Of a stretch of 64,000 nt of DNA, positions 1-64,000 are shown piece by piece. Made by a program: the position numbers and the translations under genes. The notes beneath the pieces were generated by a model. The model did no database searches. It saw only the letters and a list, made by a program, of their open reading frames with translations, and was not told the DNA's origin. The first letter of the stretch is position 1. Each line of letters starts with the position of its first letter. Origin of the DNA: a virus; the IMG/VR virus record IMGVR_UViG_3300018418_000008, positions 21,220 through 85,219 of that record; one strand, 5' to 3'.

Positions 1-55
1 TGCTTTTCAGTTTACCATGTGGGTAACTGAATATGTAGTTACCCAAGAGATTCAT
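1..55 (-). CDS. possible start of a small gene, cut by window edge
   Basis: An ATG lies five bases after the stop of the 133-aa gene and the frame stays open for 18 codons to the window edge (reads M-N-L-L-G-N-Y-I-F-S...). There is no clear ribosome binding site, and the frame runs through an 8-9 bp inverted repeat, so this could instead be an untranslated 3' region. No family recognised. Confidence 0.25.
   Translation of the reverse strand, partial: MNLLGNYIFSYPHGKLKS
20..45. repeat. inverted repeat / hairpin after the last fibre gene
   Basis: TGGGTAACT and AGTTACCCA form a perfect 9-bp stem around an 8-nt loop. It follows the stop of the 133-aa gene on the minus strand. No T tract follows on either strand, so it is not a canonical intrinsic terminator; it may be a processing or stabilising hairpin. 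Confidence 0.4.
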
Positions 56-59
56 ACTA

Positions 60-461
60 TTAAGCTGGAGCGGTGTAAGTAAGTGAGCTTACTGACAATG
101 TGTCACCAGAACCAATCGCTGTAGATGACAGCTGAATAGAACCAGTACCAGTGTTATCGTCAGATACATCGCCTTGGAAAACTACTGCTGCGTTCGAATC
201 ACGAACCTCAAACTTAGTAATTGTTCCTTCGTTACAGTTCGTATTAGCAGTGATGGCGTTAGCCGTGGCTACACCAGCAGGGTTACCACCGCCTGAACCC
301 GACGCATCGAAAGCAGGATCACTAAAAGTAAGAGTTGCAACCGTTGCATCTGCAGCGGTCAAGAATACAAGCGTTCCAGCTGAAGCGCCACCGTCAATAA
401 GGTCGACGACAGTATTAGTGATTGCGTCCCTGGTTGCTGTTGGATGTGTTAATGTCGCCAT
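60..461 (-). CDS. small beta-rich phage structural protein
   Basis: A 133-aa protein rich in Thr, Ala, Ser, Gly and Asp, with almost no Lys and only one Cys, alternating in a way that suggests beta strands. The composition fits a virion accessory or head/tail decoration protein. No catalytic motif is seen and I cannot name a family. The ATG is supported by AGGAG about 10 nt upstream. Its start lies inside the end of the preceding 61-aa gene (47-nt overlap), so the two are probably co-translated. It is the last clear gene of the leftward late region. Confidence 0.7.
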   Translation of the reverse strand: MATLTHPTATRDAITNTVVDLIDGGASAGTLVFLTAADATVATLTFSDPAFDASGSGGGNPAGVATANAITANTNCNEGTITKFEVRDSNAAVVFQGDVSDDNTGTGSIQLSSTAIGSGDTLSVSSLTYTAPA

Positions 462-600
462 TTAAACTATCTCCTGTTGAGTTTTTTTGCTTTAAATAAA
501 GTTTAGCTACAGTGCCGTCGGCTTTCTTAACCTCTAGAACACCAGATAAACCAGCGCCTTTTAATTTTTCGGCTAATGTTTTATCTTTACCCGTAGTCAT
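415..600 (-). CDS. small basic unknown protein (61 aa)
   Basis: A short lysine-rich protein with an N-terminal helix (residues about 6-14, TLAEKLKGAG) then a small beta hairpin (GVLEVKKADGTVAKLYLKQ). It is preceded by GGAG eight nt from the ATG and by a late promoter octamer TATAAATA at 613-620, so it is very likely expressed late. Its 3' end overlaps the next gene by 47 nt. Function unknown. Confidence 0.65.
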   Translation of the reverse strand: MTTGKDKTLAEKLKGAGLSGVLEVKKADGTVAKLYLKQKNSTGDSLNGDINTSNSNQGRNH

Positions 601-612
601 TATCTACTCCAT

Positions 613-620
613 TATTTATA
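613..620 (-). promoter_or_regulatory. T4-type late promoter (TATAAATA)
   Basis: Perfect TATAAATA octamer 12 nt upstream of the 61-aa gene. T4 late promoters have only this -10 element, read by the gp55-type sigma with gp33 and the clamp. A gp33-like gene is in this window. Confidence 0.6.
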
Positions 621-631
621 AGAATCAATTT

Positions 632-1273
632 TTAACTTGCGTTTCTAATGCTCAGAGAACCCCAATAATAAGTCGTCCCAGCATTATTTATAATACTAAT
701 TGTATAAACATCTATAGCACTGGCACCAGTAGATTCGGGTGGTTCTACATTTTCTGCCCAATATAAAGCTCCAGGCCAAGATGCAGCTCGACTACCTGTA
801 TTATCTTGTTGATGTATAACAGTAATTGTTTGTGAATATCCTGATGCTGGACCATTAGAAAAACTAAAAGTAGTTGTACCTGCTCCAGCTACATGCCAGA
901 AAACTGATCCGGCCGATAAATCTAATGCTGCTGTTGTACCAGATGATGTAATTATTTTTTCTCTAAAAGGTGCACCAGCCTCAATTGTACCACCAAACGG
1001 AGCAAACCGGACGGTGCCATCAGCATCTGCTTCAATTATTGGTACACCAGAACCATCAGCTGCAGCAAAAATTGTACCGCTCAAATCATTTGCAATTGAA
1101 AATAATTGGCCAGCCGACCCACTAAAATCGAGCGTAGTAGTTGTTCCATCATCTGTTACAGATAATGTAATTGGATCTCCCGATGTTCCGCCGCTTTTAA
1201 ATTCGATCTTTGGATCATTGCTAGCGTTGCCATCATTTGGAGTAATTAATAGATCGCGGTCAGTAGTGGCCAT
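632..1273 (-). CDS. fibre-tip / adhesin-like structural protein (213 aa)
   Basis: The N-terminal half is a beta-rich repeat region. The C-terminal ~90 residues form a module ending SWPGALYWAENVEPPES... YWGSLSIRN, which closely resembles the C-terminus of the 392-aa fibre protein at 11533-12711 (WPGE..YWAESVEPPSS...YGSLSIRN). This kind of terminal knob is common on marine phage tail fibres, so a role in receptor contact is likely. A late promoter octamer lies 22 nt upstream. The ATG follows AGGAAG. Inference: a small interchangeable adhesin. Confidence 0.7.
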   Translation of the reverse strand: MATTDRDLLITPNDGNASNDPKIEFKSGGTSGDPITLSVTDDGTTTTLDFSGSAGQLFSIANDLSGTIFAAADGSGVPIIEADADGTVRFAPFGGTIEAGAPFREKIITSSGTTAALDLSAGSVFWHVAGAGTTTFSFSNGPASGYSQTITVIHQQDNTGSRAASWPGALYWAENVEPPESTGASAIDVYTISIINNAGTTYYWGSLSIRNAS

Positions 1274-1295
1274 TTAATCTTCCTATGTGTATAGT

Positions 1296-1303
1296 TATTT
1301 ATA
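1296..1303 (-). promoter_or_regulatory. T4-type late promoter (TATAAATA)
   Basis: Perfect octamer overlapping the stop region of the upstream lectin-like gene and 22 nt before the ATG of the 213-aa adhesin gene. Confidence 0.6.
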
Positions 1304-2702
1304 CGCCGTAATTTCCACGAGATGCATTAAAGTTTTGTAGTATTTCTGTGTCTGATAAAACTCTATTATAAAATTTCATAGAAGGTATTTCTCCTTGAAA
1401 TCTTTGATTAGGATCAACAGAAGGAGTCGCTGAGTTGCTATCTAATTCTTGACCTACACAAATTCCATTTGCATATGCAATCGAAAAAGTAGATGTTGTT
1501 GCACGCGTGCCGAGAGAAACCCCATTTATAAAGACTTCTACAGATCCTCCAGATCCTGTTGCTACAAAGTGATAATAGACATCAGTCGTAGGTGTAAAAC
1601 TCCACGTAACTTTAGCAGTATTTTCAAATTCTATATTGCCAGTAGTTTGTCTAAAATACCAAAGAAAATTATTTGCTGAACCTGTTTGTAGAAATGTGTC
1701 GATATCACCACTACTCAATGCTGTTCTTTTTAACCATATATCAATTGTCCATGTACCAGACGAAGCCTGAGCAGAAAGCGCAGATGATTCGATGTCTAAA
1801 CGTGACGTACTATTCGTAAAAGAAAATCTTTCTGGTAATTGCAAATCAGTCGTATTTGCAATAGAATATGTCAAATTAGTCTGTGTAATAGCAGCAGGAT
1901 TAGGTGCTAAATCAACTATAGATTCTGTATTACTTCTAGTTTGAGTACTAGTTGCTGTCTTAGGTATAACATATTTAGATGGAGTATTACCTACTTCGAG
2001 CTGCCAATTAGCAACTTTTGTTATACCTCTTCCGCCATAATGACCATAATTATATTGGCTCCATGTGGCGTTCAAACCACGATTTGCACCTATTGTAAAT
2101 ATACACCACAATCTTTCCCATGTATGTGTTCTTGTGTTATATTTTTTACCAGTTCCGGAACTATTAGATAATCCATCGTGAAAATTGTTTTGTGTTCCTG
2201 TCGTATTTTGACCATACAATCCACAGTTAGCTGATTTACTCGTATTTGTAGTCCATTGATCCCATGATATAACGTAATTATCACCTAAACCTAAACCACA
2301 TTTGGCTGGAGTATTGTAGCTGCCATCTATACCAAAACCAGCATACATCCATGATCCGTCACCAATGTCTCTCATCGTAACGACCGGATAGCCTAATTCT
2401 TCTTCGTATGTCCAAATACCATGATATGTGTTTTTGTAATTTTGTACACCACTATTAATTTTAGATGAAATATTAGAGCCGGCTCTATTGTAAACTTTAA
2501 TAGCATCATGATGATTTAGGGCCCATCTGCCGCCTGATACCGTTCCACTATAGCTAGAAAAGGCATCGGACTGCGTCATATTACGATCAGCATTACCGTT
2601 TTCTTCGATATTTGTAGTAGGCGCACCTCGAAAACTTTTATCATTAAACATATCATAATAGAATGTCAATCCATTTGTAACTATACTATTTTTTATAGAC
2701 AT
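1299..2702 (-). CDS. LamG / concanavalin-type lectin fibre protein (467 aa)
   Basis: The C-terminal ~200 residues look like a LamG/concanavalin A-like jelly roll: SGTWTIDIWLKRTAL, then WYFRQTTGNIEF, YYHFVATGSGGSVEVFINGV and a final PSMKFYNRVLSDTEILQNFN, which is the usual end of this fold (K.YNRALS..EI..N). The N-terminal half has a second beta-rich region with Trp and Tyr clusters. Such domains bind carbohydrate, so this is probably a receptor-binding adhesin. It abuts the next lectin gene (ATG overlaps its stop), indicating one translational unit of adhesins. Confidence 0.75.
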   Translation of the reverse strand: MSIKNSIVTNGLTFYYDMFNDKSFRGAPTTNIEENGNADRNMTQSDAFSSYSGTVSGGRWALNHHDAIKVYNRAGSNISSKINSGVQNYKNTYHGIWTYEEELGYPVVTMRDIGDGSWMYAGFGIDGSYNTPAKCGLGLGDNYVISWDQWTTNTSKSANCGLYGQNTTGTQNNFHDGLSNSSGTGKKYNTRTHTWERLWCIFTIGANRGLNATWSQYNYGHYGGRGITKVANWQLEVGNTPSKYVIPKTATSTQTRSNTESIVDLAPNPAAITQTNLTYSIANTTDLQLPERFSFTNSTSRLDIESSALSAQASSGTWTIDIWLKRTALSSGDIDTFLQTGSANNFLWYFRQTTGNIEFENTAKVTWSFTPTTDVYYHFVATGSGGSVEVFINGVSLGTRATTSTFSIAYANGICVGQELDSNSATPSVDPNQRFQGEIPSMKFYNRVLSDTEILQNFNASRGNYGV

Positions 2703-3604
2703 TACATTCTACCTCGAAGAGCGTTGTAAATATCATTTACTTCAGCAGCACTCAATGCTTCTTGCCATATACCAATCCATGCAATATCACCAGTAAAATA
2801 ATTAACAGGTGAGCCACTTTGCGAATCAAAACCGATAGTAATAGGCCAATCATCACATCCATTTCCTACTGAGCCTGTAGCATCAGTTGTAGCTACACCA
2901 TTTAAATATTGTTTAAATCTATAATTGCCTACTTTGGTGGTAGCGGTACCTCCTGAAACAAATGTACCGGGATCTGATTGAGCATATGATATAGTACTGG
3001 TCGTTGCACCAGTTAAAGCAAAAGTTCCGTTATAGCCTGAAGGTGATAGACCTGATACGGTAATTCTATCATTTAATGGACCAGACGCGTTATAAATAAA
3101 ATTACCATTGTGAGTGACATTTAGAGTTGTTGTTCCAGAAGTGTGTGAACCACCAGTCACAGTATAAGTTAATGGTGGTCTTGCAACATAATCAACCACC
3201 ATCGTAACATTAGCCCAACCATTGATAGAATGTGCCTGTGCAGCGGATCCGCCATAAACATATGATCTAAATTCATCACCATCGTACCATATGCCCCACT
3301 CTGGTCCATAGTTGTCGGTAATGATAGGCTTATTTGCAGCGGTATTTAAAGTCGGTCTACATAAAACACTAACAGTAGATTGTCTATTATCAACTCCGAA
3401 ACCATTTGGTGTAGATGGTGTCATCGTACCACTACTTGTACTTCCATTAAAAGTAAAATATCCAGCAGAATTATAAGTTACATTCGCGAGATTGAAGTTA
3501 TTATTATATCCTGATATATCAGTCCATACTGTGCCTGTGCCCGGATAACTTTTTGAGTTACGAGCATCGACAAGACAACGAAGAAATTTTTGTGGAATTG
3601 CCAT
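2702..3604 (-). CDS. LamG-type lectin fibre protein (300 aa)
   Basis: Begins with a short helix, then LVDARNSKSYPGTGTVWTDI and FTFNGSTSSGTMTPST, the standard opening strands of a LamG jelly roll, and ends WIGIWQEALSAAEVNDIYNALRGR, its standard close. A ~70-residue insert in the middle (PPLTYTVTGG... to GGTATTKVG) looks like an Ig-like or fibronectin-like loop domain placed inside the lectin. It is probably a host-glycan adhesin. Starts and stops overlap by 1 nt with both neighbours. Confidence 0.75.
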   Translation of the reverse strand: MAIPQKFLRCLVDARNSKSYPGTGTVWTDISGYNNNFNLANVTYNSAGYFTFNGSTSSGTMTPSTPNGFGVDNRQSTVSVLCRPTLNTAANKPIITDNYGPEWGIWYDGDEFRSYVYGGSAAQAHSINGWANVTMVVDYVARPPLTYTVTGGSHTSGTTTLNVTHNGNFIYNASGPLNDRITVSGLSPSGYNGTFALTGATTSTISYAQSDPGTFVSGGTATTKVGNYRFKQYLNGVATTDATGSVGNGCDDWPITIGFDSQSGSPVNYFTGDIAWIGIWQEALSAAEVNDIYNALRGRM

Positions 3605-4293
3605 TAGCTCAGTGTCAAGGACGCTAAATGATGTCCTTGCCTCCCTGTATCATTTGTTGTAACCTGATTACTGGCGTCTAAAGTACCCGGCAATAATATT
3701 TTATATGACCAATCCATATTATCCAAAGTAACTTTGTTTTCGCCGTCGTAATATTCAGTCCAATCATTTGGAGTAAATGTTGGTATTGGATTTTGAATAT
3801 AAGTTGTTTGTTGCCTACCTGTTAAAAAATATAATTTAAGGCGTACTGTATTTGCTGATACTGTAGCTGGAGAATCGGCGGCTATTGTAGAATTTAAAGA
3901 GCTTGGACCATCTGCAAAAGCAGTGTTACCTATTGTCACAGATGATATTGGAGCATTGCCTCTAAAAATATGAATAACACCAGAATAGTAATCGGCTAAG
4001 CTTGAAACAACACTTACTGAACCACTATCACCTGATTGCAAAATTCTATAGAATGTTTGTCCTTCAGGATATTCTGATCCATCTTCATTTGTTACTATAC
4101 TTGTCCATCCTGTTGGTGTACTAATGGTAATTGATGAATCCCACCATGCACTAATAATGGCCAAGTCGCCGGCTTGCCATCCAGTAGGAAAGGTAAAAGT
4201 CATGGTATTTTGTTGAGTACCCTCTCTTTCCATGTCTGAACCAATTTTTCGAAGAGCTCTTAAATTAGAAGTTGTTCCAAATTTTACGGACAT
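3604..4293 (-). CDS. beta-sandwich phage structural protein (229 aa)
   Basis: Residues ~27-110 read TMTFTFPTGWQAGDLAIISA... GWTSIV... GQTFYRILQSGDSGSVSV, a pattern of phage and bacterial surface beta-sandwich proteins (PxGwtaGDl...W..i). A probable fibre or adhesin component given its position among lectin genes. The ATG shares a base with the stop of the 36-aa Cys-rich gene (TGATG). Confidence 0.6.
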   Translation of the reverse strand: MSVKFGTTSNLRALRKIGSDMEREGTQQNTMTFTFPTGWQAGDLAIISAWWDSSITISTPTGWTSIVTNEDGSEYPEGQTFYRILQSGDSGSVSVVSSLADYYSGVIHIFRGNAPISSVTIGNTAFADGPSSLNSTIAADSPATVSANTVRLKLYFLTGRQQTTYIQNPIPTFTPNDWTEYYDGENKVTLDNMDWSYKILLPGTLDASNQVTTNDTGRQGHHLASLTLS

Positions 4294-4403
4294 CAGTCGT
4301 CATCCTGATTTACTGCCGTATTCAATCTTTCTAATTCTTCATGACATTCTTGTGAACAACAAATATCTTCGCATTCACAATGACAAATTGCACACTCATT
4401 CAT
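4293..4403 (-). CDS. 36-aa cysteine-rich mini-protein
   Basis: Very short gene found by reading the gap. It has seven Cys (residues 4, 7, 9, 11, 15, 16, 20) and two His (8, 21) within its first 21 residues, then an acidic tail ending DDD. The pattern C-x2-C-x-C-x-C-x3-CC-x3-C suggests zinc or other metal binding, or a disulfide knot. The ATG has GAGGTGG upstream, overlaps the preceding stop by 8 nt, and its TGA overlaps the next ATG, which is strong evidence of translation. Function unknown. Confidence 0.6.
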   Translation of the reverse strand: MNECAICHCECEDICCSQECHEELERLNTAVNQDDD

Positions 4404-5271
4404 ATTCCACCTCTAACTTATCGATGTCTTTGCGCTCTGCGAAGATGTGATAGTAACAATTAACTTGATCTACGCTACGAATATGAACTTGATTATTTTC
4501 TATTTTCTTAACCCATAAATGTTGAGGATGGCCGATCGCAGTTAATTGTACTGTGATTGTTGATTCATCTACAAGGCCTACCCAATAATCTGGCAAGTCG
4601 ATAACTTGTTCTGTAGTTTTACCTCGCACATACACACCAAATTCTGGTCCCTCTAATGATCCATGACGTAATCCCATGCCTTCTTTAGTAGGATGTGGAA
4701 TGTCGAATGACTTAGACGTGGCATACAGCGCACCTTGAATACCAACACCGCCCGTGACTTTTAAAGCGCCTGTGCTAGTATTGCTAGACGCAGTTGCATT
4801 GGAAATTGTAGTAACTGCACTAAATGTTTTTGCACCGCTAAACGTCTGTGTAGTCGAAAGATGTGCGGTATCAGCATCCAAATAAGCAGAAGCAATAACA
4901 CTACCTTGCCATGTACCAGATGTTATAGTACCAAGTGTTGCTACGTTGGTTGATCCTGTCCAACCATCGAGACTATCAGGCGTTACTGCTCGAGTAGCAT
5001 CAGTACCAGTATTTGTTTCAGCGATGGTGGCTAACTCAACTACGCCGGCATTGGTAGTATTAGCAGTTTCTGCTGTGATTGTAATAGATCCTGCACCATT
5101 AGTAATATCAATACCATTTCCTGGCGTGAGAGTACCAATAGTCGGACTTCTTGCGGCTCCAGTATTACCAATTACTAATTGGCCGTTAGTTGTTGGTAAA
5201 AGAGATGTGAAGTTTGCGTCAAGCTCAGTGTGTGTAAGAGCATCATCATCTGCACGTAGAATGATCGCCAT
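4396..5271 (-). CDS. tail fibre protein with conserved C-terminal head (291 aa)
   Basis: Residues 1-~175 are a low-complexity Thr/Ala/Gly beta fibre. From about 185 it has a conserved fibre end-domain: SFDIPHPTKEGMGLRHGSLE, then GPEFGVYVRGK and DYW..LVDESTITVQLTAIG. This block is widely shared by tail fibres of marine T4-like phages and some proteins with auto-processing C-termini. No S74 peptidase Ser-Lys dyad was identified by eye. Likely a short tail fibre or receptor binding protein. Confidence 0.75.
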   Translation of the reverse strand: MAIILRADDDALTHTELDANFTSLLPTTNGQLVIGNTGAARSPTIGTLTPGNGIDITNGAGSITITAETANTTNAGVVELATIAETNTGTDATRAVTPDSLDGWTGSTNVATLGTITSGTWQGSVIASAYLDADTAHLSTTQTFSGAKTFSAVTTISNATASSNTSTGALKVTGGVGIQGALYATSKSFDIPHPTKEGMGLRHGSLEGPEFGVYVRGKTTEQVIDLPDYWVGLVDESTITVQLTAIGHPQHLWVKKIENNQVHIRSVDQVNCYYHIFAERKDIDKLEVEYE

Positions 5272-5274
5272 TTA

Positions 5275-5622
5275 CTAACTCCCTAAAATTGTAACGCTAG
5301 GTTTAATAAACACTTTACCATCCATAATTCTTTCTATATTTGTATTTCCTGATTCGTACATAACAACGTCATATACATATCTCACACTGGTATCGAGTGT
5401 ACTAGTCTGTGTCGAGTTCAAACTCAATTGAATTACACCACCGTTGGCGTCTACAACAGCAGTGCTGAATGAAATAGTGGTAGGATCAGAATAAGTTTTC
5501 TTCATTCCTCCACTAAACAATTTATTATTAATGTCTTTAGCTGCGCCATTTGTGTCAACAATGAATACTTTAATAGTAGCGTCAGCACCTTCGACTATGG
5601 TTAAATCTTCGGTACGGGCCAT
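5275..5622 (-). CDS. small baseplate/fibre-associated protein (115 aa)
   Basis: All-beta protein beginning with ARTEDLTIVEGADATIKVFI and a repeated strand-turn pattern to VFIKPSVTI. The layout resembles N-terminal domains of upper-baseplate proteins that clasp fibres (BppU-like), but that match is only by eye. A late promoter lies 25 nt upstream. Followed closely by the 291-aa fibre gene, so it may connect or chaperone it. Confidence 0.6.
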   Translation of the reverse strand: MARTEDLTIVEGADATIKVFIVDTNGAAKDINNKLFSGGMKKTYSDPTTISFSTAVVDANGGVIQLSLNSTQTSTLDTSVRYVYDVVMYESGNTNIERIMDGKVFIKPSVTILGS

Positions 5623-5647
5623 GAGAGAAACGTCCTCGTTTTACTTT

Positions 5648-5655
5648 TATTTATA
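5648..5655 (-). promoter_or_regulatory. T4-type late promoter (TATAAATA)
   Basis: Perfect octamer between the 2OG oxygenase gene and the 115-aa structural gene, 25 nt before the latter's ATG. It separates the oxygenase cassette from the adhesin genes transcriptionally. Confidence 0.6.
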
Positions 5656-5656
5656 A

Positions 5657-6256
5657 TTATTCGAACCGTACTATATTAAAAGCGATCGAATAACGAGGTT
5701 TTTCTATTTGATTTATTAATACGCCATGTGTCATATGATTAGGAAAAAATAAACATGTGTTTTTTTCGGTGATTGGTTCAAAATGATCGGTTGTTATTAA
5801 TGGATTGCATAAATCATCGCCTAATGAGCCATTTTGTAATGCCCATGAATAATCACCTTTTCTAATAAACATAATTTCACCTTGTTCTTGCTCTACATTT
5901 CTTGGATAATAACAACCAGATAAAACACATGTTGGGCCAGGATGAGAATGGTGCATATTGTAACAATGTTGGAAATTAATGTTCATCCATAAATTATCAA
6001 CTTTTACATTTACATCAGATTCATAAGCATCTCTACATATTTGATTGGCAGCTTCGTTAATACGACCAATTAAATTATCTATATGTTTATTTTCATTTAT
6101 ATTATATTCTCGTTGCCAGCCTCCAATATTTGATAAATCCCTCCCCTCATCTTGACTACAAATATAATCCATAAATTTAACAATTTCTTCAGAATTGACA
6201 TCATCAAAAACCATTTTAAAAATACTATCGACAAATATATCAATTCTTTCAATCAT
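5657..6256 (-). CDS. 2OG-Fe(II) oxygenase-like protein (199 aa)
   Basis: Double-stranded beta-helix oxygenase of the TIGR02466-like type often seen in marine phages. The core reads NMHHSHPGPTCVLSGCYYPR (residues ~100-119), then GEIMF, and the distal CLFFPNHMTHGVL (H177) followed by PRYSIAFNI (R188). The first iron ligands appear as H-S-H (103/105) rather than H-x-D, as in that family. Probably hydroxylates a protein side chain or small molecule with 2-oxoglutarate, O2 and Fe(II). Last gene of a five-gene cassette (5657-9153) between fibre genes; overlaps the upstream gene by 4 nt. Substrate unknown. Confidence 0.75.
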   Translation of the reverse strand: MIERIDIFVDSIFKMVFDDVNSEEIVKFMDYICSQDEGRDLSNIGGWQREYNINENKHIDNLIGRINEAANQICRDAYESDVNVKVDNLWMNINFQHCYNMHHSHPGPTCVLSGCYYPRNVEQEQGEIMFIRKGDYSWALQNGSLGDDLCNPLITTDHFEPITEKNTCLFFPNHMTHGVLINQIEKPRYSIAFNIVRFE

Positions 6257-7122
6257 GGTTTTTCCTGTATGCCGTGTGTAGCATATGGACCTTTTAGAAT
6301 TAAAGGTATATTAAAAAACAAAGCTTCGCCAAGTGGTTCAATGCTGTAGTATTGATGAGCAGGAATATAAACAATATCACCTTTGTTTACTGTAATTTCT
6401 TGTTCTATCTCTAATTTATCAAAAAAAACTTGATAATCTCTAACATCCCAATCTTCTGGAAAACTATGATCGCATAATGCAGAACATCTATTTTTATAAA
6501 CAATAATTTTAAATGATTCATCTACACCTAGAAAAAAATTACTCCACGTTTTAGCACATGGTAAATGTTTATCGGCATCTTTTGATGGATGATAATAAGC
6601 TTGAATACAACCACTCGTATGAACAGGTCGTACAGGCCAGACTCCATAATATTCAAGATTACAATAAAATTGGTTTAATAAAAATTGTAACAGTTCATAG
6701 ACATGATTGTTAAAAATTTCAAATTTATTAATCATCATTGTTTGATTATTTTTTTCAATATATTCTAATGACAATTTACAATAATTAATAAAATCTTGAT
6801 ATATTTCTGATTTTTGATTTTGATCATCAAATTCTACACTATCAGGATTTTTTGTAGTAAGCGGAGTAAATTGAGGATTATTTTTATAATCCTCTAGAAT
6901 TCTATTTGTAGTAGATTGAATTTCATCTGTTTGCATCTTAGATAGTGCAGTTACAAAATAATAAGTAAATTGGTCTTCTTTAAATAATATTAATTTTTTA
7001 AAATCACCAATTGTACCGAGATGACAACACTCTTCTTCTCTTATAAAATTATTTAAAACAATAAGCTTATCATTAAAATAAATTTCTTCAAAATCTTTTT
7101 CGAATTGTTCTTTTGCAAACAT
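6253..7122 (-). CDS. cupin-like protein of the oxygenase cassette (289 aa)
   Basis: No family firmly recognised. The C-terminal third reads KGDIVYIPAHQYYSIEPLG followed by ALFFNIPL, the GD-x4-P-x-H signature of cupin/JmjC barrels, while SGCIQAYYHPSKDAD could supply an earlier metal site. This may be a diverged 2OG oxygenase or a metal-free cupin. The helical N-terminal half is rich in Lys, Glu, Asn and Phe. I chose the ATG at 7122, which shares a base with the upstream stop (TAATG), over a codon 14 residues earlier. Confidence 0.55.
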   Translation of the reverse strand: MFAKEQFEKDFEEIYFNDKLIVLNNFIREEECCHLGTIGDFKKLILFKEDQFTYYFVTALSKMQTDEIQSTTNRILEDYKNNPQFTPLTTKNPDSVEFDDQNQKSEIYQDFINYCKLSLEYIEKNNQTMMINKFEIFNNHVYELLQFLLNQFYCNLEYYGVWPVRPVHTSGCIQAYYHPSKDADKHLPCAKTWSNFFLGVDESFKIIVYKNRCSALCDHSFPEDWDVRDYQVFFDKLEIEQEITVNKGDIVYIPAHQYYSIEPLGEALFFNIPLILKGPYATHGIQEKP

Positions 7123-7838
7123 TATTGTTTCTCTTCTAATGTATAATTGCTTTTTCGCATGCAATATTTTCTATACCATTGAGCTACACTCGCGAATCCT
7201 CGAGATCTAGCTTCTCGTTTTTCTACCATTGGACCATAAAAACCATTGTATGTTTCTTTCTTAAATGGTATAATATGCACTAAAGGTTCACCGGCTTTGA
7301 TTGTAAAACTGCCTTTTTCTTTTGGCTTAAAAATAATATTGAGTGTAGTAAATCTCTCTGAATAATCAACTACGCCAGGGTAAATGTATAACTTCTCTAC
7401 TATATTCGAATGATAATGAGGAGGCATAATTAATAATGAAATATTTTTTGCCTTCACCATCCAAGGGGTTGTTAAATGTAATGGGTTAGCTGCGCAGTTT
7501 TGATCAGGTATACCTGTAGCTATTTCTTCACTCATAGGACCACATACTTGATTACCTAATGGTTTATGTGATTCATTTCCAGATTTATCTCTAGACATTA
7601 CATATGCCATCGTATTTGGACCATCATTAAATACCTGAATCTCATCCCACGCTGTCAAAATCCATCCTAGATTTTTATAATCTACAATACCGGGGCAATC
7701 ATTAAATTTTTCTTTCCCAAATTTTTCTTTTTGCACGGCTTTATGAGGACAGGCATTAAAGGTTCGCGCTTTTTGAATTGGATGCAATTTATAATATGTG
7801 CCATCCATATCATAAAATTCTACATTATTTTCAATCAT
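7122..7838 (-). CDS. DUF6065-like protein, paralogue 1 (238 aa)
   Basis: Has the blocks CPGIVDYKNLGWILTAWDEI near residues 48-67, PLHLTTPW and PGVVDYSERFTTLNIIF, then IKAGEPLVHIIPFKK near residues 180-195. The final block and the GVVD motif match the next gene (AGMPLVHVVPFKR, GVVDTD), so the two are paralogues. The family is found next to oxygenases in phage genomes and looks like a small beta barrel; function unknown. Overlaps both neighbours by 1-4 nt. Confidence 0.6.
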   Translation of the reverse strand: MIENNVEFYDMDGTYYKLHPIQKARTFNACPHKAVQKEKFGKEKFNDCPGIVDYKNLGWILTAWDEIQVFNDGPNTMAYVMSRDKSGNESHKPLGNQVCGPMSEEIATGIPDQNCAANPLHLTTPWMVKAKNISLLIMPPHYHSNIVEKLYIYPGVVDYSERFTTLNIIFKPKEKGSFTIKAGEPLVHIIPFKKETYNGFYGPMVEKREARSRGFASVAQWYRKYCMRKSNYTLEEKQ

Positions 7839-8539
7839 CTTATTTCACGCAATTCTTTTGTATAAGTTCCTAATCGTGTTCGATTTGCAACATTAAGTTT
7901 ATCTCGCTGTTTGCATTCTTTTTCATTCATAGGTCTAATAATGTGTTTATGCTTTTGTCTTTTAAATGGCACGACATGTACTAATGGCATACCTGCGAGT
8001 AGTGTATCATCAAAATTTGGTTGATGCCAAATTACTGGAAAATTAACTGGACTATGATATTGATCAGTATCAACAACACCACTTAAAACTGTATATGGTA
8101 AATTCCAGACACTAGGTAGTGGTTGAAATAAACACGACCATCCAGGCGGAGTTTTAATTCCATAATAATTTATAAACTTTAAAGGATCTTGTTTTCCAGT
8201 TTTCCAACCAGTTGATTTAAGTTGACTAAACGAATGTCTTTCAACAAATGGTAAAGTACTATCTTGCATATGTTCTGCAGATAATACACTACAATCGTCA
8301 TTAGTAATAACATGAACATCGCCTTGAAGAGGCACAATATAACCAAGCGTCATAGCATCCAACATAGGCAAACATTTTTTTGCCGTGGCACCCGGCATAG
8401 TATTCGTTCTTTGCTCAGTTTTTAAAGGAATCTTTCTAAACCATTCCGGAATGTGTTTATTTGCAGGTACTGGCTCAGGTAAAACTTCATGCAATTCTGG
8501 TTCAATAATAAATTCAATTTTATCGTTATTAAAAAACAT
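7835..8539 (-). CDS. DUF6065-like protein, paralogue 2 (234 aa)
   Basis: Typical family layout: N-terminal PEPVPANKHIPEWFRKIP, KKCLPMLDAMTLGYIVPL, then INYYGIKTPPGWSCLFQPLP, VLSGVVDTDQYHSPVNFPVI and AGMPLVHVVPFKRQ. These PP-G-S and GVVDTD motifs are more canonical than in its paralogue. Function unknown; it always appears in this window with 2OG enzymes, so it may belong to the same modification pathway. ATG overlaps the upstream gene's stop. Confidence 0.65.
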   Translation of the reverse strand: MFFNNDKIEFIIEPELHEVLPEPVPANKHIPEWFRKIPLKTEQRTNTMPGATAKKCLPMLDAMTLGYIVPLQGDVHVITNDDCSVLSAEHMQDSTLPFVERHSFSQLKSTGWKTGKQDPLKFINYYGIKTPPGWSCLFQPLPSVWNLPYTVLSGVVDTDQYHSPVNFPVIWHQPNFDDTLLAGMPLVHVVPFKRQKHKHIIRPMNEKECKQRDKLNVANRTRLGTYTKELREIR

Positions 8540-9153
8540 TATATTTGACTATCTCCCCAAACCCAAAACACTAGCGTTTCTCTATTGCCAGATATAAGTG
8601 GAGTAACTTGGTGTAACATATGACTGTCAAAAAACACGACAGCACCTTTCTTCAATTCAATTGGATATAAATGGCCATTTCCATCTAAATCTATAGTTAA
8701 TTCACCACCTTCATAGTCTTCAGGATCAGATAGCATAACAATACCAGAAATTCTTCTATCTTTTGGTCTATAGCCTTGTAATAGAACGTCTGTATGTGGA
8801 TCATATTTAGTGCCTGGCCCGTCGTAGATAACATATTGAATATCTTCCATACCTATAATTGGATAAAGAAAATGATCATAGTTAGCTCTGCCAACTAAAT
8901 GACCAATTTTTTCATAGACTATATTTGTATTTTGTTCTCTATGAAGGCTTGCTACTTTGCAATCCCGAACTTTATCTGTAGAATCAGGTACTTTTTTACC
9001 TTCAGATCGTTCAGAATATGTTTCACCAGATTCGAAATTAATAATTTTTTTAAAAAATCTAATTTTATTAATTTCATCTTCATCAAATACATTTTCATAA
9101 ACACCAAATCGCTGGAGATTATGACCGGGAGTCAACTTCTCAATTTCATGCAT
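8539..9153 (-). CDS. 2OG-Fe(II) oxygenase, PKHD/prolyl hydroxylase type (204 aa)
   Basis: Complete active-site set: H120-T-D122 in YDPHTDVLL, distal H181 in FFDSHMLHQV, and 2OG-binding R191 in GNRETLVFW. The middle LSDPEDYEGGEL is the usual EGGEL strand of prolyl-4-hydroxylase-like enzymes. Likely hydroxylates a protein or peptide substrate. First gene of the cassette, just 15 nt after a 782-aa fibre whose 39 repeats each carry a Y-P or F-P pair, which makes that fibre a candidate substrate (inference). A late promoter lies 32 nt upstream, inside the fibre gene's end. Confidence 0.85.
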   Translation of the reverse strand: MHEIEKLTPGHNLQRFGVYENVFDEDEINKIRFFKKIINFESGETYSERSEGKKVPDSTDKVRDCKVASLHREQNTNIVYEKIGHLVGRANYDHFLYPIIGMEDIQYVIYDGPGTKYDPHTDVLLQGYRPKDRRISGIVMLSDPEDYEGGELTIDLDGNGHLYPIELKKGAVVFFDSHMLHQVTPLISGNRETLVFWVWGDSQI

Positions 9154-9168
9154 AATATAATTACCTTG

Positions 9169-11517
9169 TTAACCACTGTATTTTATATTTATATATCCTC
9201 TATTAGTAGCATTATTATTACCAGCTGGGGAATTACCAACACTTACCGATAAGTCTGTACCATCTATACCATCGACTTCATTTGGATTAGTAATTTGTAC
9301 ATATGTTGCTGTTGCTGCAGCCGTAACATAATTTGTAACATTAGGTGCAGCACCCGGCGCAGTTACACTAACAGGAGTACCATCAGGAGTTGTCCATTGA
9401 ACTGTTGTGTCATCACCAGCAAGCCCGAGTGTAGTTCTTGCTGGATAATTAGTTACACGAGAAGGATAATTAGTAACATTAGTTACCGAATATGCCGGCT
9501 GATTGCGTGATGGATAATTTGTTACAACTTGGTATGCTGGATTATTTCTAGCAGGATAGTTTGTTACAACAGAATATGCTGGATTATTACGCAATGGATA
9601 ATATGTTGCAACCGCATATGCTGGATTATTACGCAATGGATAATTTGTTACAACTGAATAAGCCGGCTGATTACGTGATGGATAGTTTGTTACAACAGAA
9701 TAAGCCGGATTGTTTCTAACAGGATAGTTTGTTACAACCGAATAAGCTGGATTATTACGCAATGGATAATTTGTTACAACAGAATATGCTGCTTGATTTC
9801 TAGCAGGATAATCTGTTTGATTTTGATATGCCGGATTGTTTCTAACAGGATAGTTTGTTACAACTGAATATGCTGGATTATTACGCAACGGATAGTTTGT
9901 TACAACCGAATATGCTGGATTATTTCTAACAGGATAATCAGTTTGATTTTGGTATGCTGGATTATTTCTAGCAGGATAATTTGTTACAACAGAATATGCT
10001 GCTTGATTTCTAGCAGGATAATCTGTTTGATTTTGGTATGCTGGATTATTTCTAGCAGGATAATCAGTTTGATTTTGGTATGCTGGATTATTTCTAGCAG
10101 GATAATCAGTTTGATTTTGGTATGCCGGATTGTTTCTAGCAGGATAGTTTGTTATAACCGAATATGCTGCTTTGTTTCTAGCAGGATAGGTTGTTACAAC
10201 TGAATATGCTGCTTGATTTCTAGCAGGATAATCTGTTTGATTTTGGTATGCTGGATTATTTCTAGCAGGATAGTTTGTTGTTTGTGAATAAGCAGCCTTT
10301 CCCGAATATACAACTCGCGACGGGTAATACGCTGTAGCAGTAAATGTTTGATAGGTCGGAAAAAATATCTGCCCGAAAGTATAACCTGAAGAATAAGCTG
10401 CTTGAGTAAAAGAAGTGGTCCTTGCTGGGAAGTTAGCAACATTAGAATAAGCACCCTTTTGCTGTCTGCTAGGGTAATTAGTGATAACACTATAGGCACC
10501 TTTCACCTGTCTACTAGGATAATCTGTTTGATCTTGATAGGCAGCTTTCACCTGTCTACTAGGATAATCGGTTTGATTTTGATAGGCAGCCTTCTGCTGT
10601 CTACTAGGATAATTAGTGATAACACTATAGGCAGATTTTTGCAGTCTGCCAGGATAATTAGTGATAACACTATAGGCAGCCTTCGCCTGTCTGCTAGGGT
10701 AATTAGTGATAACACTATAGGCAGCTTTCACCTGTCTACTAGGATAATCCGTTTGATTTTGGTAAGCAGCTTTTTGCTGTCTGCTAGGGTAATTAGTGAT
10801 AACACTATAGGCGGCCTTTTGTTGTCTACTAGGATAATCGGTTTGATTTTGGTAAGCGGCCTTCTGCTGTCTACTAGGGTAATCCGTTTGATTTTGGTAA
10901 GCAGCTTTTTGTTCTCTACTAGGATAATTAGTGATAACACTATAGGCAGCTTTCACCTGTCTGCTAGGATAATCGGTTTGATTTTGGTAAGCAGCTTTTT
11001 GTTCTCTACTAGGGTAATTAGTGATAACACTATAGGCGGCCTTCTGCTGTCTACTAGGATAATTAGTTTGATTTTGGTAAGCAGATTTTTGCAACCGAGA
11101 AGGATAATTGGTTTGATTCTGATAGGCAGCTTTTTGCAACCGAGAAGGATAATTAGTTTGATTTTGGTAAGCAGATTTTTGCAACCGAGAAGGAAAATTG
11201 GTTTGAATCTGATAAGCAGCTTTCTGTAATCTAGAAGGATAGTTTGTTTGATTCTGATAGGCAGCCTTCTGCAATCGTGATGGATAATTAGTAATTGCAT
11301 TAGTTTGATAAACTGCTTTAGTTGTACTATATGCTGCTTTTAATGTTGGAGCACTAGCACCACCACCTCTAGCCTCAATCTCAATGATTTGACGACCATA
11401 AGGAATAGAGATAGGAGTAGCATCAGTTGTACCTGACGTTGCTTCTTTATATCTAGTTTCAGAAAAAGTGGCAGCCCACGTTCTATCTAGAAAACTTTTT
11501 CCGCCTCCTATTGGCAT
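9169..11517 (-). CDS. 782-aa fibre built of 39 short YP repeats
   Basis: Residues 1-83 are a head region (GGGKSFLDRTWAATF... QIIEIEARGGG). Then come 18 tandem 15-residue units of the form KAAY-(QNQ/SVI)-T-(N/D)-YPSR-xx plus a half unit (84-366), a 40-residue Tyr-rich spacer (367-406), 19 units of 14 residues (NPAY..TDYPARN type) and a last longer unit (407-694), and an 88-residue beta-rich tail with a collagen-free end YINIKYSG. Two unit flavours, QNQTDYP and SVxTNYP, are mixed irregularly. Each unit offers two Tyr, one Pro and one Arg, suggesting a beta-solenoid or sticky fibre. No homologue recognised. Late tail fibre or adhesin by position. Confidence 0.8.
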   Translation of the reverse strand: MPIGGGKSFLDRTWAATFSETRYKEATSGTTDATPISIPYGRQIIEIEARGGGASAPTLKAAYSTTKAVYQTNAITNYPSRLQKAAYQNQTNYPSRLQKAAYQIQTNFPSRLQKSAYQNQTNYPSRLQKAAYQNQTNYPSRLQKSAYQNQTNYPSRQQKAAYSVITNYPSREQKAAYQNQTDYPSRQVKAAYSVITNYPSREQKAAYQNQTDYPSRQQKAAYQNQTDYPSRQQKAAYSVITNYPSRQQKAAYQNQTDYPSRQVKAAYSVITNYPSRQAKAAYSVITNYPGRLQKSAYSVITNYPSRQQKAAYQNQTDYPSRQVKAAYQDQTDYPSRQVKGAYSVITNYPSRQQKGAYSNVANFPARTTSFTQAAYSSGYTFGQIFFPTYQTFTATAYYPSRVVYSGKAAYSQTTNYPARNNPAYQNQTDYPARNQAAYSVVTTYPARNKAAYSVITNYPARNNPAYQNQTDYPARNNPAYQNQTDYPARNNPAYQNQTDYPARNQAAYSVVTNYPARNNPAYQNQTDYPVRNNPAYSVVTNYPLRNNPAYSVVTNYPVRNNPAYQNQTDYPARNQAAYSVVTNYPLRNNPAYSVVTNYPVRNNPAYSVVTNYPSRNQPAYSVVTNYPLRNNPAYAVATYYPLRNNPAYSVVTNYPARNNPAYQVVTNYPSRNQPAYSVTNVTNYPSRVTNYPARTTLGLAGDDTTVQWTTPDGTPVSVTAPGAAPNVTNYVTAAATATYVQITNPNEVDGIDGTDLSVSVGNSPAGNNNATNRGYINIKYSG
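9186..9193 (-). promoter_or_regulatory. T4-type late promoter (TATAAATA)
   Basis: Perfect octamer inside the last codons of the repeat fibre and 32 nt before the oxygenase ATG, so the oxygenase cassette can be transcribed late on its own. Confidence 0.55.
9436..10299 (-). repeat. tandem 42-bp coding repeats (14-aa units)
   Basis: In-frame array of 19 units of 14 codons plus one 22-codon end unit in the 782-aa fibre. Units alternate between QNQTDYPARN and SVVTNYPLRN flavours and use nearly identical codons within a flavour, which points to recent recombinational expansion. Confidence 0.9.
10420..11268 (-). repeat. tandem 45-bp coding repeats (15-aa units)
   Basis: In-frame array of 18 units of 15 codons plus a 13-codon half unit. 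The first units near the N-terminus are of the QNQTNYPSRLQ type, later ones mix QNQTDYP and SVITNYP. One residue longer per unit than the second array. Confidence 0.9.
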
Positions 11518-11532
11518 ATTACATCCTCTTTA

Positions 11533-12711
11533 TTACTGTGCCCAACCAGCATTTCGAATTGATAATGAACCATATATTTTACCAGCAATTACTACAAAAT
11601 TATATATGTCAATTCCAGATGACGATGGAGGTTCTACTGATTCTGCCCAATATATAGCATCTCCTTCTAGTTCCCCTGGCCACGTAGCTTCTCTTGCGGT
11701 GCCATTGTTATCTATGACTAAAGTAAACGCTGCAGCTTCACCAGCTGCCGTTGGGAAATTTGTAAAATCAACCGAATAGTTAGCATTTGGCGTAAATGTA
11801 TATACCGAACCAGAATTTACGTTTATGTTTACTGAATTTCCTGTTGATGCAGCTACTACAGTTTCCTTAAAATAATCTTCTACTTGAATACGGCGCGCCA
11901 TGATGTCAGTTGTTACATCTAAATCACCACTAATATATGTTTGTGTAGCATTAACTTTTAATCTTTCAGATCCATTTGATACCAATCTTATAGATGCAGT
12001 AGCATCAAATTCTAATTTTGTTGCAACATCGCCGCTATGAGTAATACTACTAAGAATCTCTACATTATCAACACCATCAATTGTGTTATCAGATGCCGAG
12101 AGGTTAGAAAAATGAAGACCGTCGTTATCAAAATATGCCCGTCTTCGATCACCAATAATTATCGATATTTCATCAGCTGATGTGCTTGACCAAGTACCAC
12201 CAAAATTAGGATCTGGTACATCATCGTTCGTCAAAGCACCAAAAATAATACCAGTGGCAGTATCATCTTGTGATAGTATCATTGATGTGTTTATAGAATT
12301 AACACCAATGCCGCCATCAGCTTTTTCTGTATTTGTAGCAAATGTACTAGTAGGACTAACACCTCTTACTTGTATACCATCACCAGCATTAATTGATAGC
12401 ATAGTAGTATTAGCACTTGCTATATTTGCATTGCCAGCTGTAATATCAATTTGATTGTTCGAGAATCCGATCGTGGTATCAGTGTCGCCGACGTGAGTAA
12501 TATTGGTGCCAATATATAAGCCACCTGTAATTTGTGCAGTGCCAACTACATCAAGCGGATATGATGGTGATGAATCGTTTATGCCGACCCGATTGTTTAC
12601 GGTATCAACGAATAAGACATTGGTGTCAACTGCTAAATTGGCACCAACCTCCATTGAGCCAGTAACAACTAACCCGTCTAATGTGTCAAATTTTTGTGAG
12701 GTAGCAGTCAT
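11533..12711 (-). CDS. tail fibre protein (392 aa)
   Basis: N-terminal LDGLVVTGSMEVGANLAVDT and NNRVGINDSSPSYPLDVVGT are standard repeats of marine phage tail fibres (trimeric beta-helix shaft). A middle region carries DRRRAYFDNDGLHF. The C-terminal ~110 residues form the same knob as in the 213-aa protein at 632-1273 (WPGE...YWAESVEPPSS...YGSLSIRN). Probably a side tail fibre with a receptor-binding tip. Lies between a 137-aa structural gene and the repeat fibre, only 15 nt from the latter. Confidence 0.75.
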   Translation of the reverse strand: MTATSQKFDTLDGLVVTGSMEVGANLAVDTNVLFVDTVNNRVGINDSSPSYPLDVVGTAQITGGLYIGTNITHVGDTDTTIGFSNNQIDITAGNANIASANTTMLSINAGDGIQVRGVSPTSTFATNTEKADGGIGVNSINTSMILSQDDTATGIIFGALTNDDVPDPNFGGTWSSTSADEISIIIGDRRRAYFDNDGLHFSNLSASDNTIDGVDNVEILSSITHSGDVATKLEFDATASIRLVSNGSERLKVNATQTYISGDLDVTTDIMARRIQVEDYFKETVVAASTGNSVNINVNSGSVYTFTPNANYSVDFTNFPTAAGEAAAFTLVIDNNGTAREATWPGELEGDAIYWAESVEPPSSSGIDIYNFVVIAGKIYGSLSIRNAGWAQ

Positions 12712-12721
12712 TTACTTCTCT

Positions 12722-13135
12722 CTATAATTTGAAAATGCCTGAAGTACTCCACGTAATATCTACGTTAGAACCATCTGGCGTAATCGGAAACCCGTCTATA
12801 TTTGTATCAAGCCACGCTACTAATCGTGAAGTAGCAGTGTTAGTAGTATCAATCCAAAATAAAAGTGCTTCTGACTCGGGTGTTGTATTTGCCACACTTT
12901 CGAAAACAACGTCATCTGCATCTAGTACACCATTAGTTACTGTAACATTTGTTAATGTCACTGTAGCTGCCACTCCAACTGACGAATTAAGATCAGCATA
13001 AAATTCATCTGTAGATCCAAACATAGTTACATCAGAATCTATAAGTGATACTTTTAAATTACCTGCATTGAGAGCAACATCATTACTAGCACTAATCAAT
13101 GCTTCTTTGTATTTATCATAGATTACATTTGCCAT
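12722..13135 (-). CDS. conserved phage structural protein (137 aa)
   Basis: Opens ANVIYDKYKEALISASNDVA followed by LKVSLIDSDVTMF and ADLNSSVGV, a pattern common to small conserved virion proteins in many phages, usually encoded near tail fibres. Mostly beta. No enzymatic motif. Its ATG overlaps the stop of the 1754-aa fibre gene by one base, so translation is coupled. Confidence 0.65.
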   Translation of the reverse strand: MANVIYDKYKEALISASNDVALNAGNLKVSLIDSDVTMFGSTDEFYADLNSSVGVAATVTLTNVTVTNGVLDADDVVFESVANTTPESEALLFWIDTTNTATSRLVAWLDTNIDGFPITPDGSNVDITWSTSGIFKL

Positions 13136-16100
13136 TATACACCATTATCCCTTGTTTCAATTTTAAGTACATTAAATCTATGAATATCAGTAGCCGTTGC
13201 AGAGTCGCACGTGGCCATTAAATCGATATGAGTATTATTTGCAGCGAGTTGTGGTACTAAATTAACATCTGCCATACCACTCTCTACTTCACCATATCGA
13301 GTGTAGAAAATCTTTGTATCAGCACCAGTATCAGTTGTTATAACATTGATCTCAACTGCATATCCTTTAGTATCATCGTTGGTAACTTCACCATGAACAA
13401 AGTATTTAAATCCACGAGTTTGCTCGATTGGGAAAGTATCGATAAGCGTTGCTACATTACTAGTTACATCTCCACCTGTACCGGTAAATGCTACGCCATT
13501 GGCTTCAAGCGATGTTACTTCTAGATTGAGAATTGTTGCTGTATTCGACACTTCAAGATCAGTAACATTTGCTAATGCTAAAGTTACTTCTGATGGTAAA
13601 GTAATATTTGTATTGACCGTCAGATTGTCAGCATATAGTATCTTATCTACTGGATTATATAATAAACCAGAATCTGCATATATATCATGATAATCAGCAG
13701 TATTGGCAGTAAATGCTACTCTAAATTCTTGATCGTCTGTAGAAGTATGAATTTCAACTGTATTTGCTTGAGCTGCAGTACCGGTAATATCGGATGAAAT
13801 TTCATCAGGCAAATAATCATCACCAATTGTACCAGCATCAATATTGGATGCATTTAAATTGGTAATCGCAGCGCCATTACCAGTAAATGTAGTTGCATCA
13901 ACGTCGCCGGTAATTGTAGTATTGCCACCGGCAATTATTCCAGTTTGAATTGAGCCTGAATTCATGGCTCCATCTAGATGCAAATCATTCCATTTATTAT
14001 CACTGCTACCAATATTATATGTGGTATTTGCTTCAGGTATTAAATTACTTACAAATTCGGCCACTGCATCAATAGTATCAGTATTGGCATCACCAAGTAT
14101 TGTATTACCTTTTACAGTAAGATTACCATCAGCTACAATATTTGTAGATACATCTAATTGTCCAGTTACTCCTACACCTGTCGACTTTGTGGCTAATTTT
14201 GTAGCACCATTGTGATATAAAGAAACCGCACCACCAGCTACCATATCAACATAATTATTACCGGATGTATCTTCAAGTATCATACCATTAGCTTGAAGAT
14301 ATAAATCACCGCCGCCAGTTTCGCGAATTATTGAATTGTTGCCTGTAGCGTCAAAGTAAATTTCTAAATCATCATCAGTACCAAATGTAGCTTTTACACC
14401 ATCATTGAAATTTAGAATATTATTAGTAGCTTCCCAATTTATTTCATCATTTCCACCATTTTGGAATGCTGCATCGCCTTGAACTTTTAATGTATCAGTA
14501 TTGGCTTCACCTTCAATATCTACACCAAGATTAGTCGTAGAAACTCGTACTATGTTATTCGCACCTTCGCCTGCGTAGTACAATTGTACACTGCCACCGT
14601 CTGTAGCAGCCATATAATTAGTATCATCTGTGGCTCTTAGTGTTAAATTTGTACCTTCAATAACTAAATTACCACTACCACTTTCTAAGATATGTGAAAT
14701 CGAACCGTCGCTATAGATTTCTAGGTCATGATTATCGCCAAATCTAGCTTTTACATCATCGTTAAAATCAAGTACTTTAGTGCCTGCCAACCACTCAAGG
14801 TAAATTGTATCGTCTGTACCTTCAAATTTAGCATTACCTTGAACACGCAACGTATCAGTATTAGCTTCGCCTTCAATGTCGACGCCGTCAGTTCTTATTT
14901 CTAGAATTTGTGTACCGTCGCCATGATGAATAGTAGTATTTGCACCACTCGTAGCTACAAAATAATCTGTTCCATCTGTAGCTTCTAAAATAAGATTATT
15001 GGCCTGAACATTTAAGTCGCCGCCACCGGTTTCTGTAATATAGCTATTAGAACCATCTGTATAAATTTCGAAAATATGGGCATCTGCATAATTAGTACCA
15101 CCCATCTCAATCTTTTGATCATTATATGTAACAAAACCTGTTGATGCAATGACTTGACCTGTAACTTCAATACCATTTGTATTTGTTTGAAGCTTTATTG
15201 CATCATCCCAATATAAAGTGACAGCGCCGCCTACGTCTGCAGTTATAAATTCTTCAGTGCCAGTATGACTTCTAATTGTAATACCATCGCCTTGAATATA
15301 TAATTCACCAGTAATATTCTCAATGTATGAATTATTTGCATCATGATAAACGCTTAAATCTCCACCTGTACCAAATGTAGCGAAGTTATCATCATCGAAG
15401 TTTAGTGTATTGGACGATTTAGTCCAAGTAAGAGTATTAACACTTGTAGAACCTTCGATATCAATACTACCTTCAAACAATGAAGTACTACGGACGCGTA
15501 AAGTTGAAGTATTAGCGAGGTCAGTAATATGAATCTGATTATTGTTTGCAACTAATGCTATAGTATCATCAGGTGAATAAAGTCGAGTACCAGTTCCATC
15601 GATACCTTCTAGATAGCGAGAATCGTCAGTCGCTCTTAGTACTAAATTTGTACCTTCGATAATAAGGCTACCGGTATTAGCTTCTTCAATATAACTATTA
15701 GTGCCGTCATGATAAATGCTTAGATCTCCGCCATCACCAATTACAATTGGTGAACTGTCTTTTAAATATAATGTATTAGCACTACCATCCCATGACATAT
15801 TATTAGAATCTAATAAAATATCTCCATTAGCATCGGTACCGTCGAAGTTTGCGTCAGTACGAACCCGCAATGTTCCAGTATTAGCTTCGCCAGTAACTTC
15901 GATACCATAATTATTTGTTTGTAACTTTTGATTGTTATTATGATAGAGAGTTACTTCGCCTGATGTGTTTGCTACGATAAGAGAAGTAACACCGGTATCA
16001 TCAGTGACACGGAAATTATCTTGTACACGAACAAATAGATCATTAGCTGTTTCTGTAATTGTTGTATCAGTACCGTCGGTAACAATCGTAAAGTTATGAG

Positions 16101-18399
16101 CTGCAGCGTAGTTCGCGCCACCCATTTCGATTGGTTGGTCGTTGTATGTAACAATACCACCGTTGGCTACCAATTCACCTGTAACTTCAACACCGTGTGT
16201 ATTTGTTTGTAGACGTTCAGAACCTTCGTAGTATAATCTAACTGTGCTATTATCAGCTACATTAGCTGACATGTATAATTCTGCACCGGATTCAGACTTC
16301 AACTCAAACGTGTCGGTAATCATATTCATGTCTGTGCGAGCACGAATATCCATATTATCGGTGTTAGAGTATGCACGGCCAGCTGCTAGATAGAACATCT
16401 CCCAATCATCGCTATCACCAAGAGTAATCTTAGTTGCATCACGGTAGTTCCATGTATTAGCCGATGCATCCCAATGAACATTATTAGAATCTAATCCACC
16501 AGATCCATCGAAGTTAGCATCTTCTGTGACTCTTAACGTATCTGTATTTGCTTCACCGTGTATTTCAACGCCGGGTACTTCACCTAATTGTGTTCCTGTT
16601 GTTTCAAGTCTAGCAACACCACCATTATAAAGAACGACTTCACTCGATCCGTCATTATTAGCAGTAATAAAGCTAATAGTGCCAGGCTCGTTAGTAAGAT
16701 TAAATCCTTCGTGTACAAAAATATTTAGATCTTTATCACCAGAAACAATAATACCATCAGTTCCATCGGTGTAAATTTGGAAATTATAATCAGCGATGTC
16801 TTCGGCGCCTGTGTATGGATATGTGCCACCCATCAAAATCTTATTATTATCGAAGACTACGACATTGTCTTTTACAATCGTATCACCATCAACAACTATA
16901 CCGTGTGTATTTGTCGACAGTCTTACATTGCCTTCGTAGTAAAGTTTAACTGTGCTATTGTCAGCAACATCGGCCGACATATACAATTCGCTACCGAGTT
17001 CTGATTTAATTTCTACAATATCTGAAATGATATTAAGATCGTCGCGAGCTCGAATGTCTTGATTGTCCGTATTCGAATAGGCTCGACCGGCAGCAGTATA
17101 AAACATTTCCCAGTCATCACTGTCACCAAGAGTAATCTTAGTTGCGTCACGATAGTTCCACGTATTTGCTGATGCATCCCAATGTACGTTGTTTGAATTA
17201 AGTCCACCAAATCCATCAAAGTTTGCATCTTCTCTGACTCGAAGTGTTGTTGTATTAGCTTCGCCAAATACTTCTACACCCGGTACTTCACCTAATTGTG
17301 TTCCTGTTGTTTCGAGACGAGCATCACCATTGTTATAAAGAACAACTTCGCTCGAGCCATCGTTATTTGCAGTAATAAAGTTTATCGTACCGGGCTCATT
17401 CGTAAGATTGAATCCTTCGTGCACGAAAATATTTAGATCCTTATCACCTGATACAATAATACCGTCTGTGCCATCAGTATAAATCTGGAAGTTATATGTT
17501 GCAATATCTTGTGTGCCATCATATGGGTATGTTCCACCCATCATGATTCGACCGGTATCAAACATTACGATGTCATCTTTGATAATAGTATCACCATCGA
17601 CTACAACACCATGAGTATTCGTGGAGAGTCTAAGATTTCCTTCGTAATATAGCTTGACTGTGCTGTTATCTGCAACATCAGCTGAGATATAAAGTTCTGA
17701 ACCTATATCTGACTTCAGCTCGAAGTTATCTGTAATAAAGTTGACGTCAGTATTTGCACGAATGTTCATGTTCTCTGTGTTGACATACATTCGACTATCT
17801 GCGTCAACAAATAAGAATTCTGCTTGACCTGTACCGCCTACAACTTCTGAACCCGAATCTTTACCAAAGACTGCACGGACATTATCATTAAAGCTGAGGA
17901 TATTATCAGCATCTTCCCACTTCAACTTTGGATTAACGGCTGTGCCGCCATTGCCTACGAACAAAACATCATGTCGTAGTTCTGTATTGGCTTCTACTTG
18001 AAGACCGTACATTGTATCGACATATACAACGTTACCTTCATCTGTAAATGTAGTATTTGAAACTACGTAAAGTGTATCGGCGCTAATATTATTAGTTGCT
18101 GGATCCCAGTTGCCGCCCCTTAAACCACCAAAGCTTCCGTTAGCGAAAACATTATCATCTGATCCGTCGTTTCCACCATCATTGAGTACAACCATTGTGT
18201 TGGCAGTAAATTGACCGAAGAGTGTCGCATTACCCCAAGTCATAGAACCACCGGGCAAACTATTTGCAGTCATTGCCTGTGTAGTACCGGGAACTGTGTT
18301 ACCTCGGATGATCAACAACATCTCATTGGTTTTTTGTAACCAATCGCTAAATGAGTCGTTAGCTGGATCTATCTGATCAAAACCTGAAAGTAATGCCAT
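13135..18399 (-). CDS. giant repetitive tail fibre (1754 aa)
   Basis: A short N-terminal attachment region (SGFDQIDPANDSFSDWLQKT) is followed by a long shaft of beta repeats with recurring EANTxTLRV, GGDLxIYHD, ELYMSADVADNSTVKLYYEG and LQTNTHGxEVTGE motifs. Three successive blocks in the first half repeat at 708 bp (236 aa). The C-terminus (from ~1640) carries a small globular domain with FKYFVHGEVTNDDTKGYAVEI. Likely the long tail fibre shaft. Lack of Cys and regular spacing fit a trimeric beta-helix. No chaperone gene was identified next to it, although the adjacent 61-aa coiled-coil protein is a candidate partner. Confidence 0.8.
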   Translation of the reverse strand: MALLSGFDQIDPANDSFSDWLQKTNEMLLIIRGNTVPGTTQAMTANSLPGGSMTWGNATLFGQFTANTMVVLNDGGNDGSDDNVFANGSFGGLRGGNWDPATNNISADTLYVVSNTTFTDEGNVVYVDTMYGLQVEANTELRHDVLFVGNGGTAVNPKLKWEDADNILSFNDNVRAVFGKDSGSEVVGGTGQAEFLFVDADSRMYVNTENMNIRANTDVNFITDNFELKSDIGSELYISADVADNSTVKLYYEGNLRLSTNTHGVVVDGDTIIKDDIVMFDTGRIMMGGTYPYDGTQDIATYNFQIYTDGTDGIIVSGDKDLNIFVHEGFNLTNEPGTINFITANNDGSSEVVLYNNGDARLETTGTQLGEVPGVEVFGEANTTTLRVREDANFDGFGGLNSNNVHWDASANTWNYRDATKITLGDSDDWEMFYTAAGRAYSNTDNQDIRARDDLNIISDIVEIKSELGSELYMSADVADNSTVKLYYEGNVRLSTNTHGIVVDGDTIVKDNVVVFDNNKILMGGTYPYTGAEDIADYNFQIYTDGTDGIIVSGDKDLNIFVHEGFNLTNEPGTISFITANNDGSSEVVLYNGGVARLETTGTQLGEVPGVEIHGEANTDTLRVTEDANFDGSGGLDSNNVHWDASANTWNYRDATKITLGDSDDWEMFYLAAGRAYSNTDNMDIRARTDMNMITDTFELKSESGAELYMSANVADNSTVRLYYEGSERLQTNTHGVEVTGELVANGGIVTYNDQPIEMGGANYAAAHNFTIVTDGTDTTITETANDLFVRVQDNFRVTDDTGVTSLIVANTSGEVTLYHNNNQKLQTNNYGIEVTGEANTGTLRVRTDANFDGTDANGDILLDSNNMSWDGSANTLYLKDSSPIVIGDGGDLSIYHDGTNSYIEEANTGSLIIEGTNLVLRATDDSRYLEGIDGTGTRLYSPDDTIALVANNNQIHITDLANTSTLRVRSTSLFEGSIDIEGSTSVNTLTWTKSSNTLNFDDDNFATFGTGGDLSVYHDANNSYIENITGELYIQGDGITIRSHTGTEEFITADVGGAVTLYWDDAIKLQTNTNGIEVTGQVIASTGFVTYNDQKIEMGGTNYADAHIFEIYTDGSNSYITETGGGDLNVQANNLILEATDGTDYFVATSGANTTIHHGDGTQILEIRTDGVDIEGEANTDTLRVQGNAKFEGTDDTIYLEWLAGTKVLDFNDDVKARFGDNHDLEIYSDGSISHILESGSGNLVIEGTNLTLRATDDTNYMAATDGGSVQLYYAGEGANNIVRVSTTNLGVDIEGEANTDTLKVQGDAAFQNGGNDEINWEATNNILNFNDGVKATFGTDDDLEIYFDATGNNSIIRETGGGDLYLQANGMILEDTSGNNYVDMVAGGAVSLYHNGATKLATKSTGVGVTGQLDVSTNIVADGNLTVKGNTILGDANTDTIDAVAEFVSNLIPEANTTYNIGSSDNKWNDLHLDGAMNSGSIQTGIIAGGNTTITGDVDATTFTGNGAAITNLNASNIDAGTIGDDYLPDEISSDITGTAAQANTVEIHTSTDDQEFRVAFTANTADYHDIYADSGLLYNPVDKILYADNLTVNTNITLPSEVTLALANVTDLEVSNTATILNLEVTSLEANGVAFTGTGGDVTSNVATLIDTFPIEQTRGFKYFVHGEVTNDDTKGYAVEINVITTDTGADTKIFYTRYGEVESGMADVNLVPQLAANNTHIDLMATCDSATATDIHRFNVLKIETRDNGV
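15900..17760 (-). repeat. 708-bp direct repeats inside the giant fibre gene
   Basis: The block coding ELYxSAxVADNSTVxLYYEG occurs near 16250, 16960 and 17670, that is at exactly 708-bp steps measured at the same codon (16260, 16968, 17676). Intervening text such as the GTYPY..., KDLNIFVHEGFNLTNEPGTI and DWEMFY motifs is also duplicated with few changes. Boundaries are approximate. Confidence 0.75.
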
Positions 18400-18403
18400 T
18401 ACT

Positions 18404-18589
18404 TTATCCTACTGTTAAATCTTTGATTATTTTTTTTAAATCTGCGATTTCGTTTTCTAACCGTGAAACACGAGCTGACAAATCTACTTCTCTTTTTGCC
18501 CGGCGTCTTGCTAATTTATATTGTTCGAATTCATCGATATTATTATTTATAAACACACCTTCATCAATCTTCACTAAACTTTCTGACAT
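18404..18589 (-). CDS. small coiled-coil protein (61 aa)
   Basis: The C-terminal half is a clear coiled coil (VSRLENEIADLKKIIKDL) preceded by a basic patch (YKLARRRAKRE). It sits between the 921-aa baseplate/fibre protein and the giant fibre, with TAATG overlap to the former. It may trimerise or bridge fibre and baseplate, or act as an assembly helper, but this is inference. Confidence 0.7.
   Translation of the reverse strand: MSESLVKIDEGVFINNNIDEFEQYKLARRRAKREVDLSARVSRLENEIADLKKIIKDLTVG
18544..18551 (-). promoter_or_regulatory. possible late promoter (TATAAATA)
   Basis: Perfect octamer inside the 61-aa gene, 144 nt upstream of the giant fibre ATG. Farther from the start than the other late promoters, so a chance match is possible. 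Confidence 0.35.
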
Positions 18590-21354
18590 TATGCAGAAAC
18601 TCCTATAACTCTGTAATCATCAACTTTAGGTGTTAATTTACGATCTTCCGCCAGTAACACAATCTTTATTGCAACAGTATCATAGTTATCATATGATTCA
18701 CCTGATACACCAAAGTATCTAACGATATCGTCATTTTCGATATTCTTAAATGCAGTATATGGTGTCGTTAGTGTATCAATTTTTAAACCATCTTGTGCTA
18801 TACTGGTATTTGATACAGGTTCATTCAATGTAATTGATCCAGCATCTGAAGTTTCAACTGAAAATACTCCATAATTATCTGAGAAAATAGGACTATAAAT
18901 TTTAATTACGTCGCCTGCTGATACATCTGTACCAGTTCCAGATGTTGTCGTTAAAACTGCACTATCTAATGTAGCCGTATATTCTCCACTCAATGTTGTT
19001 GCAGAAGGTGGATAGAATGGAAATCCGTATTCATATTCTCTATAATCCGTTCTATTCAAAGATGATGAATAATCATCAATAGAAGATAAATTTGTCAATT
19101 TGGTCCAATACTTATCATCGAACGATGCTGGATCATCTGAGTTTAGAATTTTAGCATAAATTTCAATTTCTGTTTGTCGTGGTCTGTATGCATTAATAAT
19201 AACACGTATGTCCTCGGCTCTTTGGCCATCAAACTCTAATTTCTTAGAAATATGTTTAGTAATCGCATTACCATCATTCGTATGTTCGTTAGTCGAATCA
19301 TTGTTAATAGCAAATCTATGAGCAACAACCTGTAATTCATCAATTTCAAAAGCTGGTACATTATAGACTTTTGTTTTTTGTCCATTATAAACAAATGATA
19401 GATTAAGTATAGATGATTTTGAATCGCTTGATGCATTATGCATATTAGTAGATTGATCAACTTCTATTGATTTTGATAGAATTTCAGCAGTATAGTCAAC
19501 ATTATTTACTGCGTTCAAATACATATTTGGAGTAGTATCATCTAATTCATATACACCACCGCCAACCGATTCTGCAAATTTGTAATAAGATGTAGCATCG
19601 AATTCAGTAGGCAAATCACCATTCCAAGCTGTTCTAAAAATAGATACATCAAGAGTATCCATATAATCAATTGTACCTGTAGATCCTGATTGATGACCTA
19701 TAATAGTATCGGCTGCCCAAAAACGTTTAGTATTATCCACATCATATTGTGTAACATTTACTGACGAATCATTCAATCTCATAAATTTAAAATCGAAATC
19801 ATATACTTCGATTCTTCCAATTACTGTGTTTTTAAAACTACCATTAGTAATTGTTCTTTCACAATATTCTTCTACATATATTTTAGTTGATGACGGTGCA
19901 GCGATACTCGTATCTACTGTAAATATTTGTACAATTGTACTATCTGTACCATCTATTACAACTAACTTATCGCCGTCGTTAACAGATGCCATTCCTGTTC
20001 CGGTAATAACTTTTTGACCTGCTGTAATTGAAATACCAGTAGAATCTGCTGTTTTATCTTTATAAACCCATTCGCCGGGCATCCAATTATCGTCTGTGCC
20101 ATAAACTAATTGTATAAATTCATAGTCTTTGTGTATAAAGTTTACTGATACATCACCGATATTATATTCAGCAATATTTACATCGAATTTTAAATCTAGA
20201 TTTGTATCAGGTTGCCAAGGTCGTTCTCTCTTAGCACTTAAGACTGCACCGCGACTAGCAGAAGTACGTGCAGGATAATAATCACCTTGATGTTCTTTTG
20301 ATGATCCACCTGAACGCTGTTCGGATCTATTACCATTTACCAATAATAAATCACCTTTTTGACTGTACCAAAAAATATATTCTTCATCTTCTGGTTGTAT
20401 ACAAAGAGCATATGATTTATTGGTGTCAACAGTTACTGGAGAATCGAATTCAAATCTAGTACCTGATGCAGCGAGTGGTGAAGCTTTAGTTTCGTGCCAT
20501 TCTGCTCGAGCGACACCGTCTTCAAATCGAGCACTGATATTTGGACTTCCATCTGCATTACATTCCAACAAAATAACGTTAATGCCCGGATTTTTTCGGC
20601 CGCTTCTATTACCTGTTTGGCCAGGCTTTCTTCGTAAATATAAAACTACATCTGTGATATCGACAGTTTTTGATCCACCGACAAGTCTGGAATTAATGAA
20701 AAACGTTTGATAAAATGCACCAGTTGTTTCGGTTGGTCGTCTTGGTCGATGTTTACCTGTTTTTGGCAGTGTTGCATCTGCAATAATACCCGGAGGTAAC
20801 GCGTCATCACCAATATTAGCTTCGTCATCAATTGTACTACTATTATATTGAAACTTTACAGTTTTAATTCTTGAATCAGAATCAGGATTATTAACTTGTG
20901 AATACTCGATAAGTTTAATTTTTTCCCGACCTTTATCATGACTCTTACTACGCTGCCGATATTGTTTCCACAGTTCGACTGCACTACGTTGACCAGCCGT
21001 AGGAGTACCGACAGTACTAATAGCATCGCCGCCAAAGTTCATTACCGTTAAATCTAATTTACCAGCATCATCAGTTTTTAAATATGTCAGTATGCCTCTA
21101 TTGCCAGCCCGGTGTAAATTATTTTTTATAGATTCACCGATAGGTAAAGAGAAATCAGTCACATCTTCAAATTGTTGACCGGGTTTATTATCTAACATTA
21201 CCTTATAACGAGTATTAGGTTTTAACCCAGCCGCTTTGATTTTAGTTAAACCACCTGGCACATGATTCAACTCATATTTTTCAGGCAATGAAAAGAAATT
21301 ATCATCTTTTTGCTTTAAAGCTGCTAAATTTCCTATTAATCTTTTACGAGCCAT
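18589..21354 (-). CDS. large baseplate/fibre connector protein (921 aa)
   Basis: The N-terminus (RKRLIGNLAALKQKDDNFFS, then KAAGLKPNTRYKVMLDN) and a jelly-roll region ending in YALCIQPEDEEYIFWYSQKG (residues ~325-345) resemble the large structural proteins that follow DUF4815 proteins in marine T4-like phages. It occupies the place of T4 gp10/gp9 at the wedge periphery where fibres attach. The second half has repeated strand motifs and ends DDYRVIGVSA. Starts 12 nt after the 1919-aa gene. Function as fibre-baseplate connector is inferred from order. Confidence 0.65.
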   Translation of the reverse strand: MARKRLIGNLAALKQKDDNFFSLPEKYELNHVPGGLTKIKAAGLKPNTRYKVMLDNKPGQQFEDVTDFSLPIGESIKNNLHRAGNRGILTYLKTDDAGKLDLTVMNFGGDAISTVGTPTAGQRSAVELWKQYRQRSKSHDKGREKIKLIEYSQVNNPDSDSRIKTVKFQYNSSTIDDEANIGDDALPPGIIADATLPKTGKHRPRRPTETTGAFYQTFFINSRLVGGSKTVDITDVVLYLRRKPGQTGNRSGRKNPGINVILLECNADGSPNISARFEDGVARAEWHETKASPLAASGTRFEFDSPVTVDTNKSYALCIQPEDEEYIFWYSQKGDLLLVNGNRSEQRSGGSSKEHQGDYYPARTSASRGAVLSAKRERPWQPDTNLDLKFDVNIAEYNIGDVSVNFIHKDYEFIQLVYGTDDNWMPGEWVYKDKTADSTGISITAGQKVITGTGMASVNDGDKLVVIDGTDSTIVQIFTVDTSIAAPSSTKIYVEEYCERTITNGSFKNTVIGRIEVYDFDFKFMRLNDSSVNVTQYDVDNTKRFWAADTIIGHQSGSTGTIDYMDTLDVSIFRTAWNGDLPTEFDATSYYKFAESVGGGVYELDDTTPNMYLNAVNNVDYTAEILSKSIEVDQSTNMHNASSDSKSSILNLSFVYNGQKTKVYNVPAFEIDELQVVAHRFAINNDSTNEHTNDGNAITKHISKKLEFDGQRAEDIRVIINAYRPRQTEIEIYAKILNSDDPASFDDKYWTKLTNLSSIDDYSSSLNRTDYREYEYGFPFYPPSATTLSGEYTATLDSAVLTTTSGTGTDVSAGDVIKIYSPIFSDNYGVFSVETSDAGSITLNEPVSNTSIAQDGLKIDTLTTPYTAFKNIENDDIVRYFGVSGESYDNYDTVAIKIVLLAEDRKLTPKVDDYRVIGVSA

Positions 21355-21366
21355 TATTGTACCTTA

Positions 21367-24300
21367 TTAATGTAGTCTAGTAGTTCTAATATGTCTGGTT
21401 AGTTTATTATGTACAACGACGTTGTCGGCTGTGTAAGTATTATCACCATCAACGTGGAAGTTAAACACTTCAATACTATCATCAAACTTATGAATATTTA
21501 TTACAACTTCAGAAGATGTCATACCAGCATCAGTTAACGTTATAATTGTATCACCAATTTCTAGTTGTGATATTTCCATATCAGGATGCATTTGTGCTGC
21601 TTTAACTGCATCAACTGCTCGCCATCCTTCTGAGGTTAAAATAGGATGATATGCTGTCAATGTTAGTTTATCATTGATAGTAGCCATCGGTCTCAATTCA
21701 ACTGGAATTGGGAACAATTCTACAACATCATTAAACTCGCCATGTTGACCTACAACTTCATCGCCTACGACAATATCTTGAATATTCTTATAAGAGAAAT
21801 CACTCATTAATATTTTCGTATTTGCTACAAAGCATCCATGACCACCATGTGTTGTTTTTGGTGCTGGATCTGGTGTAGCCGGCGTCACCGGATTAGTTGC
21901 AATCGGAGGAATGCTAGGCGGCACCGAAGGTGATCTATACGGCGGCCTTCTAGTAGGTACCTTATCCGGTATTGGATTAGGTGCTGGCTGTCTTGGCGGC
22001 TGCTTAATCACTTTAGGCGGCACAGGCAAAGGATCCGGCATAGGCGGCGGAACTTTTGGTGGTGCCTTCACCGGAGGTACTACGGGCGGAGGACTTCCCC
22101 GAATGATTGGTGGCCTAACAACTACCGGAGGTACAGCTGGTTTCACCGGTGGCGCTACTGCAATTGAACAATCCGGATTTGTTGGTGTTGGATTATCACA
22201 GCCATCGTCTTGTTTTGGTGCTGGTCGTACAGGACTCGTACAAACAGGCGGTGGTGGTTTTGGTGCCACATATTTACATACTGGAACATTATTTGGATCT
22301 GATGTCGACAATTTAATGGCACACTTACCATTTGTTCCTCTTTTACCAGTAAAAACAAATGTATTTAATGTTTTATCAATAGTAGCCGTACAAAATGTTT
22401 TTGCTACTGTGCCAGATGGAGGACACGCAGGTGGAGCAGGAATAACAGGTTCAGGCACTGGTACCGGATTAGGAACAGGTATTACATAACCACATTTAGT
22501 TGAATTAGGAGCCCTATTACCAACTTGAGTACCATAATTGCCATCAGAAACATATGTTACTAATGTTGTACCAATACATTTAGTATAGAGGAATGTGCCT
22601 TTAGCTGATGAAGGTGGTCGTGTATTTCTTTCGGTCGCACCTGTGTCAAAGATTGGATCAGCAACTGTAATTGTAGGATAACAGATTTCATAGTTAAATA
22701 TTTCAGCACCCTTAATAGCACGTACTGTGATCCATTTTCCTTTTGTATAATCATAAGGAATGGAAATTTTTCCAGCACCTTTAAAACAATTGTAATTAAT
22801 AGTGCCCGATGGTGAACCGGTCAAGGTTATAGTTCCGGCTGCAGACAATGCTACAAACCACGGATTATCGGCATATGAAATAGCTGAATTTCTACTATTT
22901 TTAACAGGATATAATTTTTTATAAAGAGCAATTGCATCAGGCGGTGTTACGGCGACTGGTGTTTGTGATGCACTTGACCAAACTATATTTGCATTTTCCA
23001 ATCCACGCGTAGGCTTAGTAGATGATTGAATAATTTCAAATGCAACCTTGCCCCTCGGAATATAAAAAGTAAGATCGATATTTCTAGTTGAATTATCAGT
23101 AAAATCGGGTGCTAAGAAACTAGCTTCTTCCCAAACATTTTGTAGTTTAGACCAACTACCCGTTGAATCTCCTATATTCTTTGTATTTCTATTCGATACA
23201 AATTGACATGCATCAGTAATGGCAGGTGGCTGTGGCTCAGGAATATATGGTCCATAAGTAGCAAATTTTTGTGATAATAATCTTTTGCGTGAAAATGGAA
23301 AAGTAACTTTATTTCCTGTTCTATATGGTCCTGACTGTGCATCGAGCTTATAATCAATTGTAGATGTACCACGAGCTGGTTGCAATACATATTCATAAAT
23401 TGATGCATTATATTCAGGATTTTGAATATTTGCCAGATCATAGTTTTCAAAATTATCAACAAAGAAACCAAACTTAAATCTTTCAAGTGTAGAATCTACC
23501 GAACTTGGGATTTTTCTATTCTTAACTGAGTCTTCAAGTTCTGATATATTTTGATTATATTCTAATGCTTCTAGACGTCGCTCTAATTTTGCGATGTCTG
23601 ACATTGTATAACCTTCATTTTGATCGTCAATTCTGGTAGCTTTGATAGAATATCGATCACCACGATATCCTGAAGTATCGCGTTCGCTGATGACATTTGT
23701 GTATAGAATTGTAGTTATGTCTGTCGACAATACTTGTGGTAAACTAGGATAGGGAGCAACATCTACCTTATATAAGACAATCGCGTTTGGATCTGATTTA
23801 TCTAATTTGTTGGTATCTTGAGCAATATGAAAATCACCATCAATATCGATCATGATCTCATCTGTTCTTCCCTTATATGATCTTATATCGTATATAATAT
23901 CGCCCTGCGGCCGTGGGAATTTTAGACCACTGAGACCAGTAAATGCAATTGTTCCACTCGGATCGGTTGATGCTGTTGCATCTGTGGTAGCATCAGCAGC
24001 AGTTTGATCTACAAATGGTCTAAAGTCAAATGCTTCTCGTAAATCATACGTAATGCCTTGTACTGTAATAACAGGAATTTCAAGATTATGAATATTCGTG
24101 CCAGCTGTGGTCAATGCATCTAAATCTTTTTCATCATCAATAGGATATGAGTCAACAGTTTTTAAGCCGCCGCGGGCAGCTGGTTCCAAATAATCTACTT
24201 CGACCAAAATCGTTGCTGCTAATGACACAGATGATGTATCATTTTTTCGAAGTGATCCTAAACCCCAATAATTAGCAGTCTGACCCATATCAACAAAGAA

Positions 24301-27126
24301 TTCATTTGTAATATCTGTTGCCGCTGTTGTCGTACCATTATATACGGCGCGCAATCTAAAGATACCCGGTATACCTAATGATCTATTTGCTTCTTTTGTA
24401 AAACCAGCTGCAGTCGTTAATTTGACATATCTTTTTCTTCGTACAGTAAACGCTATTGGTGAAGTATTTTCACTCTTTAAATTATATGTTGCAGTTAGTG
24501 CATTAGTAATATCTGAACTAAATGTAATACCGAGATCTACAATCAACGAAGAATAAGGTGCCGTAGATGATGCAGTAAATCTATTAATAGGAACATACGC
24601 GGGGAATACGCGCTTTAGTGTGCCAGCTGTAGGATAAGATCCATTTTTAATTACTCTAATTGCATCTTGTCCTACTACTTCAATGATGAGCGAAGTATTT
24701 ACACCATCTGTAATCCAATCTCCTGCTTGAACATTCGAAGAGAAATTAGGTGTACCTGCTGTTGCAGTTAGAAGAGTATAAGTACCTGAAGTATCAGTAG
24801 TAAACGTCAAACCAGATGCAAAAGTCGAACCTGCAACTAAATCTTGATTAGGTACAAGTATAAGTTCTTTTCTTTCAGCATCTGTAAGATTTCCAATATA
24901 TGGAAATATCGTAGAAGCTGCAGCACTGATAGAAATTGTACCAGCAGAACCTACAGTCAAATCATCTGTACTAGTACGATATGTGTATGTAACATTATTA
25001 GCTGCATCACCATCAAGAGTTGTGGCTCGACCAGTATCTACGATTAGACTTTGATTTGTTGATCCATAGATATCTGCTTTTTGTCGATATGATGCTGGTA
25101 TAAACTCGCCGTTAGCATCACCAGTTCCTGTGCTCTTTAGTTCACGTAAGGTATATTCACTACCAGATGTCAAAACAACATCTGCAGCACCAAATAATGA
25201 TCCAGCAGATGAATATACACTTCGTACATCGCGCTGGAAGTTTTTACCGGATTGCATTGTAATATCAAATAAGTGAAGTCTATATGTTGCCGATGGTGTG
25301 CCCGGTGTTCCATTTTCTAATACAATACTTCTAATTTTAGCAGAACCAACCTGTGTACCCATACCGGCAGTTCCACTGGCAGGACCATTTGCATCATCTA
25401 ACTTCGATGCAGCAGTACTATATAATTCAATATCATCTGCATTTTTAAAATCAAATACACCAGTTAAATTATTAACAATGATGTAGTTAGCATATTCCAT
25501 ATCTCGACCAAGGGCGGTTTCTGATAAAACCTCCAATCCCTTAGGTACTTCTTTAATGAAGTTAGCAATTGTTTTTACTCGATAACCATTAATATATGCA
25601 TGACCGGGATCAATTACATATGTAAAATGTGTATCTGTATTTGCAATATTTTCTGATGATTTAGTGGCCAATCGGAAGGGATCGAGAGTATAGTTACCCG
25701 ATTCTTCATAGGTACGTCGGGCAATCATATCACCTAACTTACCGTATTGTGTCAGTTCATTAATAGCAAAAGGTCGACCATTATTAAATTTAATAATTGG
25801 AAAATATGCAGCATCAGATTCTTCTTCAGCTGATGTTTTAGCAACCAATCTTGGTATTAATTTAAGTCTGTTAGCACCCGGTGCACCTTCGTTTGAAAAA
25901 CCTTGTGCATTATCATACAACGTAGAATCTGTAAAAACGTTTACAATCGATTCAGTTGTATCGAAACCAACCGACAAATCTGATGGAGTATTAGAATATT
26001 TGCTGACAATTGCAAATTGAGTATCAACTTTTAGAAAATGACCTTTCTGATAAATTTTACCTTCAGTTACATTAACGCCAAAACCATAACCAATCGGATC
26101 AGTAAACTGTGCAGATGATGCAACTTTAACTCTAGTTACATAATCCTGTGCAGTAAGAGTTAATTGGCCAACCTGAAGTGTAGTTGCAGTTGTAGAATAA
26201 AGAGTTACATATGGTAATATATCATAATCTTTACCACCAGTAGAAATTTCTGCTGATGCAATAGAACCAGTACGAGTTGTAGTAATTTTGCCTGTTGCAC
26301 CAGTTCCTCGAATCTTAACAACTTTTACTTCTTGACCGGTTGTTTGACCAATAAGAGTTGTACCTTCTTCCAAATTTTCCCAGAATGTAGCATCTGGCGT
26401 TGGCGCCAAATCAGAATCAACTGGTTTAATACGAAGTAATACAGTATTTTCTTCTTCTAATACTTCTTGTGCAGCGTATGTTTCAACACGAACCGTCGGT
26501 GTGCCACTGTCATCCAATAATACTTCAGATGATCCTAATGATATACCTTCAGATGTACCAGATGTTACGTTTGATACTTCAATTGCAGACAAAATAACTA
26601 CAGTATCTGAGTTAGCAAAGCCTGATGACGGGTCGGTAATAATAATATCGTGTAGTCTTTTATCCGCAGAATAAATTTTTAATACTTCGTCTTCTACAAA
26701 ACCATCAATATCGAAATTAGTACCGGAATCAGTATATTCAACATATAGGGTGTTAAGATCAGGATCAGATCCTTCAAAACCTGCAATTGTATGAGTAATT
26801 CGTGCGTTTACTTTGTTTGTTTGCCCCTCAACAAAGTAACCAGTATATCGAGCTACATCAACCGCTGCACCAGATTCTGCATTATCGAGAATCTTAACGT
26901 ATGGCATTGAGTATTTAAATGAGAATTGGCATCCTGATAAAATCGTTCCGGATCTCAATATATGATCACCAAATTCTTCAATCTGGTGTTGCAGCATAGC
27001 CTGCAATTGATTCATCTCACGTACTTGGACTGCCGTTGCTGGCTTAAATAAGATACGATAGTATTCGCTATTTGTATCGTAATCGTCGAAGTAAGGAGAA
27101 ACCGATAAATTTGTAGTAAGGGGCAT
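21367..27126 (-). CDS. DUF4815 baseplate/fibre protein with Pro-rich linker and Hint domain (1919 aa)
   Basis: The N-terminus (SVSPYFDDYDTNSEYYRILF, then VREMNQLQAMLQHQIEEFGD) is the DUF4815 signature of marine myovirus tail proteins; this domain and beta repeats fill residues 1-~1330. Small Cys-containing repeats follow (~1500-1640), then a proline-rich linker (~1640-1760). Residues 1765-1907 are a complete Hint domain: C1765 starts CFVANTKIL, block B reads LTAYHPILT, and the end is VVVHN. Only 12 residues (KLTRHIRTTRLH) follow. Since residue +1 is Lys and not Cys/Ser/Thr, cleavage rather than splicing is expected. Starts just 3 nt after the gp8-like gene. Confidence 0.85.
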   Translation of the reverse strand: MPLTTNLSVSPYFDDYDTNSEYYRILFKPATAVQVREMNQLQAMLQHQIEEFGDHILRSGTILSGCQFSFKYSMPYVKILDNAESGAAVDVARYTGYFVEGQTNKVNARITHTIAGFEGSDPDLNTLYVEYTDSGTNFDIDGFVEDEVLKIYSADKRLHDIIITDPSSGFANSDTVVILSAIEVSNVTSGTSEGISLGSSEVLLDDSGTPTVRVETYAAQEVLEEENTVLLRIKPVDSDLAPTPDATFWENLEEGTTLIGQTTGQEVKVVKIRGTGATGKITTTRTGSIASAEISTGGKDYDILPYVTLYSTTATTLQVGQLTLTAQDYVTRVKVASSAQFTDPIGYGFGVNVTEGKIYQKGHFLKVDTQFAIVSKYSNTPSDLSVGFDTTESIVNVFTDSTLYDNAQGFSNEGAPGANRLKLIPRLVAKTSAEEESDAAYFPIIKFNNGRPFAINELTQYGKLGDMIARRTYEESGNYTLDPFRLATKSSENIANTDTHFTYVIDPGHAYINGYRVKTIANFIKEVPKGLEVLSETALGRDMEYANYIIVNNLTGVFDFKNADDIELYSTAASKLDDANGPASGTAGMGTQVGSAKIRSIVLENGTPGTPSATYRLHLFDITMQSGKNFQRDVRSVYSSAGSLFGAADVVLTSGSEYTLRELKSTGTGDANGEFIPASYRQKADIYGSTNQSLIVDTGRATTLDGDAANNVTYTYRTSTDDLTVGSAGTISISAAASTIFPYIGNLTDAERKELILVPNQDLVAGSTFASGLTFTTDTSGTYTLLTATAGTPNFSSNVQAGDWITDGVNTSLIIEVVGQDAIRVIKNGSYPTAGTLKRVFPAYVPINRFTASSTAPYSSLIVDLGITFSSDITNALTATYNLKSENTSPIAFTVRRKRYVKLTTAAGFTKEANRSLGIPGIFRLRAVYNGTTTAATDITNEFFVDMGQTANYWGLGSLRKNDTSSVSLAATILVEVDYLEPAARGGLKTVDSYPIDDEKDLDALTTAGTNIHNLEIPVITVQGITYDLREAFDFRPFVDQTAADATTDATASTDPSGTIAFTGLSGLKFPRPQGDIIYDIRSYKGRTDEIMIDIDGDFHIAQDTNKLDKSDPNAIVLYKVDVAPYPSLPQVLSTDITTILYTNVISERDTSGYRGDRYSIKATRIDDQNEGYTMSDIAKLERRLEALEYNQNISELEDSVKNRKIPSSVDSTLERFKFGFFVDNFENYDLANIQNPEYNASIYEYVLQPARGTSTIDYKLDAQSGPYRTGNKVTFPFSRKRLLSQKFATYGPYIPEPQPPAITDACQFVSNRNTKNIGDSTGSWSKLQNVWEEASFLAPDFTDNSTRNIDLTFYIPRGKVAFEIIQSSTKPTRGLENANIVWSSASQTPVAVTPPDAIALYKKLYPVKNSRNSAISYADNPWFVALSAAGTITLTGSPSGTINYNCFKGAGKISIPYDYTKGKWITVRAIKGAEIFNYEICYPTITVADPIFDTGATERNTRPPSSAKGTFLYTKCIGTTLVTYVSDGNYGTQVGNRAPNSTKCGYVIPVPNPVPVPEPVIPAPPACPPSGTVAKTFCTATIDKTLNTFVFTGKRGTNGKCAIKLSTSDPNNVPVCKYVAPKPPPPVCTSPVRPAPKQDDGCDNPTPTNPDCSIAVAPPVKPAVPPVVVRPPIIRGSPPPVVPPVKAPPKVPPPMPDPLPVPPKVIKQPPRQPAPNPIPDKVPTRRPPYRSPSVPPSIPPIATNPVTPATPDPAPKTTHGGHGCFVANTKILMSDFSYKNIQDIVVGDEVVGQHGEFNDVVELFPIPVELRPMATINDKLTLTAYHPILTSEGWRAVDAVKAAQMHPDMEISQLEIGDTIITLTDAGMTSSEVVINIHKFDDSIEVFNFHVDGDNTYTADNVVVHNKLTRHIRTTRLH

Positions 27127-27129
27127 TGA

Positions 27130-29337
27130 TTAAAACTCCAAGATTACTCGAATTTCTTCTGATTGATTCTGTTCTCTGGAAACAGGTATATCATTTTGTA
27201 TATATATGATCGATCCTTCATTTGGATCTAGATCTCCGTATGTGATATCGAAGTTATCACCTGGCACTCGTTCAAAAACTGCACCACTGTTGTCTCCAGT
27301 AATTTCATTTCCTCCGGATTGAAAATCACCTTCGACTCTTGTTAGATTTATTTGATCGCTTGTCCACGAATGTATAAATCCAGTTGCATCGATGGGAGAA
27401 GCACCTTGAATTTCAGCAGTATTAAAAGGTACTTGTCTTACTTTTTCATTATATTCTAGTGTATCAGTAGTAGTACCTTGAATTTTTAACATTTGATTGT
27501 AATCAGCAAAGTTAAATGTTGCAGTACTACTATTAATCCTATTATTTATATCAATACCAGTGACTTCTGCTACGACACGCGATGTTCTACCATATACTAA
27601 TTCGCCGACCACAAAATTAGGTTCTACCTTATCACATAAGAACGCAGTAGCACCCGGTGATGCTACAGGTGGATTTGTGTTTGTAATTTTTGCAGTTGCA
27701 ACTGTTTTAGACCTAAAGACTTCAACATTAAAATCAAATCCATCAACAAGAAAAGCGATTTCATCTTTCAATGAAATCGCGGTAGTATTTGAACCCACTG
27801 CAACTTCTGTCATAAAAACTTGATCAGTATTATCTGCATTCTTTATATAGATCTTATCGCCTGTGTCAAAAAATTCAGCGTAATTATCTTCTAATCCGTC
27901 TGTTCTTTGCACAAATTTTCCATCTTGCAATGTAGTGTTTGCATTAAACGTTCCATTTAATTTTAATGGTATAAATTGTTCGACGGCTTCATCTTCAATA
28001 AAAATACCAGTGGGAGATGTATAATATATTTCAACGTTTGCATACATTGGATCTCTTACGATTCCAAATTGACCAAACGTATTTTCTGTTGCAATCAAAC
28101 CAGTTTCGTCTCTATTAAATTTCATGTACATCGCTAGATGTTTAGCACCCAATTCAACTGCAGTATTTGCGCCGTGGCCACCTTGAGGAGAAATAATTGG
28201 TCTAAGTTGTGCAGGTGTAGTTTCAATTAACACACCCGATTGTTCGAGATCTTCATCTGCAGGTGCACCAATTAAGACATCGGCTACTGCGTATGTATAT
28301 CCTCTTCCATTTTCTAACATTTCGATTCGATCAATACTATCTGCAGCTGCAGTATTAATCACGGCACGTGCAATGGCTTTTACTGATTCATCACCATTTC
28401 CGGTAATTCTAACTTCTGGTGATAGTTCATATGTAGTAGTATCATCAGGTGCTAGTGTCCATTGCTGTTCGATTTTTACAACAACTCCAACGCCTGTAAC
28501 ATATTTAGATTGTACAACTGATCTATATTCTCCGGAGCCAGTGCCACTCGTAAGATACATCACAGTGTTGGCATAGAAATTTTCTACCTGCGAAGCTTCG
28601 CGAATACGATACCATAGAGTCGGATCAGCAATGCCTGCTCCATCGGCAATCGTGGTTGTAATACGATTAAAATCTTCAGCAATGAATTGACCCGATTTTG
28701 AATTTCTATAGTTTTTTCCAGTAGATATAACTCTAATTACGTCGATCGATCCCTCACTTGCATTGGCTTCAATAGTAGTATTAGCTGTTACTGGAATATA
28801 TTTTTGAGTAGCAAACTTAGAAAAAGTACGCGAATCAATAGAATACATATATTTCCATTGATAACCATCTGTTGTTTCATAATATGCATCGCCTTCTTCA
28901 TATAATTCTGCATCGTACTGTGCATCTTTAAATAATGGCTTGGATGTACTTTGTGCGCCATTGGCATTATAGAGACATTTGTAAACATGCTTATATGCAT
29001 TCTCATCAACACATACAAAGAAATTTTTGTCGAGTAGATTAGTTACAGTATCATCATACATTTCATATACTGTACCTGTTTCCCAGTCATAACGAGGAAT
29101 CATAAATTTAATATCATCAAAACTCATTCTTTTACCAATTAACATATTTCGATATGTTTGTATTTGAATTGAATTATAGTTTTGAACAGGCTGATCAACT
29201 TCTTCCTCAGTTGCACCTGCAGCGATATGATCACCGATAAATGCATAATAAACTGTATTTGCAGATTCAGTAACAGACTCGATCAGCTGATCAATTATAT
29301 GAGTCTTAAATTCTGATGGTATGAGTGTCTTTGCCAT
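27130..29337 (-). CDS. 8: baseplate wedge protein gp8-like (735 aa)
   Basis: The opening PSEFKTHIIDQLIESVTESA, then YYAFIGDH and NYNSIQIQTYRNMLIGKRM, is characteristic of the wedge gp8 of marine T4-like phages. At 735 aa it is about twice the length of T4 gp8 (334 aa), with extra beta domains after residue ~200. Order gp6-gp7-gp8 on the same strand matches T4. It forms part of the six-fold baseplate wedges, on which the fibre proteins sit. A CATAAATA late-type box lies 23 nt upstream. Confidence 0.8.
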   Translation of the reverse strand: MAKTLIPSEFKTHIIDQLIESVTESANTVYYAFIGDHIAAGATEEEVDQPVQNYNSIQIQTYRNMLIGKRMSFDDIKFMIPRYDWETGTVYEMYDDTVTNLLDKNFFVCVDENAYKHVYKCLYNANGAQSTSKPLFKDAQYDAELYEEGDAYYETTDGYQWKYMYSIDSRTFSKFATQKYIPVTANTTIEANASEGSIDVIRVISTGKNYRNSKSGQFIAEDFNRITTTIADGAGIADPTLWYRIREASQVENFYANTVMYLTSGTGSGEYRSVVQSKYVTGVGVVVKIEQQWTLAPDDTTTYELSPEVRITGNGDESVKAIARAVINTAAADSIDRIEMLENGRGYTYAVADVLIGAPADEDLEQSGVLIETTPAQLRPIISPQGGHGANTAVELGAKHLAMYMKFNRDETGLIATENTFGQFGIVRDPMYANVEIYYTSPTGIFIEDEAVEQFIPLKLNGTFNANTTLQDGKFVQRTDGLEDNYAEFFDTGDKIYIKNADNTDQVFMTEVAVGSNTTAISLKDEIAFLVDGFDFNVEVFRSKTVATAKITNTNPPVASPGATAFLCDKVEPNFVVGELVYGRTSRVVAEVTGIDINNRINSSTATFNFADYNQMLKIQGTTTDTLEYNEKVRQVPFNTAEIQGASPIDATGFIHSWTSDQINLTRVEGDFQSGGNEITGDNSGAVFERVPGDNFDITYGDLDPNEGSIIYIQNDIPVSREQNQSEEIRVILEF

Positions 29338-29360
29338 GACTTATTTTAATCCTAAATTTA

Positions 29361-29368
29361 TATTTATG
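29361..29368 (-). promoter_or_regulatory. probable late promoter (CATAAATA)
   Basis: One-mismatch version of the late octamer, 23 nt before the gp8-like ATG, the same spacing as other late promoters here. Confidence 0.4.
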
Positions 29369-32300
29369 TCGCCGTATGTGTAAAGAAGGACTGATCATTA
29401 ACAAACATCGGGAATTGCTTAATTGTATATTGAGCCATCGAAGTCGACGTCTGAATATTTAAATTTGATATAGATGTTCCTACATAACCACCAAATGGTT
29501 TTGTGCCGGCAACATGTAACACATCGATCAACGTTTGTTTATATTTATCGAACGGCAAGGCTGTTAATACCTGATAAGAATATTCTTGATAGAAATCATT
29601 ATCAGCTAGATATTTGTCTTCACTTAAAAATGATTTTCGATTTGGATGTACACCCGGAGCTACACCTTGTTTACCAAGGAAACCATAAGCTTGAATAGTT
29701 CTATCTTCGTCAACAGCCGATTTTAAATTTAAAGTTTCGCCAGGAATCGCAGGTCTATTAGCTTGTTCTGTTAATACGCCTGCAGCATATCTTTTACCAA
29801 AGTAACCAAAACCAGAATCTAATACTTCGATCTCAGTCGCAAAACCACTACCACTAAATGCTCTAGCGTCGACGTCTGCATTTAAACCCGTGCGAGGTTG
29901 CATTCGCATTTCATCTACAACTTCAATATCAGCTGAGACGTCTGATTGTTCACCAGTAATTGTATCACCAATTCTAAAGTCATCACTTAACCAAACGTGA
30001 TCTTCAATATTACCAGTTATGTTACCAGTTGTTTCATCTGCAGCTACAATGGTTGCTGCATATTCGAATGTAAACTCATCTATCTTCGTAGCTACCACAT
30101 CAGCAACATTAAAATTGGTTGTATTTGTAATCGAAACTACATCACCATCTTCTATAGTATGTTTAGCAGTAACAGTTACTGTAACAGTACCACTACCACT
30201 ATTACCGGTAATCAAACTAATATTTCTAACATCATCATAATCAGATACTTTAATTCGACGGGCTTTAATTTCACCGGTTGTTGGGTTATGTTCGTATATA
30301 CGAGCTTTTGCTTCTGGATTTCCGTTTAGTGTAACAATATTTTCACCGATTCGAAAAGCTTTTACTTGTGGTTCTAACTTATATTTGATATAAAAATCAT
30401 ATCGGTCCCAATGATAAAAATCAGGTTCATATACAATAAAGAATGGGTCACGTGAGTATTCTCGACCTTGTGCCGTGGTTACAATCGCCTGTATTGAACC
30501 GTATTCTTTTTGTAAATTGGTATCAATCGACAAAGCATCTGCAAGTGTAGTATTAGCAAAGTCAACACTGCCTAGTCCATTTTCATTGACATAATCGATT
30601 GCGACTGTCAAATTAGCCGATGCTGAACCACCATGAATAATTTGATTTGCTTCGGTATTAATGACTTCGCCAGATGCCCATTGTGTTAAACCTTGCAATT
30701 CAGATCTTTCATCTATTTGAAATATGGCCGCCTGAGTATATGTAAAGCTATCGTTTTTTGCAGAATGAAAACCAGTGTTCGAACTGTATGTATTTGCAAA
30801 ATCTTTAAATGGAGTCTGATTAACTAAGTCATTACCAAAACTAATAGCACCGGCTTCTACATTTGAAATATCAACAATACTAATTTCAAGCCCATCAGTT
30901 TCGCGATATGATATTCTATTAGTTCGCGGAAAACCTACACTGCGTTTTACATTAGCATATTGTTTTTGACTTCCGTCATCAACAATTGCGTATGTATTTG
31001 CTACACTATAATAACTATATCTTTGTTCTGCTATATCTTCGTGTTGATATAATACATCACCAGCATTTAAATTTCCGCCAGTATATTCAATTGTAAAAGT
31101 ATCACCCCATGCAATAATATTTGCTTGTGCTTTTACATCTGTGATAGCAGCCGCATTACTATCAATGTTTATTGTCAGATCTGTGTTTGCACCGCCTGTA
31201 CCAGCTGAATCTGTCGATGTATAGAATTCTGTGACAGTATTACCGAATAATTCAATATTATTATTCGAATCTAAAATAATATCACCATTCGCATCGATAT
31301 AATCTGCTTCAATATAATTAATTACCATTGTATTAGAAGTAGAGTTTTTTTCTACAATTTTTGCTTCAAATAAAGGTGTTGGATAGGTTGATGGATCATT
31401 ATTCTCATATGCATATATTTTTGTACCAATACTCAATTGGAATGCTGTTTCAGTATTAACAGAATTTGGATCTAAGTCGATAAGAGCCAAGTCTTGTGTA
31501 ACTAATTGAAATTGTCTTTCTAAATCTGTATGATAAAAATAATCTGTGTCTTCAAATGTTATATTATCAAATCTGAATGATCTTTCTGAACCAATAATTT
31601 GTGCTTCGTTAGAATATCCCCAACCACCGTCGATAAGTTTAAATTCTACGATACCTACATAGTCAGTGGTTTGTTTTACGAAGGCTCTTGCTTTCTTTCC
31701 TCGACCATCTACAACATATACCTGTTCACCTACATCAAATCCGCCACTAGAAGTTAAAATCTCAAAGCTTGTAAGTGAGCCATTTATTCGAGCTGTTACA
31801 TTATTATCACCTAAATTTCGAGTGATAACATTTTCTGCTGTTTGAAAATCTCCATTTAAACCAGATAGATATAAAACTTCTATCATTTGCGAGCCTTTTT
31901 TTACTCGCACTAATCTTTCTACAAAAGCCGTCGCACCGGAGATTGCTCCAAATACTTGCTGTCCTACAAAATTTAAGTTATCTCTATTTGGAATGACTTC
32001 AAGATAGCGTTCATTCTGCCAAGTGTTATCAGATAATTTAAATAGATCATCACCGGGATAATAAACTCGTGCTTCTAATCCATATACGAGTTTGAAGAAT
32101 AAATCAACGGCGCGCTCAGAACCCTTGGCTCGATAAAATTCCAAAGCATTTTTGATGAATAACTGCTTGTTAGTTGCAACGTTAAATTGAATGTTTGCTA
32201 GATATTTGTTTTTAAATCGTAGAATAAAATCATCGACAGTTTTATCGATGTCTCTAAATTCTGATAATCTTCGTGCACCATACAGAACCTGACCTTCAGT

Positions 32301-32420
32301 TTCCATCCATTCATAATATGCTTTTACAAAAGCAATAAACATTTCGCCTTCTTCCTGATAAAACGCAGGAAATTGATCAGCGACAAGATTGCTTATATTT
32401 TTTGTAAAATCTATAGCCAT
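29364..32420 (-). CDS. 7: baseplate wedge protein gp7-like (1018 aa)
   Basis: Length is close to T4 gp7 (1032 aa) and it lies between gp6 and gp8 as in T4. The N-terminal ~140 residues (NISNLVADQFPAFYQEEGEM... AYYEWMETEGQVLY... VDLFFKLVYGLEARVYYPGD) are the conserved baseplate segment of marine phages; the rest is beta-rich. gp7 starts wedge assembly in T4 by joining gp10 and then gp8 and gp6. Its ATG overlaps the gp6 stop. Confidence 0.8.
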   Translation of the reverse strand: MAIDFTKNISNLVADQFPAFYQEEGEMFIAFVKAYYEWMETEGQVLYGARRLSEFRDIDKTVDDFILRFKNKYLANIQFNVATNKQLFIKNALEFYRAKGSERAVDLFFKLVYGLEARVYYPGDDLFKLSDNTWQNERYLEVIPNRDNLNFVGQQVFGAISGATAFVERLVRVKKGSQMIEVLYLSGLNGDFQTAENVITRNLGDNNVTARINGSLTSFEILTSSGGFDVGEQVYVVDGRGKKARAFVKQTTDYVGIVEFKLIDGGWGYSNEAQIIGSERSFRFDNITFEDTDYFYHTDLERQFQLVTQDLALIDLDPNSVNTETAFQLSIGTKIYAYENNDPSTYPTPLFEAKIVEKNSTSNTMVINYIEADYIDANGDIILDSNNNIELFGNTVTEFYTSTDSAGTGGANTDLTINIDSNAAAITDVKAQANIIAWGDTFTIEYTGGNLNAGDVLYQHEDIAEQRYSYYSVANTYAIVDDGSQKQYANVKRSVGFPRTNRISYRETDGLEISIVDISNVEAGAISFGNDLVNQTPFKDFANTYSSNTGFHSAKNDSFTYTQAAIFQIDERSELQGLTQWASGEVINTEANQIIHGGSASANLTVAIDYVNENGLGSVDFANTTLADALSIDTNLQKEYGSIQAIVTTAQGREYSRDPFFIVYEPDFYHWDRYDFYIKYKLEPQVKAFRIGENIVTLNGNPEAKARIYEHNPTTGEIKARRIKVSDYDDVRNISLITGNSGSGTVTVTVTAKHTIEDGDVVSITNTTNFNVADVVATKIDEFTFEYAATIVAADETTGNITGNIEDHVWLSDDFRIGDTITGEQSDVSADIEVVDEMRMQPRTGLNADVDARAFSGSGFATEIEVLDSGFGYFGKRYAAGVLTEQANRPAIPGETLNLKSAVDEDRTIQAYGFLGKQGVAPGVHPNRKSFLSEDKYLADNDFYQEYSYQVLTALPFDKYKQTLIDVLHVAGTKPFGGYVGTSISNLNIQTSTSMAQYTIKQFPMFVNDQSFFTHTAT

Positions 32421-34219
32421 TAGATTCGAACCTGTTGCACGTTAACTACAATATCTTCGTCGAGAACACGAAGAATAGATCTCTTCTGTGCTTCGATATC
32501 GCTATCTTTTGGTATAACTGAAATCTTTAAATTACCACCATATACTTGTGATGAAGCAAAGTTTTCAATAATAATTAAACCTTGAGTATAATCTACAGAA
32601 CCAATTTTAGCGACTTGTTCATGTTCAATAATATCATCATTATCTGTTACGTTTCTTACAACCCACAAATTGCCTTCACCATCATCTTCTATGAAAGACT
32701 CATCGCCTTGGAATTGGAATGCTGAACTATAAACAGCTGACAATTGTTTTGAAGCATGCCTACCTCGTTTCTGTCCACGATTATCTTCAATTTGCATAGA
32801 AAAATCTAACGTATAGTTTTGTCTATTCTCATCATATGGAATAAACTTAGTAGCAACAACTGTTGTATCATTACTAATAATGGCAGGTTGTACATCATCG
32901 ATAGCAGCAGTTAATTTACTAAAACGTAATGTTTTACCAAAGCCATTTAAAAATTCATCATTATACTGTTGTACAGCAGAAATAGTAAGACTGCGAATAT
33001 CGTCAACATTCAAAGATGTTTGACCAATATCATATTTAACGTTTGTTTTTACACTCACATATGTGTATTCAGGTTTTACAAATATTGGATCGATAGATAG
33101 AGGACTTCTAGGTTTAATGAAATCATAATACTTATCTTTAAAAGTTTGTGGTAATTCATCTGTATTATTTAAATCTACTGCTACAATAACTTTACCAAAC
33201 TGTGGTGGTGTAAATTCTTCTCCACCATAGGCGAGTACATCATTTATTTCTGAAAAATTTGCTTTTAATAATGTTGAATAATCACCCGCCGTTACTACAC
33301 GTTCTTGAGTTGTAAAGGCGCGCGGCGCATTAAATTTAATTGATGACAGTGATTCCGGAATTGAACCACCTGATGCCTTTGATAATGTTTCGATTTTAGT
33401 AACTGTAGCCGTTCCAATATCGTCATCTGCTACAAATGTTGCAATACCATTTGGCAATTCACCATTAGATGTTCGATATTCAATTAAAACAATTGAATTG
33501 TTTTTAGGCGGCCGGCCAATTACACCATCCCCAAATAAAATTTCATAAGTATCGTTTTCCATAGCTTGTAAGAAAAATACCGTATCTGTCGAATCAATAC
33601 CAAAAAGACTATCTCTAATAGTATAATTAATTACAACAGCACCATTATCTTCAATTACAGTTACGCGAATACTATTAGTATCAACGGTTTTATTTTTAAT
33701 TACATATCTGACTGGACTTAAGTCATTCGAAACATATGAATCACTTACATAATCTCCTTCATGAATAATTACATTAGAAGCGACGAATTCATTATTTACA
33801 TTAGTACTAATAGCTTGTACATTTTCTGCTAAAGTAAAAGTAAAATTTCGATTACCTGATGTGCCGGTAAATGTAGTACCTCGAGGTAAAAGAATAGTAG
33901 CATCATCAGATGAATCGACTAATGTAATATTAACTTCGGCAACGGCAGATCGAAATGATCGAGGGATATAATTCAATTCTTTTACATGCGAAATAATAGA
34001 GTCTTTCAATAATGCTGTATCGAGAAACATTTCGTTACTAATCATATTTAAATAGAAAGCGTTTAAATACGTATTATATGATAACACATCGAGCAGCACA
34101 TTAAGATTAGATCCATCGAAATCATAATCTTGAAAAATATCTTGAGACTTCATATAAGTCTTCAAGTTTTCCTTGATCGAATCGAAATCTAATGATGTTA
34201 GATCGTTACTAGTGGCCAT
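32420..34219 (-). CDS. 6: baseplate wedge protein gp6 (599 aa)
   Basis: Clear baseplate-J/gp6 family member: LTSLDFDSIKENLKTYMKSQ at the N-terminus, SYNTYLNAFYLNMISNEMFL and LNYIPRSFRSAVAEVNITL, then FGDGVIGRPP near residue 230 and FNAPRAFTTQERVVTAGDY near 310. gp6 forms the inner ring that binds gp53, gp25 and gp7 and undergoes the hexagon-to-star change. T4 gp6 is 660 aa, so this is slightly short. Its ATG overlaps the 47-aa gene's stop (TAATG). Confidence 0.9.
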   Translation of the reverse strand: MATSNDLTSLDFDSIKENLKTYMKSQDIFQDYDFDGSNLNVLLDVLSYNTYLNAFYLNMISNEMFLDTALLKDSIISHVKELNYIPRSFRSAVAEVNITLVDSSDDATILLPRGTTFTGTSGNRNFTFTLAENVQAISTNVNNEFVASNVIIHEGDYVSDSYVSNDLSPVRYVIKNKTVDTNSIRVTVIEDNGAVVINYTIRDSLFGIDSTDTVFFLQAMENDTYEILFGDGVIGRPPKNNSIVLIEYRTSNGELPNGIATFVADDDIGTATVTKIETLSKASGGSIPESLSSIKFNAPRAFTTQERVVTAGDYSTLLKANFSEINDVLAYGGEEFTPPQFGKVIVAVDLNNTDELPQTFKDKYYDFIKPRSPLSIDPIFVKPEYTYVSVKTNVKYDIGQTSLNVDDIRSLTISAVQQYNDEFLNGFGKTLRFSKLTAAIDDVQPAIISNDTTVVATKFIPYDENRQNYTLDFSMQIEDNRGQKRGRHASKQLSAVYSSAFQFQGDESFIEDDGEGNLWVVRNVTDNDDIIEHEQVAKIGSVDYTQGLIIIENFASSQVYGGNLKISVIPKDSDIEAQKRSILRVLDEDIVVNVQQVRI

Positions 34220-34362
34220 TAGCCTTGTCCTCTATATTTTTTATAAGACGCTTTCTTCTTTTTATTCATGGACGACATTTTGATTTTACCTCTACCAATA
34301 GAAGTGCTTTTTGGTGTTCTTTCATGTACGGCTACACCGAAGCCCGCTTTTGTTTTTGCCAT
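34219..34362 (-). CDS. 47-aa basic protein between gp25 and gp6
   Basis: Small gene found by reading the gap; both ends share the TAATG overlap with gp25 and gp6, strong evidence of translation. Sequence opens MAKTKAGFGVAVHERTPKST and ends KKKKASYKKYRGQG, very rich in Lys, Arg and Gly with no acidic residue beyond one Glu. Similar short basic proteins occur at this spot in marine T4-like phages. It may bind nucleic acid or an acidic baseplate surface; function unknown. Confidence 0.75.
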   Translation of the reverse strand: MAKTKAGFGVAVHERTPKSTSIGRGKIKMSSMNKKKKASYKKYRGQG

Positions 34363-34796
34363 TATCTTACCTTATACAATACTAAATCAATTTCTTGTTG
34401 ATCTTTAGCGCTTACTGTATAAAATATTAATCTTACGTAAACAGCTTGATCTTCTTCCGATGCTTTTACTTTTGTCTCTACTAACTGAACTCGTGGTTCA
34501 TAATTTCGAACCATATATTCAATTTCTTGCGCAATCTCTGATTCAATACGCGGTTCAATTGTTTCAAACAGATATCGTCGTATATTTCCACCATAACGAG
34601 GATTGCGTAGTCTCTCATATTTATTAGTCAAAATCAAATTGCGCAAAGCCAATTTCACTGCATCAACATTCGTTTTTCTTACGATTTGACCAGTGTTTGG
34701 GTGTGCTCGAAAAGTATGATTAAAATCGGAATAGATATCATCTACCCGACCTGATAATTTATACTCTTCATTTTGTTTTGCTACTCTGACGCCCAT
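34362..34796 (-). CDS. 25: baseplate wedge protein gp25 (144 aa)
   Basis: Typical GPW/gp25 family: an N-terminal strand, then VDAVKLALRNLILTNKYERL..P.YGGNIRRYLFE and IAQEIEYMVRNYEPRVQLVE. The EPR motif (residues ~104-107) is the family hallmark. gp25 is a sheath-nucleating component of the inner baseplate. Despite lysozyme-like naming, no lysozyme activity is expected. A GATAAATA late-type box is 23 nt upstream. Confidence 0.92.
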   Translation of the reverse strand: MGVRVAKQNEEYKLSGRVDDIYSDFNHTFRAHPNTGQIVRKTNVDAVKLALRNLILTNKYERLRNPRYGGNIRRYLFETIEPRIESEIAQEIEYMVRNYEPRVQLVETKVKASEEDQAVYVRLIFYTVSAKDQQEIDLVLYKVR

Positions 34797-34819
34797 ATAA
34801 GTGTCCTACTTATTTTTCT

Positions 34820-34827
34820 TATTTATC
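34820..34827 (-). promoter_or_regulatory. probable late promoter (GATAAATA)
   Basis: One-mismatch late octamer, 23 nt before the gp25 ATG and overlapping the end of the PAAR gene. Confidence 0.4.
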
Positions 34828-35110
34828 CGCCTATATTTACATTACCAGAACCAGCACTAATTGCTGGTGTAACGTGTTCAGGTGGAGACTTCGTATGAGT
34901 CGTAACCTTATCACCGACACGCGCTGCTTTTTTACCATTAATGTTTACTGTGCCTGATCCCTCATCTATAACATGGTCAGAAAAACCCGGTTCAACACAT
35001 GCATCACCTTTTCTGGCTGCAGCTTTACCATTTATATTAACGTTACCAGAACCCGCATTGATCTTAGAACCACATGCGATCGCATCATCTTTTCTTGCTG
35101 CAGCTGGCAT
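34823..35110 (-). CDS. PAAR-repeat spike tip (95 aa)
   Basis: Contains the PAAR-type motifs AARKGDACV and AARVGDKVTTHT, and repeats of the form GSGNVNINGKAAARKGD. Cys (13, 36) and His residues near the middle can hold the structural metal at the cone tip. It caps the gp5-like spike to pierce the outer membrane, equivalent to T4 gp5.4. The ATG shares one base with the end of the gp5-like gene, so tip and spike are made together. Confidence 0.9.
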   Translation of the reverse strand: MPAAARKDDAIACGSKINAGSGNVNINGKAAARKGDACVEPGFSDHVIDEGSGTVNINGKKAARVGDKVTTHTKSPPEHVTPAISAGSGNVNIGG

Positions 35111-36801
35111 TAGTTGATATCAATCGTTGGTGCGGACATCGTTATAGATGCTCCACTACTAATATTCATAGCACCACCTGAATTCATATCCATAGTACCA
35201 GACACTGAAATCGTAGCATTGCCTCCAACAGTAATACTACAATTTTGACCAATAGTCACTGTACAGTTATCAGCTATAGCTACCACACAATTTGCACCAA
35301 CAGAAACATTCTGATTATTGGCAATTGTAATTATTTGATTATTACCTACGTTTAAATACTGATTATTTGCAACATCTGTTCTATCTTCAAATTCTCCTAA
35401 TTGTACTCGCGAGCTTTTACCATATCCAACCCATCTTTGAGAATTGTTTGCAGATGTATATACTGAATTATTAGCAGTATCAATAATCAGATTAAATTCA
35501 TCTTCTTTTAATAAGTCTCTTTCACCTTTATGTCCATATCCTATAGCGAGATTAAAATTATTACCCGATGTCCATTCAACATTATTTGCCACATCAACCA
35601 GATAATTAAATTCATCGATAGGATCACCTGTATCTCTGAATCTACGTTCTGCATCAGGAACATATCCTACTTGCAAAAGATAATTATTACCAGTTGTGAC
35701 TGATGTATTATTAGCTACATCAAAATATGAATTTAATTCAGCAAGACCACCGCCCTCATAATCAGTCTCGCCATTATCATTAATACGATTGCCTGGCCAT
35801 ACTTTATGACCTATAGTTACAAATTGTGTGTTGCCAATTTTTATTGATTCGGTATTAGCAACCTCGGTATTATGATCACGTAAAGTAAGTTCGTTCTTAT
35901 CTTTAATTACTGTATCAAAAAATGAATCCATTGTCTTTCGATTACGTCGACCATCATATTCATTCTCATCTACACCGCCTGCCGTTTTATAGCTATATCC
36001 TACTGGGCCATCGAGTGGCCATTCCTTAGAATCATCATCATCGATTGTTGGATTAGTACCCGATGATATTTCTTCATAGCTACCTGATTTATGCCAGATA
36101 TGAATTCTTTCTGCACCAATGGTATCATCCAATTCAATGGCATGTCCGGCTTTTGTTGTATAAGTCAAATTATATGGATATTCTGCATTATATGCTGTTA
36201 CAAACTCATCAACCGGTGCCAGATCGGTCTCGTTCTCTTTCCATAACGAGCTTATAGAATATGGTTCTTTTGGTAATGTTTGACCAGGCCGCGTTTCCTC
36301 AGCTTCAGGATCGAATAAGAATCCTTTAGCTAAAGCAGCAACATCATAATATGGTTTATCTTCTTCCGGTGGTTTGATTTGCAGCATCTCACCAGTTTGT
36401 GGATCTGTAGGTGGTTCAGGATATGCAGAGATTTTATGATACGTACCAAAGATGAGTGGAATGTTTCCTTCATGACCATCTAAATAAAAACCAAATGCAT
36501 ACGAGCCAACTGCTATACCGGTAGGAGATAAACCAACAGCATCAATCCAATCGGGCACTGGATATTCTTCAAGCTCTACTACTTTTTTCCATGATAAACT
36601 GGCAGATTGAATAGCAGATATTGGATATGCCCACAATAAATCGTCATCTAAAATGCCAAATGTTTTTGTCTTTTTACCTAGTTCACCAGTTTGATCATGA
36701 ATCACTCGAATCTTTACACGGCCCAATGATTCGGGATCTTTAATATCGATGACCCGAGCCATGAACCATTTAAAAGAATCTCCCATAGAATAATATGACA
36801 T
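35110..36801 (-). CDS. 5: baseplate hub/spike gp5-like protein without lysozyme domain (563 aa)
   Basis: Residues ~10-125 form the gp5/VgrG OB fold (KWFMARVIDIKDPESLGRVK, IRVIHDQTGELG, then NIPLIFGTYHKI). A central VgrG-like core has TTKAGHAIELDDTIGAERIHIWHKSG. Then three related inserts with VANN...GNN motifs and a final triple beta-helix (NVGNNQIITIANNQNVSVG, repeated octads) follow. Length matches T4 gp5 (575 aa) but I see no lysozyme catalytic region; the space is taken by the repeats. It likely punctures the envelope with the PAAR tip. Confidence 0.82.
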   Translation of the reverse strand: MSYYSMGDSFKWFMARVIDIKDPESLGRVKIRVIHDQTGELGKKTKTFGILDDDLLWAYPISAIQSASLSWKKVVELEEYPVPDWIDAVGLSPTGIAVGSYAFGFYLDGHEGNIPLIFGTYHKISAYPEPPTDPQTGEMLQIKPPEEDKPYYDVAALAKGFLFDPEAEETRPGQTLPKEPYSISSLWKENETDLAPVDEFVTAYNAEYPYNLTYTTKAGHAIELDDTIGAERIHIWHKSGSYEEISSGTNPTIDDDDSKEWPLDGPVGYSYKTAGGVDENEYDGRRNRKTMDSFFDTVIKDKNELTLRDHNTEVANTESIKIGNTQFVTIGHKVWPGNRINDNGETDYEGGGLAELNSYFDVANNTSVTTGNNYLLQVGYVPDAERRFRDTGDPIDEFNYLVDVANNVEWTSGNNFNLAIGYGHKGERDLLKEDEFNLIIDTANNSVYTSANNSQRWVGYGKSSRVQLGEFEDRTDVANNQYLNVGNNQIITIANNQNVSVGANCVVAIADNCTVTIGQNCSITVGGNATISVSGTMDMNSGGAMNISSGASITMSAPTIDIN

Positions 36802-36804
36802 AAT

Positions 36805-38088
36805 TTACCCCAATGACTTGCTGTATTGATTTGGCTTCGTCACTTCCATTATTAAAAAATGCTCGAAATCAGAATTAGATCTTTTTTCAAGTTGATGTTT
36901 TAGATTTACTACGATATAGTTTTCACTAAAAATTTGAGCTTGTTTCGGTGTCGTAGTTGTGCCTGATATATCTGGTATATTTAATTTAATAACATCACCA
37001 ACCCTTATTCCAGTATCACCATATACTTTTACTCTTACACCATATTGTTGCATACGTTGTATAAACGGTCTCTGATAATGTACATTTTTATTATGTTCCA
37101 TTTCAGGACGCAATCCATCTTTTACCATCATTCTTGTAACAGCTGGCAATTCAGTAGTAAATGAATTATAATCTGCGCTATTAAAATCATTCGAATCATC
37201 AGTTTTTTCAAACAAAGCTTGATCCGATGGATTATTATATTCTTGTACTGGCCAATATGTTCCTCGTAAAATATCAAATTCACGAAATTGACATCTCATT
37301 GCGCCATCTTTTACTTTCGTAATAGAAGAACCTTGTTTCATAATTTCATAAGCCAACATATTTCTAGCATTAATTACTTTATCATATTCTGCTGCTCTAT
37401 TTGATGTATCATAAAAGAATTCTTTTTGGCTAGCACCACCTTTTCTATCTTTTATTAGTTTTTCAATTGTTTGAAAATGATATCCTTTAGAGTCTTGATA
37501 GAAAACAAATGCCGAAGACTTATTACCTTCAGCTGATACAGCTCTTTCTTTTATTATATCTATCACTTGAAAGGGTCTGACTTTATTGACAACATAATCA
37601 AATTTTCCTTTTGTACTTTCTGTTGTCATAAGAGATACTTCAGAACCTAAATCCGTATTTAATAGTTCTTGTAATGCTTCATCGTATTTTAAATCTTTAT
37701 ATCTACGTGTAAATACTTTAAACGAGTTTTTAAGAAAATCTTTTGTAACACAACGTAATCTGTATGAACGTAAATTCTGTTGTGTGTTAACAGTCAAACC
37801 CTGAATACTTTCGACAAAAAATTCATACGTAAGTGAATCGCGATTAGGTGTTTGCAAAGTAATTTCGACTATTTCTTCTCCACCTAGTGGAAATTCATTC
37901 ATTAGTTCTATACCATCAGCAATATAAATTTCTGCTGTGATAGTATAATTGTCAAGGGATTCGAAAATATCGATCCCAGTGACCTGTGGATAGATGTTTA
38001 GTTTTTTTGATTTATTAAACGAATAAAGCATAACCTCTTTATTCGGAATAATTACATCAGATACATCAAATTCAGAAGGATCAGCCAT
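36805..38088 (-). CDS. 27: baseplate hub gp27-like protein (427 aa)
   Basis: Lies directly upstream of the gp5-like spike with 3 nt spacing, like hub-spike pairs. Sequence opens with two tube-like beta domains (YPQVTGIDIFESLDNYTITA, EIVEITLQTPNRDSLTYEFF) and has FKVFTRRYKDLKYDEALQEL and VRPFQVIDIIKERA typical of gp27-type hubs. T4 gp27 is 391 aa. The trimer would join the tube to the spike. Assignment rests on motif pattern plus gene order. Confidence 0.7.
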   Translation of the reverse strand: MADPSEFDVSDVIIPNKEVMLYSFNKSKKLNIYPQVTGIDIFESLDNYTITAEIYIADGIELMNEFPLGGEEIVEITLQTPNRDSLTYEFFVESIQGLTVNTQQNLRSYRLRCVTKDFLKNSFKVFTRRYKDLKYDEALQELLNTDLGSEVSLMTTESTKGKFDYVVNKVRPFQVIDIIKERAVSAEGNKSSAFVFYQDSKGYHFQTIEKLIKDRKGGASQKEFFYDTSNRAAEYDKVINARNMLAYEIMKQGSSITKVKDGAMRCQFREFDILRGTYWPVQEYNNPSDQALFEKTDDSNDFNSADYNSFTTELPAVTRMMVKDGLRPEMEHNKNVHYQRPFIQRMQQYGVRVKVYGDTGIRVGDVIKLNIPDISGTTTTPKQAQIFSENYIVVNLKHQLEKRSNSDFEHFLIMEVTKPNQYSKSLG

Positions 38089-38091
38089 GAT

Positions 38092-38952
38092 TTATTTCAA
38101 TAAGTCTGTAAGTTGTTTATTAAGGATAGACGTTGATGCATCTTGCACCAAATATATGTCTCTTCTTCTTTCGTTTATATCAAATTCATAATCATATACA
38201 CTATATTGTGAGTAATATATTTGCTCAACTTCTGGTATTACGTCATATAATTTTTTATATGAATTAGCTTTTAAAGTTATTGACTTTGAACCATCCACTG
38301 CATTAACAACAAAATCAGATTGTCTGTCCCAATCACCATTGATATGTTGTAACGTTACTATGCCATTTAAAGATCCTGCGACCTGAGCGGTAGCCGTATC
38401 ACTAGATACATATGAACCTACTTCGAATTCATCTTCTTCTCCATCAGCATAGCTAAGAGAAATGATTATATTTGTAGAGGTTAAAAAGTCTTCTCTACTT
38501 CTTTCATAACCTAGAGTCATGCCTAACGCACCTTGTGCCTGTTGCCAGTATTTTTTTCTTTCACCTGGCAATGCATTATATGCTGCGACAGATAATATTG
38601 TTTCGTCGCTTCTCCAATTATTTCTATACGCATATACAGATCTTAAAGCTGTTTCAATTGATCCATATTTTTTTCGAATATTACTATCAAATGTTTGATT
38701 ATCAAGAGGTACGTCGTAATAGGGATCAATGATATCGTTAGCATGCAATAACAACCAATCTAAATCAACATCCCCGTACATATTAAATGAGATGTCTTCT
38801 ATCTTCTCGCCATCTTGCATTGTGTATTGAAAAAAAGCATCAAAATATTTTCTAACAGTAGATTGAAAATCTACGCGTGTTAAGATATCAACTGATGGAA
38901 TTCCATTATAGCTGATTAGAGGAAACTTTCTGAAATATTGATTATGTTTCAT
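38092..38952 (-). CDS. 53: baseplate wedge protein gp53 (286 aa)
   Basis: The N-terminus RKFPLISYNGIPSVDILTRV, followed by YTMQDGEKIEDISFNMYGDVDLDWLLLHANDIIDPY, is the gp53 family signature (order of SYN, DGE..EDIS, YGD..LDWL.L.N...DP). It bridges the wedges to the hub. It is longer than T4 gp53 (196 aa), with an extra C-terminal beta segment. ATG overlaps the preceding stop. Confidence 0.85.
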   Translation of the reverse strand: MKHNQYFRKFPLISYNGIPSVDILTRVDFQSTVRKYFDAFFQYTMQDGEKIEDISFNMYGDVDLDWLLLHANDIIDPYYDVPLDNQTFDSNIRKKYGSIETALRSVYAYRNNWRSDETILSVAAYNALPGERKKYWQQAQGALGMTLGYERSREDFLTSTNIIISLSYADGEEDEFEVGSYVSSDTATAQVAGSLNGIVTLQHINGDWDRQSDFVVNAVDGSKSITLKANSYKKLYDVIPEVEQIYYSQYSVYDYEFDINERRRDIYLVQDASTSILNKQLTDLLK

Positions 38953-40220
38953 TATGCGTCGCCTGATGTGTAATTTTCAACTTCTTGGAAAGTCATATTA
39001 CATAAAATTGAAACTGGTTGACCATCTACAAAGAAAGCAGATTGACCTTCGCCTGTATAATTAACGCTAAAAGCACTCACTAAAGCCTTTTTAAATGTAC
39101 CATACATTGCAACGTTGTCACCCTCAATAATAGGTTGAACCATTTTTGGATACTTAAGAAAATTATTTTCTTTCTCGGGCAAAATAAATCTCTTAATCAT
39201 AGTCAATGCCTGAGTCAAATCGTTAGCTTCTTGCTCGCTTCTTGGTACAAACTTCCATGACCATTGGAATTGTCGAAGTTCCATGCCTTTAAAAAATACC
39301 GTTGGATGTGGATTAGGAATAGATCCAACAATTTGTCCAGCCAATCCTCCTGCTATATCATTTGCACTTTCTAATGCAGCGAATCCTGCTCGCATCGCGA
39401 CTTGACCAGCCGCCGACGTTGCATCATCGCCTGTCAATTCAGATAAACTATTAATGAGTGCACTGCCTGCAGATTTCATTCTTTCCGCACCTTTCTTATT
39501 GGCAGATTCATTAATAGCAGCTTGAGCAACAGAAGAATTCATCACATCTCCCATAATACCAGTATCACGCTCTTGATATTTGACATTAAATGCAAAACTA
39601 AGATTGTCAGGCAAAGGTAGTGATATAAATTCCGCAGGATTGACTGAGCCAGCTGCAAACGGATCGCCGCGAGTATAAGTAAAGAATTGTAATTTTACAT
39701 ATGCAGCCGCTTCTTGTACAAGATCTGCAGGATAAATGACACCGTTATATCTAAAGTCTGAGATACCAGTAAGCGCTTCTTTAGCGTTTTTCATTTTTTC
39801 TTGAGGTGTTTTAAAATTACTGGGGATACGATTGTTCCAGTTTGACAAATCAACAGGTAACTTTGGAAATTCTTGAGTCAAAGGTATCTTATTTTGTACA
39901 CTACTTTGTAATGATCCATTCAATAAAGCTTTTGTATTCTTGTTGAAAACGCCTTGAGATTCTAATTTACCAGCAATGTCGGCGCCGATATTCATGGCAG
40001 AGTTTTGAGTTCTGGACAATTTATTTAATGCAGCAGTAGAATCTGATTGTAACTTACCGGCTGTCGTCGATGGACTACCTAAGTCTTTAATGGCATTAAT
40101 TTGTGTCTTTTCATTAAAAGATAGTTTACTCGATAATTGCGCAGCACCGGCTCCAACATTTTTTATTTTCGTATTCAGTGCTTTCGTTGCCGCAGATTTT
40201 ATCTTATCGTTTGTAGGCAT
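38952..40220 (-). CDS. 48: tail tube cap gp48-like baseplate protein (422 aa)
   Basis: The C-terminal half carries HPTVFFKGMELRQFQWSWKF, PRSEQEANDLTQALTMIKRF and FLKYPKMVQPII, the conserved tube-like fold of gp48 in marine T4-like phages. The N-terminal ~130 residues are helical and Ala/Ser/Lys-rich, different from T4. gp48 caps the hub and starts tail tube growth with gp54. First gene of the leftward baseplate operon, divergent from gp4. Confidence 0.78.
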   Translation of the reverse strand: MPTNDKIKSAATKALNTKIKNVGAGAAQLSSKLSFNEKTQINAIKDLGSPSTTAGKLQSDSTAALNKLSRTQNSAMNIGADIAGKLESQGVFNKNTKALLNGSLQSSVQNKIPLTQEFPKLPVDLSNWNNRIPSNFKTPQEKMKNAKEALTGISDFRYNGVIYPADLVQEAAAYVKLQFFTYTRGDPFAAGSVNPAEFISLPLPDNLSFAFNVKYQERDTGIMGDVMNSSVAQAAINESANKKGAERMKSAGSALINSLSELTGDDATSAAGQVAMRAGFAALESANDIAGGLAGQIVGSIPNPHPTVFFKGMELRQFQWSWKFVPRSEQEANDLTQALTMIKRFILPEKENNFLKYPKMVQPIIEGDNVAMYGTFKKALVSAFSVNYTGEGQSAFFVDGQPVSILCNMTFQEVENYTSGDA

Positions 40221-40230
40221 TATTTTGTCC

Positions 40231-40238
40231 TATAAATA
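40231..40238 (+). promoter_or_regulatory. late promoter for gp4, only 5 nt from the ATG
   Basis: Perfect TATAAATA followed by five bases and the gp4 ATG. As T4-type late transcription starts about six bases after the box, the mRNA would begin at or next to the ATG. No ribosome binding site is visible. Confidence 0.55.
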
Positions 40239-40243
40239 GTTGT

Positions 40244-40687
40244 ATGAAGACTTATAAGGGCATCTTCAAGCCTCGTAATCCGGTAAAGTATAAAGGAGAC
40301 GCTCACAATATTATTTATAGAAGTCGATGGGAACTGGTGTTCATGAAATATTTAGATGACCACCCTGATGTCCATGAGTGGGCAAGTGAAGAACTAATTA
40401 TTCCTTATCGATCTCCTATTGATGGTCGTATGCATCGATACTATCCGGATTTTTGGGTGAAAAAGATTAACAGAGAAGGCAAACTTGATGTGGTCGTAGT
40501 TGAAATTAAACCTTTCAAAGAAACCATAGAGCCAACTCCGCAAAAAACTCTCACTAAAAAGTATTTATATGAAGTGAAGACGTGGGGTGTAAATAGTGCG
40601 AAATGGACCGAAGCTCGAAAATATTGTAAGGGTAGAGGATGGGATTTTGTGATTATTACAGAAAAAGAACTAGGACTTAAATTCTAA
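40244..40687 (+). CDS. 4: head completion protein gp4 (147 aa)
   Basis: Strong match by eye to T4 gp4: KGIFKPRNPVKYKGDAHNII, YRSRWELVFMKYLDDHPDV, and HRYYPDFWVK with the later VVEIKP; these D and E-x-K residues give a PD-(D/E)XK nuclease-like core. gp4 completes and stabilises filled heads so that tails can join. Length close to T4 (150 aa). It opens the plus-strand operon and shares TAATG with the next gene. Confidence 0.9.
   Translation: MKTYKGIFKPRNPVKYKGDAHNIIYRSRWELVFMKYLDDHPDVHEWASEELIIPYRSPIDGRMHRYYPDFWVKKINREGKLDVVVVEIKPFKETIEPTPQKTLTKKYLYEVKTWGVNSAKWTEARKYCKGRGWDFVIITEKELGLKF
40312..40319 (-). promoter_or_regulatory. late promoter for leftward baseplate operon (TATAAATA)
   Basis: Perfect octamer on the minus strand, inside gp4, 91 nt before the gp48-like ATG. 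Together with the plus-strand box at 40231-40238 it makes a divergent, overlapping late promoter pair. Confidence 0.5.
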
Positions 40688-41292
40688 TGGCAACATATAT
40701 CTTTCAACAGATAGCACAACAAGGTAAAGCCGAAGGTCAACTTCCTGGTGACGAAGAAGCACGAGACTGGTACAGAGATACAGCAGGTGCAGTCAAACAA
40801 GTTAATACACGCCGCGAATTAAGAAACAAAGAACGGCTATTTCAAAAAATGACCGAGCTTGATGTTGGTCGTATGTATATGTTTCAATACGATCCAAAGG
40901 GCAAAGAAACATTGCCCTACTATGACATCTTTCCTCTTATCTTCGTTCTCGAAAGATATAATGATGGTTTTCTTGGTATGAATCTACATTATTTGCCACC
41001 GATATACCGAGCTCGGTTGATGGATAGATTATATGCCATAGAACGAATGGATCAAGTTCGCGAATCAAAAAAACTACGTCTAAGTTATGGTTTATTAAAT
41101 TCCGTAGCTAGATATAAATACTTTAGACCTACTGTCAAACGGTATCTAAATAACCATATTAGATCACGCTTTTTATGGATACCGTATGAAGAATGGGATA
41201 TCGCTCTGATGTTACCAACAGAGAGATTTAGAAAAGGTAAGAAATCACGTGTATATCGTGATTCTAAGAAACTTATTTTAGGGCAACAATAA
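40687..41292 (+). CDS. conserved marine T4-like phage protein (201 aa)
   Basis: No function assigned. It has a helical N-terminus (residues 1-65), then MYMFQYDPKG..LPYYDIFPLIFVLERYNDGFLGMNLHYLPP, and a basic C-terminus (KRYLNNHIRSRFLWIPYEEW, RKGKKSRVYRDSKK). The IFPL...GFLGMNLHYLP block is conserved in related phages. Because it sits between gp4 and tube/baseplate genes it may be a virion or DNA-end protein (the spot is near T4 gp2), but I cannot show this. Coupled on both sides by TAATG. Confidence 0.65.
   Translation: MATYIFQQIAQQGKAEGQLPGDEEARDWYRDTAGAVKQVNTRRELRNKERLFQKMTELDVGRMYMFQYDPKGKETLPYYDIFPLIFVLERYNDGFLGMNLHYLPPIYRARLMDRLYAIERMDQVRESKKLRLSYGLLNSVARYKYFRPTVKRYLNNHIRSRFLWIPYEEWDIALMLPTERFRKGKKSRVYRDSKKLILGQQ
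41113..41120 (+). promoter_or_regulatory. possible internal late promoter (TATAAATA)
   Basis: Perfect octamer inside the 201-aa gene, 171 nt before the tube-like gene. Weak support, since it also codes Y-K-Y. Confidence 0.3.
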
Positions 41293-41810
41293 TGGCCATT
41301 AATCTCAGTCAATGGAAATCTAGATTGCAAGACACCTTGCCTTCACATTCCTTTACTGTAAATATTGCACCGCCAATCGGTGGCACAGAAGAATTGCAAT
41401 TGAGAACAGAAGGCGTAAATCTGCCAGGTGTTGCATTTATGTCGGTAGATAATTTTTCTCCATATGGCAATGGTAAAATCTATAATATTCCATATAAGTA
41501 TATGCCACAAGAAGTTTCGATGAATCATTTCTTGGATGAGAAAGCAGATTTATATGCAATCTATAGAGCATGGGCAAATGAAATTGTTGATTTAGATGGA
41601 GCTCAAAAATTTGGTGCAAAATATTTAGCTAAATATGCTATTGATATGAATGTGTTCGTATATAATAGAAAGGGTGATTTAGCAAAAACGATTAAATTCA
41701 TTGAAGCATTTCCTACAGTTGTTGAACCTATAGCATTAAATTGGGGTCAAACAGATGATATTGCTAAACTGAATGTTAGTTATAGATTTACGAGATTTGA
41801 AATTAGTTAA
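41292..41810 (+). CDS. tail tube / gp19-gp54-like protein (172 aa)
   Basis: Has the tube fold pattern: LPSHSFTVNIAPPI, LRTEGVNLPGVAFMS, YNIPYKYMPQEVSMNHFLDE, then YRAWANEI and ALNWGQTDDIAKLNVSYRF. Length (172 aa) is like gp19 (163 aa), much shorter than T4 gp54 (320 aa). Its place next to gp26/gp51 and far from sheath and head genes suggests the gp54 role (tube initiator), but major tube protein is possible. ATG overlaps the preceding stop. Confidence 0.68.
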   Translation: MAINLSQWKSRLQDTLPSHSFTVNIAPPIGGTEELQLRTEGVNLPGVAFMSVDNFSPYGNGKIYNIPYKYMPQEVSMNHFLDEKADLYAIYRAWANEIVDLDGAQKFGAKYLAKYAIDMNVFVYNRKGDLAKTIKFIEAFPTVVEPIALNWGQTDDIAKLNVSYRFTRFEIS

Positions 41811-41823
41811 TTGGAGTTAGATT

Positions 41824-42534
41824 ATGGGTTTACCATTAATACAGTCGCCGACTTTTGCAATCGTACAACCGTCGACACAAAAAGAAATACTTATCAGACC
41901 TTTTTTGGTTAAAGAAGAAAAGATTCTACTTATCTCAAAAGAGTCAAAGGAAGATAAGGATATCTATGCAGCAGTAAAACAAGTAGTACAAAACTGTGTA
42001 CTTAGTGAAGAGTTTAATGTTGAAAATATTCCTGTATATGATTTAGAATATTTGTTTATTAAACTTCGGGCGTATTCGGTAAGTAATATCGTAAAATTTT
42101 CTGTAGAAGATAGTGATGACGGTATCGTGTATGATTTAGAAACAAATTTGGATGATGTTGAGGTTATTTTTCCTGAAGGTCATACAAATAAAATCATGAT
42201 TACTGATACAATCGGTGTAACTTTAAAATCACCTACACCATCACTATCTGAAAAACTAAAAGATTTAAAAAACTTTACTGATATTTTGTATGAAACTATT
42301 TTACACTGCATCGATTTAGTATTTGATAATGATGAAATTTATGAATGGCACAATTATCCAGATGATGAAAAAGCAATGTTTCTTGATACATTGCCCGTCG
42401 AATCATATCAAAAGATAAGTGCTTTTTTTGAGACTTCACCTAAAATTGAACATGTTGTTACGTACGAAAATAGTCAAGGAAAAGAGAAAAGAGTTGTGTT
42501 TAGGAGTATCACTGATTTTTTTACGCTGGGCTGA
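41824..42534 (+). CDS. 26: baseplate hub / tail assembly protein gp26 (236 aa)
   Basis: Matches the T4 baseplate hub gp26 family (PF12322): PSTQKEILIRPFLVKEEKIL, QVVQNCVL..EFNVENIPVYDLEYLFIKLRA and a C-terminal DILYETILHCIDLVFDNDEIY. It is the unshifted product. Near its end, T TTT TTT (42516-42522) allows a -1 shift into a 63-codon gp51-like extension. In lambdoid and many other tailed phages, such paired products are chaperones for the tape measure encoded next; here too a tape-measure candidate follows. Weak GGAG lies 9 nt before the ATG. Confidence 0.85.
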   Translation: MGLPLIQSPTFAIVQPSTQKEILIRPFLVKEEKILLISKESKEDKDIYAAVKQVVQNCVLSEEFNVENIPVYDLEYLFIKLRAYSVSNIVKFSVEDSDDGIVYDLETNLDDVEVIFPEGHTNKIMITDTIGVTLKSPTPSLSEKLKDLKNFTDILYETILHCIDLVFDNDEIYEWHNYPDDEKAMFLDTLPVESYQKISAFFETSPKIEHVVTYENSQGKEKRVVFRSITDFFTLG

Positions 42535-42713
42535 GTTACATAGACCTCTACACATATTATAAGCTAAGCTTTGATATAACTCAGTACCACAAGTTTTCCT
42601 TGACAGAAGTAGAGAGTATGATACCTTTCGAAAGGGAGTTGTATTTAGAAATGCTTGTGGCAAAAGTAAAAAAACAAAAAGAAAAAAATCAAACTAGCGT
42701 GGCGGATCTATAA
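41824..42713 (+). CDS. 26-51: gp26-gp51 frameshift fusion (296 aa)
   Basis: A -1 shift on T TTT TTT joins 233 gp26 codons to 63 codons in the -1 frame. The joined sequence reads SITDFFYAGLSYIDLYTYYK, then YHKFSLTEVESMIPFERELYL and ends TSVADL, which is the gp51-type pattern (HKYsL.elDsM.PwERdiY). No separate start is needed, and the extension ends at TAA overlapping the next ATG (TAATG). The gp51 portion is otherwise start-poor, which supports the shift. Expression ratio unknown. Confidence 0.72.
42516..42522 (+). promoter_or_regulatory. programmed -1 frameshift slippery site (T TTT TTT)
   Basis: Seven T in frame as GAT TTT TTT ACG, matching X XXY YYZ, four codons upstream of the zero-frame TGA at 42532. 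Both tRNAs can re-pair without mismatch. Confidence 0.7.
42531..42584 (+). repeat. stem-loop downstream of the frameshift site
   Basis: CTGAGTTA (42531-42538) pairs perfectly with TAACTCAG (42577-42584), and a G-U pair can extend the base of the stem by one. It begins exactly 8 nt after the slippery T run (spacer ACGCTGGG), ideal for a -1 stimulator. The 38-nt loop contains a small AAGCT/AGCTT palindrome. Confidence 0.6.
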
Positions 42714-45400
42714 TGGCAGTCGGAGGAATTTTAAGCGTTGGATCAAAAGTTGCTAGCTGGACAGGCAAAGCCGCTAAATGGATGGGTAAAGCTGCAGGTA
42801 AAGGTGCTAAAAAAGCTGGTAAAGCTGCAAAAAAATCCGTAAAAAATAAAGTCAAAAAAATGGTTGGCGCCGGTGCATTTGGTACGATCGGCGGAATCAT
42901 GGGCAAATTATTTAGTGGCAAGTCAGCAGGTGGTAGTGCCGCGGATGCAAAAGCTGGTAAATTAGGTGCATCACAGGGTAATAAAACAGCCGGACAACCA
43001 ATACCTAAAGATGATCCTGTAATTACACTCGAAGGATTAGAGGAAGCTTTTGCTAGAGCAATGCCAAGCCTAGAAGGTTTGGAATCTACTGCTAATCGAT
43101 CAGATGCGAATCTTTCAAGTCTTATTATTAGAAAAGACGTTTCAATTGAATTAGATGATCTGCAGGAAGATTTAAATCCTCGTATCAAAGCAGGTACATT
43201 CATTTCAAGCAGAATATTAGAACTTGGTAATATTCATGCCCTCATCGATAATCTTCGTCAACAACTGACAATCGTTACCGCAGATCTAGATACTACCAAT
43301 GAAAACTTAGCAATGATTGCTAAAAAACTTGGATTAGTATTAAAAGAAAATCAAAAAACTAAAAGAGACAATGAAAGACGTCGTGATGAAGAAGAAGCTG
43401 AAGGAAAAGACGGTATAGGCGGTTCGGCATTATTAGACGCGTCTAAAGCTTTTACTGCAGTTGCAACTACAACGTTGGGTATGGGAATACTCGGTGTTAT
43501 GGGTATTGCAGTCGGATCACTTTTACTTGATGATTCTGATGATGGCGAGGAAGAAATAGATGATCCACCAGAATTCGATGATACTGGTCTAAGTGAAGAA
43601 GAAAGCGAAGAATCTATATTAGATACTGTAGTTCGCGCTGACGAAGAAACAGGAATTATTGGTGATGTTGCATTAGGAGCCGCCGCCGTTCAAGGTGCAG
43701 GTCTTTTAGCATCAACTGGTGCATTGGGAAGTGGTGCGGTTGCAGCTGGTGCTACAGTAGCCGGTGCTCTAGCAGCTCCAGTCGCAGCAGTAACCGGTGC
43801 TTTTGTTGGTGGATATACTGCCGGTACAGTCTTGTATGAGCACACTGGACTTGGAGATGCAATCGAAGGTGCAATTGCTGCTCACTTTAGAGGTGAAGAA
43901 ATTGATGTTGCGAATGGCACTGATGATGCAGCCATGCGTGAAAAATATGGTAATAAACAAGGAGCAGAATTACTTGGAGATCTATTAGGCGAAGGTTATT
44001 TTGATACAGCCGAAGATCCAGAAGACATTGTATCATTCTTTAAGAAAGTAAAAACATATGATGATTTTCTAAAATTAGACGATGAATATAAAGCAGAATA
44101 TGATCGTCCTATCGTATATGCGCTGTCTGATGCATTAGGTACAGACGGTATGACAAGCATTATGGATATGCTAACTGCTCAATATATTGAAAATAGAGAA
44201 CCAAAAGATAGTGCACCAGCACCAAAAGAAAGTGTTTTTGTAGATCAATATGGTGATGAATGGAAAATTGGTAGTGTAGAACGAGGTGCACCATTGCGTG
44301 GTGCTGAAATACCTTCTACTGCTCCTGTGGAAACCAATGAAGACGAAGAAATAAGCCAAGCGGAAATAGATGCTTGGGTTGCATGGGCAAGAAAACCTGA
44401 TAGTCGTACGGTAGCTGCCTCAATGCTAAATATAACAGAAGATGAAGTTTCAGACTTTGAAAATGCCAGTGTAGAAGATGTACAGCAACACTTGCAAACT
44501 GTGGAAGCCAATAAAGACGAGCCGGTCGAATTAGTCGTAAAAGAAGAAACGCCAAAAATAGGATCTGGTGTTATACCTGAGCCACCTCTTAGTACTAGTG
44601 ATGAAGTTCAGGAAGAAGTTGTTCAAGAAAAAGAGCTAACTAAAAGTGTAGACTTCGCTGAGCCCGAACCACAAGAAGAAATATCAGCGAAGAAGACACC
44701 TAATAAAGCAACACAAATGTTGATGCGAGATCTTCTAGAAGATGATCCTATAGCAGATTTTATTGCTGAAGATGAAAGATCTAGTGTCCGAGTCACGCAG
44801 GCTGAGTTAGAAGAACTACCAGCTAGCACTCCCGTGACATCAGCGAAGAAGACACCTAATAAAGCAGCACAAATGTTGATGCAAGATCTTCTAGAAGATG
44901 ATGCTATAGCAGATTTTATTGCTGAAGATGAAAGATCTAGTGTCCGAGTTGCGCGTAAGGTTGCTAATCAAAATATTGGTTTCGAAGATCCATTAATGCG
45001 CCAAGGTGTAATGGGTGGTATTAATGTTTTGCTAGGTGGTGGCGACGCTAAAGCAGAATTAAATCGTATTATTAAAGGTGGTGTTGTAAGACGTAAAATT
45101 TCTGATGAAACCGGTGTCAGTCAAAGTGTAATTCGCGAATCCATAGATTTTGCTGGTGGTGGTGGCGACACTACTCGTATGATCAAAGCCGTACTTAATA
45201 ATGAAGTAATGCCAGAACTTGAAGGTGAGACACGAGAAACAGCTCAAAAAATTATTCCTATCATGATGCCTGTAATGCAAGGTACTCAAACAATTGGTGA
45301 AGCCGCGGGTAATACTGCAAAGAAAGCAATAGGGACCGCAGTATCATCTATCAGTACAGCAGATCATTTCCTCGATGGTGCTGGTCGTCTATACTCATAA
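42713..45400 (+). CDS. candidate tail tape-measure / gp29-equivalent protein (895 aa)
   Basis: Located right after the frameshift cassette, the usual place of a tape-measure gene. The N-terminus is Gly/Ala/Lys-rich and amphipathic (AAKWMGKAAGKGAKKAGKAA). A charged helix with coiled-coil character follows (~145-235), then two hydrophobic segments (TTLGMGILGVMGIAVGSLLL near 255; ALAAPVAAVTGAFVGGYTAG near 350) suited to membrane insertion at DNA ejection. A long acidic region (500-760) has a 52-aa duplication. If tape measure, the acidic part is unusual; it could instead be another hub/ejection protein. Confidence 0.55.
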   Translation: MAVGGILSVGSKVASWTGKAAKWMGKAAGKGAKKAGKAAKKSVKNKVKKMVGAGAFGTIGGIMGKLFSGKSAGGSAADAKAGKLGASQGNKTAGQPIPKDDPVITLEGLEEAFARAMPSLEGLESTANRSDANLSSLIIRKDVSIELDDLQEDLNPRIKAGTFISSRILELGNIHALIDNLRQQLTIVTADLDTTNENLAMIAKKLGLVLKENQKTKRDNERRRDEEEAEGKDGIGGSALLDASKAFTAVATTTLGMGILGVMGIAVGSLLLDDSDDGEEEIDDPPEFDDTGLSEEESEESILDTVVRADEETGIIGDVALGAAAVQGAGLLASTGALGSGAVAAGATVAGALAAPVAAVTGAFVGGYTAGTVLYEHTGLGDAIEGAIAAHFRGEEIDVANGTDDAAMREKYGNKQGAELLGDLLGEGYFDTAEDPEDIVSFFKKVKTYDDFLKLDDEYKAEYDRPIVYALSDALGTDGMTSIMDMLTAQYIENREPKDSAPAPKESVFVDQYGDEWKIGSVERGAPLRGAEIPSTAPVETNEDEEISQAEIDAWVAWARKPDSRTVAASMLNITEDEVSDFENASVEDVQQHLQTVEANKDEPVELVVKEETPKIGSGVIPEPPLSTSDEVQEEVVQEKELTKSVDFAEPEPQEEISAKKTPNKATQMLMRDLLEDDPIADFIAEDERSSVRVTQAELEELPASTPVTSAKKTPNKAAQMLMQDLLEDDAIADFIAEDERSSVRVARKVANQNIGFEDPLMRQGVMGGINVLLGGGDAKAELNRIIKGGVVRRKISDETGVSQSVIRESIDFAGGGGDTTRMIKAVLNNEVMPELEGETRETAQKIIPIMMPVMQGTQTIGEAAGNTAKKAIGTAVSSISTADHFLDGAGRLYS
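44684..44949 (+). repeat. 156-bp tandem duplication in the tape-measure candidate
   Basis: About 110 bp coding SAKKTPNKAxQMLMxDLLED and IADFIAEDERSSVRV occurs twice (44684-44793 and 44840-44949), 156 bp apart, with only a few base changes. Recent duplication. Confidence 0.85.
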
Positions 45401-45600
45401 TGTATCTGTGTATATGTCATGCAGTTAGAGAATCAGAAGTAGATCGTTATCATCTTATTGGTACCGGTTGTGGTACCTGCATAAAAAAGGGGGCCGAAGC
45501 CCCCAGAGTACCAGCTTCCCAAGCTTATTCATTAGCCAACTTACGGAAGAAGTCAAGTGATTCATCATCGTCATCGAATGATGTACTAACTTCTACCTGA
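45400..45600 (+). CDS. mini BFD-like [2Fe-2S] protein (66 aa)
   Basis: Opens MYLCICHAVRESEVDRYHLI then GTGCGTCIKK. C4-x-C6 and C24-x2-C27 are the ligand pattern of bacterioferritin-associated ferredoxin (BFD) domains, whose usual second half is ...GvGtxCGtC. Here the middle helix is missing: 17 residues separate the Cys pairs against roughly 30 in typical BFD. The rest is Ser/Lys-rich and low complexity because it runs through the gp32 terminator and the antisense of the gp32 gene end (76-nt overlap). TAATG overlap with the preceding gene supports the start. Function uncertain: redox or iron sensing. Confidence 0.6.
   Translation: MYLCICHAVRESEVDRYHLIGTGCGTCIKKGAEAPRVPASQAYSLANLRKKSSDSSSSSNDVLTST
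45483..45504 (-). terminator. strong intrinsic terminator of the gp32 unit
   Basis: On the minus strand GGGGGC-TTCG-GCCCCC then six T. A 6-bp G-C stem with a UUCG tetraloop and T6 is a textbook terminator 21 nt after the gp32 stop. On the plus strand the same hairpin lies inside the BFD-like gene without a T tract. Confidence 0.9.
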
Positions 45601-46439
45601 GGCACAACATCATCAACAGGAGGTTGCCAAGCAGGAGCCTCGGATGGGGCTACAGGAGCTGCGCTAGGTACATCTTCAGCAACTGCATTAACCTGCTGGC
45701 CTCCAAGTACACGATTCAACTTCTGTTGAAGTTCTTCATATGACTTGAAGTTTTTGGGATCGATCAATTCTGCAAGAGGATATTGACGCTTCCATAATGC
45801 CTCGAGCTCGGCATCATCATCAGATACTGCAGATGGTGAGTCGAACGCAGACTTATCATAGTTGCGATATCCTTCAACTTGTCGAATACGTAATCGAAAG
45901 TTAGCACCTTCCCAGAAGTCGAAAGGATTTATTGCGTCTTCGTCTTCAAAGGCAGGATGCATAAGATCATTGATTTTGTCAAAGATCTTCTTACCAAACT
46001 CATAGAGGAACACTTTGCCCTCATTTTGTGGTGCCGCAGGGTCAGAGACAACCAAGATATTGGCAACGTAGTGAAGGCGGCGCTTCTGCTTACGTGCAAT
46101 CTCTTTATCAGACTCAAGGCCAGAGTTCCACAGTTTGGAGTTATACTCGCCGACAGGATCGTCGAGACCAATCGAAGTCAAAGACTTTTCAATGTACCAA
46201 CCGCCAGGACCTTGAAAGCCGTGATCCCAATAACGAACAAAGGGTACGTCTTCACCAGCTGGTGCAGGTAGGAAGCGAATGATTGCGGAACCATTTTTAG
46301 CCTGATCGACTGTTGGTTTCCAGAATCGTTCGTCTGGTCCATTGGATTGAGATTGATTGCCACTAACTTTCTCAGCAGCTGCGCTGAGTTTGTCGAATTG
46401 TGACTTGCGAGAGGATTTTAGCGATGCGAAATCGTTCAT
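45525..46439 (-). CDS. 32: single-stranded DNA-binding protein gp32 (304 aa)
   Basis: T4-like gp32: N-terminal basic FASLKSSRKSQFDKLSAAAE (LAST-like cooperativity arm), OB-fold core with SAIIRFLPAPAGEDVPFVRYWDHGFQGPGGWYIE and KSLTSIG...VGEYNSKLWNSG, KVFLYEFGKKIFDKI, and an acidic tail (FDDDDESLDFFRKL) for partner binding. The zinc-binding Cys of T4 gp32 are absent, as in marine relatives. It coats ssDNA in replication and recombination and loads gp59. Served by an early-type promoter (46505-46533), a late octamer (46548-46555) and a strong terminator. Confidence 0.93.
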   Translation of the reverse strand: MNDFASLKSSRKSQFDKLSAAAEKVSGNQSQSNGPDERFWKPTVDQAKNGSAIIRFLPAPAGEDVPFVRYWDHGFQGPGGWYIEKSLTSIGLDDPVGEYNSKLWNSGLESDKEIARKQKRRLHYVANILVVSDPAAPQNEGKVFLYEFGKKIFDKINDLMHPAFEDEDAINPFDFWEGANFRLRIRQVEGYRNYDKSAFDSPSAVSDDDAELEALWKRQYPLAELIDPKNFKSYEELQQKLNRVLGGQQVNAVAEDVPSAAPVAPSEAPAWQPPVDDVVPQVEVSTSFDDDDESLDFFRKLANE

Positions 46440-46504
46440 ATGTATTTCCTTGTATAACAGTGTATGAGCAGTTTATTCACGTTGTTCATAATGTAACAGT
46501 TTAT

Positions 46505-46533
46505 ATTCTACAGCAAGTGCACTCGAAAGTACA
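46505..46533 (-). promoter_or_regulatory. early-type promoter for gp32
   Basis: TGTACT, 17 bp, TAGAAT; the -10 is 65 nt before the gp32 ATG. Shares the architecture of four others in this window. Confidence 0.6.
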
Positions 46534-46547
46534 CCGCTGCAGAGTAT

Positions 46548-46555
46548 TATTTATA
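46548..46555 (-). promoter_or_regulatory. late promoter for gp32 (TATAAATA)
   Basis: Perfect octamer between the 90-aa gene and gp32, so gp32 appears to be expressed both early and late. Confidence 0.55.
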
Positions 46556-46828
46556 TCACTTTGTGGATACAAATTCATAAAGTTCTTTTGCTCTTTTATT
46601 AATAGCATTTGTATCAGGTGCTTCAGGAATAGCTACTTTCAATTCATCTGAGAGTTCTTTAAGTTTAGAAACAGTTACCTCATTCATTGAAACTTTTTCC
46701 AGAATTTCTTCCATTTTTAAATGAAGCTGCCAGAATGCATTTGATTGTTGATGATACTCGTCCATGCATAAATCGCGAGCCATTTCGAGAACTTTAAATC
46801 TTAATTCGTAAGGTGTTGAGTTTGACAT
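46556..46828 (-). CDS. conserved T4-like phage protein (90 aa)
   Basis: Helical protein opening SNSTPYELRFKVLEMARDLC, MDEYHQQSNAFW. This opening is shared by small proteins near gp59/gp32 in marine T4-like phages. The ATG at 46828 lies just after the gp59 stop; longer in-frame extension would overlap gp59 and is less likely. No function known. Confidence 0.65.
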   Translation of the reverse strand: MSNSTPYELRFKVLEMARDLCMDEYHQQSNAFWQLHLKMEEILEKVSMNEVTVSKLKELSDELKVAIPEAPDTNAINKRAKELYEFVSTK

Positions 46829-46838
46829 GTGTGTGTCC

Positions 46839-47408
46839 TTATGTGTAAAGAGTCTTGAGTATATTATTATACTTGACTCTGTCATAGTTCATGAAGCCAG
46901 AGTATTTTTCAATACGTTGTCTGATCTTCGGCCATAGTATGGTATCAGAAATATGTTGATCCCAGTAATCAAATATTCTACACGTGTCATTGAGTATGAC
47001 CATTGTTTCGGTCATCACCTCTCCACGATTGAACATATTCAACAACTTAGGATAGTCACCGTTCTGTACCACGAATGCCTCATCGAGCGAATCGAACTGA
47101 GACATGTCATTCTTGAACATGTATTCGAGTGACTGAAGCTTTTTCTGTGTATCACGGAATCTATGTAGACATTTGTCATCAAATAGATTGCCGACCCAGA
47201 CATCGTTGTCATCACGAATGTTACACGCTAAGAATAATTCTAAATCAGGTTTCTTACTTAGCTTATGAAAGTGGTACTTGTCATTGCGCGTTTCAAAAGA
47301 CGTTCTCGTGACCTTGACACTGCCACGATATTTAAAGTAATCGTACTTCTCGTTTTTGAAATGGAGCTTGATGGCAAGAAACTTCTTATAAGCATCATAC
47401 GCGTCCAT
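46839..47408 (-). CDS. 59: gp59, loader of the gp41 helicase (189 aa)
   Basis: The helical two-domain protein fits T4 gp59 (217 aa): DAYDAYKKFLAIKLHFKNEKYDYFKYRGSV, LSKKPDLELFLACNI, KNDMSQFDSLDEAF and WPKIRQRIEKYSGFMNYDRV. It loads gp41 onto gp32-coated forks. ATG at 47408 was chosen over an in-frame TTG three codons earlier. It directly follows the gp33 gene and precedes gp32, a natural functional cluster. Confidence 0.87.
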   Translation of the reverse strand: MDAYDAYKKFLAIKLHFKNEKYDYFKYRGSVKVTRTSFETRNDKYHFHKLSKKPDLELFLACNIRDDNDVWVGNLFDDKCLHRFRDTQKKLQSLEYMFKNDMSQFDSLDEAFVVQNGDYPKLLNMFNRGEVMTETMVILNDTCRIFDYWDQHISDTILWPKIRQRIEKYSGFMNYDRVKYNNILKTLYT

Positions 47409-47413
47409 ATAAA

Positions 47414-47653
47414 TCAAATTGGTAGCCTTGAAGTTTTTTGTAAATAATTTAATTCCTCAGCCTCTTCTTGTAGTTTGGCTTTGAGGACCACATTCTTCTT
47501 AATATATTTCGCAATAGATTCGATCTCCACCTCATGCTTATCGCAATAGTGAATGATGGCATCCATATAATCGACGCCACCCTCTCTAATCTTTTCTATT
47601 TCTTGTAATATATCTTTTAAGCCAGCCGAATCGTCTATCGTCTGGGCCATCAT
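47414..47653 (-). CDS. 33: gp33-like late transcription co-activator (79 aa)
   Basis: Small helical protein whose core GVDYMDAIIHYCDKHEVEIE, SIAKYIKKNVVLKAKLQEEAEELNYL matches gp33-type proteins of marine T4-like phages. In T4, gp33 binds the RNA polymerase flap and sliding clamp to activate TATAAATA promoters, several of which are in this window. Terminal clamp-binding residues are not obvious. Overlaps the preceding membrane protein gene by 4 nt. The matching gp55 sigma is not in this window. Confidence 0.75.
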   Translation of the reverse strand: MMAQTIDDSAGLKDILQEIEKIREGGVDYMDAIIHYCDKHEVEIESIAKYIKKNVVLKAKLQEEAEELNYLQKTSRLPI

Positions 47654-47904
47654 TTTACTCGACTCTGAATATCCTTGATCATATTCGCTTTCGTCATACG
47701 ACGATCGAGATCAACACCAAGATTTTCGCGAGTCCATTCTTCAATCTGTACCTTTGTCATCTTACCTAGATTAGGTACTTCGAGTTGAGATTCTTCTGGT
47801 GTTTCTTCTGCAGGTGGTTCAGAACCAGTCCAAAAGTCGACGAGTGTTGGAAGGGCGACATAAGCGACGCACGCAACCAATAGAAGTAGCAACACAAATT
47901 CCAT
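47650..47904 (-). CDS. membrane protein with HeH/SAP-like domain (84 aa)
   Basis: Residues 1-~22 (EFVLLLLLVACVAYVALPTL) form one transmembrane helix; an acidic Pro-rich linker follows; the C-terminal ~35 residues (LGKMTKVQIEEWTRENLGVD, LDRRMTKANMIKDI) have the helix-extension-helix pattern, which often binds DNA. Could tether phage DNA or a partner to the membrane. ATG has AGGAGAA upstream, and a late octamer lies at 47937-47944. Confidence 0.65.
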   Translation of the reverse strand: MEFVLLLLLVACVAYVALPTLVDFWTGSEPPAEETPEESQLEVPNLGKMTKVQIEEWTRENLGVDLDRRMTKANMIKDIQSRVK

Positions 47905-47936
47905 AATATTCTCCTGTGTGTGTTAGCGGGTGATAA

Positions 47937-47944
47937 TATTTATA
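47937..47944 (-). promoter_or_regulatory. late promoter (TATAAATA)
   Basis: Perfect octamer across the stop of the dehydratase gene, 32 nt before the membrane protein ATG; it would also transcribe gp33 and gp59. Confidence 0.6.
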
Positions 47945-48962
47945 CTTCCATCCAATGAGGATTTTTAAGAGTCCAATCTACAACTTGCATCAAACGATCG
48001 TGTGTAGGTTTAGGTTTCCAACCAAGCTTCGCAAGTTTTTCTCCTGACAAAGCATATCTTAAATCATGACCAGGTCGTGCACTATGAAAGTCGACCATCT
48101 CATATCTAAGTTGTTTACCTTGATAATCTGCAATTAGATGTGCTAGCGCAAGATTATCAAGTTCTGTTGGTCCTACAATATTATACTTTGGACATTTAGC
48201 ATGACCATAGTCATATTGTACTTCAAAATCATTTAAAAGTAAAAACAAACATGCGTCAGCAACATCGTGTGCATGAATATAATGTCTACTTCCAGCTTTT
48301 GTTTTCTCTGCATTACTATGTACAGTGATAGTTTCACCATCTCTAATCTTTCTAATGCACATTGGAATGTACTTTTCTGGATGTTGCCGTTCACCAAATA
48401 CATTCATCGTATGAGTGATGATAATTGGCATACCGTAAGTATTTTCGAAAGCAACGGCCATCTCTTCACCGGCAGCTTTACTTGCACTGTATGGATTAGT
48501 AGAATTATATCTATCATTCTCTTTATATGAGACACCTTCTGGTGCTGGACCGAACACTTCGTCCGTACTAAAATAGATAAACTTTTCTAGACTGTCCAAT
48601 TGTCGTGCATAGTTCAGGATATTTGTAGTGCCAACCACATTATCCATTACAAAACTCATCGGATCTTCAATACTACGATCAACATGACTAGCTGCTGCAA
48701 TATGTGCAACATAATCAATCTTACCAATCCTTGATGCAATATGAGGATTGATTTCAGCTTTTAAATCATGATATAGTATTGTTACTCGTTTTCTTTCAGC
48801 AGGATTTAAACCTTCTAAAATTTCTTGCAAGCGATTATAGTTACCACTATAATCTAATCGATCAATGGTAACTACATCCCAATCTGTTCGTATCAATACT
48901 TCAAAAATAAAGTGGTGCGCGATAAAACCGGCACCACCCGTTACTAATATTCTTTTATTCAA
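47940..48962 (-). CDS. NAD-dependent sugar epimerase/dehydratase, RmlB-like (340 aa)
   Basis: SDR family: NAD-binding ILVTGGAGFIAHHF (res 5-18), FSTDEVFG (res 131-138, the STDEVYG of dTDP-glucose 4,6-dehydratases with D-E catalytic pair) and Y158-SAS-K162. Then FGERQHPEKYIP and RHYIHAHDVADA. Family members make 4-keto-6-deoxy sugars. It starts with TTG (48960-48962) overlapping the preceding TGA, with a strong GGAGG 4 nt upstream; no ATG fits. May supply sugar for phage or host surface glycans. Confidence 0.85.
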   Translation of the reverse strand: MNKRILVTGGAGFIAHHFIFEVLIRTDWDVVTIDRLDYSGNYNRLQEILEGLNPAERKRVTILYHDLKAEINPHIASRIGKIDYVAHIAAASHVDRSIEDPMSFVMDNVVGTTNILNYARQLDSLEKFIYFSTDEVFGPAPEGVSYKENDRYNSTNPYSASKAAGEEMAVAFENTYGMPIIITHTMNVFGERQHPEKYIPMCIRKIRDGETITVHSNAEKTKAGSRHYIHAHDVADACLFLLLNDFEVQYDYGHAKCPKYNIVGPTELDNLALAHLIADYQGKQLRYEMVDFHSARPGHDLRYALSGEKLAKLGWKPKPTHDRLMQVVDWTLKNPHWMEV

Positions 48963-49954
48963 GCAGCCTCCGCATATTCAACAGCCAGACCCAGTGCTTC
49001 GATGTTGCGGTTCTTGTTGTAACCATACCAAGTTGACTTTAGACGTGAGTCATTAGAGACACCAAGAGTGTGGTTAGTCATATAAGTTACAGCGTTGTAC
49101 GCTGACCACCAAGTACCGCGACCAAACTCAGCACCGGGCTGGGTGTTGACCACTTCAAGTGCTTCGCGCGCATTACGTGAAACACCTGCATTTTTTCCAG
49201 ATTTAAAGGAGTTCATTAACTCTTCGAAAGAGACAACGTTATTATTCTTAGTTGTCATTGGGAATACACGATTGAAGTATTCGAACAACTTCTCTTCAGT
49301 ATAACGCTTAGAACCTATGAACTCAGCAGCTTCTTTATAGGTATTCATTTGCTTCGAAGCTTGATCCAAGGCCATCTGTACTTTCTCAACATCAAACTCT
49401 TGACGGTGATTTAGTGAGATACCAAGTGAAGCCTTGCCGTCCAAGGCCATTGACAGGGTGTTGTTGCACACCACACGAGTGGGAGTGAATCGAACATCGA
49501 CTCCGCGACCATAGTTATGAGGATTAGAAAGCAGGAGGTAAGATTCGACTTCGTCTTTGCCACCGAATAACGTAAACGTCTCGTTGACTTTTGCCAAAGC
49601 CCAGACAATCTTACCATCCTGAAGTGAACCAGCGGTATGCATTTCCATACCACCGGCTTTGACATAATCGTCAAAGAAGTTAAAGGCATCATCGTTCTGA
49701 ACAGGAATCCACTGATCGCCGACGACGTCAAGGATCTTATTATCAGATGAACGTACAAGTGCCTGCTTACCCGGAACTTTCATGTCACCAACGTACATGT
49801 CTTCCTTCGATACTGACCAATCCAGACCAGCTGCAACTTGCATTTCTTTTGGAGTCAGGTCGTCTGATACGCGAACACCGAGGCCGTGCCAAGGAGTTTC
49901 ACCAGCGTATGCCATTTGAGCTTGACCATTGATGATTTCGAGATTATGTGCCAT
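48959..49954 (-). CDS. DUF932 (TIGR03299-like) protein (331 aa)
   Basis: Typical family text: AHNLEIINGQAQMAYAGETPWHGLG at the start, then LDVVGDQWIPVQNDDAFNFF, RFTPTRVVCNNTLSMAL and WSAYNAVTYMTNH. DUF932 proteins are widely carried by phages and plasmids; function is not established. ATG at 49954 has AGGAAAA upstream; an in-frame extension of 11 residues is less likely. An early-type promoter is 46 nt upstream. Carries the GGAGG used by the TTG-started sugar gene. Confidence 0.82.
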   Translation of the reverse strand: MAHNLEIINGQAQMAYAGETPWHGLGVRVSDDLTPKEMQVAAGLDWSVSKEDMYVGDMKVPGKQALVRSSDNKILDVVGDQWIPVQNDDAFNFFDDYVKAGGMEMHTAGSLQDGKIVWALAKVNETFTLFGGKDEVESYLLLSNPHNYGRGVDVRFTPTRVVCNNTLSMALDGKASLGISLNHRQEFDVEKVQMALDQASKQMNTYKEAAEFIGSKRYTEEKLFEYFNRVFPMTTKNNNVVSFEELMNSFKSGKNAGVSRNAREALEVVNTQPGAEFGRGTWWSAYNAVTYMTNHTLGVSNDSRLKSTWYGYNKNRNIEALGLAVEYAEAA

Positions 49955-49999
49955 AATATATTTTCCTGTGTTGTGTGTGTTTTCCAATTTACATGTACC

Positions 50000-50028
50000 A
50001 TTCTACTACGTTTTAGAAGAGATGTACA
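50000..50028 (-). promoter_or_regulatory. early-type promoter for the DUF932 gene
   Basis: TGTACA, 17 bp, TAGAAT in the 77-bp gap between the 71-aa gene and the DUF932 gene. Confidence 0.65.
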
Positions 50029-50031
50029 CAG

Positions 50032-50247
50032 TTATTTCGCAAAATATGAATTATTTACATCTTTAGCTAGGGTGACAAACTTACGGCGAGCTCTATCAAA
50101 CATACGTGCTTTCGGAAAGACAATCCATTCTTTTGTGCCAGTCTTACGATAAGCAACCATTTTGCCTGCGTCGTTGATAGCATATGTATGATTAGGGACC
50201 GTGTATTCAGTCTCGTTCCACTCGGTAATTTCTTTAAGAATTTTCAT
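50032..50247 (-). CDS. small basic phage protein (71 aa)
   Basis: Beta-then-helix protein with TYAINDAGKMVAYRKTGTKE and WIVFPKARMFDRARRKFVTL. The RKTGTKEWIVFPKA-x-FD-x-ARR block is shared with small unknown proteins in other T4-like phages; basic C-terminus may bind nucleic acid. Overlaps the radical SAM gene by 14 nt. Confidence 0.6.
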   Translation of the reverse strand: MKILKEITEWNETEYTVPNHTYAINDAGKMVAYRKTGTKEWIVFPKARMFDRARRKFVTLAKDVNNSYFAK

Positions 50248-50974
50248 CTATTAATTTAATTCCTCTAATATAATTTGATCGATCAATTTCTGGCTTATGA
50301 GATTTCCACTGATAATATGGAGCATAACCGATATTACATGTACCACATCGTTCGAAAGGTTCATCACCAAATATAGAATCGATTTGTGCATGATCAGTCC
50401 ATTCTGCCATGTTAGTTCTTTCTGCATGTGTAATTGCACATCTATATACGCCTTCAGTTGTAGCAACACGACAATCATCTTTCATATAACAATTATCCCA
50501 ATTGAATCTTGGTTCTGCCCATTCTTCTCGGATGCCATGCGTATTAAAGCTATCTCTAGTCCAAATTTCGAAATTTTCAGGCCATTCATAATCTGATATC
50601 TTTTTTGATTCAGGTGCTGCCAGTAAATAATCAGTAATAAACACCCGATCTAACTTTTCAAGTATCTTCATATTTTTTGAAGTTAGATTTGTTCCGTTAG
50701 TAACCACAGACAAATAATGACATCTATCGCTCAACATTAAATAATCAACAATTTCACTGAACTGTGGATGTAATGTTGGTTCGCCGCCCATCAATAAAAT
50801 TTCTTCTAAAATAATATCATTATCACTTAAAACTTTACAGAATTGCTGCACATCATCGAGTGACATGTCACTAATAGCGATTCCTCTATCAGGATAATCT
50901 AAAGTACTACAGCCAACACAATGTAAATTGCATTTGGTGATGATATTTAAATTAAATTTACCTTCAAGAAGCAT
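50234..50974 (-). CDS. radical SAM protein (246 aa)
   Basis: The 4Fe-4S cluster motif C15-x3-C19-x2-C22 (KCNLHCVGCS), then LLMGGEPTLHP (the GGEP SAM-binding strand, res 63-66) and SVVTNGTNL. The C-terminal part has Cys groups (NCYMKDDCR, YRCAIT, FERCGTCNIGY) like a SPASM/twitch accessory cluster domain used to modify peptides or proteins. ATG at 50974 overlaps the preceding stop by 11 nt. Not QueE-like in its C-terminus. Substrate unknown; possible links are phage-made proteins or a nucleotide pathway. Confidence 0.8.
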   Translation of the reverse strand: MLLEGKFNLNIITKCNLHCVGCSTLDYPDRGIAISDMSLDDVQQFCKVLSDNDIILEEILLMGGEPTLHPQFSEIVDYLMLSDRCHYLSVVTNGTNLTSKNMKILEKLDRVFITDYLLAAPESKKISDYEWPENFEIWTRDSFNTHGIREEWAEPRFNWDNCYMKDDCRVATTEGVYRCAITHAERTNMAEWTDHAQIDSIFGDEPFERCGTCNIGYAPYYQWKSHKPEIDRSNYIRGIKLIDENS

Positions 50975-51329
50975 TACGTAATTCTTTGATAAGGTTGTTG
51001 AGACCATCAGTCGTTTGAAGTGATTCGACAAGCTGTTGCTTAGCTCGAGTCATTGTAGCATTGATAGCAGGATCGATACGATTGTCGACATACGAAGACT
51101 TGGCTTCGCGGGATGTCAGGCGATCATAAAGATTGACGATAGTCTTGGCATGCTTATGAGCTATCCATACGTTACGACCATTATCAGTTCGAACCCAATG
51201 CAATGGACTCGGATTGCCAATTGAATCGACGATCTTACGTAGCTGCATGATCATAGTTTCTTGCTTGAAATCAGGCGCCAAAATTTCGTCATGATCGACG
51301 TCAATTTTCAATTTAGTTCTTCGCTTCAT
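50964..51329 (-). CDS. unknown protein (121 aa)
   Basis: Begins with a basic stretch KRRTKLKIDVDHDEILAPDF, then NPSPLHWVRTDNGRNVWIAH, KHAKTIVNLYDRLTSREAK and a helical tail. No family recognised. Belongs to a run of small early-type genes; overlaps neighbours on both sides. Confidence 0.6.
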   Translation of the reverse strand: MKRRTKLKIDVDHDEILAPDFKQETMIMQLRKIVDSIGNPSPLHWVRTDNGRNVWIAHKHAKTIVNLYDRLTSREAKSSYVDNRIDPAINATMTRAKQQLVESLQTTDGLNNLIKELRNAS

Positions 51330-51606
51330 ATTCTTCCTTAGTATACCATTTTACTGAATAAGTACCATCTTCATCGAGGTACATACGACTGATTCTCTCA
51401 GCATGACTGAATGCAGTTTCTTGTGCGTGTGGATTGTACTGATTATACAACTCAGCCGCGGCCGCGCCGTCGCCGGCAATACGAGCCAATTCCATGAGAT
51501 TATTTATTTCTCGCGATTGCATATTACCGCGTGTCCAAGCTCGGTGGTCATCGGCATAGTTGTAAAACCAATCATGTGCTCGAAGCTTCGATTCGAGATT
51601 CGGCAT
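51313..51606 (-). CDS. conserved phage protein (97 aa)
   Basis: The opening LESKLRAHDWFYNYADDHRAWTRG is a motif found in small proteins of several large phages. All helical. The ATG at 51606 is 1 nt after the preceding stop (TGA-A-ATG) and is preferred to an upstream in-frame codon seven residues earlier. Function unknown. Confidence 0.65.
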   Translation of the reverse strand: MPNLESKLRAHDWFYNYADDHRAWTRGNMQSREINNLMELARIAGDGAAAAELYNQYNPHAQETAFSHAERISRMYLDEDGTYSVKWYTKEEYEAKN

Positions 51607-51607
51607 T

Positions 51608-51826
51608 TCAGTAGTCAAGATAACCACCTCCTTGCTCAGCCCAATCGCTGATTTCAGCGAGGGTAGAAATTTGCATACCCTCCTTTAACTCGTCTAGCAA
51701 GACGAGACAAACACGGCCTGTTGCACCGCGAGCAAAATAGCCAACGGCCTGCTCATAGGTGACATCAGGGTTACCGAGGATACCTCGCTCGGTGTAACCA
51801 TCGTACTCTTTCAAACGTGCAATCAT
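51608..51826 (-). CDS. unknown protein (72 aa)
   Basis: Small protein with LGNPDVTYEQAVGYFARGAT, VCLVLLDELKEGMQ and ISDWAEQGGGYLDY. No family known. AGGAG lies 6 nt before the ATG. Part of the same transcription unit as the 98-aa gene (2 nt gap). Confidence 0.6.
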   Translation of the reverse strand: MIARLKEYDGYTERGILGNPDVTYEQAVGYFARGATGRVCLVLLDELKEGMQISTLAEISDWAEQGGGYLDY

Positions 51827-51827
51827 A

Positions 51828-52124
51828 TTAAACTCCTAATGCTTCTAAAACGTTAGCGACAGCAATTCGATTTTTGCCGCCGATGTGCCATTCGTATTCA
51901 ACACCACTGCGAACACGTTGGCCACCATCATAATCTTTCCAATTGTAGATGGTAGCTACTGTACCATCGTCGAATCGCAGGTTCCACTCAACATCGACTT
52001 TATCATCGCCTGAGGTTTCGTCATACGTAGGATGACCGAATACAGCTTCGAGCTGATGAATAGTAGCCGCAACATAACCTTGAAGTGAAGTACCACAAAT
52101 TGTAGAATCTTGAATAAAGTTCAT
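51828..52124 (-). CDS. unknown phage protein (98 aa)
   Basis: Begins NFIQDSTICGTSLQGYVAAT, then LEAVFGHPTYDETSGDDKVD and WNLRFDDGTVATIYNWKDYD. Alpha/beta layout like small phage accessory proteins. AGGAG lies upstream of the ATG, provided by the last codons of the membrane peptide gene. No function known. Confidence 0.6.
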   Translation of the reverse strand: MNFIQDSTICGTSLQGYVAATIHQLEAVFGHPTYDETSGDDKVDVEWNLRFDDGTVATIYNWKDYDGGQRVRSGVEYEWHIGGKNRIAVANVLEALGV

Positions 52125-52126
52125 GA

Positions 52127-52291
52127 TTAAACTCCTGTGTAGAGAAGGCCGTAGCCGAGTAGTAAACCAAGCAGCGCACCCATTGCGCTACACGCAAGGA
52201 TACCAAGAATGAAATCTTTGAGCACTTTTTCACCTCGGGTTTGTGCTACCGTGCGGTAGTCTTTTTTAGCGTAATCTTTCATAACTGACAT
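52127..52291 (-). CDS. 54-aa small membrane protein
   Basis: Short gene found in a gap. Charged cytoplasmic start MSVMKDYAKKDYRTVAQTRG then one long hydrophobic segment (residues ~26-52, FILGILACSAMGALLGLLLG) with small-residue GxxxG-like faces. GGAG is 9 nt before the ATG, and an early-type promoter is 25 nt upstream. Single-pass membrane peptide, possibly acting on host membrane or lysis timing (inference). Confidence 0.65.
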   Translation of the reverse strand: MSVMKDYAKKDYRTVAQTRGEKVLKDFILGILACSAMGALLGLLLGYGLLYTGV

Positions 52292-52315
52292 GTTTATCTC
52301 CATTTGACAAGTGCT

Positions 52316-52344
52316 ATTCTATCAAGCAGGCATGGAAATGTACA
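52316..52344 (-). promoter_or_regulatory. early-type promoter before the small-gene operon
   Basis: TGTACA, 17 bp, TAGAAT, 25 nt before the 54-aa gene. It would drive the block down to the DUF932 region. Confidence 0.65.
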
Positions 52345-52468
52345 CCTCTAAGTTATTGATTTTAAAGGAGTTTTTTGAGAGTTGTAACTTATTGATTTTG
52401 TTACGATTTTTTTCGAACTTTTTTCACTTTTTTTAGACTATTTTCGTCTAAGTATATAACTTTTTGAT
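52345..52468 (-). other. A/T-rich gap
   Basis: No gene seen. It is rich in runs of A on the minus strand, with a 6-bp inverted repeat TTAGAC/GTCTAA near 52436-52454 that lacks a T tract. It may be an upstream (UP-like) element for the adjacent promoter. Confidence 0.35.
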
Positions 52469-53107
52469 CTAAGTCCACGGCGGGCCCATAAACCAGCCCA
52501 CCAGAGAGCGCCGGACGCCTCTTTTGACAGGCATTACCCTATGCCATAGATGGCTTGGAAATACAACCATTGTCCCTTTCTGAGTATACTCAGGGACTAG
52601 AGACATATTGGTAATGCGATGCCAGATCTCATTTGGACCGGAGCGCTGATGATCTTCAATAAGCAATTCTCCACCTTCATATTCAGTAGGATCACTGAGT
52701 AGAAGTGTAAAACTCAGCTTTCGAATCAAACCTGCATTCTCATCATCTTCAGGCATTGGATCTGCAAAAGAATCCGGATGCCAATCATAATGACCACCGG
52801 GCCCATATTGAGTGTATTGATAAGGTTGTACGGTGTTAATTTTCCAATCACCCCATCCAGCAGCTTCAGCAGCTTGACCCATTACAGAATTTAACGAAGT
52901 ATAAATTCCATCAAAATTTAAATCATATTTCTCAGCTTGTTCAGGAGAAAACCATGTTACTGTCGATAATCGAGTAATTCCTGCTGTAGCATCTTTGCGG
53001 CCGACTTTAGCTTGCATATCATCAAGCATTTCACCTATTCGAACAATTTCGTCGCACACATCATTTGCAACTGCTGCAGGTGATACCGCGTAAGCGTTCT
53101 TATGCAT
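52469..53107 (-). CDS. 2OG-Fe(II) oxygenase, PKHD/PiuC-like (212 aa)
   Basis: Full active-site set: H110-P-D112 in HYDWHPDSF, H189 in FPSHLWHRV, R199/R200 in RRSLVGWF. LLLSDPTEYEGGELLI and HRVMPV match the PKHD-type hydroxylase pattern. Third oxygenase-type protein of this window and located in the early region rather than among fibres, next to a RecB-like nuclease. Substrate unknown; protein or nucleobase hydroxylation are both possible. Overlaps the nuclease stop by one base. Confidence 0.85.
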   Translation of the reverse strand: MHKNAYAVSPAAVANDVCDEIVRIGEMLDDMQAKVGRKDATAGITRLSTVTWFSPEQAEKYDLNFDGIYTSLNSVMGQAAEAAGWGDWKINTVQPYQYTQYGPGGHYDWHPDSFADPMPEDDENAGLIRKLSFTLLLSDPTEYEGGELLIEDHQRSGPNEIWHRITNMSLVPEYTQKGTMVVFPSHLWHRVMPVKRGVRRSLVGWFMGPPWT

Positions 53108-53778
53108 TAAAAATCCTTTAGTTTACCTTTATGATATAAATCAAAGAATTTATGAGTCATTGATTTCCAATTATCAAGTTCTTCAATGAATACCAATGAA
53201 CCTTCACCACCACCGACTGCCATAAGAACAACAATCTGATCGATCTTCATGCCGTAGTGTTCTTCGACCATTTGTGCATAGGCTGCGCCTTGCATAAAGT
53301 AAGTAGTAATTTCTTCTTTTGTTTTCCATCGCTTCGATGTTTTAAAATCTAGCACAGTATTTTTACCGGCATATCTACAAATAAGATCGGCTGTGCCAGC
53401 AGTCTTAAGTACATCAGAATACATACGAAGTTCAACACCATAGATTTCATCTACGTTCTGATCTAATTGTGGTTGAATGGTTCTAAATGTATTCAATGCA
53501 ATAGGATTGACATCTTCTTTCATTTGGCCAAGGACATAATCCTCAGCAACATGGTGCACTGCAGTACCAGCACGTGATGCCTGTGTTGAAATCTTATTGG
53601 CTACGTCAGCGCCGACGCGTTTGCGCCATTCATAGATTTTTTTACGATTAAGAGCACCAAGGGCCGTAGTAACCGATGGGTATTTTTCTCCACTTTCGGT
53701 TACATACAGCCTTTGGCCATTTTCGTTGATTTGTTTGAGTGTCTTAGGCTCAAATGGTTTGTGTATAAATGTTTTCAT
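53107..53778 (-). CDS. RecB/Cas4-like PD-(D/E)XK exonuclease (223 aa)
   Basis: Typical arrangement: YPSVTTALGAL, ASRAGTAVHHVAEDYV (res ~65-80), GVELRMYS..LKTAGTADLI and NTVLDFKTSK. These D...D-x-K residues and the downstream YFMQGAAYAQMVEEHYG helix (QxxxY) form the exonuclease core. Probably degrades or processes dsDNA ends during replication or recombination. An early-type promoter lies only 9 nt before the ATG, leaving almost no leader. Confidence 0.82.
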   Translation of the reverse strand: MKTFIHKPFEPKTLKQINENGQRLYVTESGEKYPSVTTALGALNRKKIYEWRKRVGADVANKISTQASRAGTAVHHVAEDYVLGQMKEDVNPIALNTFRTIQPQLDQNVDEIYGVELRMYSDVLKTAGTADLICRYAGKNTVLDFKTSKRWKTKEEITTYFMQGAAYAQMVEEHYGMKIDQIVVLMAVGGGEGSLVFIEELDNWKSMTHKFFDLYHKGKLKDF

Positions 53779-53787
53779 AATATAAAG

Positions 53788-53816
53788 ATTCTATCACATC
53801 ATATTCGATTTGTACA
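53788..53816 (-). promoter_or_regulatory. early-type promoter close to the exonuclease ATG
   Basis: TGTACA, 17 bp, TAGAAT; the -10 ends 9 nt before the ATG at 53778. The transcript would start ~2-3 nt before the gene. Confidence 0.6.
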
Positions 53817-53821
53817 TATAT

Positions 53822-54601
53822 TTATGCTACTGCCCGAATATCCACGATGTGAGATCGATCATAGAGATTACTCTCAGCGATAATAAATTCTTTCACAAAT
53901 CCTGAACGTACAATATCTTCTATGTCAAACTCGATTAATGTCATCGATGGTACATCTTTAAATACGTTCATAGCTTGGACTAGACCAGATTGCTGATTAT
54001 ATCTTGTGCTTGTAAGGTCGTCTTGTAAAACATCGCCACAAATAATGATTCTGCTGTTTTCTCCAACGCGAGTGAGTACTGTTTTTAGCTCCATATAACT
54101 GAGGTTTTGTGCTTCGTCGAGGATGATGACCGCGTTGTCAATTGTAGTGCCTCGAAGAAACGATGTTGATTGAAATTCTATTAGCATCTTTTGTTTAAGT
54201 ATTTCATAGGCGTCACCACGGCCAAAAATTTCAGATGCAATTGCTTTATAAGGTGCTTGATAGTTTGCCATCTTCTGTGCTTCTGATCCTGGCAGAAACC
54301 CCATGTCTTTAGATGGCTGAGCTGAACGAATGACTACGATTTTTTCGTATGTATTCTCCTTATATTCAAACAAATCGTAGAGTGCGAGGTAAAGGGAGAG
54401 GAACGTTTTGCCAGTTCCCGGTGAACCGTGTAGGATCAAATGTTGTCCTTCATCATATGCTTCGAAAGTCTTTTGCTGATTTTCGGTTTTAGGATGAATC
54501 GTTGCTAGTTTCATGCCTTTCTGAGGTACTCGAGTCATGTCATTGGAATCGAGGATTCCTTGTTTCTTGAGCTGACGTCTTTGTCTTTTTGAAAGTTGCA
54601 T
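53822..54601 (-). CDS. phoH: PhoH-like P-loop ATPase (259 aa)
   Basis: PhoH core: Walker A GSPGTGKT (res 59-66), Walker B VIILDEAQN (158-166), and RSAQPSKDMGFLPGSEAQKM, the family loop. PhoH is a common marine phage gene, often tied to the host phosphate response; its biochemical job is not settled (RNA-linked ATPase/nuclease proposed). The N-terminus is basic (SKRQRRQLKKQG). Preceded by a 62-bp gap with a 7-bp inverted repeat. Confidence 0.9.
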   Translation of the reverse strand: MQLSKRQRRQLKKQGILDSNDMTRVPQKGMKLATIHPKTENQQKTFEAYDEGQHLILHGSPGTGKTFLSLYLALYDLFEYKENTYEKIVVIRSAQPSKDMGFLPGSEAQKMANYQAPYKAIASEIFGRGDAYEILKQKMLIEFQSTSFLRGTTIDNAVIILDEAQNLSYMELKTVLTRVGENSRIIICGDVLQDDLTSTRYNQQSGLVQAMNVFKDVPSMTLIEFDIEDIVRSGFVKEFIIAESNLYDRSHIVDIRAVA

Positions 54602-54663
54602 AGATAACCCTTTTTGTTGTTAGTGAATTTAAGTTATCATAATATAAGGGTTGTATAGCCTCC

Positions 54664-54900
54664 TTAAAATGTGTTTATAGTTGAGCCTTTTCCTGAAGCC
54701 TTTTTAATAGATTTCAGGACATCACGAAAGCCGTCGTCAGGTTTTGATTTCCCGACGCCGGTTCCACGAATAGTTCCAAATGATTGAATTTGCCGCGTAA
54801 GATGAGGATTCGCTGCTGTAAACGAATCCATTTCTGAGATCTTGTGGATGTGCTCCTCTAGCTCACCAGTCTCAGTATTTCGATAGACATAGGTTGGCAT
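54664..54900 (-). CDS. FmdB-like small protein lacking its cysteines (78 aa)
   Basis: Starts MPTYVYRNTETGELEEHIHK, the FmdB zinc-ribbon opening (MPtYeyrC..tGe), but with no Cys at all, so it is a metal-free remnant fold. The second half is basic (GVGKSKPDDGF, IKKASGKGS). Similar phage proteins are common; no function known. A TATAAATA box ends 5 nt before the ATG. Confidence 0.7.
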   Translation of the reverse strand: MPTYVYRNTETGELEEHIHKISEMDSFTAANPHLTRQIQSFGTIRGTGVGKSKPDDGFRDVLKSIKKASGKGSTINTF

Positions 54901-54904
54901 GATT

Positions 54905-55072
54905 TTATTTATAAATTTCGGCTTCTACAAGCTGCTCAATATTACCACTTCTAAAAAGATTTTTTACTCTTTTTTCGACGCGTTGATTATTTTCTTTTAC
55001 GTTCTTCCTATTACCGTCACTATAACGAGCTTCTTCTCGACGATGATTACGATCACGCTTAGACTTACTCAT
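54905..55072 (-). CDS. 55-aa highly charged protein
   Basis: Short gene found in a gap. Opens MSKSKRDRNHRREEARYSDG and continues with Lys/Arg/Asn-rich helix to EAEIYK. Its ATG overlaps the preceding TGA (ATGA), supporting translation. Probably RNA- or DNA-binding; no family assigned. Its last codons carry the late octamer for the FmdB-like gene. Confidence 0.6.
   Translation of the reverse strand: MSKSKRDRNHRREEARYSDGNRKNVKENNQRVEKRVKNLFRSGNIEQLVEAEIYK
54906..54913 (-). promoter_or_regulatory. late promoter 5 nt before an ATG (TATAAATA)
   Basis: Perfect octamer with the same TATAAATA-N5-ATG geometry as gp4. Predicts a transcript with no leader for the FmdB-like gene. Confidence 0.5.
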
Positions 55073-55500
55073 TTGACAAAATCCTCTCCATACGCATCAC
55101 ATACAAGTTTTTTAGTAATACCTTTATATGGCATCTTCTTATCTTTCATCGACAACAATAGTTTAGCATCATCTGGATGAACACTTTCCAACATCTGAAT
55201 AAATGCTTGTTCACGTTTCATCTGACGCATTTGAGCACTGCGTTGATTTTTCGTAAAGATATAAAACTTTCTAAACTCTTGATATAAACCTCCAGTATTG
55301 TCCAGCATATCTTCCGGTTCATTATATGGTGGATCACCGGGTGGAAGCTCAAATATAATACGGTCATCGAAAACAGCCTGTAGAACAGCTTTTAAAGGAC
55401 CATTAGATGATTGATCCTGTAGTTTCTTAATTTTTTCTTTTCGACCCGGTGTATCCTCGATTTCCTTAAGGATGGCACTGATCATTTTTGGTTGTGGCAT
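55069..55500 (-). CDS. DUF6433-like conserved phage protein (143 aa)
   Basis: All-helical protein: SAILKEIEDTPGRKEKIKKL, PLKAVLQAVFDDRIIFELPPGDPPY, FRKFYIFTKNQRSAQMRQMK, FIQMLESVHPDDAKLLLSMK and MPYKGITKKLV. This order is recognisable across T4-like phages, usually next to RNase H. Function unknown; association with replication genes suggests an early role. Confidence 0.72.
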   Translation of the reverse strand: MPQPKMISAILKEIEDTPGRKEKIKKLQDQSSNGPLKAVLQAVFDDRIIFELPPGDPPYNEPEDMLDNTGGLYQEFRKFYIFTKNQRSAQMRQMKREQAFIQMLESVHPDDAKLLLSMKDKKMPYKGITKKLVCDAYGEDFVK

Positions 55501-55501
55501 T

Positions 55502-56350
55502 TTAGAACTCCGCTATTGCTTCAGTCAAATTTTTGAGTTTATACTTAATAAAGTAGTTAAAGAGTTTTGATCTATCTTTTGATTGTTGTTTACGATAATC
55601 AGTCATTGTCTGATTACGAATATCACCTGGCACATTAGACAGATCGATCATCATACGATTGCGTTTATAATTGCGCTGAATTTCTCTAGGCCAAGAATCA
55701 GGCGATGAATCTCTCATTTCGTACAACTTAGTAGCGCGCAATGGTTTTTGTCGTCCACCGACTGCAAAGGTATCATCCTCACTGAGGACATTTGGAATGC
55801 CATCACTCGCATCGCCTTTAAAGATATGTTCAATCAAAAACGTTTCAGGATCTTGACAGCGAATCCATCGCTTACGTGTTGGATCGTATTGCTGTACGTT
55901 GGCATATTTTTGCAATTGCTGAAAGTCTTTGTCACCAGAGAGGATTAGAATGGGCTCACCACCTAGTTCACGTCCATGCTCATGTACAAGAGTAGCAATA
56001 ACATCGTCGGCTTCTGCAGTTTCTACACGAATAGTAGGGTACGGAAAATATTCAGTGAGCTCATCGCGCACTTGATTAAGAATACGAAAGATCTCATTCC
56101 AATCAAGAGAAGAGTCATCGCGGCTCTTCTTACGATTCGCTTTATAATAAGGAAAGTACTGTTTTCGCCAGTTAGACGTAGCGTCGCAGGCGATGATTAG
56201 CTCACCAAATTCTTTTTCGAACTTGACCTTATTCATACGAATCGAGTTTAGAATCATATGACGCAGTAAGTTCTCGTTTATTTCGAGGTTCTTTGTTCCT
56301 GTCACCATCAAGTTAGCAAGAGCTACTTGGTTATAGTCTAGGATAATCAC
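55502..56350 (-). CDS. rnh: RNase H / 5'-3' flap nuclease (282 aa)
   Basis: T4 RNase H-type (PIN/FEN fold): IILDYNQVALAN (first Asp), LIIACDATSNWRKQYFPYYKANR, VETAEADDVIATLV, ILSGDKDFQQLQ and HIFKGDASDGIPNVL. These acidic clusters bind two Mg ions to remove RNA primers at lagging-strand flaps. The start is best read as GTG at 56350: GGAGATAACC sits just before it, while earlier codons of the frame lie inside this ribosome binding site. An early-type promoter is 29 nt upstream. Confidence 0.9.
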   Translation of the reverse strand: MIILDYNQVALANLMVTGTKNLEINENLLRHMILNSIRMNKVKFEKEFGELIIACDATSNWRKQYFPYYKANRKKSRDDSSLDWNEIFRILNQVRDELTEYFPYPTIRVETAEADDVIATLVHEHGRELGGEPILILSGDKDFQQLQKYANVQQYDPTRKRWIRCQDPETFLIEHIFKGDASDGIPNVLSEDDTFAVGGRQKPLRATKLYEMRDSSPDSWPREIQRNYKRNRMMIDLSNVPGDIRNQTMTDYRKQQSKDRSKLFNYFIKYKLKNLTEAIAEF

Positions 56351-56379
56351 GGTTATCTCCAATCACAATCTAATACTAT

Positions 56380-56408
56380 ATTCTACAGTATTTTCACATC
56401 ATTGTAAA
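56380..56408 (-). promoter_or_regulatory. early-type promoter for RNase H
   Basis: TTTACA, 17 bp, TAGAAT. The one of the five with a near-consensus -35 (TTGACA). Confidence 0.65.
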
Positions 56409-56411
56409 CAG

Positions 56412-56744
56412 TTAATCGAAATTCAATTCCAGTTGTTTTTGAGCCGCTTTAGCATGTTCTATCTGTTCATTATATAAATTATGTGCGAAATTCTGAATTG
56501 GATGATTTTTGTCATGAAATTTTAAAATTAAAGATTTCATACTTTCATACAAAAACGAAATATCATATACAAATTTTTCATCATCTATTGGAAATGACAT
56601 GTCGTGTAGGCAAGAAATAAAATCAGATAGTAATTCTTCAACAATAATTTGTTCGTCATTATTTTCAACTAATTCTTTTTCTAATTCCTGCCATAACATT
56701 TCATCCATTCTTCGATCTAACGGGAATTGAATTATATTTGTCAT
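56412..56744 (-). CDS. unknown acidic helical protein (110 aa)
   Basis: Opens TNIIQFPLDRRMDEMLWQEL, then a strongly acidic helix and a C-terminal AHNLYNEQIEHAKAAQKQLE. Small proteins with the N(I/V)I(Q/E)FP opening occur near RNase H and glycosyltransferase genes in T4-like phages. Overlaps the GT gene by 4 nt. Confidence 0.6.
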   Translation of the reverse strand: MTNIIQFPLDRRMDEMLWQELEKELVENNDEQIIVEELLSDFISCLHDMSFPIDDEKFVYDISFLYESMKSLILKFHDKNHPIQNFAHNLYNEQIEHAKAAQKQLELNFD

Positions 56745-57769
56745 GTGCCTGTCTTAATAGTAAACATTTCTTGAGGAACACTAGTGTCCTTAATAGTATT
56801 TACCAAACCTTGAAGTAGAGCATTCCACTCCAATTTTCTATTCGTCCATGAATAAAACACATCAGCAAAAGCTTTTTGAGATCCAGTATTTGCTAGCATT
56901 GGTTCAATATTTTGTACTACACCTTCCAAGTTGGCCAATAGAATACCAGCATGCGCGCGCTGATCAGGTGAAAATTGATACATTTGTGTCCAATTTGCTG
57001 CCGTTTCATACATCGCACCATAATTTGAATGAACACACACCGCGCCTGCACTCATAGCTTCCATTAAACACATACATGATGTTTCTGCAAATGATGCAGG
57101 ATGTACCCAAACATGGGCATCATTCAATGCTATTCGTACTCTATCATTTTCTACTGCACCATGATTGGTCATCTGAGGATGTTCATCAATCATTGTAAAC
57201 AAATCATTAAAGCCTAACTCTTCATCTGCATTAGGCCATCCATACAAATTATATGAAGAATACACATCAAGATGTACGTTTGGATATTTTTTTGCCAGCT
57301 GTTCAAAAGCAGCAATAACAATGTTCAAACCTTTACGAGGCACTGAATGATATACAAATCTAATTCCTTCACTAATACTAGGTTTAGGAGATATATTAAT
57401 TGGATCAATTGCATTCTGTATAACAATACATTTTTCCCAAGGTAGATTATACATTTCAATAGCGCGTTGCATTTGCCACGTGCTTACAAAAACATATTTG
57501 TGAAACCAATCTTTCTTATTGGTTTTAAGAAAATCCATTGCTGGATCTCCTGGCAAATCATGGGCCCAAAAGATTCGAATCTTATCGTCTCTTAAAAATA
57601 CATTCTCATCCGGATGCAAACGCGAAGAAATAATAATAAACTTAGACAAAAGTTCTTGATCAATTTCTTGACTCAATCGTTCTGTTAATCGTTCGGTGCC
57701 ACCTCTGGAATCTGGTACTTCTTTTGATGACCAAAGATAGTGATATTTGCCATCGATAATAGCTGTCAT
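56741..57769 (-). CDS. GT4-type glycosyltransferase (342 aa)
   Basis: GT-B fold: RGGTERLTERLSQEI near the donor loop, FWAHDLPG, FVSTWQMQRAI, then IRFVYHSVPRKGLNIVIAAF (start of the C-terminal nucleotide-binding half) and PASFAETSCMCLMEAMSAGA, the E-x7-E pair typical of group 1 transferases. Likely moves a sugar from a nucleotide donor to a phage or host surface target, or DNA. Coupled with ATGA overlap to the 58-aa gene upstream. Confidence 0.85.
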   Translation of the reverse strand: MTAIIDGKYHYLWSSKEVPDSRGGTERLTERLSQEIDQELLSKFIIISSRLHPDENVFLRDDKIRIFWAHDLPGDPAMDFLKTNKKDWFHKYVFVSTWQMQRAIEMYNLPWEKCIVIQNAIDPINISPKPSISEGIRFVYHSVPRKGLNIVIAAFEQLAKKYPNVHLDVYSSYNLYGWPNADEELGFNDLFTMIDEHPQMTNHGAVENDRVRIALNDAHVWVHPASFAETSCMCLMEAMSAGAVCVHSNYGAMYETAANWTQMYQFSPDQRAHAGILLANLEGVVQNIEPMLANTGSQKAFADVFYSWTNRKLEWNALLQGLVNTIKDTSVPQEMFTIKTGT

Positions 57770-57942
57770 AGTACTTCCTTATCTTTTATTAAATTATCGT
57801 TTCGCACGATTCTCAAATCAGCTCGATTGCCTTTTTTACTTGTATGACCGAGAGGAAAAAGTACCCAAGTATATTGAGTATCTTTTGCTCCAAGAGGATA
57901 TACAATTTGTTTTGTTTTCTTAATACGTGTTACGTCCATCAT
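57766..57942 (-). CDS. 58-aa unknown protein
   Basis: Short gene found in a gap, with ATGA overlaps at both ends, which strongly supports translation. Sequence opens MMDVTRIKKTKQIVYPLGAK, then QYTWVLFPLGHTSKKGNRAD and a charged tail. Small beta-barrel-like pattern; no family identified. Lies between glutaredoxin and the glycosyltransferase. Confidence 0.6.
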   Translation of the reverse strand: MMDVTRIKKTKQIVYPLGAKDTQYTWVLFPLGHTSKKGNRADLRIVRNDNLIKDKEVL

Positions 57943-58184
57943 AGTTCTAGTCCACTTTCTAAGTACATCATCAAATCAAAAACAGGTTCGCCGTTTACAA
58001 TAGTATGTGGGAATCCATTCGCGTCAGGATAGATTTTATTAAAAGTTTCAATTGGTATTTCATCACCAATTTCTACTTTTGTGTATTCATATCCTTTTTG
58101 ATCTAGATATTGTTTTAAAAACATGCAAGGTTCACACCCTTCAAGTGTGAAAACAAGTATCCTAAGATCTGAGGAATTTTCCAT
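57939..58184 (-). CDS. glutaredoxin-like protein (81 aa)
   Basis: Thioredoxin fold with active site C17-E-P-C20 (LEGCEPCMFLKQYLDQKG), then FPHTIVNGEPVFDLMMYL, the cis-Pro loop and C-terminal helix. Likely donates electrons to the ribonucleotide reductase encoded in the same direction upstream. C-E-P-C differs from the glutaredoxin C-P-Y-C. ATG overlaps the GIY-YIG gene end by 23 nt. Confidence 0.85.
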   Translation of the reverse strand: MENSSDLRILVFTLEGCEPCMFLKQYLDQKGYEYTKVEIGDEIPIETFNKIYPDANGFPHTIVNGEPVFDLMMYLESGLEL

Positions 58185-58593
58185 TTATTTTACCACCAAT
58201 AAAATCATTATAATACTCTTCGGTCAAAAGTACACCGCGATCTACTTGCTCTTTGAGTTCGTAGTAAGATAACTCTGTCTTTGAGTCACATATACGTAGT
58301 ACATATCGTTCGAAATTATCATGACCATATTTAGCAATGTCATCTTTAAGTTCATTACTCGATCCCCAATAATCGCGCCAATCTGATTCAACGATTTTTT
58401 TGCGTTTGCGAGTTTTACCTTTGAGAGGAGGGAGTTTGCGAGTAGAATAAAAGAACTTTTTGCCAACATATTTGCGATCGTTCTTTTTATTAACAATGAG
58501 ATAGACCATTCCAACATGATTTTCACAATCTTCAGATTCTAAAGATTTACCTGTAGTCTGTAATATCCACGGATTCGGGTAGCTCGACTGCAT
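58162..58593 (-). CDS. GIY-YIG-like endonuclease (143 aa)
   Basis: VYLIVNKKNDRKYVGKKFFY matches the GIY-YIG start (VYL..N..YVG), followed by WRDYWGSSNELKDDIAKYGH and a later ELSYYELKEQ, the R and E catalytic contexts. The opening NPWI and SEDCENH precede the domain as in phage relatives. A free-standing homing-like or DNA-degrading nuclease. It starts at ATG 58593 inside the dCMP deaminase end (47-nt overlap). Confidence 0.78.
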   Translation of the reverse strand: MQSSYPNPWILQTTGKSLESEDCENHVGMVYLIVNKKNDRKYVGKKFFYSTRKLPPLKGKTRKRKKIVESDWRDYWGSSNELKDDIAKYGHDNFERYVLRICDSKTELSYYELKEQVDRGVLLTEEYYNDFIGGKINGKFLRS

Positions 58594-59017
58594 CACAAAT
58601 TATACCTGCTTCATTAAATAGATTCAATGTCTTTCCAAAACTATTTATCCATCTTGCATCAGTATATTTTGTATCATGTATAACTACACGTTTAATACCT
58701 GTTTGTATGATTCCTTTAGCGCACTCATGACACACAGGTAAACCATATACGTACATTGTGGCGTCCCTAAGCGACATACCATTGCGACCTGCATTATAGA
58801 TACAGTTCATCTCCGCGTGCACCACGAGCTCGTATTTTTGGTCGCGATCATTATAACGATCTTCATCGTCAATCACACCAACTGGAAAGCCATTATATCC
58901 AGTAGCCAACACTTGTCTATCTCTTATTGCTACGGCACCAATTTTTCGTGATGGATCTTTTGACCAAGTTGAAATGTGTTTAGCTAATTCTAAAAATCTT
59001 TTATCCCATAGGTACAT
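58547..59017 (-). CDS. dCMP deaminase (156 aa)
   Basis: Zinc-dependent cytidine/deoxycytidylate deaminase: H67-A-E69 (VVHAEMNCIYNAG) and P94-V-C96-H-E-C99 (LPVCHECAKGI) hold Zn and activate water. DPSRKIGAVAI and GYNGFPVG also fit the family. Converts dCMP to dUMP, feeding dTMP synthesis with the reductase for phage DNA. Overlaps the 2OG gene by 17 nt. Confidence 0.92.
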   Translation of the reverse strand: MYLWDKRFLELAKHISTWSKDPSRKIGAVAIRDRQVLATGYNGFPVGVIDDEDRYNDRDQKYELVVHAEMNCIYNAGRNGMSLRDATMYVYGLPVCHECAKGIIQTGIKRVVIHDTKYTDARWINSFGKTLNLFNEAGIICDAVELPESVDITDYR

Positions 59018-59582
59018 AATTTTGTGCTACCGTAAATCGCCACATGCTAGCATGATACGCAATGCACGCAGCTGTATGTTGAATATTTCCATCGAATATA
59101 ATCATTCGCCCAGGTTTATATTCTAACATACCTACGAGATCTCGTACATAGGGATCATAAAATTTGAACTCACCACCCCAACCATGTTCCCATGTTGGAT
59201 TGGCCATATACAAAACAGTTTTTGTATTTTTAGACATATCTACATCATCAGCATGACTTCTATATACAGAACCAGGCACTCCTGCATTTAGAACAGTTCT
59301 AACGATTCGATGATTATCAAGATGTTGAGGCCAAATAGACATCGCATAATGAGCAATTATTTGACACATTCTAGATTCTGTACAAGTGGAATATAAAAAT
59401 ACTTCTTTATCCCAATCTGAATCTTTCCAACCTAGTTTAAAGTCAGAATTTTGAATATCAGAAAAAATTGTATTTTTATCAGGTATAGCTACTCTATTAT
59501 CGACTTTATCTAATAATAAATTTGATACATCAATATTTGCTGGATCTATTTTCCAATCTTCTGGATAACCATTATTCTTCAT
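59001..59582 (-). CDS. 2OG-Fe(II) oxygenase, prolyl-4-hydroxylase-like (193 aa)
   Basis: Active site H110-A-D112 (VYRSHADDVD), distal H169 (FDGNIQHTA), R182 (MWRFTVAQN) and WGGEFKFYDP in between. Fourth oxygenase-type protein of the window. Start placed at ATG 59582, inside the stop of the zinc-ribbon gene; an ATG 21 nt earlier is possible. Lies between dCMP deaminase and methyltransferase genes, so protein or nucleotide substrates are open. Confidence 0.8.
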   Translation of the reverse strand: MKNNGYPEDWKIDPANIDVSNLLLDKVDNRVAIPDKNTIFSDIQNSDFKLGWKDSDWDKEVFLYSTCTESRMCQIIAHYAMSIWPQHLDNHRIVRTVLNAGVPGSVYRSHADDVDMSKNTKTVLYMANPTWEHGWGGEFKFYDPYVRDLVGMLEYKPGRMIIFDGNIQHTAACIAYHASMWRFTVAQNYVPMG

Positions 59583-59733
59583 AATCCGGTATATAGTCCT
59601 CATTATCTTCAATATTCGCACTACAAATAGGACAAAAAGCAATTTCTATTTCTTCATGCTCATAATTAGTTTGACGTATAATTACGTCGCATTTCACTTC
59701 GCACCCGCGGCAATTAATAGTAGTTTTAAACAC
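59572..59733 (-). CDS. 53-aa zinc-ribbon-like protein (GTG start)
   Basis: Short gene read from the gap: C8-x2-C11-x3-C15 and C34-P-I-C37 form a zinc-ribbon pattern (NCRGCEVKC... FCPICSANI) with an acidic end. GTG at 59731-59733 is preceded by GAGG at 9 nt and overlaps the previous gene's stop by 8 nt. Possible nucleic-acid or protein adaptor. No family assigned. Confidence 0.6.
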   Translation of the reverse strand: MFKTTINCRGCEVKCDVIIRQTNYEHEEIEIAFCPICSANIEDNEDYIPDYEE

Positions 59734-60340
59734 CTACAAATTCCTCTTTTGCGGTTGTTCTGCTGATAACGTGTAACCATGATGGTCTACTATCAGATAT
59801 TGCAATGTCAGAAGTTAAATAATGATAGCGAGTTTCTTCGTAATCTAGCTCTATATCATCAAAATCGGACCCGCAAGAATTATAACAACGAACAAGACCA
59901 TATTGATTTTGACCGAGAAGTTTAGGCCAAAAATTAGGTTGATAATTAAAATAATTATTATCTAGTCCCATATGCCATATACTAGTATTGCAAATCAAAC
60001 CCTTAACTCGAGTTAACGCATGTATCTTTTTAAAGAAATTATATTGATCGAAAACTTTCATTGAACCGCCTCGATTCCATATAATGTCGTATTCTGTATC
60101 TTTTTCAAATTTAGTTTTTAGAAATTTATCTCCCGGACAAAAGATTCCGGAATCCACATCAAAAGCTTCTAATACATCTGCAAAACAATTAGGACGACCT
60201 TTAATATTAAACTCAGTGCATAATTTTTCTACAGCTTCCCAATCTTCAATCTCTGTATTGTCACCAATTATCAAAATGTTTTTAAAGCTATCAGAAAACA
60301 TATACATTTTTCTTAATAGCATGATATCAACAGTATTCAT
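59726..60340 (-). CDS. SAM-dependent methyltransferase-like protein (204 aa)
   Basis: Rossmann-type layout: LIIGDN... (residues ~23-28) for the cofactor loop, then YDIIWNRGGSMKVFDQYNFF and HALTRVKGLICNTSIWHMGL, NYFNYQPNFWPKLL, the pattern of class I methyltransferases (YD.vwn.G..EH). Motif I is degenerate, lacking the usual GxGxG, so activity is uncertain. Preceded by AGGAA. Second methyltransferase-like gene in the nrd region. Confidence 0.6.
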   Translation of the reverse strand: MNTVDIMLLRKMYMFSDSFKNILIIGDNTEIEDWEAVEKLCTEFNIKGRPNCFADVLEAFDVDSGIFCPGDKFLKTKFEKDTEYDIIWNRGGSMKVFDQYNFFKKIHALTRVKGLICNTSIWHMGLDNNYFNYQPNFWPKLLGQNQYGLVRCYNSCGSDFDDIELDYEETRYHYLTSDIAISDSRPSWLHVISRTTAKEEFVGV

Positions 60341-60351
60341 TTTTTTTATTC

Positions 60352-61443
60352 CTATAATTTAAAATCTTTAAAGGTATCATCGTCGATATCTTTTTTTATA
60401 CCACCAATTATATATGATGTAATTTCGGTCTCTTGTGGAGCAACTTGCACTTCAGCACCTGAGATCCATTTCTGTGTCCACGGTAATGGATCAGAACCAC
60501 CACGTTCATTTGAGAGGCCAATTGCATACAATCTCTTATTGCCTAACCAATCAATATAATTGCATAGAAGCTCGTCATTCAAACCAATCATCGACGCATC
60601 TTTAAACAGATACTTAGCCCATGCTTTTTCTTGATCGATAACATCTTTAAAAATTTGACGAACTTCGTCTTCACATTCTGTAGCAATCTTTTTAAAATCT
60701 TCGTCTTCTTTTGGTAGAATCTTTATAAGTTGTTGAGTTGAAGCCATATGCACATTTTCATCACGTGCAATGAACTTAATAATCTTCGCGTTGCCTTCCA
60801 TCTTCTTTAATTCAGCAAATGCCCACGAGCACGCAAACGAAACATAAAATCTAATCCCTTCAAGCGCATTAACTGCATTGATCGCTAACCACAATAACTT
60901 CTTATGTTTATATTGATCATATTTAATTCTCTTCTTTAGATTCTCTGTATCATTATTATATGAAATTAGATCATCATAATATTTCGAAATAGAACCAGCG
61001 CAGTCCACAATCTCTTTAATATCAAGCATCTCATCAAACACTTTACTAGGATCATTATATACATTACGAATTATATGTGTATACGAACGAGAATGAATAG
61101 TCTCAAAGAATGACCAAGTGACCAACCAGTTTTCTAGCTCAGGCAGAGAGCAAATCGGGAGAAAGGCTTCAACAGGGCCGCGGCCTTGTACCGAGTCAAG
61201 TAGAATTTGTCGTTTAAGATTACTAGTAAAGATATGTTGTTCTTGTTCTGATAAAGCTTTAAAATCTTTACTATCACGTGCGATATCAACTTCTTCTGGT
61301 CGCCAAAAGAAACCAAGTTGCTTATCAGTCATTTTCTCAAATATGCTATAACGTTGTTTGTCATAACGAGCAATGTTTACGCCTGCTCCGAAAAATGCAG
61401 GCTGTGCTGTTGTGTCAATATTTTTAGTGTGAAATACACTCAT
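60352..61443 (-). CDS. nrdB: ribonucleotide reductase beta subunit NrdB (363 aa)
   Basis: Class Ia beta with all ligands: D83, E114, H117, E195, E229 and H232, and radical Tyr121 in ETIHSRSYTHII, matching the E. coli set. C-terminal tail (SYIIGGIKKDIDDDTFKDF) binds NrdA. Makes dNTPs together with NrdA. Full length is close to T4 NrdB (388 aa). Confidence 0.95.
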   Translation of the reverse strand: MSVFHTKNIDTTAQPAFFGAGVNIARYDKQRYSIFEKMTDKQLGFFWRPEEVDIARDSKDFKALSEQEQHIFTSNLKRQILLDSVQGRGPVEAFLPICSLPELENWLVTWSFFETIHSRSYTHIIRNVYNDPSKVFDEMLDIKEIVDCAGSISKYYDDLISYNNDTENLKKRIKYDQYKHKKLLWLAINAVNALEGIRFYVSFACSWAFAELKKMEGNAKIIKFIARDENVHMASTQQLIKILPKEDEDFKKIATECEDEVRQIFKDVIDQEKAWAKYLFKDASMIGLNDELLCNYIDWLGNKRLYAIGLSNERGGSDPLPWTQKWISGAEVQVAPQETEITSYIIGGIKKDIDDDTFKDFKL

Positions 61444-62108
61444 GAATTACCTTCGTATATGTAAATTGTATCCATTGTTAATTTTTTAAATTCTTTATAA
61501 CCAAGTTCAATTAAAAGATGATGACCCTTAGCTTTTTCTGTAATAATAACTGGATGGTGTTTTTTGATTGTTTCTTTTGCACCTTCAATGGCCATTGGTT
61601 CATGTCCTTCAATATCTAAATGTATAAGATCAATCTTTTCTAAATTTAAGTCATCTATTCTATACATTTCTACATTGGCATTTTTGACGTCTTTCTGTAA
61701 TCTATGTGTACCTACATTCTTCTTATTATTATTGTACAATTTATAGATTTTATCTGTTGTATTGCTGATAGCGCCATTAAATAATTCAAATTGTTCACTA
61801 TCACAATTCATTTGTAAACATTTATAATTATCCGGATCTGGTTCCCATGAATAAACCTTTTTAAAATAGTTTGCATAGAAACGAGGATACATACCGCAGT
61901 TTCCTCCAGCACATATCACAACATCAAAGTTTTTCACTTGACTCATAAAATCTTTCGAGTCTTCACGCCAATTTTTAAGAGGACCGGTCCATGCACCACT
62001 ATCATTTATTAGCCAAAATAATCCATCAATACCTTCATATTCATCGGCAGTCCAGTCTTTTTCATCAGGCACTTCACTAAACTTTCTGTAATGTATTAGA
62101 TTTTGCAT
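61440..62108 (-). CDS. FkbM-type methyltransferase (222 aa)
   Basis: FkbM family: VVICAGGNCGMYPRFYANYF (SAM loop), VYSWEPDPDNYKCLQMNC, then IDLIHLDIEGHEPMAIEGAK and HHPVIITEKAKG. The D-I-E-G-H-E motif is typical. Substrate likely a sugar or lipid hydroxyl. Oddly inserted between nrdA and nrdB, overlapping both by 4 and 13 nt, so it is tied to their translation. Confidence 0.85.
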   Translation of the reverse strand: MQNLIHYRKFSEVPDEKDWTADEYEGIDGLFWLINDSGAWTGPLKNWREDSKDFMSQVKNFDVVICAGGNCGMYPRFYANYFKKVYSWEPDPDNYKCLQMNCDSEQFELFNGAISNTTDKIYKLYNNNKKNVGTHRLQKDVKNANVEMYRIDDLNLEKIDLIHLDIEGHEPMAIEGAKETIKKHHPVIITEKAKGHHLLIELGYKEFKKLTMDTIYIYEGNS

Positions 62109-64000
62109 GCATCACAGTCCGGATCACTTAAATCACATACTGCGCCTTCTGCTTCAGGCACAGGTGGTACTTCTTCTATTTCTCCAGCACCATCATATGT
62201 GTTGTTATAATACAATTGCTTTCCACCATACTTATAGAACATCAACATATGTTGCATCATTACAGATAATGGTATCTTCTCTTCATCGTAATGTAAAGGA
62301 TTATATGAAGTATTGACTGAAATACCTTGATCAATAAACTTTTGTAATACAGCCATAATCTTGAGATAACCTTCAGGTGATTTCTGATCCCACAATAAGT
62401 CGTACTTATTCTTTAATCGTTGAATGCTAGGAACAACCTGCTTCAATATGCCGTCTTTCGATTGCTTAATAGAGATAAGAGAGCGCGGTGGCTCAATACC
62501 ATTTGTACTGTTACTAATTTGTGCTGATGTTTCAGCCGGCATAAGTGCCATCAATGTTGAGTTTCGAATTCCAAAGTTCTCGAGTTGCGCGCGTAGACCA
62601 TCCCAGTCCATCTTATATTCAGGTGCAACCAACTCATCCACTGTTTTCTTATATGTGTCGATTGGAAGAACACCTTCATGATAGTTTGTTTGATTTGAGA
62701 GAAAACATGCATGTTTTTCAACTGCGAGATCAGCTGATGCCTGAATCAAATAATATGACCATGCTTCTGCATATTCATGAATGAGTTCGAGATTAGGATC
62801 CTGATAGTTAGTATCATTCTTCGCTAGCCAATGTGCAAAGTTAATAATGCCAATTCCTAACGGCCGTCGATTTTCTGTGCCTTTACGAGCCGCCAATACT
62901 GGATAATCTTGATAATCTAGCAATGCATCAAGTGCACGTACGGCTAGGGTACAGGGCTTCTCAAAGTCAGCAGGTTTACGAATACTTCCCCAGTTGATGG
63001 CAGCTAAAGTACACAATGAAATCTCACCCATGGGATCGTTGATGTCTGTTAACGGTTTTGTCGGCAGGTTAATTTCACAACACAAATTAGATTGACGAAT
63101 AGGTGCTTTAATTTTTTGGAACGCACCATGATCATTAGCGTTATCAACATTCATCAAATAGATACGTCCAGTATCCTTTCGTTCTTGCATAAATGCAGAA
63201 AACAACTCACGGGCACTAATTGTTTTTTTCCTAATCGATGTCTTACGCTCGTACTTTTCGTAGAGCTCACGAAATTTATCTACGTCTACAAAGAATGCCT
63301 CGTATAGATCTTTACAATCATGAGGTGAGAAGAGTGTGATGTTCTCATTTCGAATCAGCCGCTCGTACATTACCTGATTGAATTGCACACCATAATCCAT
63401 GTGTCTTACTCGGTTGTCTTCTGTTCCTTTGTTATTTTTAAGAACGAGCATATCTTCAATTTCATAATGCCAAATTGGATAATATAGTGTTGCGGCACCA
63501 CCGCGTACACCGCCTTGTGAACAAGATTTGACAGCGCTTTGAAAATACTTATAGAAAGGGATAACACCAGTATGACTAGTATCGCCGTCGCGAATAGGAC
63601 TGCCCAGAGCCCGAATGCGACCGGCCCCAATACCGATTCCTGCTTTTTGAGATACGTATTTGACGATTGCTGATGCTGTTGCATTGATAGAGTCCAGTGA
63701 GTCATCAGTCTCAATAAGTACGCATGATGAGAACTGTCGTTGAGGCGTCCGTACTCCCGCCATAATTGGGGTAGGTAGACTAATATCGAAGTTACTCAGT
63801 GCATCATATAGGTCTTTTACCCATTTAAGTCTATCTTCACCGTAATTTGCGAAGAGAGTCATGGCGATACACATATTCGCCATTTGTGGTGTCTCATAGA
63901 TTTTTCCAGTGACACGGTTTTTGACCAGATACTTACCTCGCATCTGTTCCATTGCTGCATATGTCAAAAGAAAATCACGATCATGATTGATATAACCATC
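62096..64000 (-). CDS. nrdA: ribonucleotide reductase alpha subunit NrdA, 5' end outside window
   Basis: The frame is open to the window edge (reading DGYINHDRDFLLTYAA before the first codon that could be mistaken for a start), so the N-terminus is missing. Catalytic residues are present: SSCVLIETDD (C225-like), SNLCCEINLPTKP (C439/E441), ISLCTLAAINWG (C462), radical pathway pair in KQLYYNNTYDG and the C-terminal redox pair DCDACKI. Class Ia enzyme, with NrdB from the same operon. No intein or split is seen in the part visible. Confidence 0.93.
   Translation of the reverse strand, partial: DGYINHDRDFLLTYAAMEQMRGKYLVKNRVTGKIYETPQMANMCIAMTLFANYGEDRLKWVKDLYDALSNFDISLPTPIMAGVRTPQRQFSSCVLIETDDSLDSINATASAIVKYVSQKAGIGIGAGRIRALGSPIRDGDTSHTGVIPFYKYFQSAVKSCSQGGVRGGAATLYYPIWHYEIEDMLVLKNNKGTEDNRVRHMDYGVQFNQVMYERLIRNENITLFSPHDCKDLYEAFFVDVDKFRELYEKYERKTSIRKKTISARELFSAFMQERKDTGRIYLMNVDNANDHGAFQKIKAPIRQSNLCCEINLPTKPLTDINDPMGEISLCTLAAINWGSIRKPADFEKPCTLAVRALDALLDYQDYPVLAARKGTENRRPLGIGIINFAHWLAKNDTNYQDPNLELIHEYAEAWSYYLIQASADLAVEKHACFLSNQTNYHEGVLPIDTYKKTVDELVAPEYKMDWDGLRAQLENFGIRNSTLMALMPAETSAQISNSTNGIEPPRSLISIKQSKDGILKQVVPSIQRLKNKYDLLWDQKSPEGYLKIMAVLQKFIDQGISVNTSYNPLHYDEEKIPLSVMMQHMLMFYKYGGKQLYYNNTYDGAGEIEEVPPVPEAEGAVCDLSDPDCDACKI

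Follow-up and report, generated by a model that had tools for sequence, protein, structure and literature searches.

The stretch of viral DNA analysed here (64,000 nucleotides, positions 21,220 to 85,219 of IMG/VR record IMGVR_UViG_3300018418_000008; 'the window') carries a gene cluster read entirely from the minus strand. In the order of the ORF table, it encodes a 782-aa repeat fibre or adhesin (9169..11517), a 204-aa P4H-type 2OG-Fe(II) dioxygenase (P4H, 8539..9153), a DUF6065-related protein with a predicted dUTPase-like fold (D1, 7835..8539), a second phrog_7084/DUF6065-like paralogue (D2, 7122..7838), a Cupin_8/JmjC-like protein (CUP, 6253..7164) and a putative 2OG-Fe(II) oxygenase (OX5, 5657..6256), which is the order given in a preliminary description of the locus. 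That description called all of these genes overlapping and late; the P4H/D1, D1/D2 and CUP/OX5 junctions do overlap (1, 4 and 4 bases), but the fibre and P4H genes are separated by 15 bases, the size of the D2/CUP overlap depends on whether CUP starts at the listed TTG (7164) or, in our own reading, at an in-frame ATG (7122), and late expression is suggested by gene order. The cluster adjoins a gene for an LtfC-like or L-shaped tail fibre assembly protein (5275..5622, minus strand; phrog_1084, 3.1e-20; phrog_3304, 2.5e-16), and a 392-aa tail-fibre-like ORF lies upstream of the fibre (11533..12711, minus strand; phrog_5906, 2.5e-8; phrog_18345 tail fiber protein, 7.1e-7). An LtfC-like neighbour is also found at 17 of the 43 triad loci described below, and tail-fibre assembly neighbours occur in loci L200 and L303; this gene context makes the window fibre a candidate virion tail fibre.

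The fibre contains 40 YP and 3 FP dipeptides, and no other ORF of more than 180 aa in the window table has above 5 YP or 6 FP. It consists of a PYGR...GG head, 19 units of 15 aa, a spacer, 18 units of 14 aa and a C-terminal domain; the conserved Tyr-Pro array described earlier as 39 units is real, although the regular units number 37, with irregular units besides. Neither Arg nor the array Tyr varies in either unit type, Thr is present in all but one of the 37 regular units, and the position +7 from the array Tyr is Pro in 38/41 units in an alignment anchored on Tyr, not Pro. Inter-unit pN/pS values of 0.26 and 0.36 indicate that the repeats are kept at the protein level. Three fibres searched against Pfam gave no match, and a fold search with one fibre model gave no useful match. 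The gp38 polyglycine-sandwich adhesins of T-even phages (S16) likewise combine a low-complexity body with a folded base and a variable host-binding tip, as described in PMC6851490, but the bodies here are mostly Tyr/Asn/Pro-rich; the window fibre, with 3% Gly, lacks the Gly-rich motifs and was rejected as a gp38 polyglycine adhesin.

The prolyl-hydroxylase-like assignment of the first enzyme, with its full HxD...H...R site, was upheld (PF13640, 57.4 bits against a cut-off of 27; phrog_61, 1.8e-27; H120, D122, H181 and R191 all present), and peptidyl-proline hydroxylation is its most likely predicted function. Its family profile matches PKHD/PiuC, prolyl 4-hydroxylase and EGLN1 structures, including 5c5t (E = 4.7e-8), which we take to be the chlorovirus prolyl 4-hydroxylase. 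Relatives occur in 278 named phage records, mostly cyanophages, all at <60% identity and with only 3 records covering at least 80% of the query; the T4-like cyanophage 2OG-Fe(II) oxygenases (phrog_61, phrog_81) belong to the same superfamily as the window enzymes. OX5 is likewise borne out as a second 2OG oxygenase-like protein (PF13759, 35.9 bits against a cut-off of 27; phrog_81, 3.1e-28). CUP is Cupin_8-like below the cut-off (20.7 against 27.4 bits), but its ligand positions, read by eye, are CAK and Y, whereas a relative in locus L070 has HVD and H; the HxD...H metal site thus appears lost in the window phage and kept in the relative, and window CUP is probably not a working oxygenase.

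The two DUF6065-like paralogues of the preliminary description both match phrog_7084 (D1, E = 5e-46; D2, E = 1.1e-19), but D1, although it aligns to DUF6065 (PF19541), falls below the cut-off of that family (21.0 against 26.6 bits) and D2 has no Pfam match, so we describe them only as relatives of DUF6065. A bacterial relative (L044) that is 38% identical to D1 does pass that cut-off (33.2 bits); of 5 bacterial loci scanned, 3 have a gene for an S8 peptidase upstream, not a fibre. Among named phages, D1 relatives were found in haloarchaeal viruses only (49 records), and a literature search found no paper on DUF6065. The AlphaFold (AF2) model of D1, the one paralogue modelled (pLDDT 82.9), resembles dUTPases, with a predicted dUTPase/dCTP deaminase fold: among the 50 VIA matches listed, dUTPases give Z 9.3–10.8 with r.m.s.d. 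2.4–4.4 Å over 105–126 residues, and Foldseek support is modest (E = 0.002–0.032, probability 0.85–1.00, query TM 0.25–0.41). A D1 profile search of the PDB returned no sequence-level match to a dUTPase. dUTPases share a usual set of catalytic motifs, which by eye is not evident in D1 except for a GVVDTD stretch.

The exact P4H-D1-D2 order is found in 43/77 viral D1 clusters (34/77 do not have the exact triad), and an adhesin-like ORF of one family lies upstream of the triad in 42 of these 43, the remaining cluster ending at a contig edge. The family is defined here by head and tail HMMs for which 25/42 fibres served as seeds; among the remaining 17, there are 15 with matches of E = 2e-11 or lower, while the window fibre and that of L137 match at about 2e-3 (for the window fibre, which precedes P4H, a weak head match at E = 0.0025 and no tail match). 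Compared with 228 other unlabelled ORFs of at least 200 aa from the same 42 loci, the ORF directly before the triad is rich in Tyr/Asn/Pro/Gly (median 43% versus 24%, P = 2e-11) and in Pro (10.5% versus 3.7%, P = 3e-14), although P values here and below overstate independence because the clusters are related. A fibre-led scan, with a query built from triad-locus fibres, returned 34 loci, three of which end after the fibre; by our own count, the other 31 have a P4H-like gene nearby in 28 cases and D1 in 25, and two (L303, L307) lack any cassette gene within 5 kb. Distances among P4H, D1 and D2 correlate with each other (r = 0.79–0.89, n = 43) and with GT60 distances (r = 0.72–0.76, n = 21; permutation P = 0.0005), a pattern also expected from plain vertical descent.

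A glycosyltransferase of family GT60 (PF11397) is encoded at 21/43 representative triad loci, with its DSH motif in 21/21 and with 6/6 tested relatives over the PF11397 cut-off (83.9–105.8 bits). A GT60-led scan found D1, D2 or P4H genes at 75/80 loci and the full adhesin, P4H, D1 and D2 set at 64/80. For the window phage, no GT60 match was found in G000 or in the 163.7-kb contig with the identical D1, where search controls gave no signal either, and the GT60 of L031 had no match among 50,697 records. CUP, with an Oxy_5-like gene, occupies the slot where many relatives have GT60, and among the relative loci compared, the window-type set was seen, besides the window phage itself, only in L009/L010, in L070 and at an incomplete locus, L136. 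What the window carries is thus a local five-gene variant, whereas P4H-D1-D2, often accompanied by GT60, forms the conserved core.

These data exclude a one-off adjacency and, since the fibre–enzyme link first drawn from adjacency recurs in 42/43 triads and in both the GT60-led and fibre-led scans, strengthen it well beyond adjacency. The proposal that YP repeats are the substrate does not hold as a general rule: the bodies are of YP, YN, NP and PG types, and 21/42 triad fibres are not repetitive by our own repeat score. Cassettes without repeat fibres had been named as evidence against the original reading, and that objection half applies because of these non-repetitive, variable bodies, yet the non-repetitive fibres have the same head or tail as the repetitive ones. 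GT60 accompanies repetitive fibres more often (15/21 versus 5/21 loci, P = 0.005).

For a fibre with its own modification set, the recurring tie to one adhesin family is observed, while we infer the substrate, residue and chemistry: we consider it reasonably probable (about 60%) that the adhesin is hydroxylated by its own cassette, with Pro as the likeliest site, and that relatives glycosylate it too. The targets of the P4H-type enzyme would be side chains of the adhesin encoded immediately upstream, within its extended body rich in Tyr, Asn, Pro and Gly; prolines are the likeliest, and in the window phage this would mean the Pro of Tyr-Pro in each 14–15-residue unit. In keeping with this, in the one case of L009 the P4H lacks the distal His and the fibre reads AYGAD at 6 places where other units have AYP. 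D1 and D2 travel with the enzyme and may assist it by binding or presenting the fibre chain, or a cofactor, and in many relatives GT60 could then glycosylate the hydroxylated residue in the manner of Gnt1 on protist Skp1 hydroxyproline; the window phage has a second oxygenase-like and a cupin-like protein instead. The modified fibre would be carried in the virion, where a likely use is a stiffer, decorated host-binding tip. The Skp1 pathway of Dictyostelium and Toxoplasma (PhyA and Gnt1), as described in PMC6939170, likewise pairs a P4H-type 2OG oxygenase with a GT60 (PF11397) enzyme, Gnt1 of Toxoplasma acting specifically on hydroxylated Pro of Skp1. Here, by contrast, there is a phage gene cluster with an adjacent adhesin and two DUF6065-like partners, the substrate is not Skp1, no GT60 was found in the window phage, and the activity is a predicted one. 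A fuller version, possible but tentative, is a phage-owned hydroxyproline-glycan pathway in which a P4H, a Gnt1-type GT60 (joined by sulfotransferases in some phages) and two carriers built on a repurposed dUTPase fold would yield an extensin- or mucin-like glycosylated Tyr/Asn/Pro adhesin, the second oxygenase replacing the sugar step in the window phage.

An alternative interpretation is that the fibre is modified on Asn, Asp or Tyr (FIH-like), or that Thr/Ser is the sugar acceptor, with Pro structural only. The GT60 polypeptide GlcNAc-transferase of T. cruzi uses Thr. Tyr and Asn are abundant in the 28 tabulated bodies (minima 5.6% and 4.4%; Pro, 4.2%), and the window units conserve Tyr, Arg and Thr roughly as strictly as Pro; the array of L142 is Asn-rich and Pro-poor (23 Pro in 517 aa), yet its locus retains P4H, D1, D2 and GT60, and there Asn or Tyr fits better. 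We nevertheless regard this alternative as unlikely because the P4H profile is nearest to PKHD/PiuC, P4H and EGLN structures, most fibres are strongly Pro-enriched, and Toxoplasma Gnt1 requires hydroxylated Pro (PMC6939170). The presence of GT60 favours Pro over Asn or Tyr but is no proof of hydroxyproline, because the family also includes the T. cruzi enzyme (PMC6939170). As a class, 2OG oxygenases modify a wide range of residues and small molecules, and their substrate is not fixed by sequence.

Three further alternatives were weighed. Also encoded on the contig are a collagen-repeat protein of 384 aa (PF01391, E = 4.7e-26) and two further 2OG oxygenases (52469-53107 and 59001-59642), so the P4H-type enzyme might act on the collagen-like or other virion proteins, fibre adjacency reflecting late-gene clustering; this is quite improbable, given that the enzyme set adjoins one adhesin family in 42/43 clusters, that the collagen-like gene is about 20 kb away, and that its Gly-X-Y triplets have Pro at Y in 2/50 counted cases (15/50 at X). 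If the oxygenases were auxiliary enzymes of metabolism (of iron or 2OG) or of AlkB-like DNA repair that had settled in a permissive, hypervariable part of the genome around the fibre, this would accord with the repair role proposed for Syn9 P4H-domain genes (PMC2984593) and with 2OG oxygenases being the highest-copy auxiliary metabolic gene of the phage studied in PMC10436341, but a hotspot predicts mixed cargo, whereas gene order, both paralogues and GT60 keep recurring and diverge together, which makes this very improbable. We give almost no credence to moonlighting chaperones, with 2OG and dUTPase-like folds as mere scaffolds for adhesin assembly: metal ligands are apparently missing from window CUP (by eye) and from the P4H of L009 and L137, yet the H, D, H, R site is intact in 42/43 triad P4H (L137 reads HEWA), as is DSH in 21/21 GT60.

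The overall pattern suggests chemical finishing of host-binding fibres by the viruses themselves. Viral use of prolyl 4-hydroxylase 'remains cryptic' (PMC9301287), and the recurrence of an oxygenase with a DUF6065-like pair and GT60 beside a single adhesin family offers a concrete candidate substrate as well as a functional lead for DUF6065; if true, this would be a phage-encoded hydroxylation-then-glycosylation of a protein used in host recognition, a counterpart of the Skp1 pathway of protists. The prolyl 4-hydroxylase of chlorovirus PBCV-1 is also virus-encoded and converts Pro-containing peptides to hydroxyproline, but it belongs to a eukaryotic virus, and the account in PMC7019647 gives its replication role as unknown and, in the parts bearing on the enzyme, makes no mention of a fibre cassette, of DUF6065 or of GT60. 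In T4-like marine phages, 2OG oxygenases are common among the extra genes.

The simplest account of the genes beside the fibre is that an oxygenase (P4H), two DUF6065-like paralogues (D1 and D2) and, where present, a glycosyltransferase of family GT60 (PF11397) modify their adjoining adhesin, because this set recurs beside one adhesin family; for the window fibre and its oxygenase and DUF6065-like neighbours the preliminary description had proposed such a link from adjacency. The window covers 64,000 of the contig's 85,219 bases and includes tail and baseplate-type genes as well as the fibre ORF itself (9169-11517, minus strand; 782 aa), in which 40 YP and 3 FP were counted. The fibre units fall into a block of 15-aa repeats (19 copies) and a block of 14-aa repeats (18 copies), separated by a spacer. 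One Arg and the array Tyr never vary in either type of unit; counted from this Tyr rather than from Pro, position +7 is Pro in 38 of 41. Inter-unit pN/pS of 0.26 and 0.36, at pS of 0.73 and 0.50, argues that the array is old and maintained at the protein level rather than a recent product of slippage. A match to the fibre in Ruminococcus phage phiRM10 lies antisense to an annotated gene there and was discarded as low-complexity chance, and the fibre's weak Pfam Methyltransf_29 and PHROG matches were discounted (0 stretches).

The window P4H (8539-9153) matches PF13640 at 57.4 bits (cut-off 27) and retains H120, D122, H181 and R191, and among solved structures the profile of its family finds PKHD/PiuC and EGLN1 together with several prolyl 4-hydroxylases. 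Both paralogues match phrog_7084, D1 (7835-8539) at E 5e-46 with a DUF6065 score below cut-off and D2 (7122-7838) at E 1.1e-19 with no match in a Pfam scan. The cupin-like protein (6253-7164) matches Cupin_8 under cut-off and, as aligned by eye, carries CAK and a Tyr at the positions where its relative in locus L070 (JmjC_2, 53.5 bits) has HVD and the distal His. The second oxygenase-like gene (5657-6256; PF13759, 35.9 bits) is followed by one for an LtfC-like tail-fibre assembly protein. An AlphaFold model of D1 (pLDDT 82.9) matches dUTPases in Foldseek (E 0.002 and up, query TM 0.26-0.41) and in VIA (Z 9.3-10.8 among the 50 matches listed), and in BFVD 11 phage proteins (7 named uncharacterized, 4 nameless) precede many dUTPases. 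A D1 profile search of solved structures did not find dUTPase, and since no sequence match backs the likeness, we limit it to a predicted resemblance in fold, not function.

To count relatives, D1 proteins from loci obtained in IMG/VR scans were grouped at 90% identity into 77 viral clusters, excluding L001-L006 (the phage's own contig and named phages), the duplicates L039/L040 and the bacterial loci L041-L069, with one representative locus per cluster. P4H directly precedes and D2 directly follows D1 in 43 of the 77; the remaining clusters have P4H before only (3), D2 after only (2), P4H after D1 (10) or none of these (19). Pairwise distances of P4H, D1 and D2 correlate (r 0.79-0.89; 0.72-0.76 with GT60), consistent with inheritance of the cassette as a set, although plain vertical descent would equally give such correlations. 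A second arrangement of the link, D1 then P4H, occurs beside Gly/Asn-rich (GNAGNPG) fibres (L099:2-2017, L100:6700-8004 and L101:5342-6784), with P4H directly after D1 in L099 and L100 and further downstream in L101. Two haloarchaeal D1-like genes were examined, each solitary, near tail genes and outside any P4H-D1-D2 triad; a P4H label for HSTV-2 gp36 (E 8e-4) was dropped, this being a 113-aa protein without HxD...H. Elsewhere, three D1-like genes surround a tryptophan halogenase (L037:3209-7609; PF04820, 355 bits), a setting which suggests that relatives of DUF6065 may also work with other kinds of modifying enzyme, and bacterial DUF6065-like genes lie directly behind a subtilisin-family (S8) peptidase gene in three of five loci scanned (L044, L049 and L054).

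An upstream ORF with a common head (TFNAPG..PYGK...GRG-like) or tail (LGV.FPGG...VP.GGY) was found in 42 of the 43 triads; in the 43rd, L075, the contig ends there and holds no upstream gene. Head and tail HMMs, which replaced a regex rule that caught 28 of the 42 fibres, were seeded with 25 of the 42 adhesins, and 15 of the 17 non-seed adhesins match them at E 2e-11 or better; the window fibre (as its copy in L134) and that of L137 match the head HMM at about 2e-3 and the tail HMM not at all. Across the same 42 triads (L075 left out), the ORF directly upstream has a median Tyr+Asn+Pro+Gly content of 43% versus 24% in 228 other ORFs, and 10.5% Pro versus 3.7%. Six of the 42 ORFs taken as directly upstream lack this composition; in L019, L139, L142, L178 and L204 the adhesin sits one or two genes beyond that ORF, and in L186 a 459-aa adhesin ORF terminates right before P4H. 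An adhesin-led scan with a query made from triad fibres gave 34 loci, all used and not de-duplicated, with many contigs overlapping earlier sets: three end right after the fibre, and the other 31 have a P4H-like gene nearby in 28 and D1 in 25. Outside the 28, L324 has a nearby PF13640 oxygenase missed by the P4H HMM, and in L303 and L307 the gene behind the fibre encodes a tail-assembly chaperone (identified as Phage_tail_APC by a scan of L303), with no cassette genes found around it. A model of a short fibre (mean pLDDT 61.1) is confident at its ends and below 50 in its body, and its PDB search returned six matches, all at E 5.7 or worse, with no useful fold match.

GT60 scored above the cut-off of 21 in all six relatives tested (83.9-105.8 bits). 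Its gene is the ORF after D2 in many relatives and lies before P4H or before the fibre in some; it is present in 21 of the 43 representative triad loci, all 21 with a DSH motif, or in 22 of 43 when any cluster member is counted, the L203 cluster being mixed. Among the best 80 of 117 loci from a GT60-led scan, not de-duplicated and with many contigs overlapping earlier sets, 64 have adhesin, P4H, D1 and D2, 11 part of the set and five none; of these five, L215 (by match position) and L227 have GT60 as their first gene, and the other three, L282, L283 and L286, lie in a different context. GT60 accompanies 15 of 21 repetitive fibres versus 5 of 21 others, with a P value (0.005) that is too small because the clusters are related and the repetitiveness cut-off (0.3, with L173 and L077 just below) is arbitrary. 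A GT60 profile search of solved structures gave no match, and GT60 was not found in the window phage's contig or in a 163.7-kb contig with the same cassette, in searches whose controls gave no signal.

Pro hydroxylation is the leading candidate for the chemistry, by analogy, because the Toxoplasma GT60 enzyme Gnt1 requires hydroxylated Pro, the product of PhyA, according to a report that also places a T. cruzi enzyme in the family (PMC6939170). One case only, L009, favours Pro: its P4H has lost the distal His, and AYGAD replaces the AYP of other units in six places. Counting against a strict Pro reading are the L142 array, with 23 Pro in 517 aa, and the T. cruzi GT60 enzyme, which uses Thr. 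A collagen-repeat protein of the window phage (L002:6081-7235, left of the window; 384 aa; PF01391, E 4.7e-26) might be a second substrate of the phage's P4H-type enzymes, and a weaker candidate because its gene is about 20 kb from the cassette and Pro occupies Y in only 2 of 50 triplets. Sulfotransferase-family genes within fibre cassettes (L142:5939-6631, L315:6698-7399 and L071:1602-2309) suggest additional decoration; in L139 and L142 such a gene (PF03567, scanned in L142 and in L071, whose protein reads identical to that of L139) is among those between adhesin and P4H.

Phage-encoded modification of virion proteins is known in general. The cassette enzymes belong to known families, and their combination was not found described: the titles and abstract openings listed from the open-licence literature, for one query 20 of 84, showed no phage P4H-GT60 or fibre-hydroxylation cassette, and neither DUF6065 nor PF11397 together with phage was found in that literature. 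A search of 50,697 named phage records with the L031 GT60 found nothing similar; D1 relatives in named records are from haloarchaeal viruses only (49 records), and the 278 records with a P4H relative come mostly from cyanophages. Away from the cassette, the window phage encodes a 1041-aa protein with degenerate repeats of the GERQITQTADNL type and no match in a Pfam scan (L002:16861-19986), a 1919-aa DUF4815 protein with a Hint/Vint domain at its end (21367-27126, minus strand) and two more 2OG-Fe(II) oxygenases (PF13640; 52469-53107 and 59001-59642, minus strand); the 163.7-kb relative has four PF13640 matches, three above cut-off.
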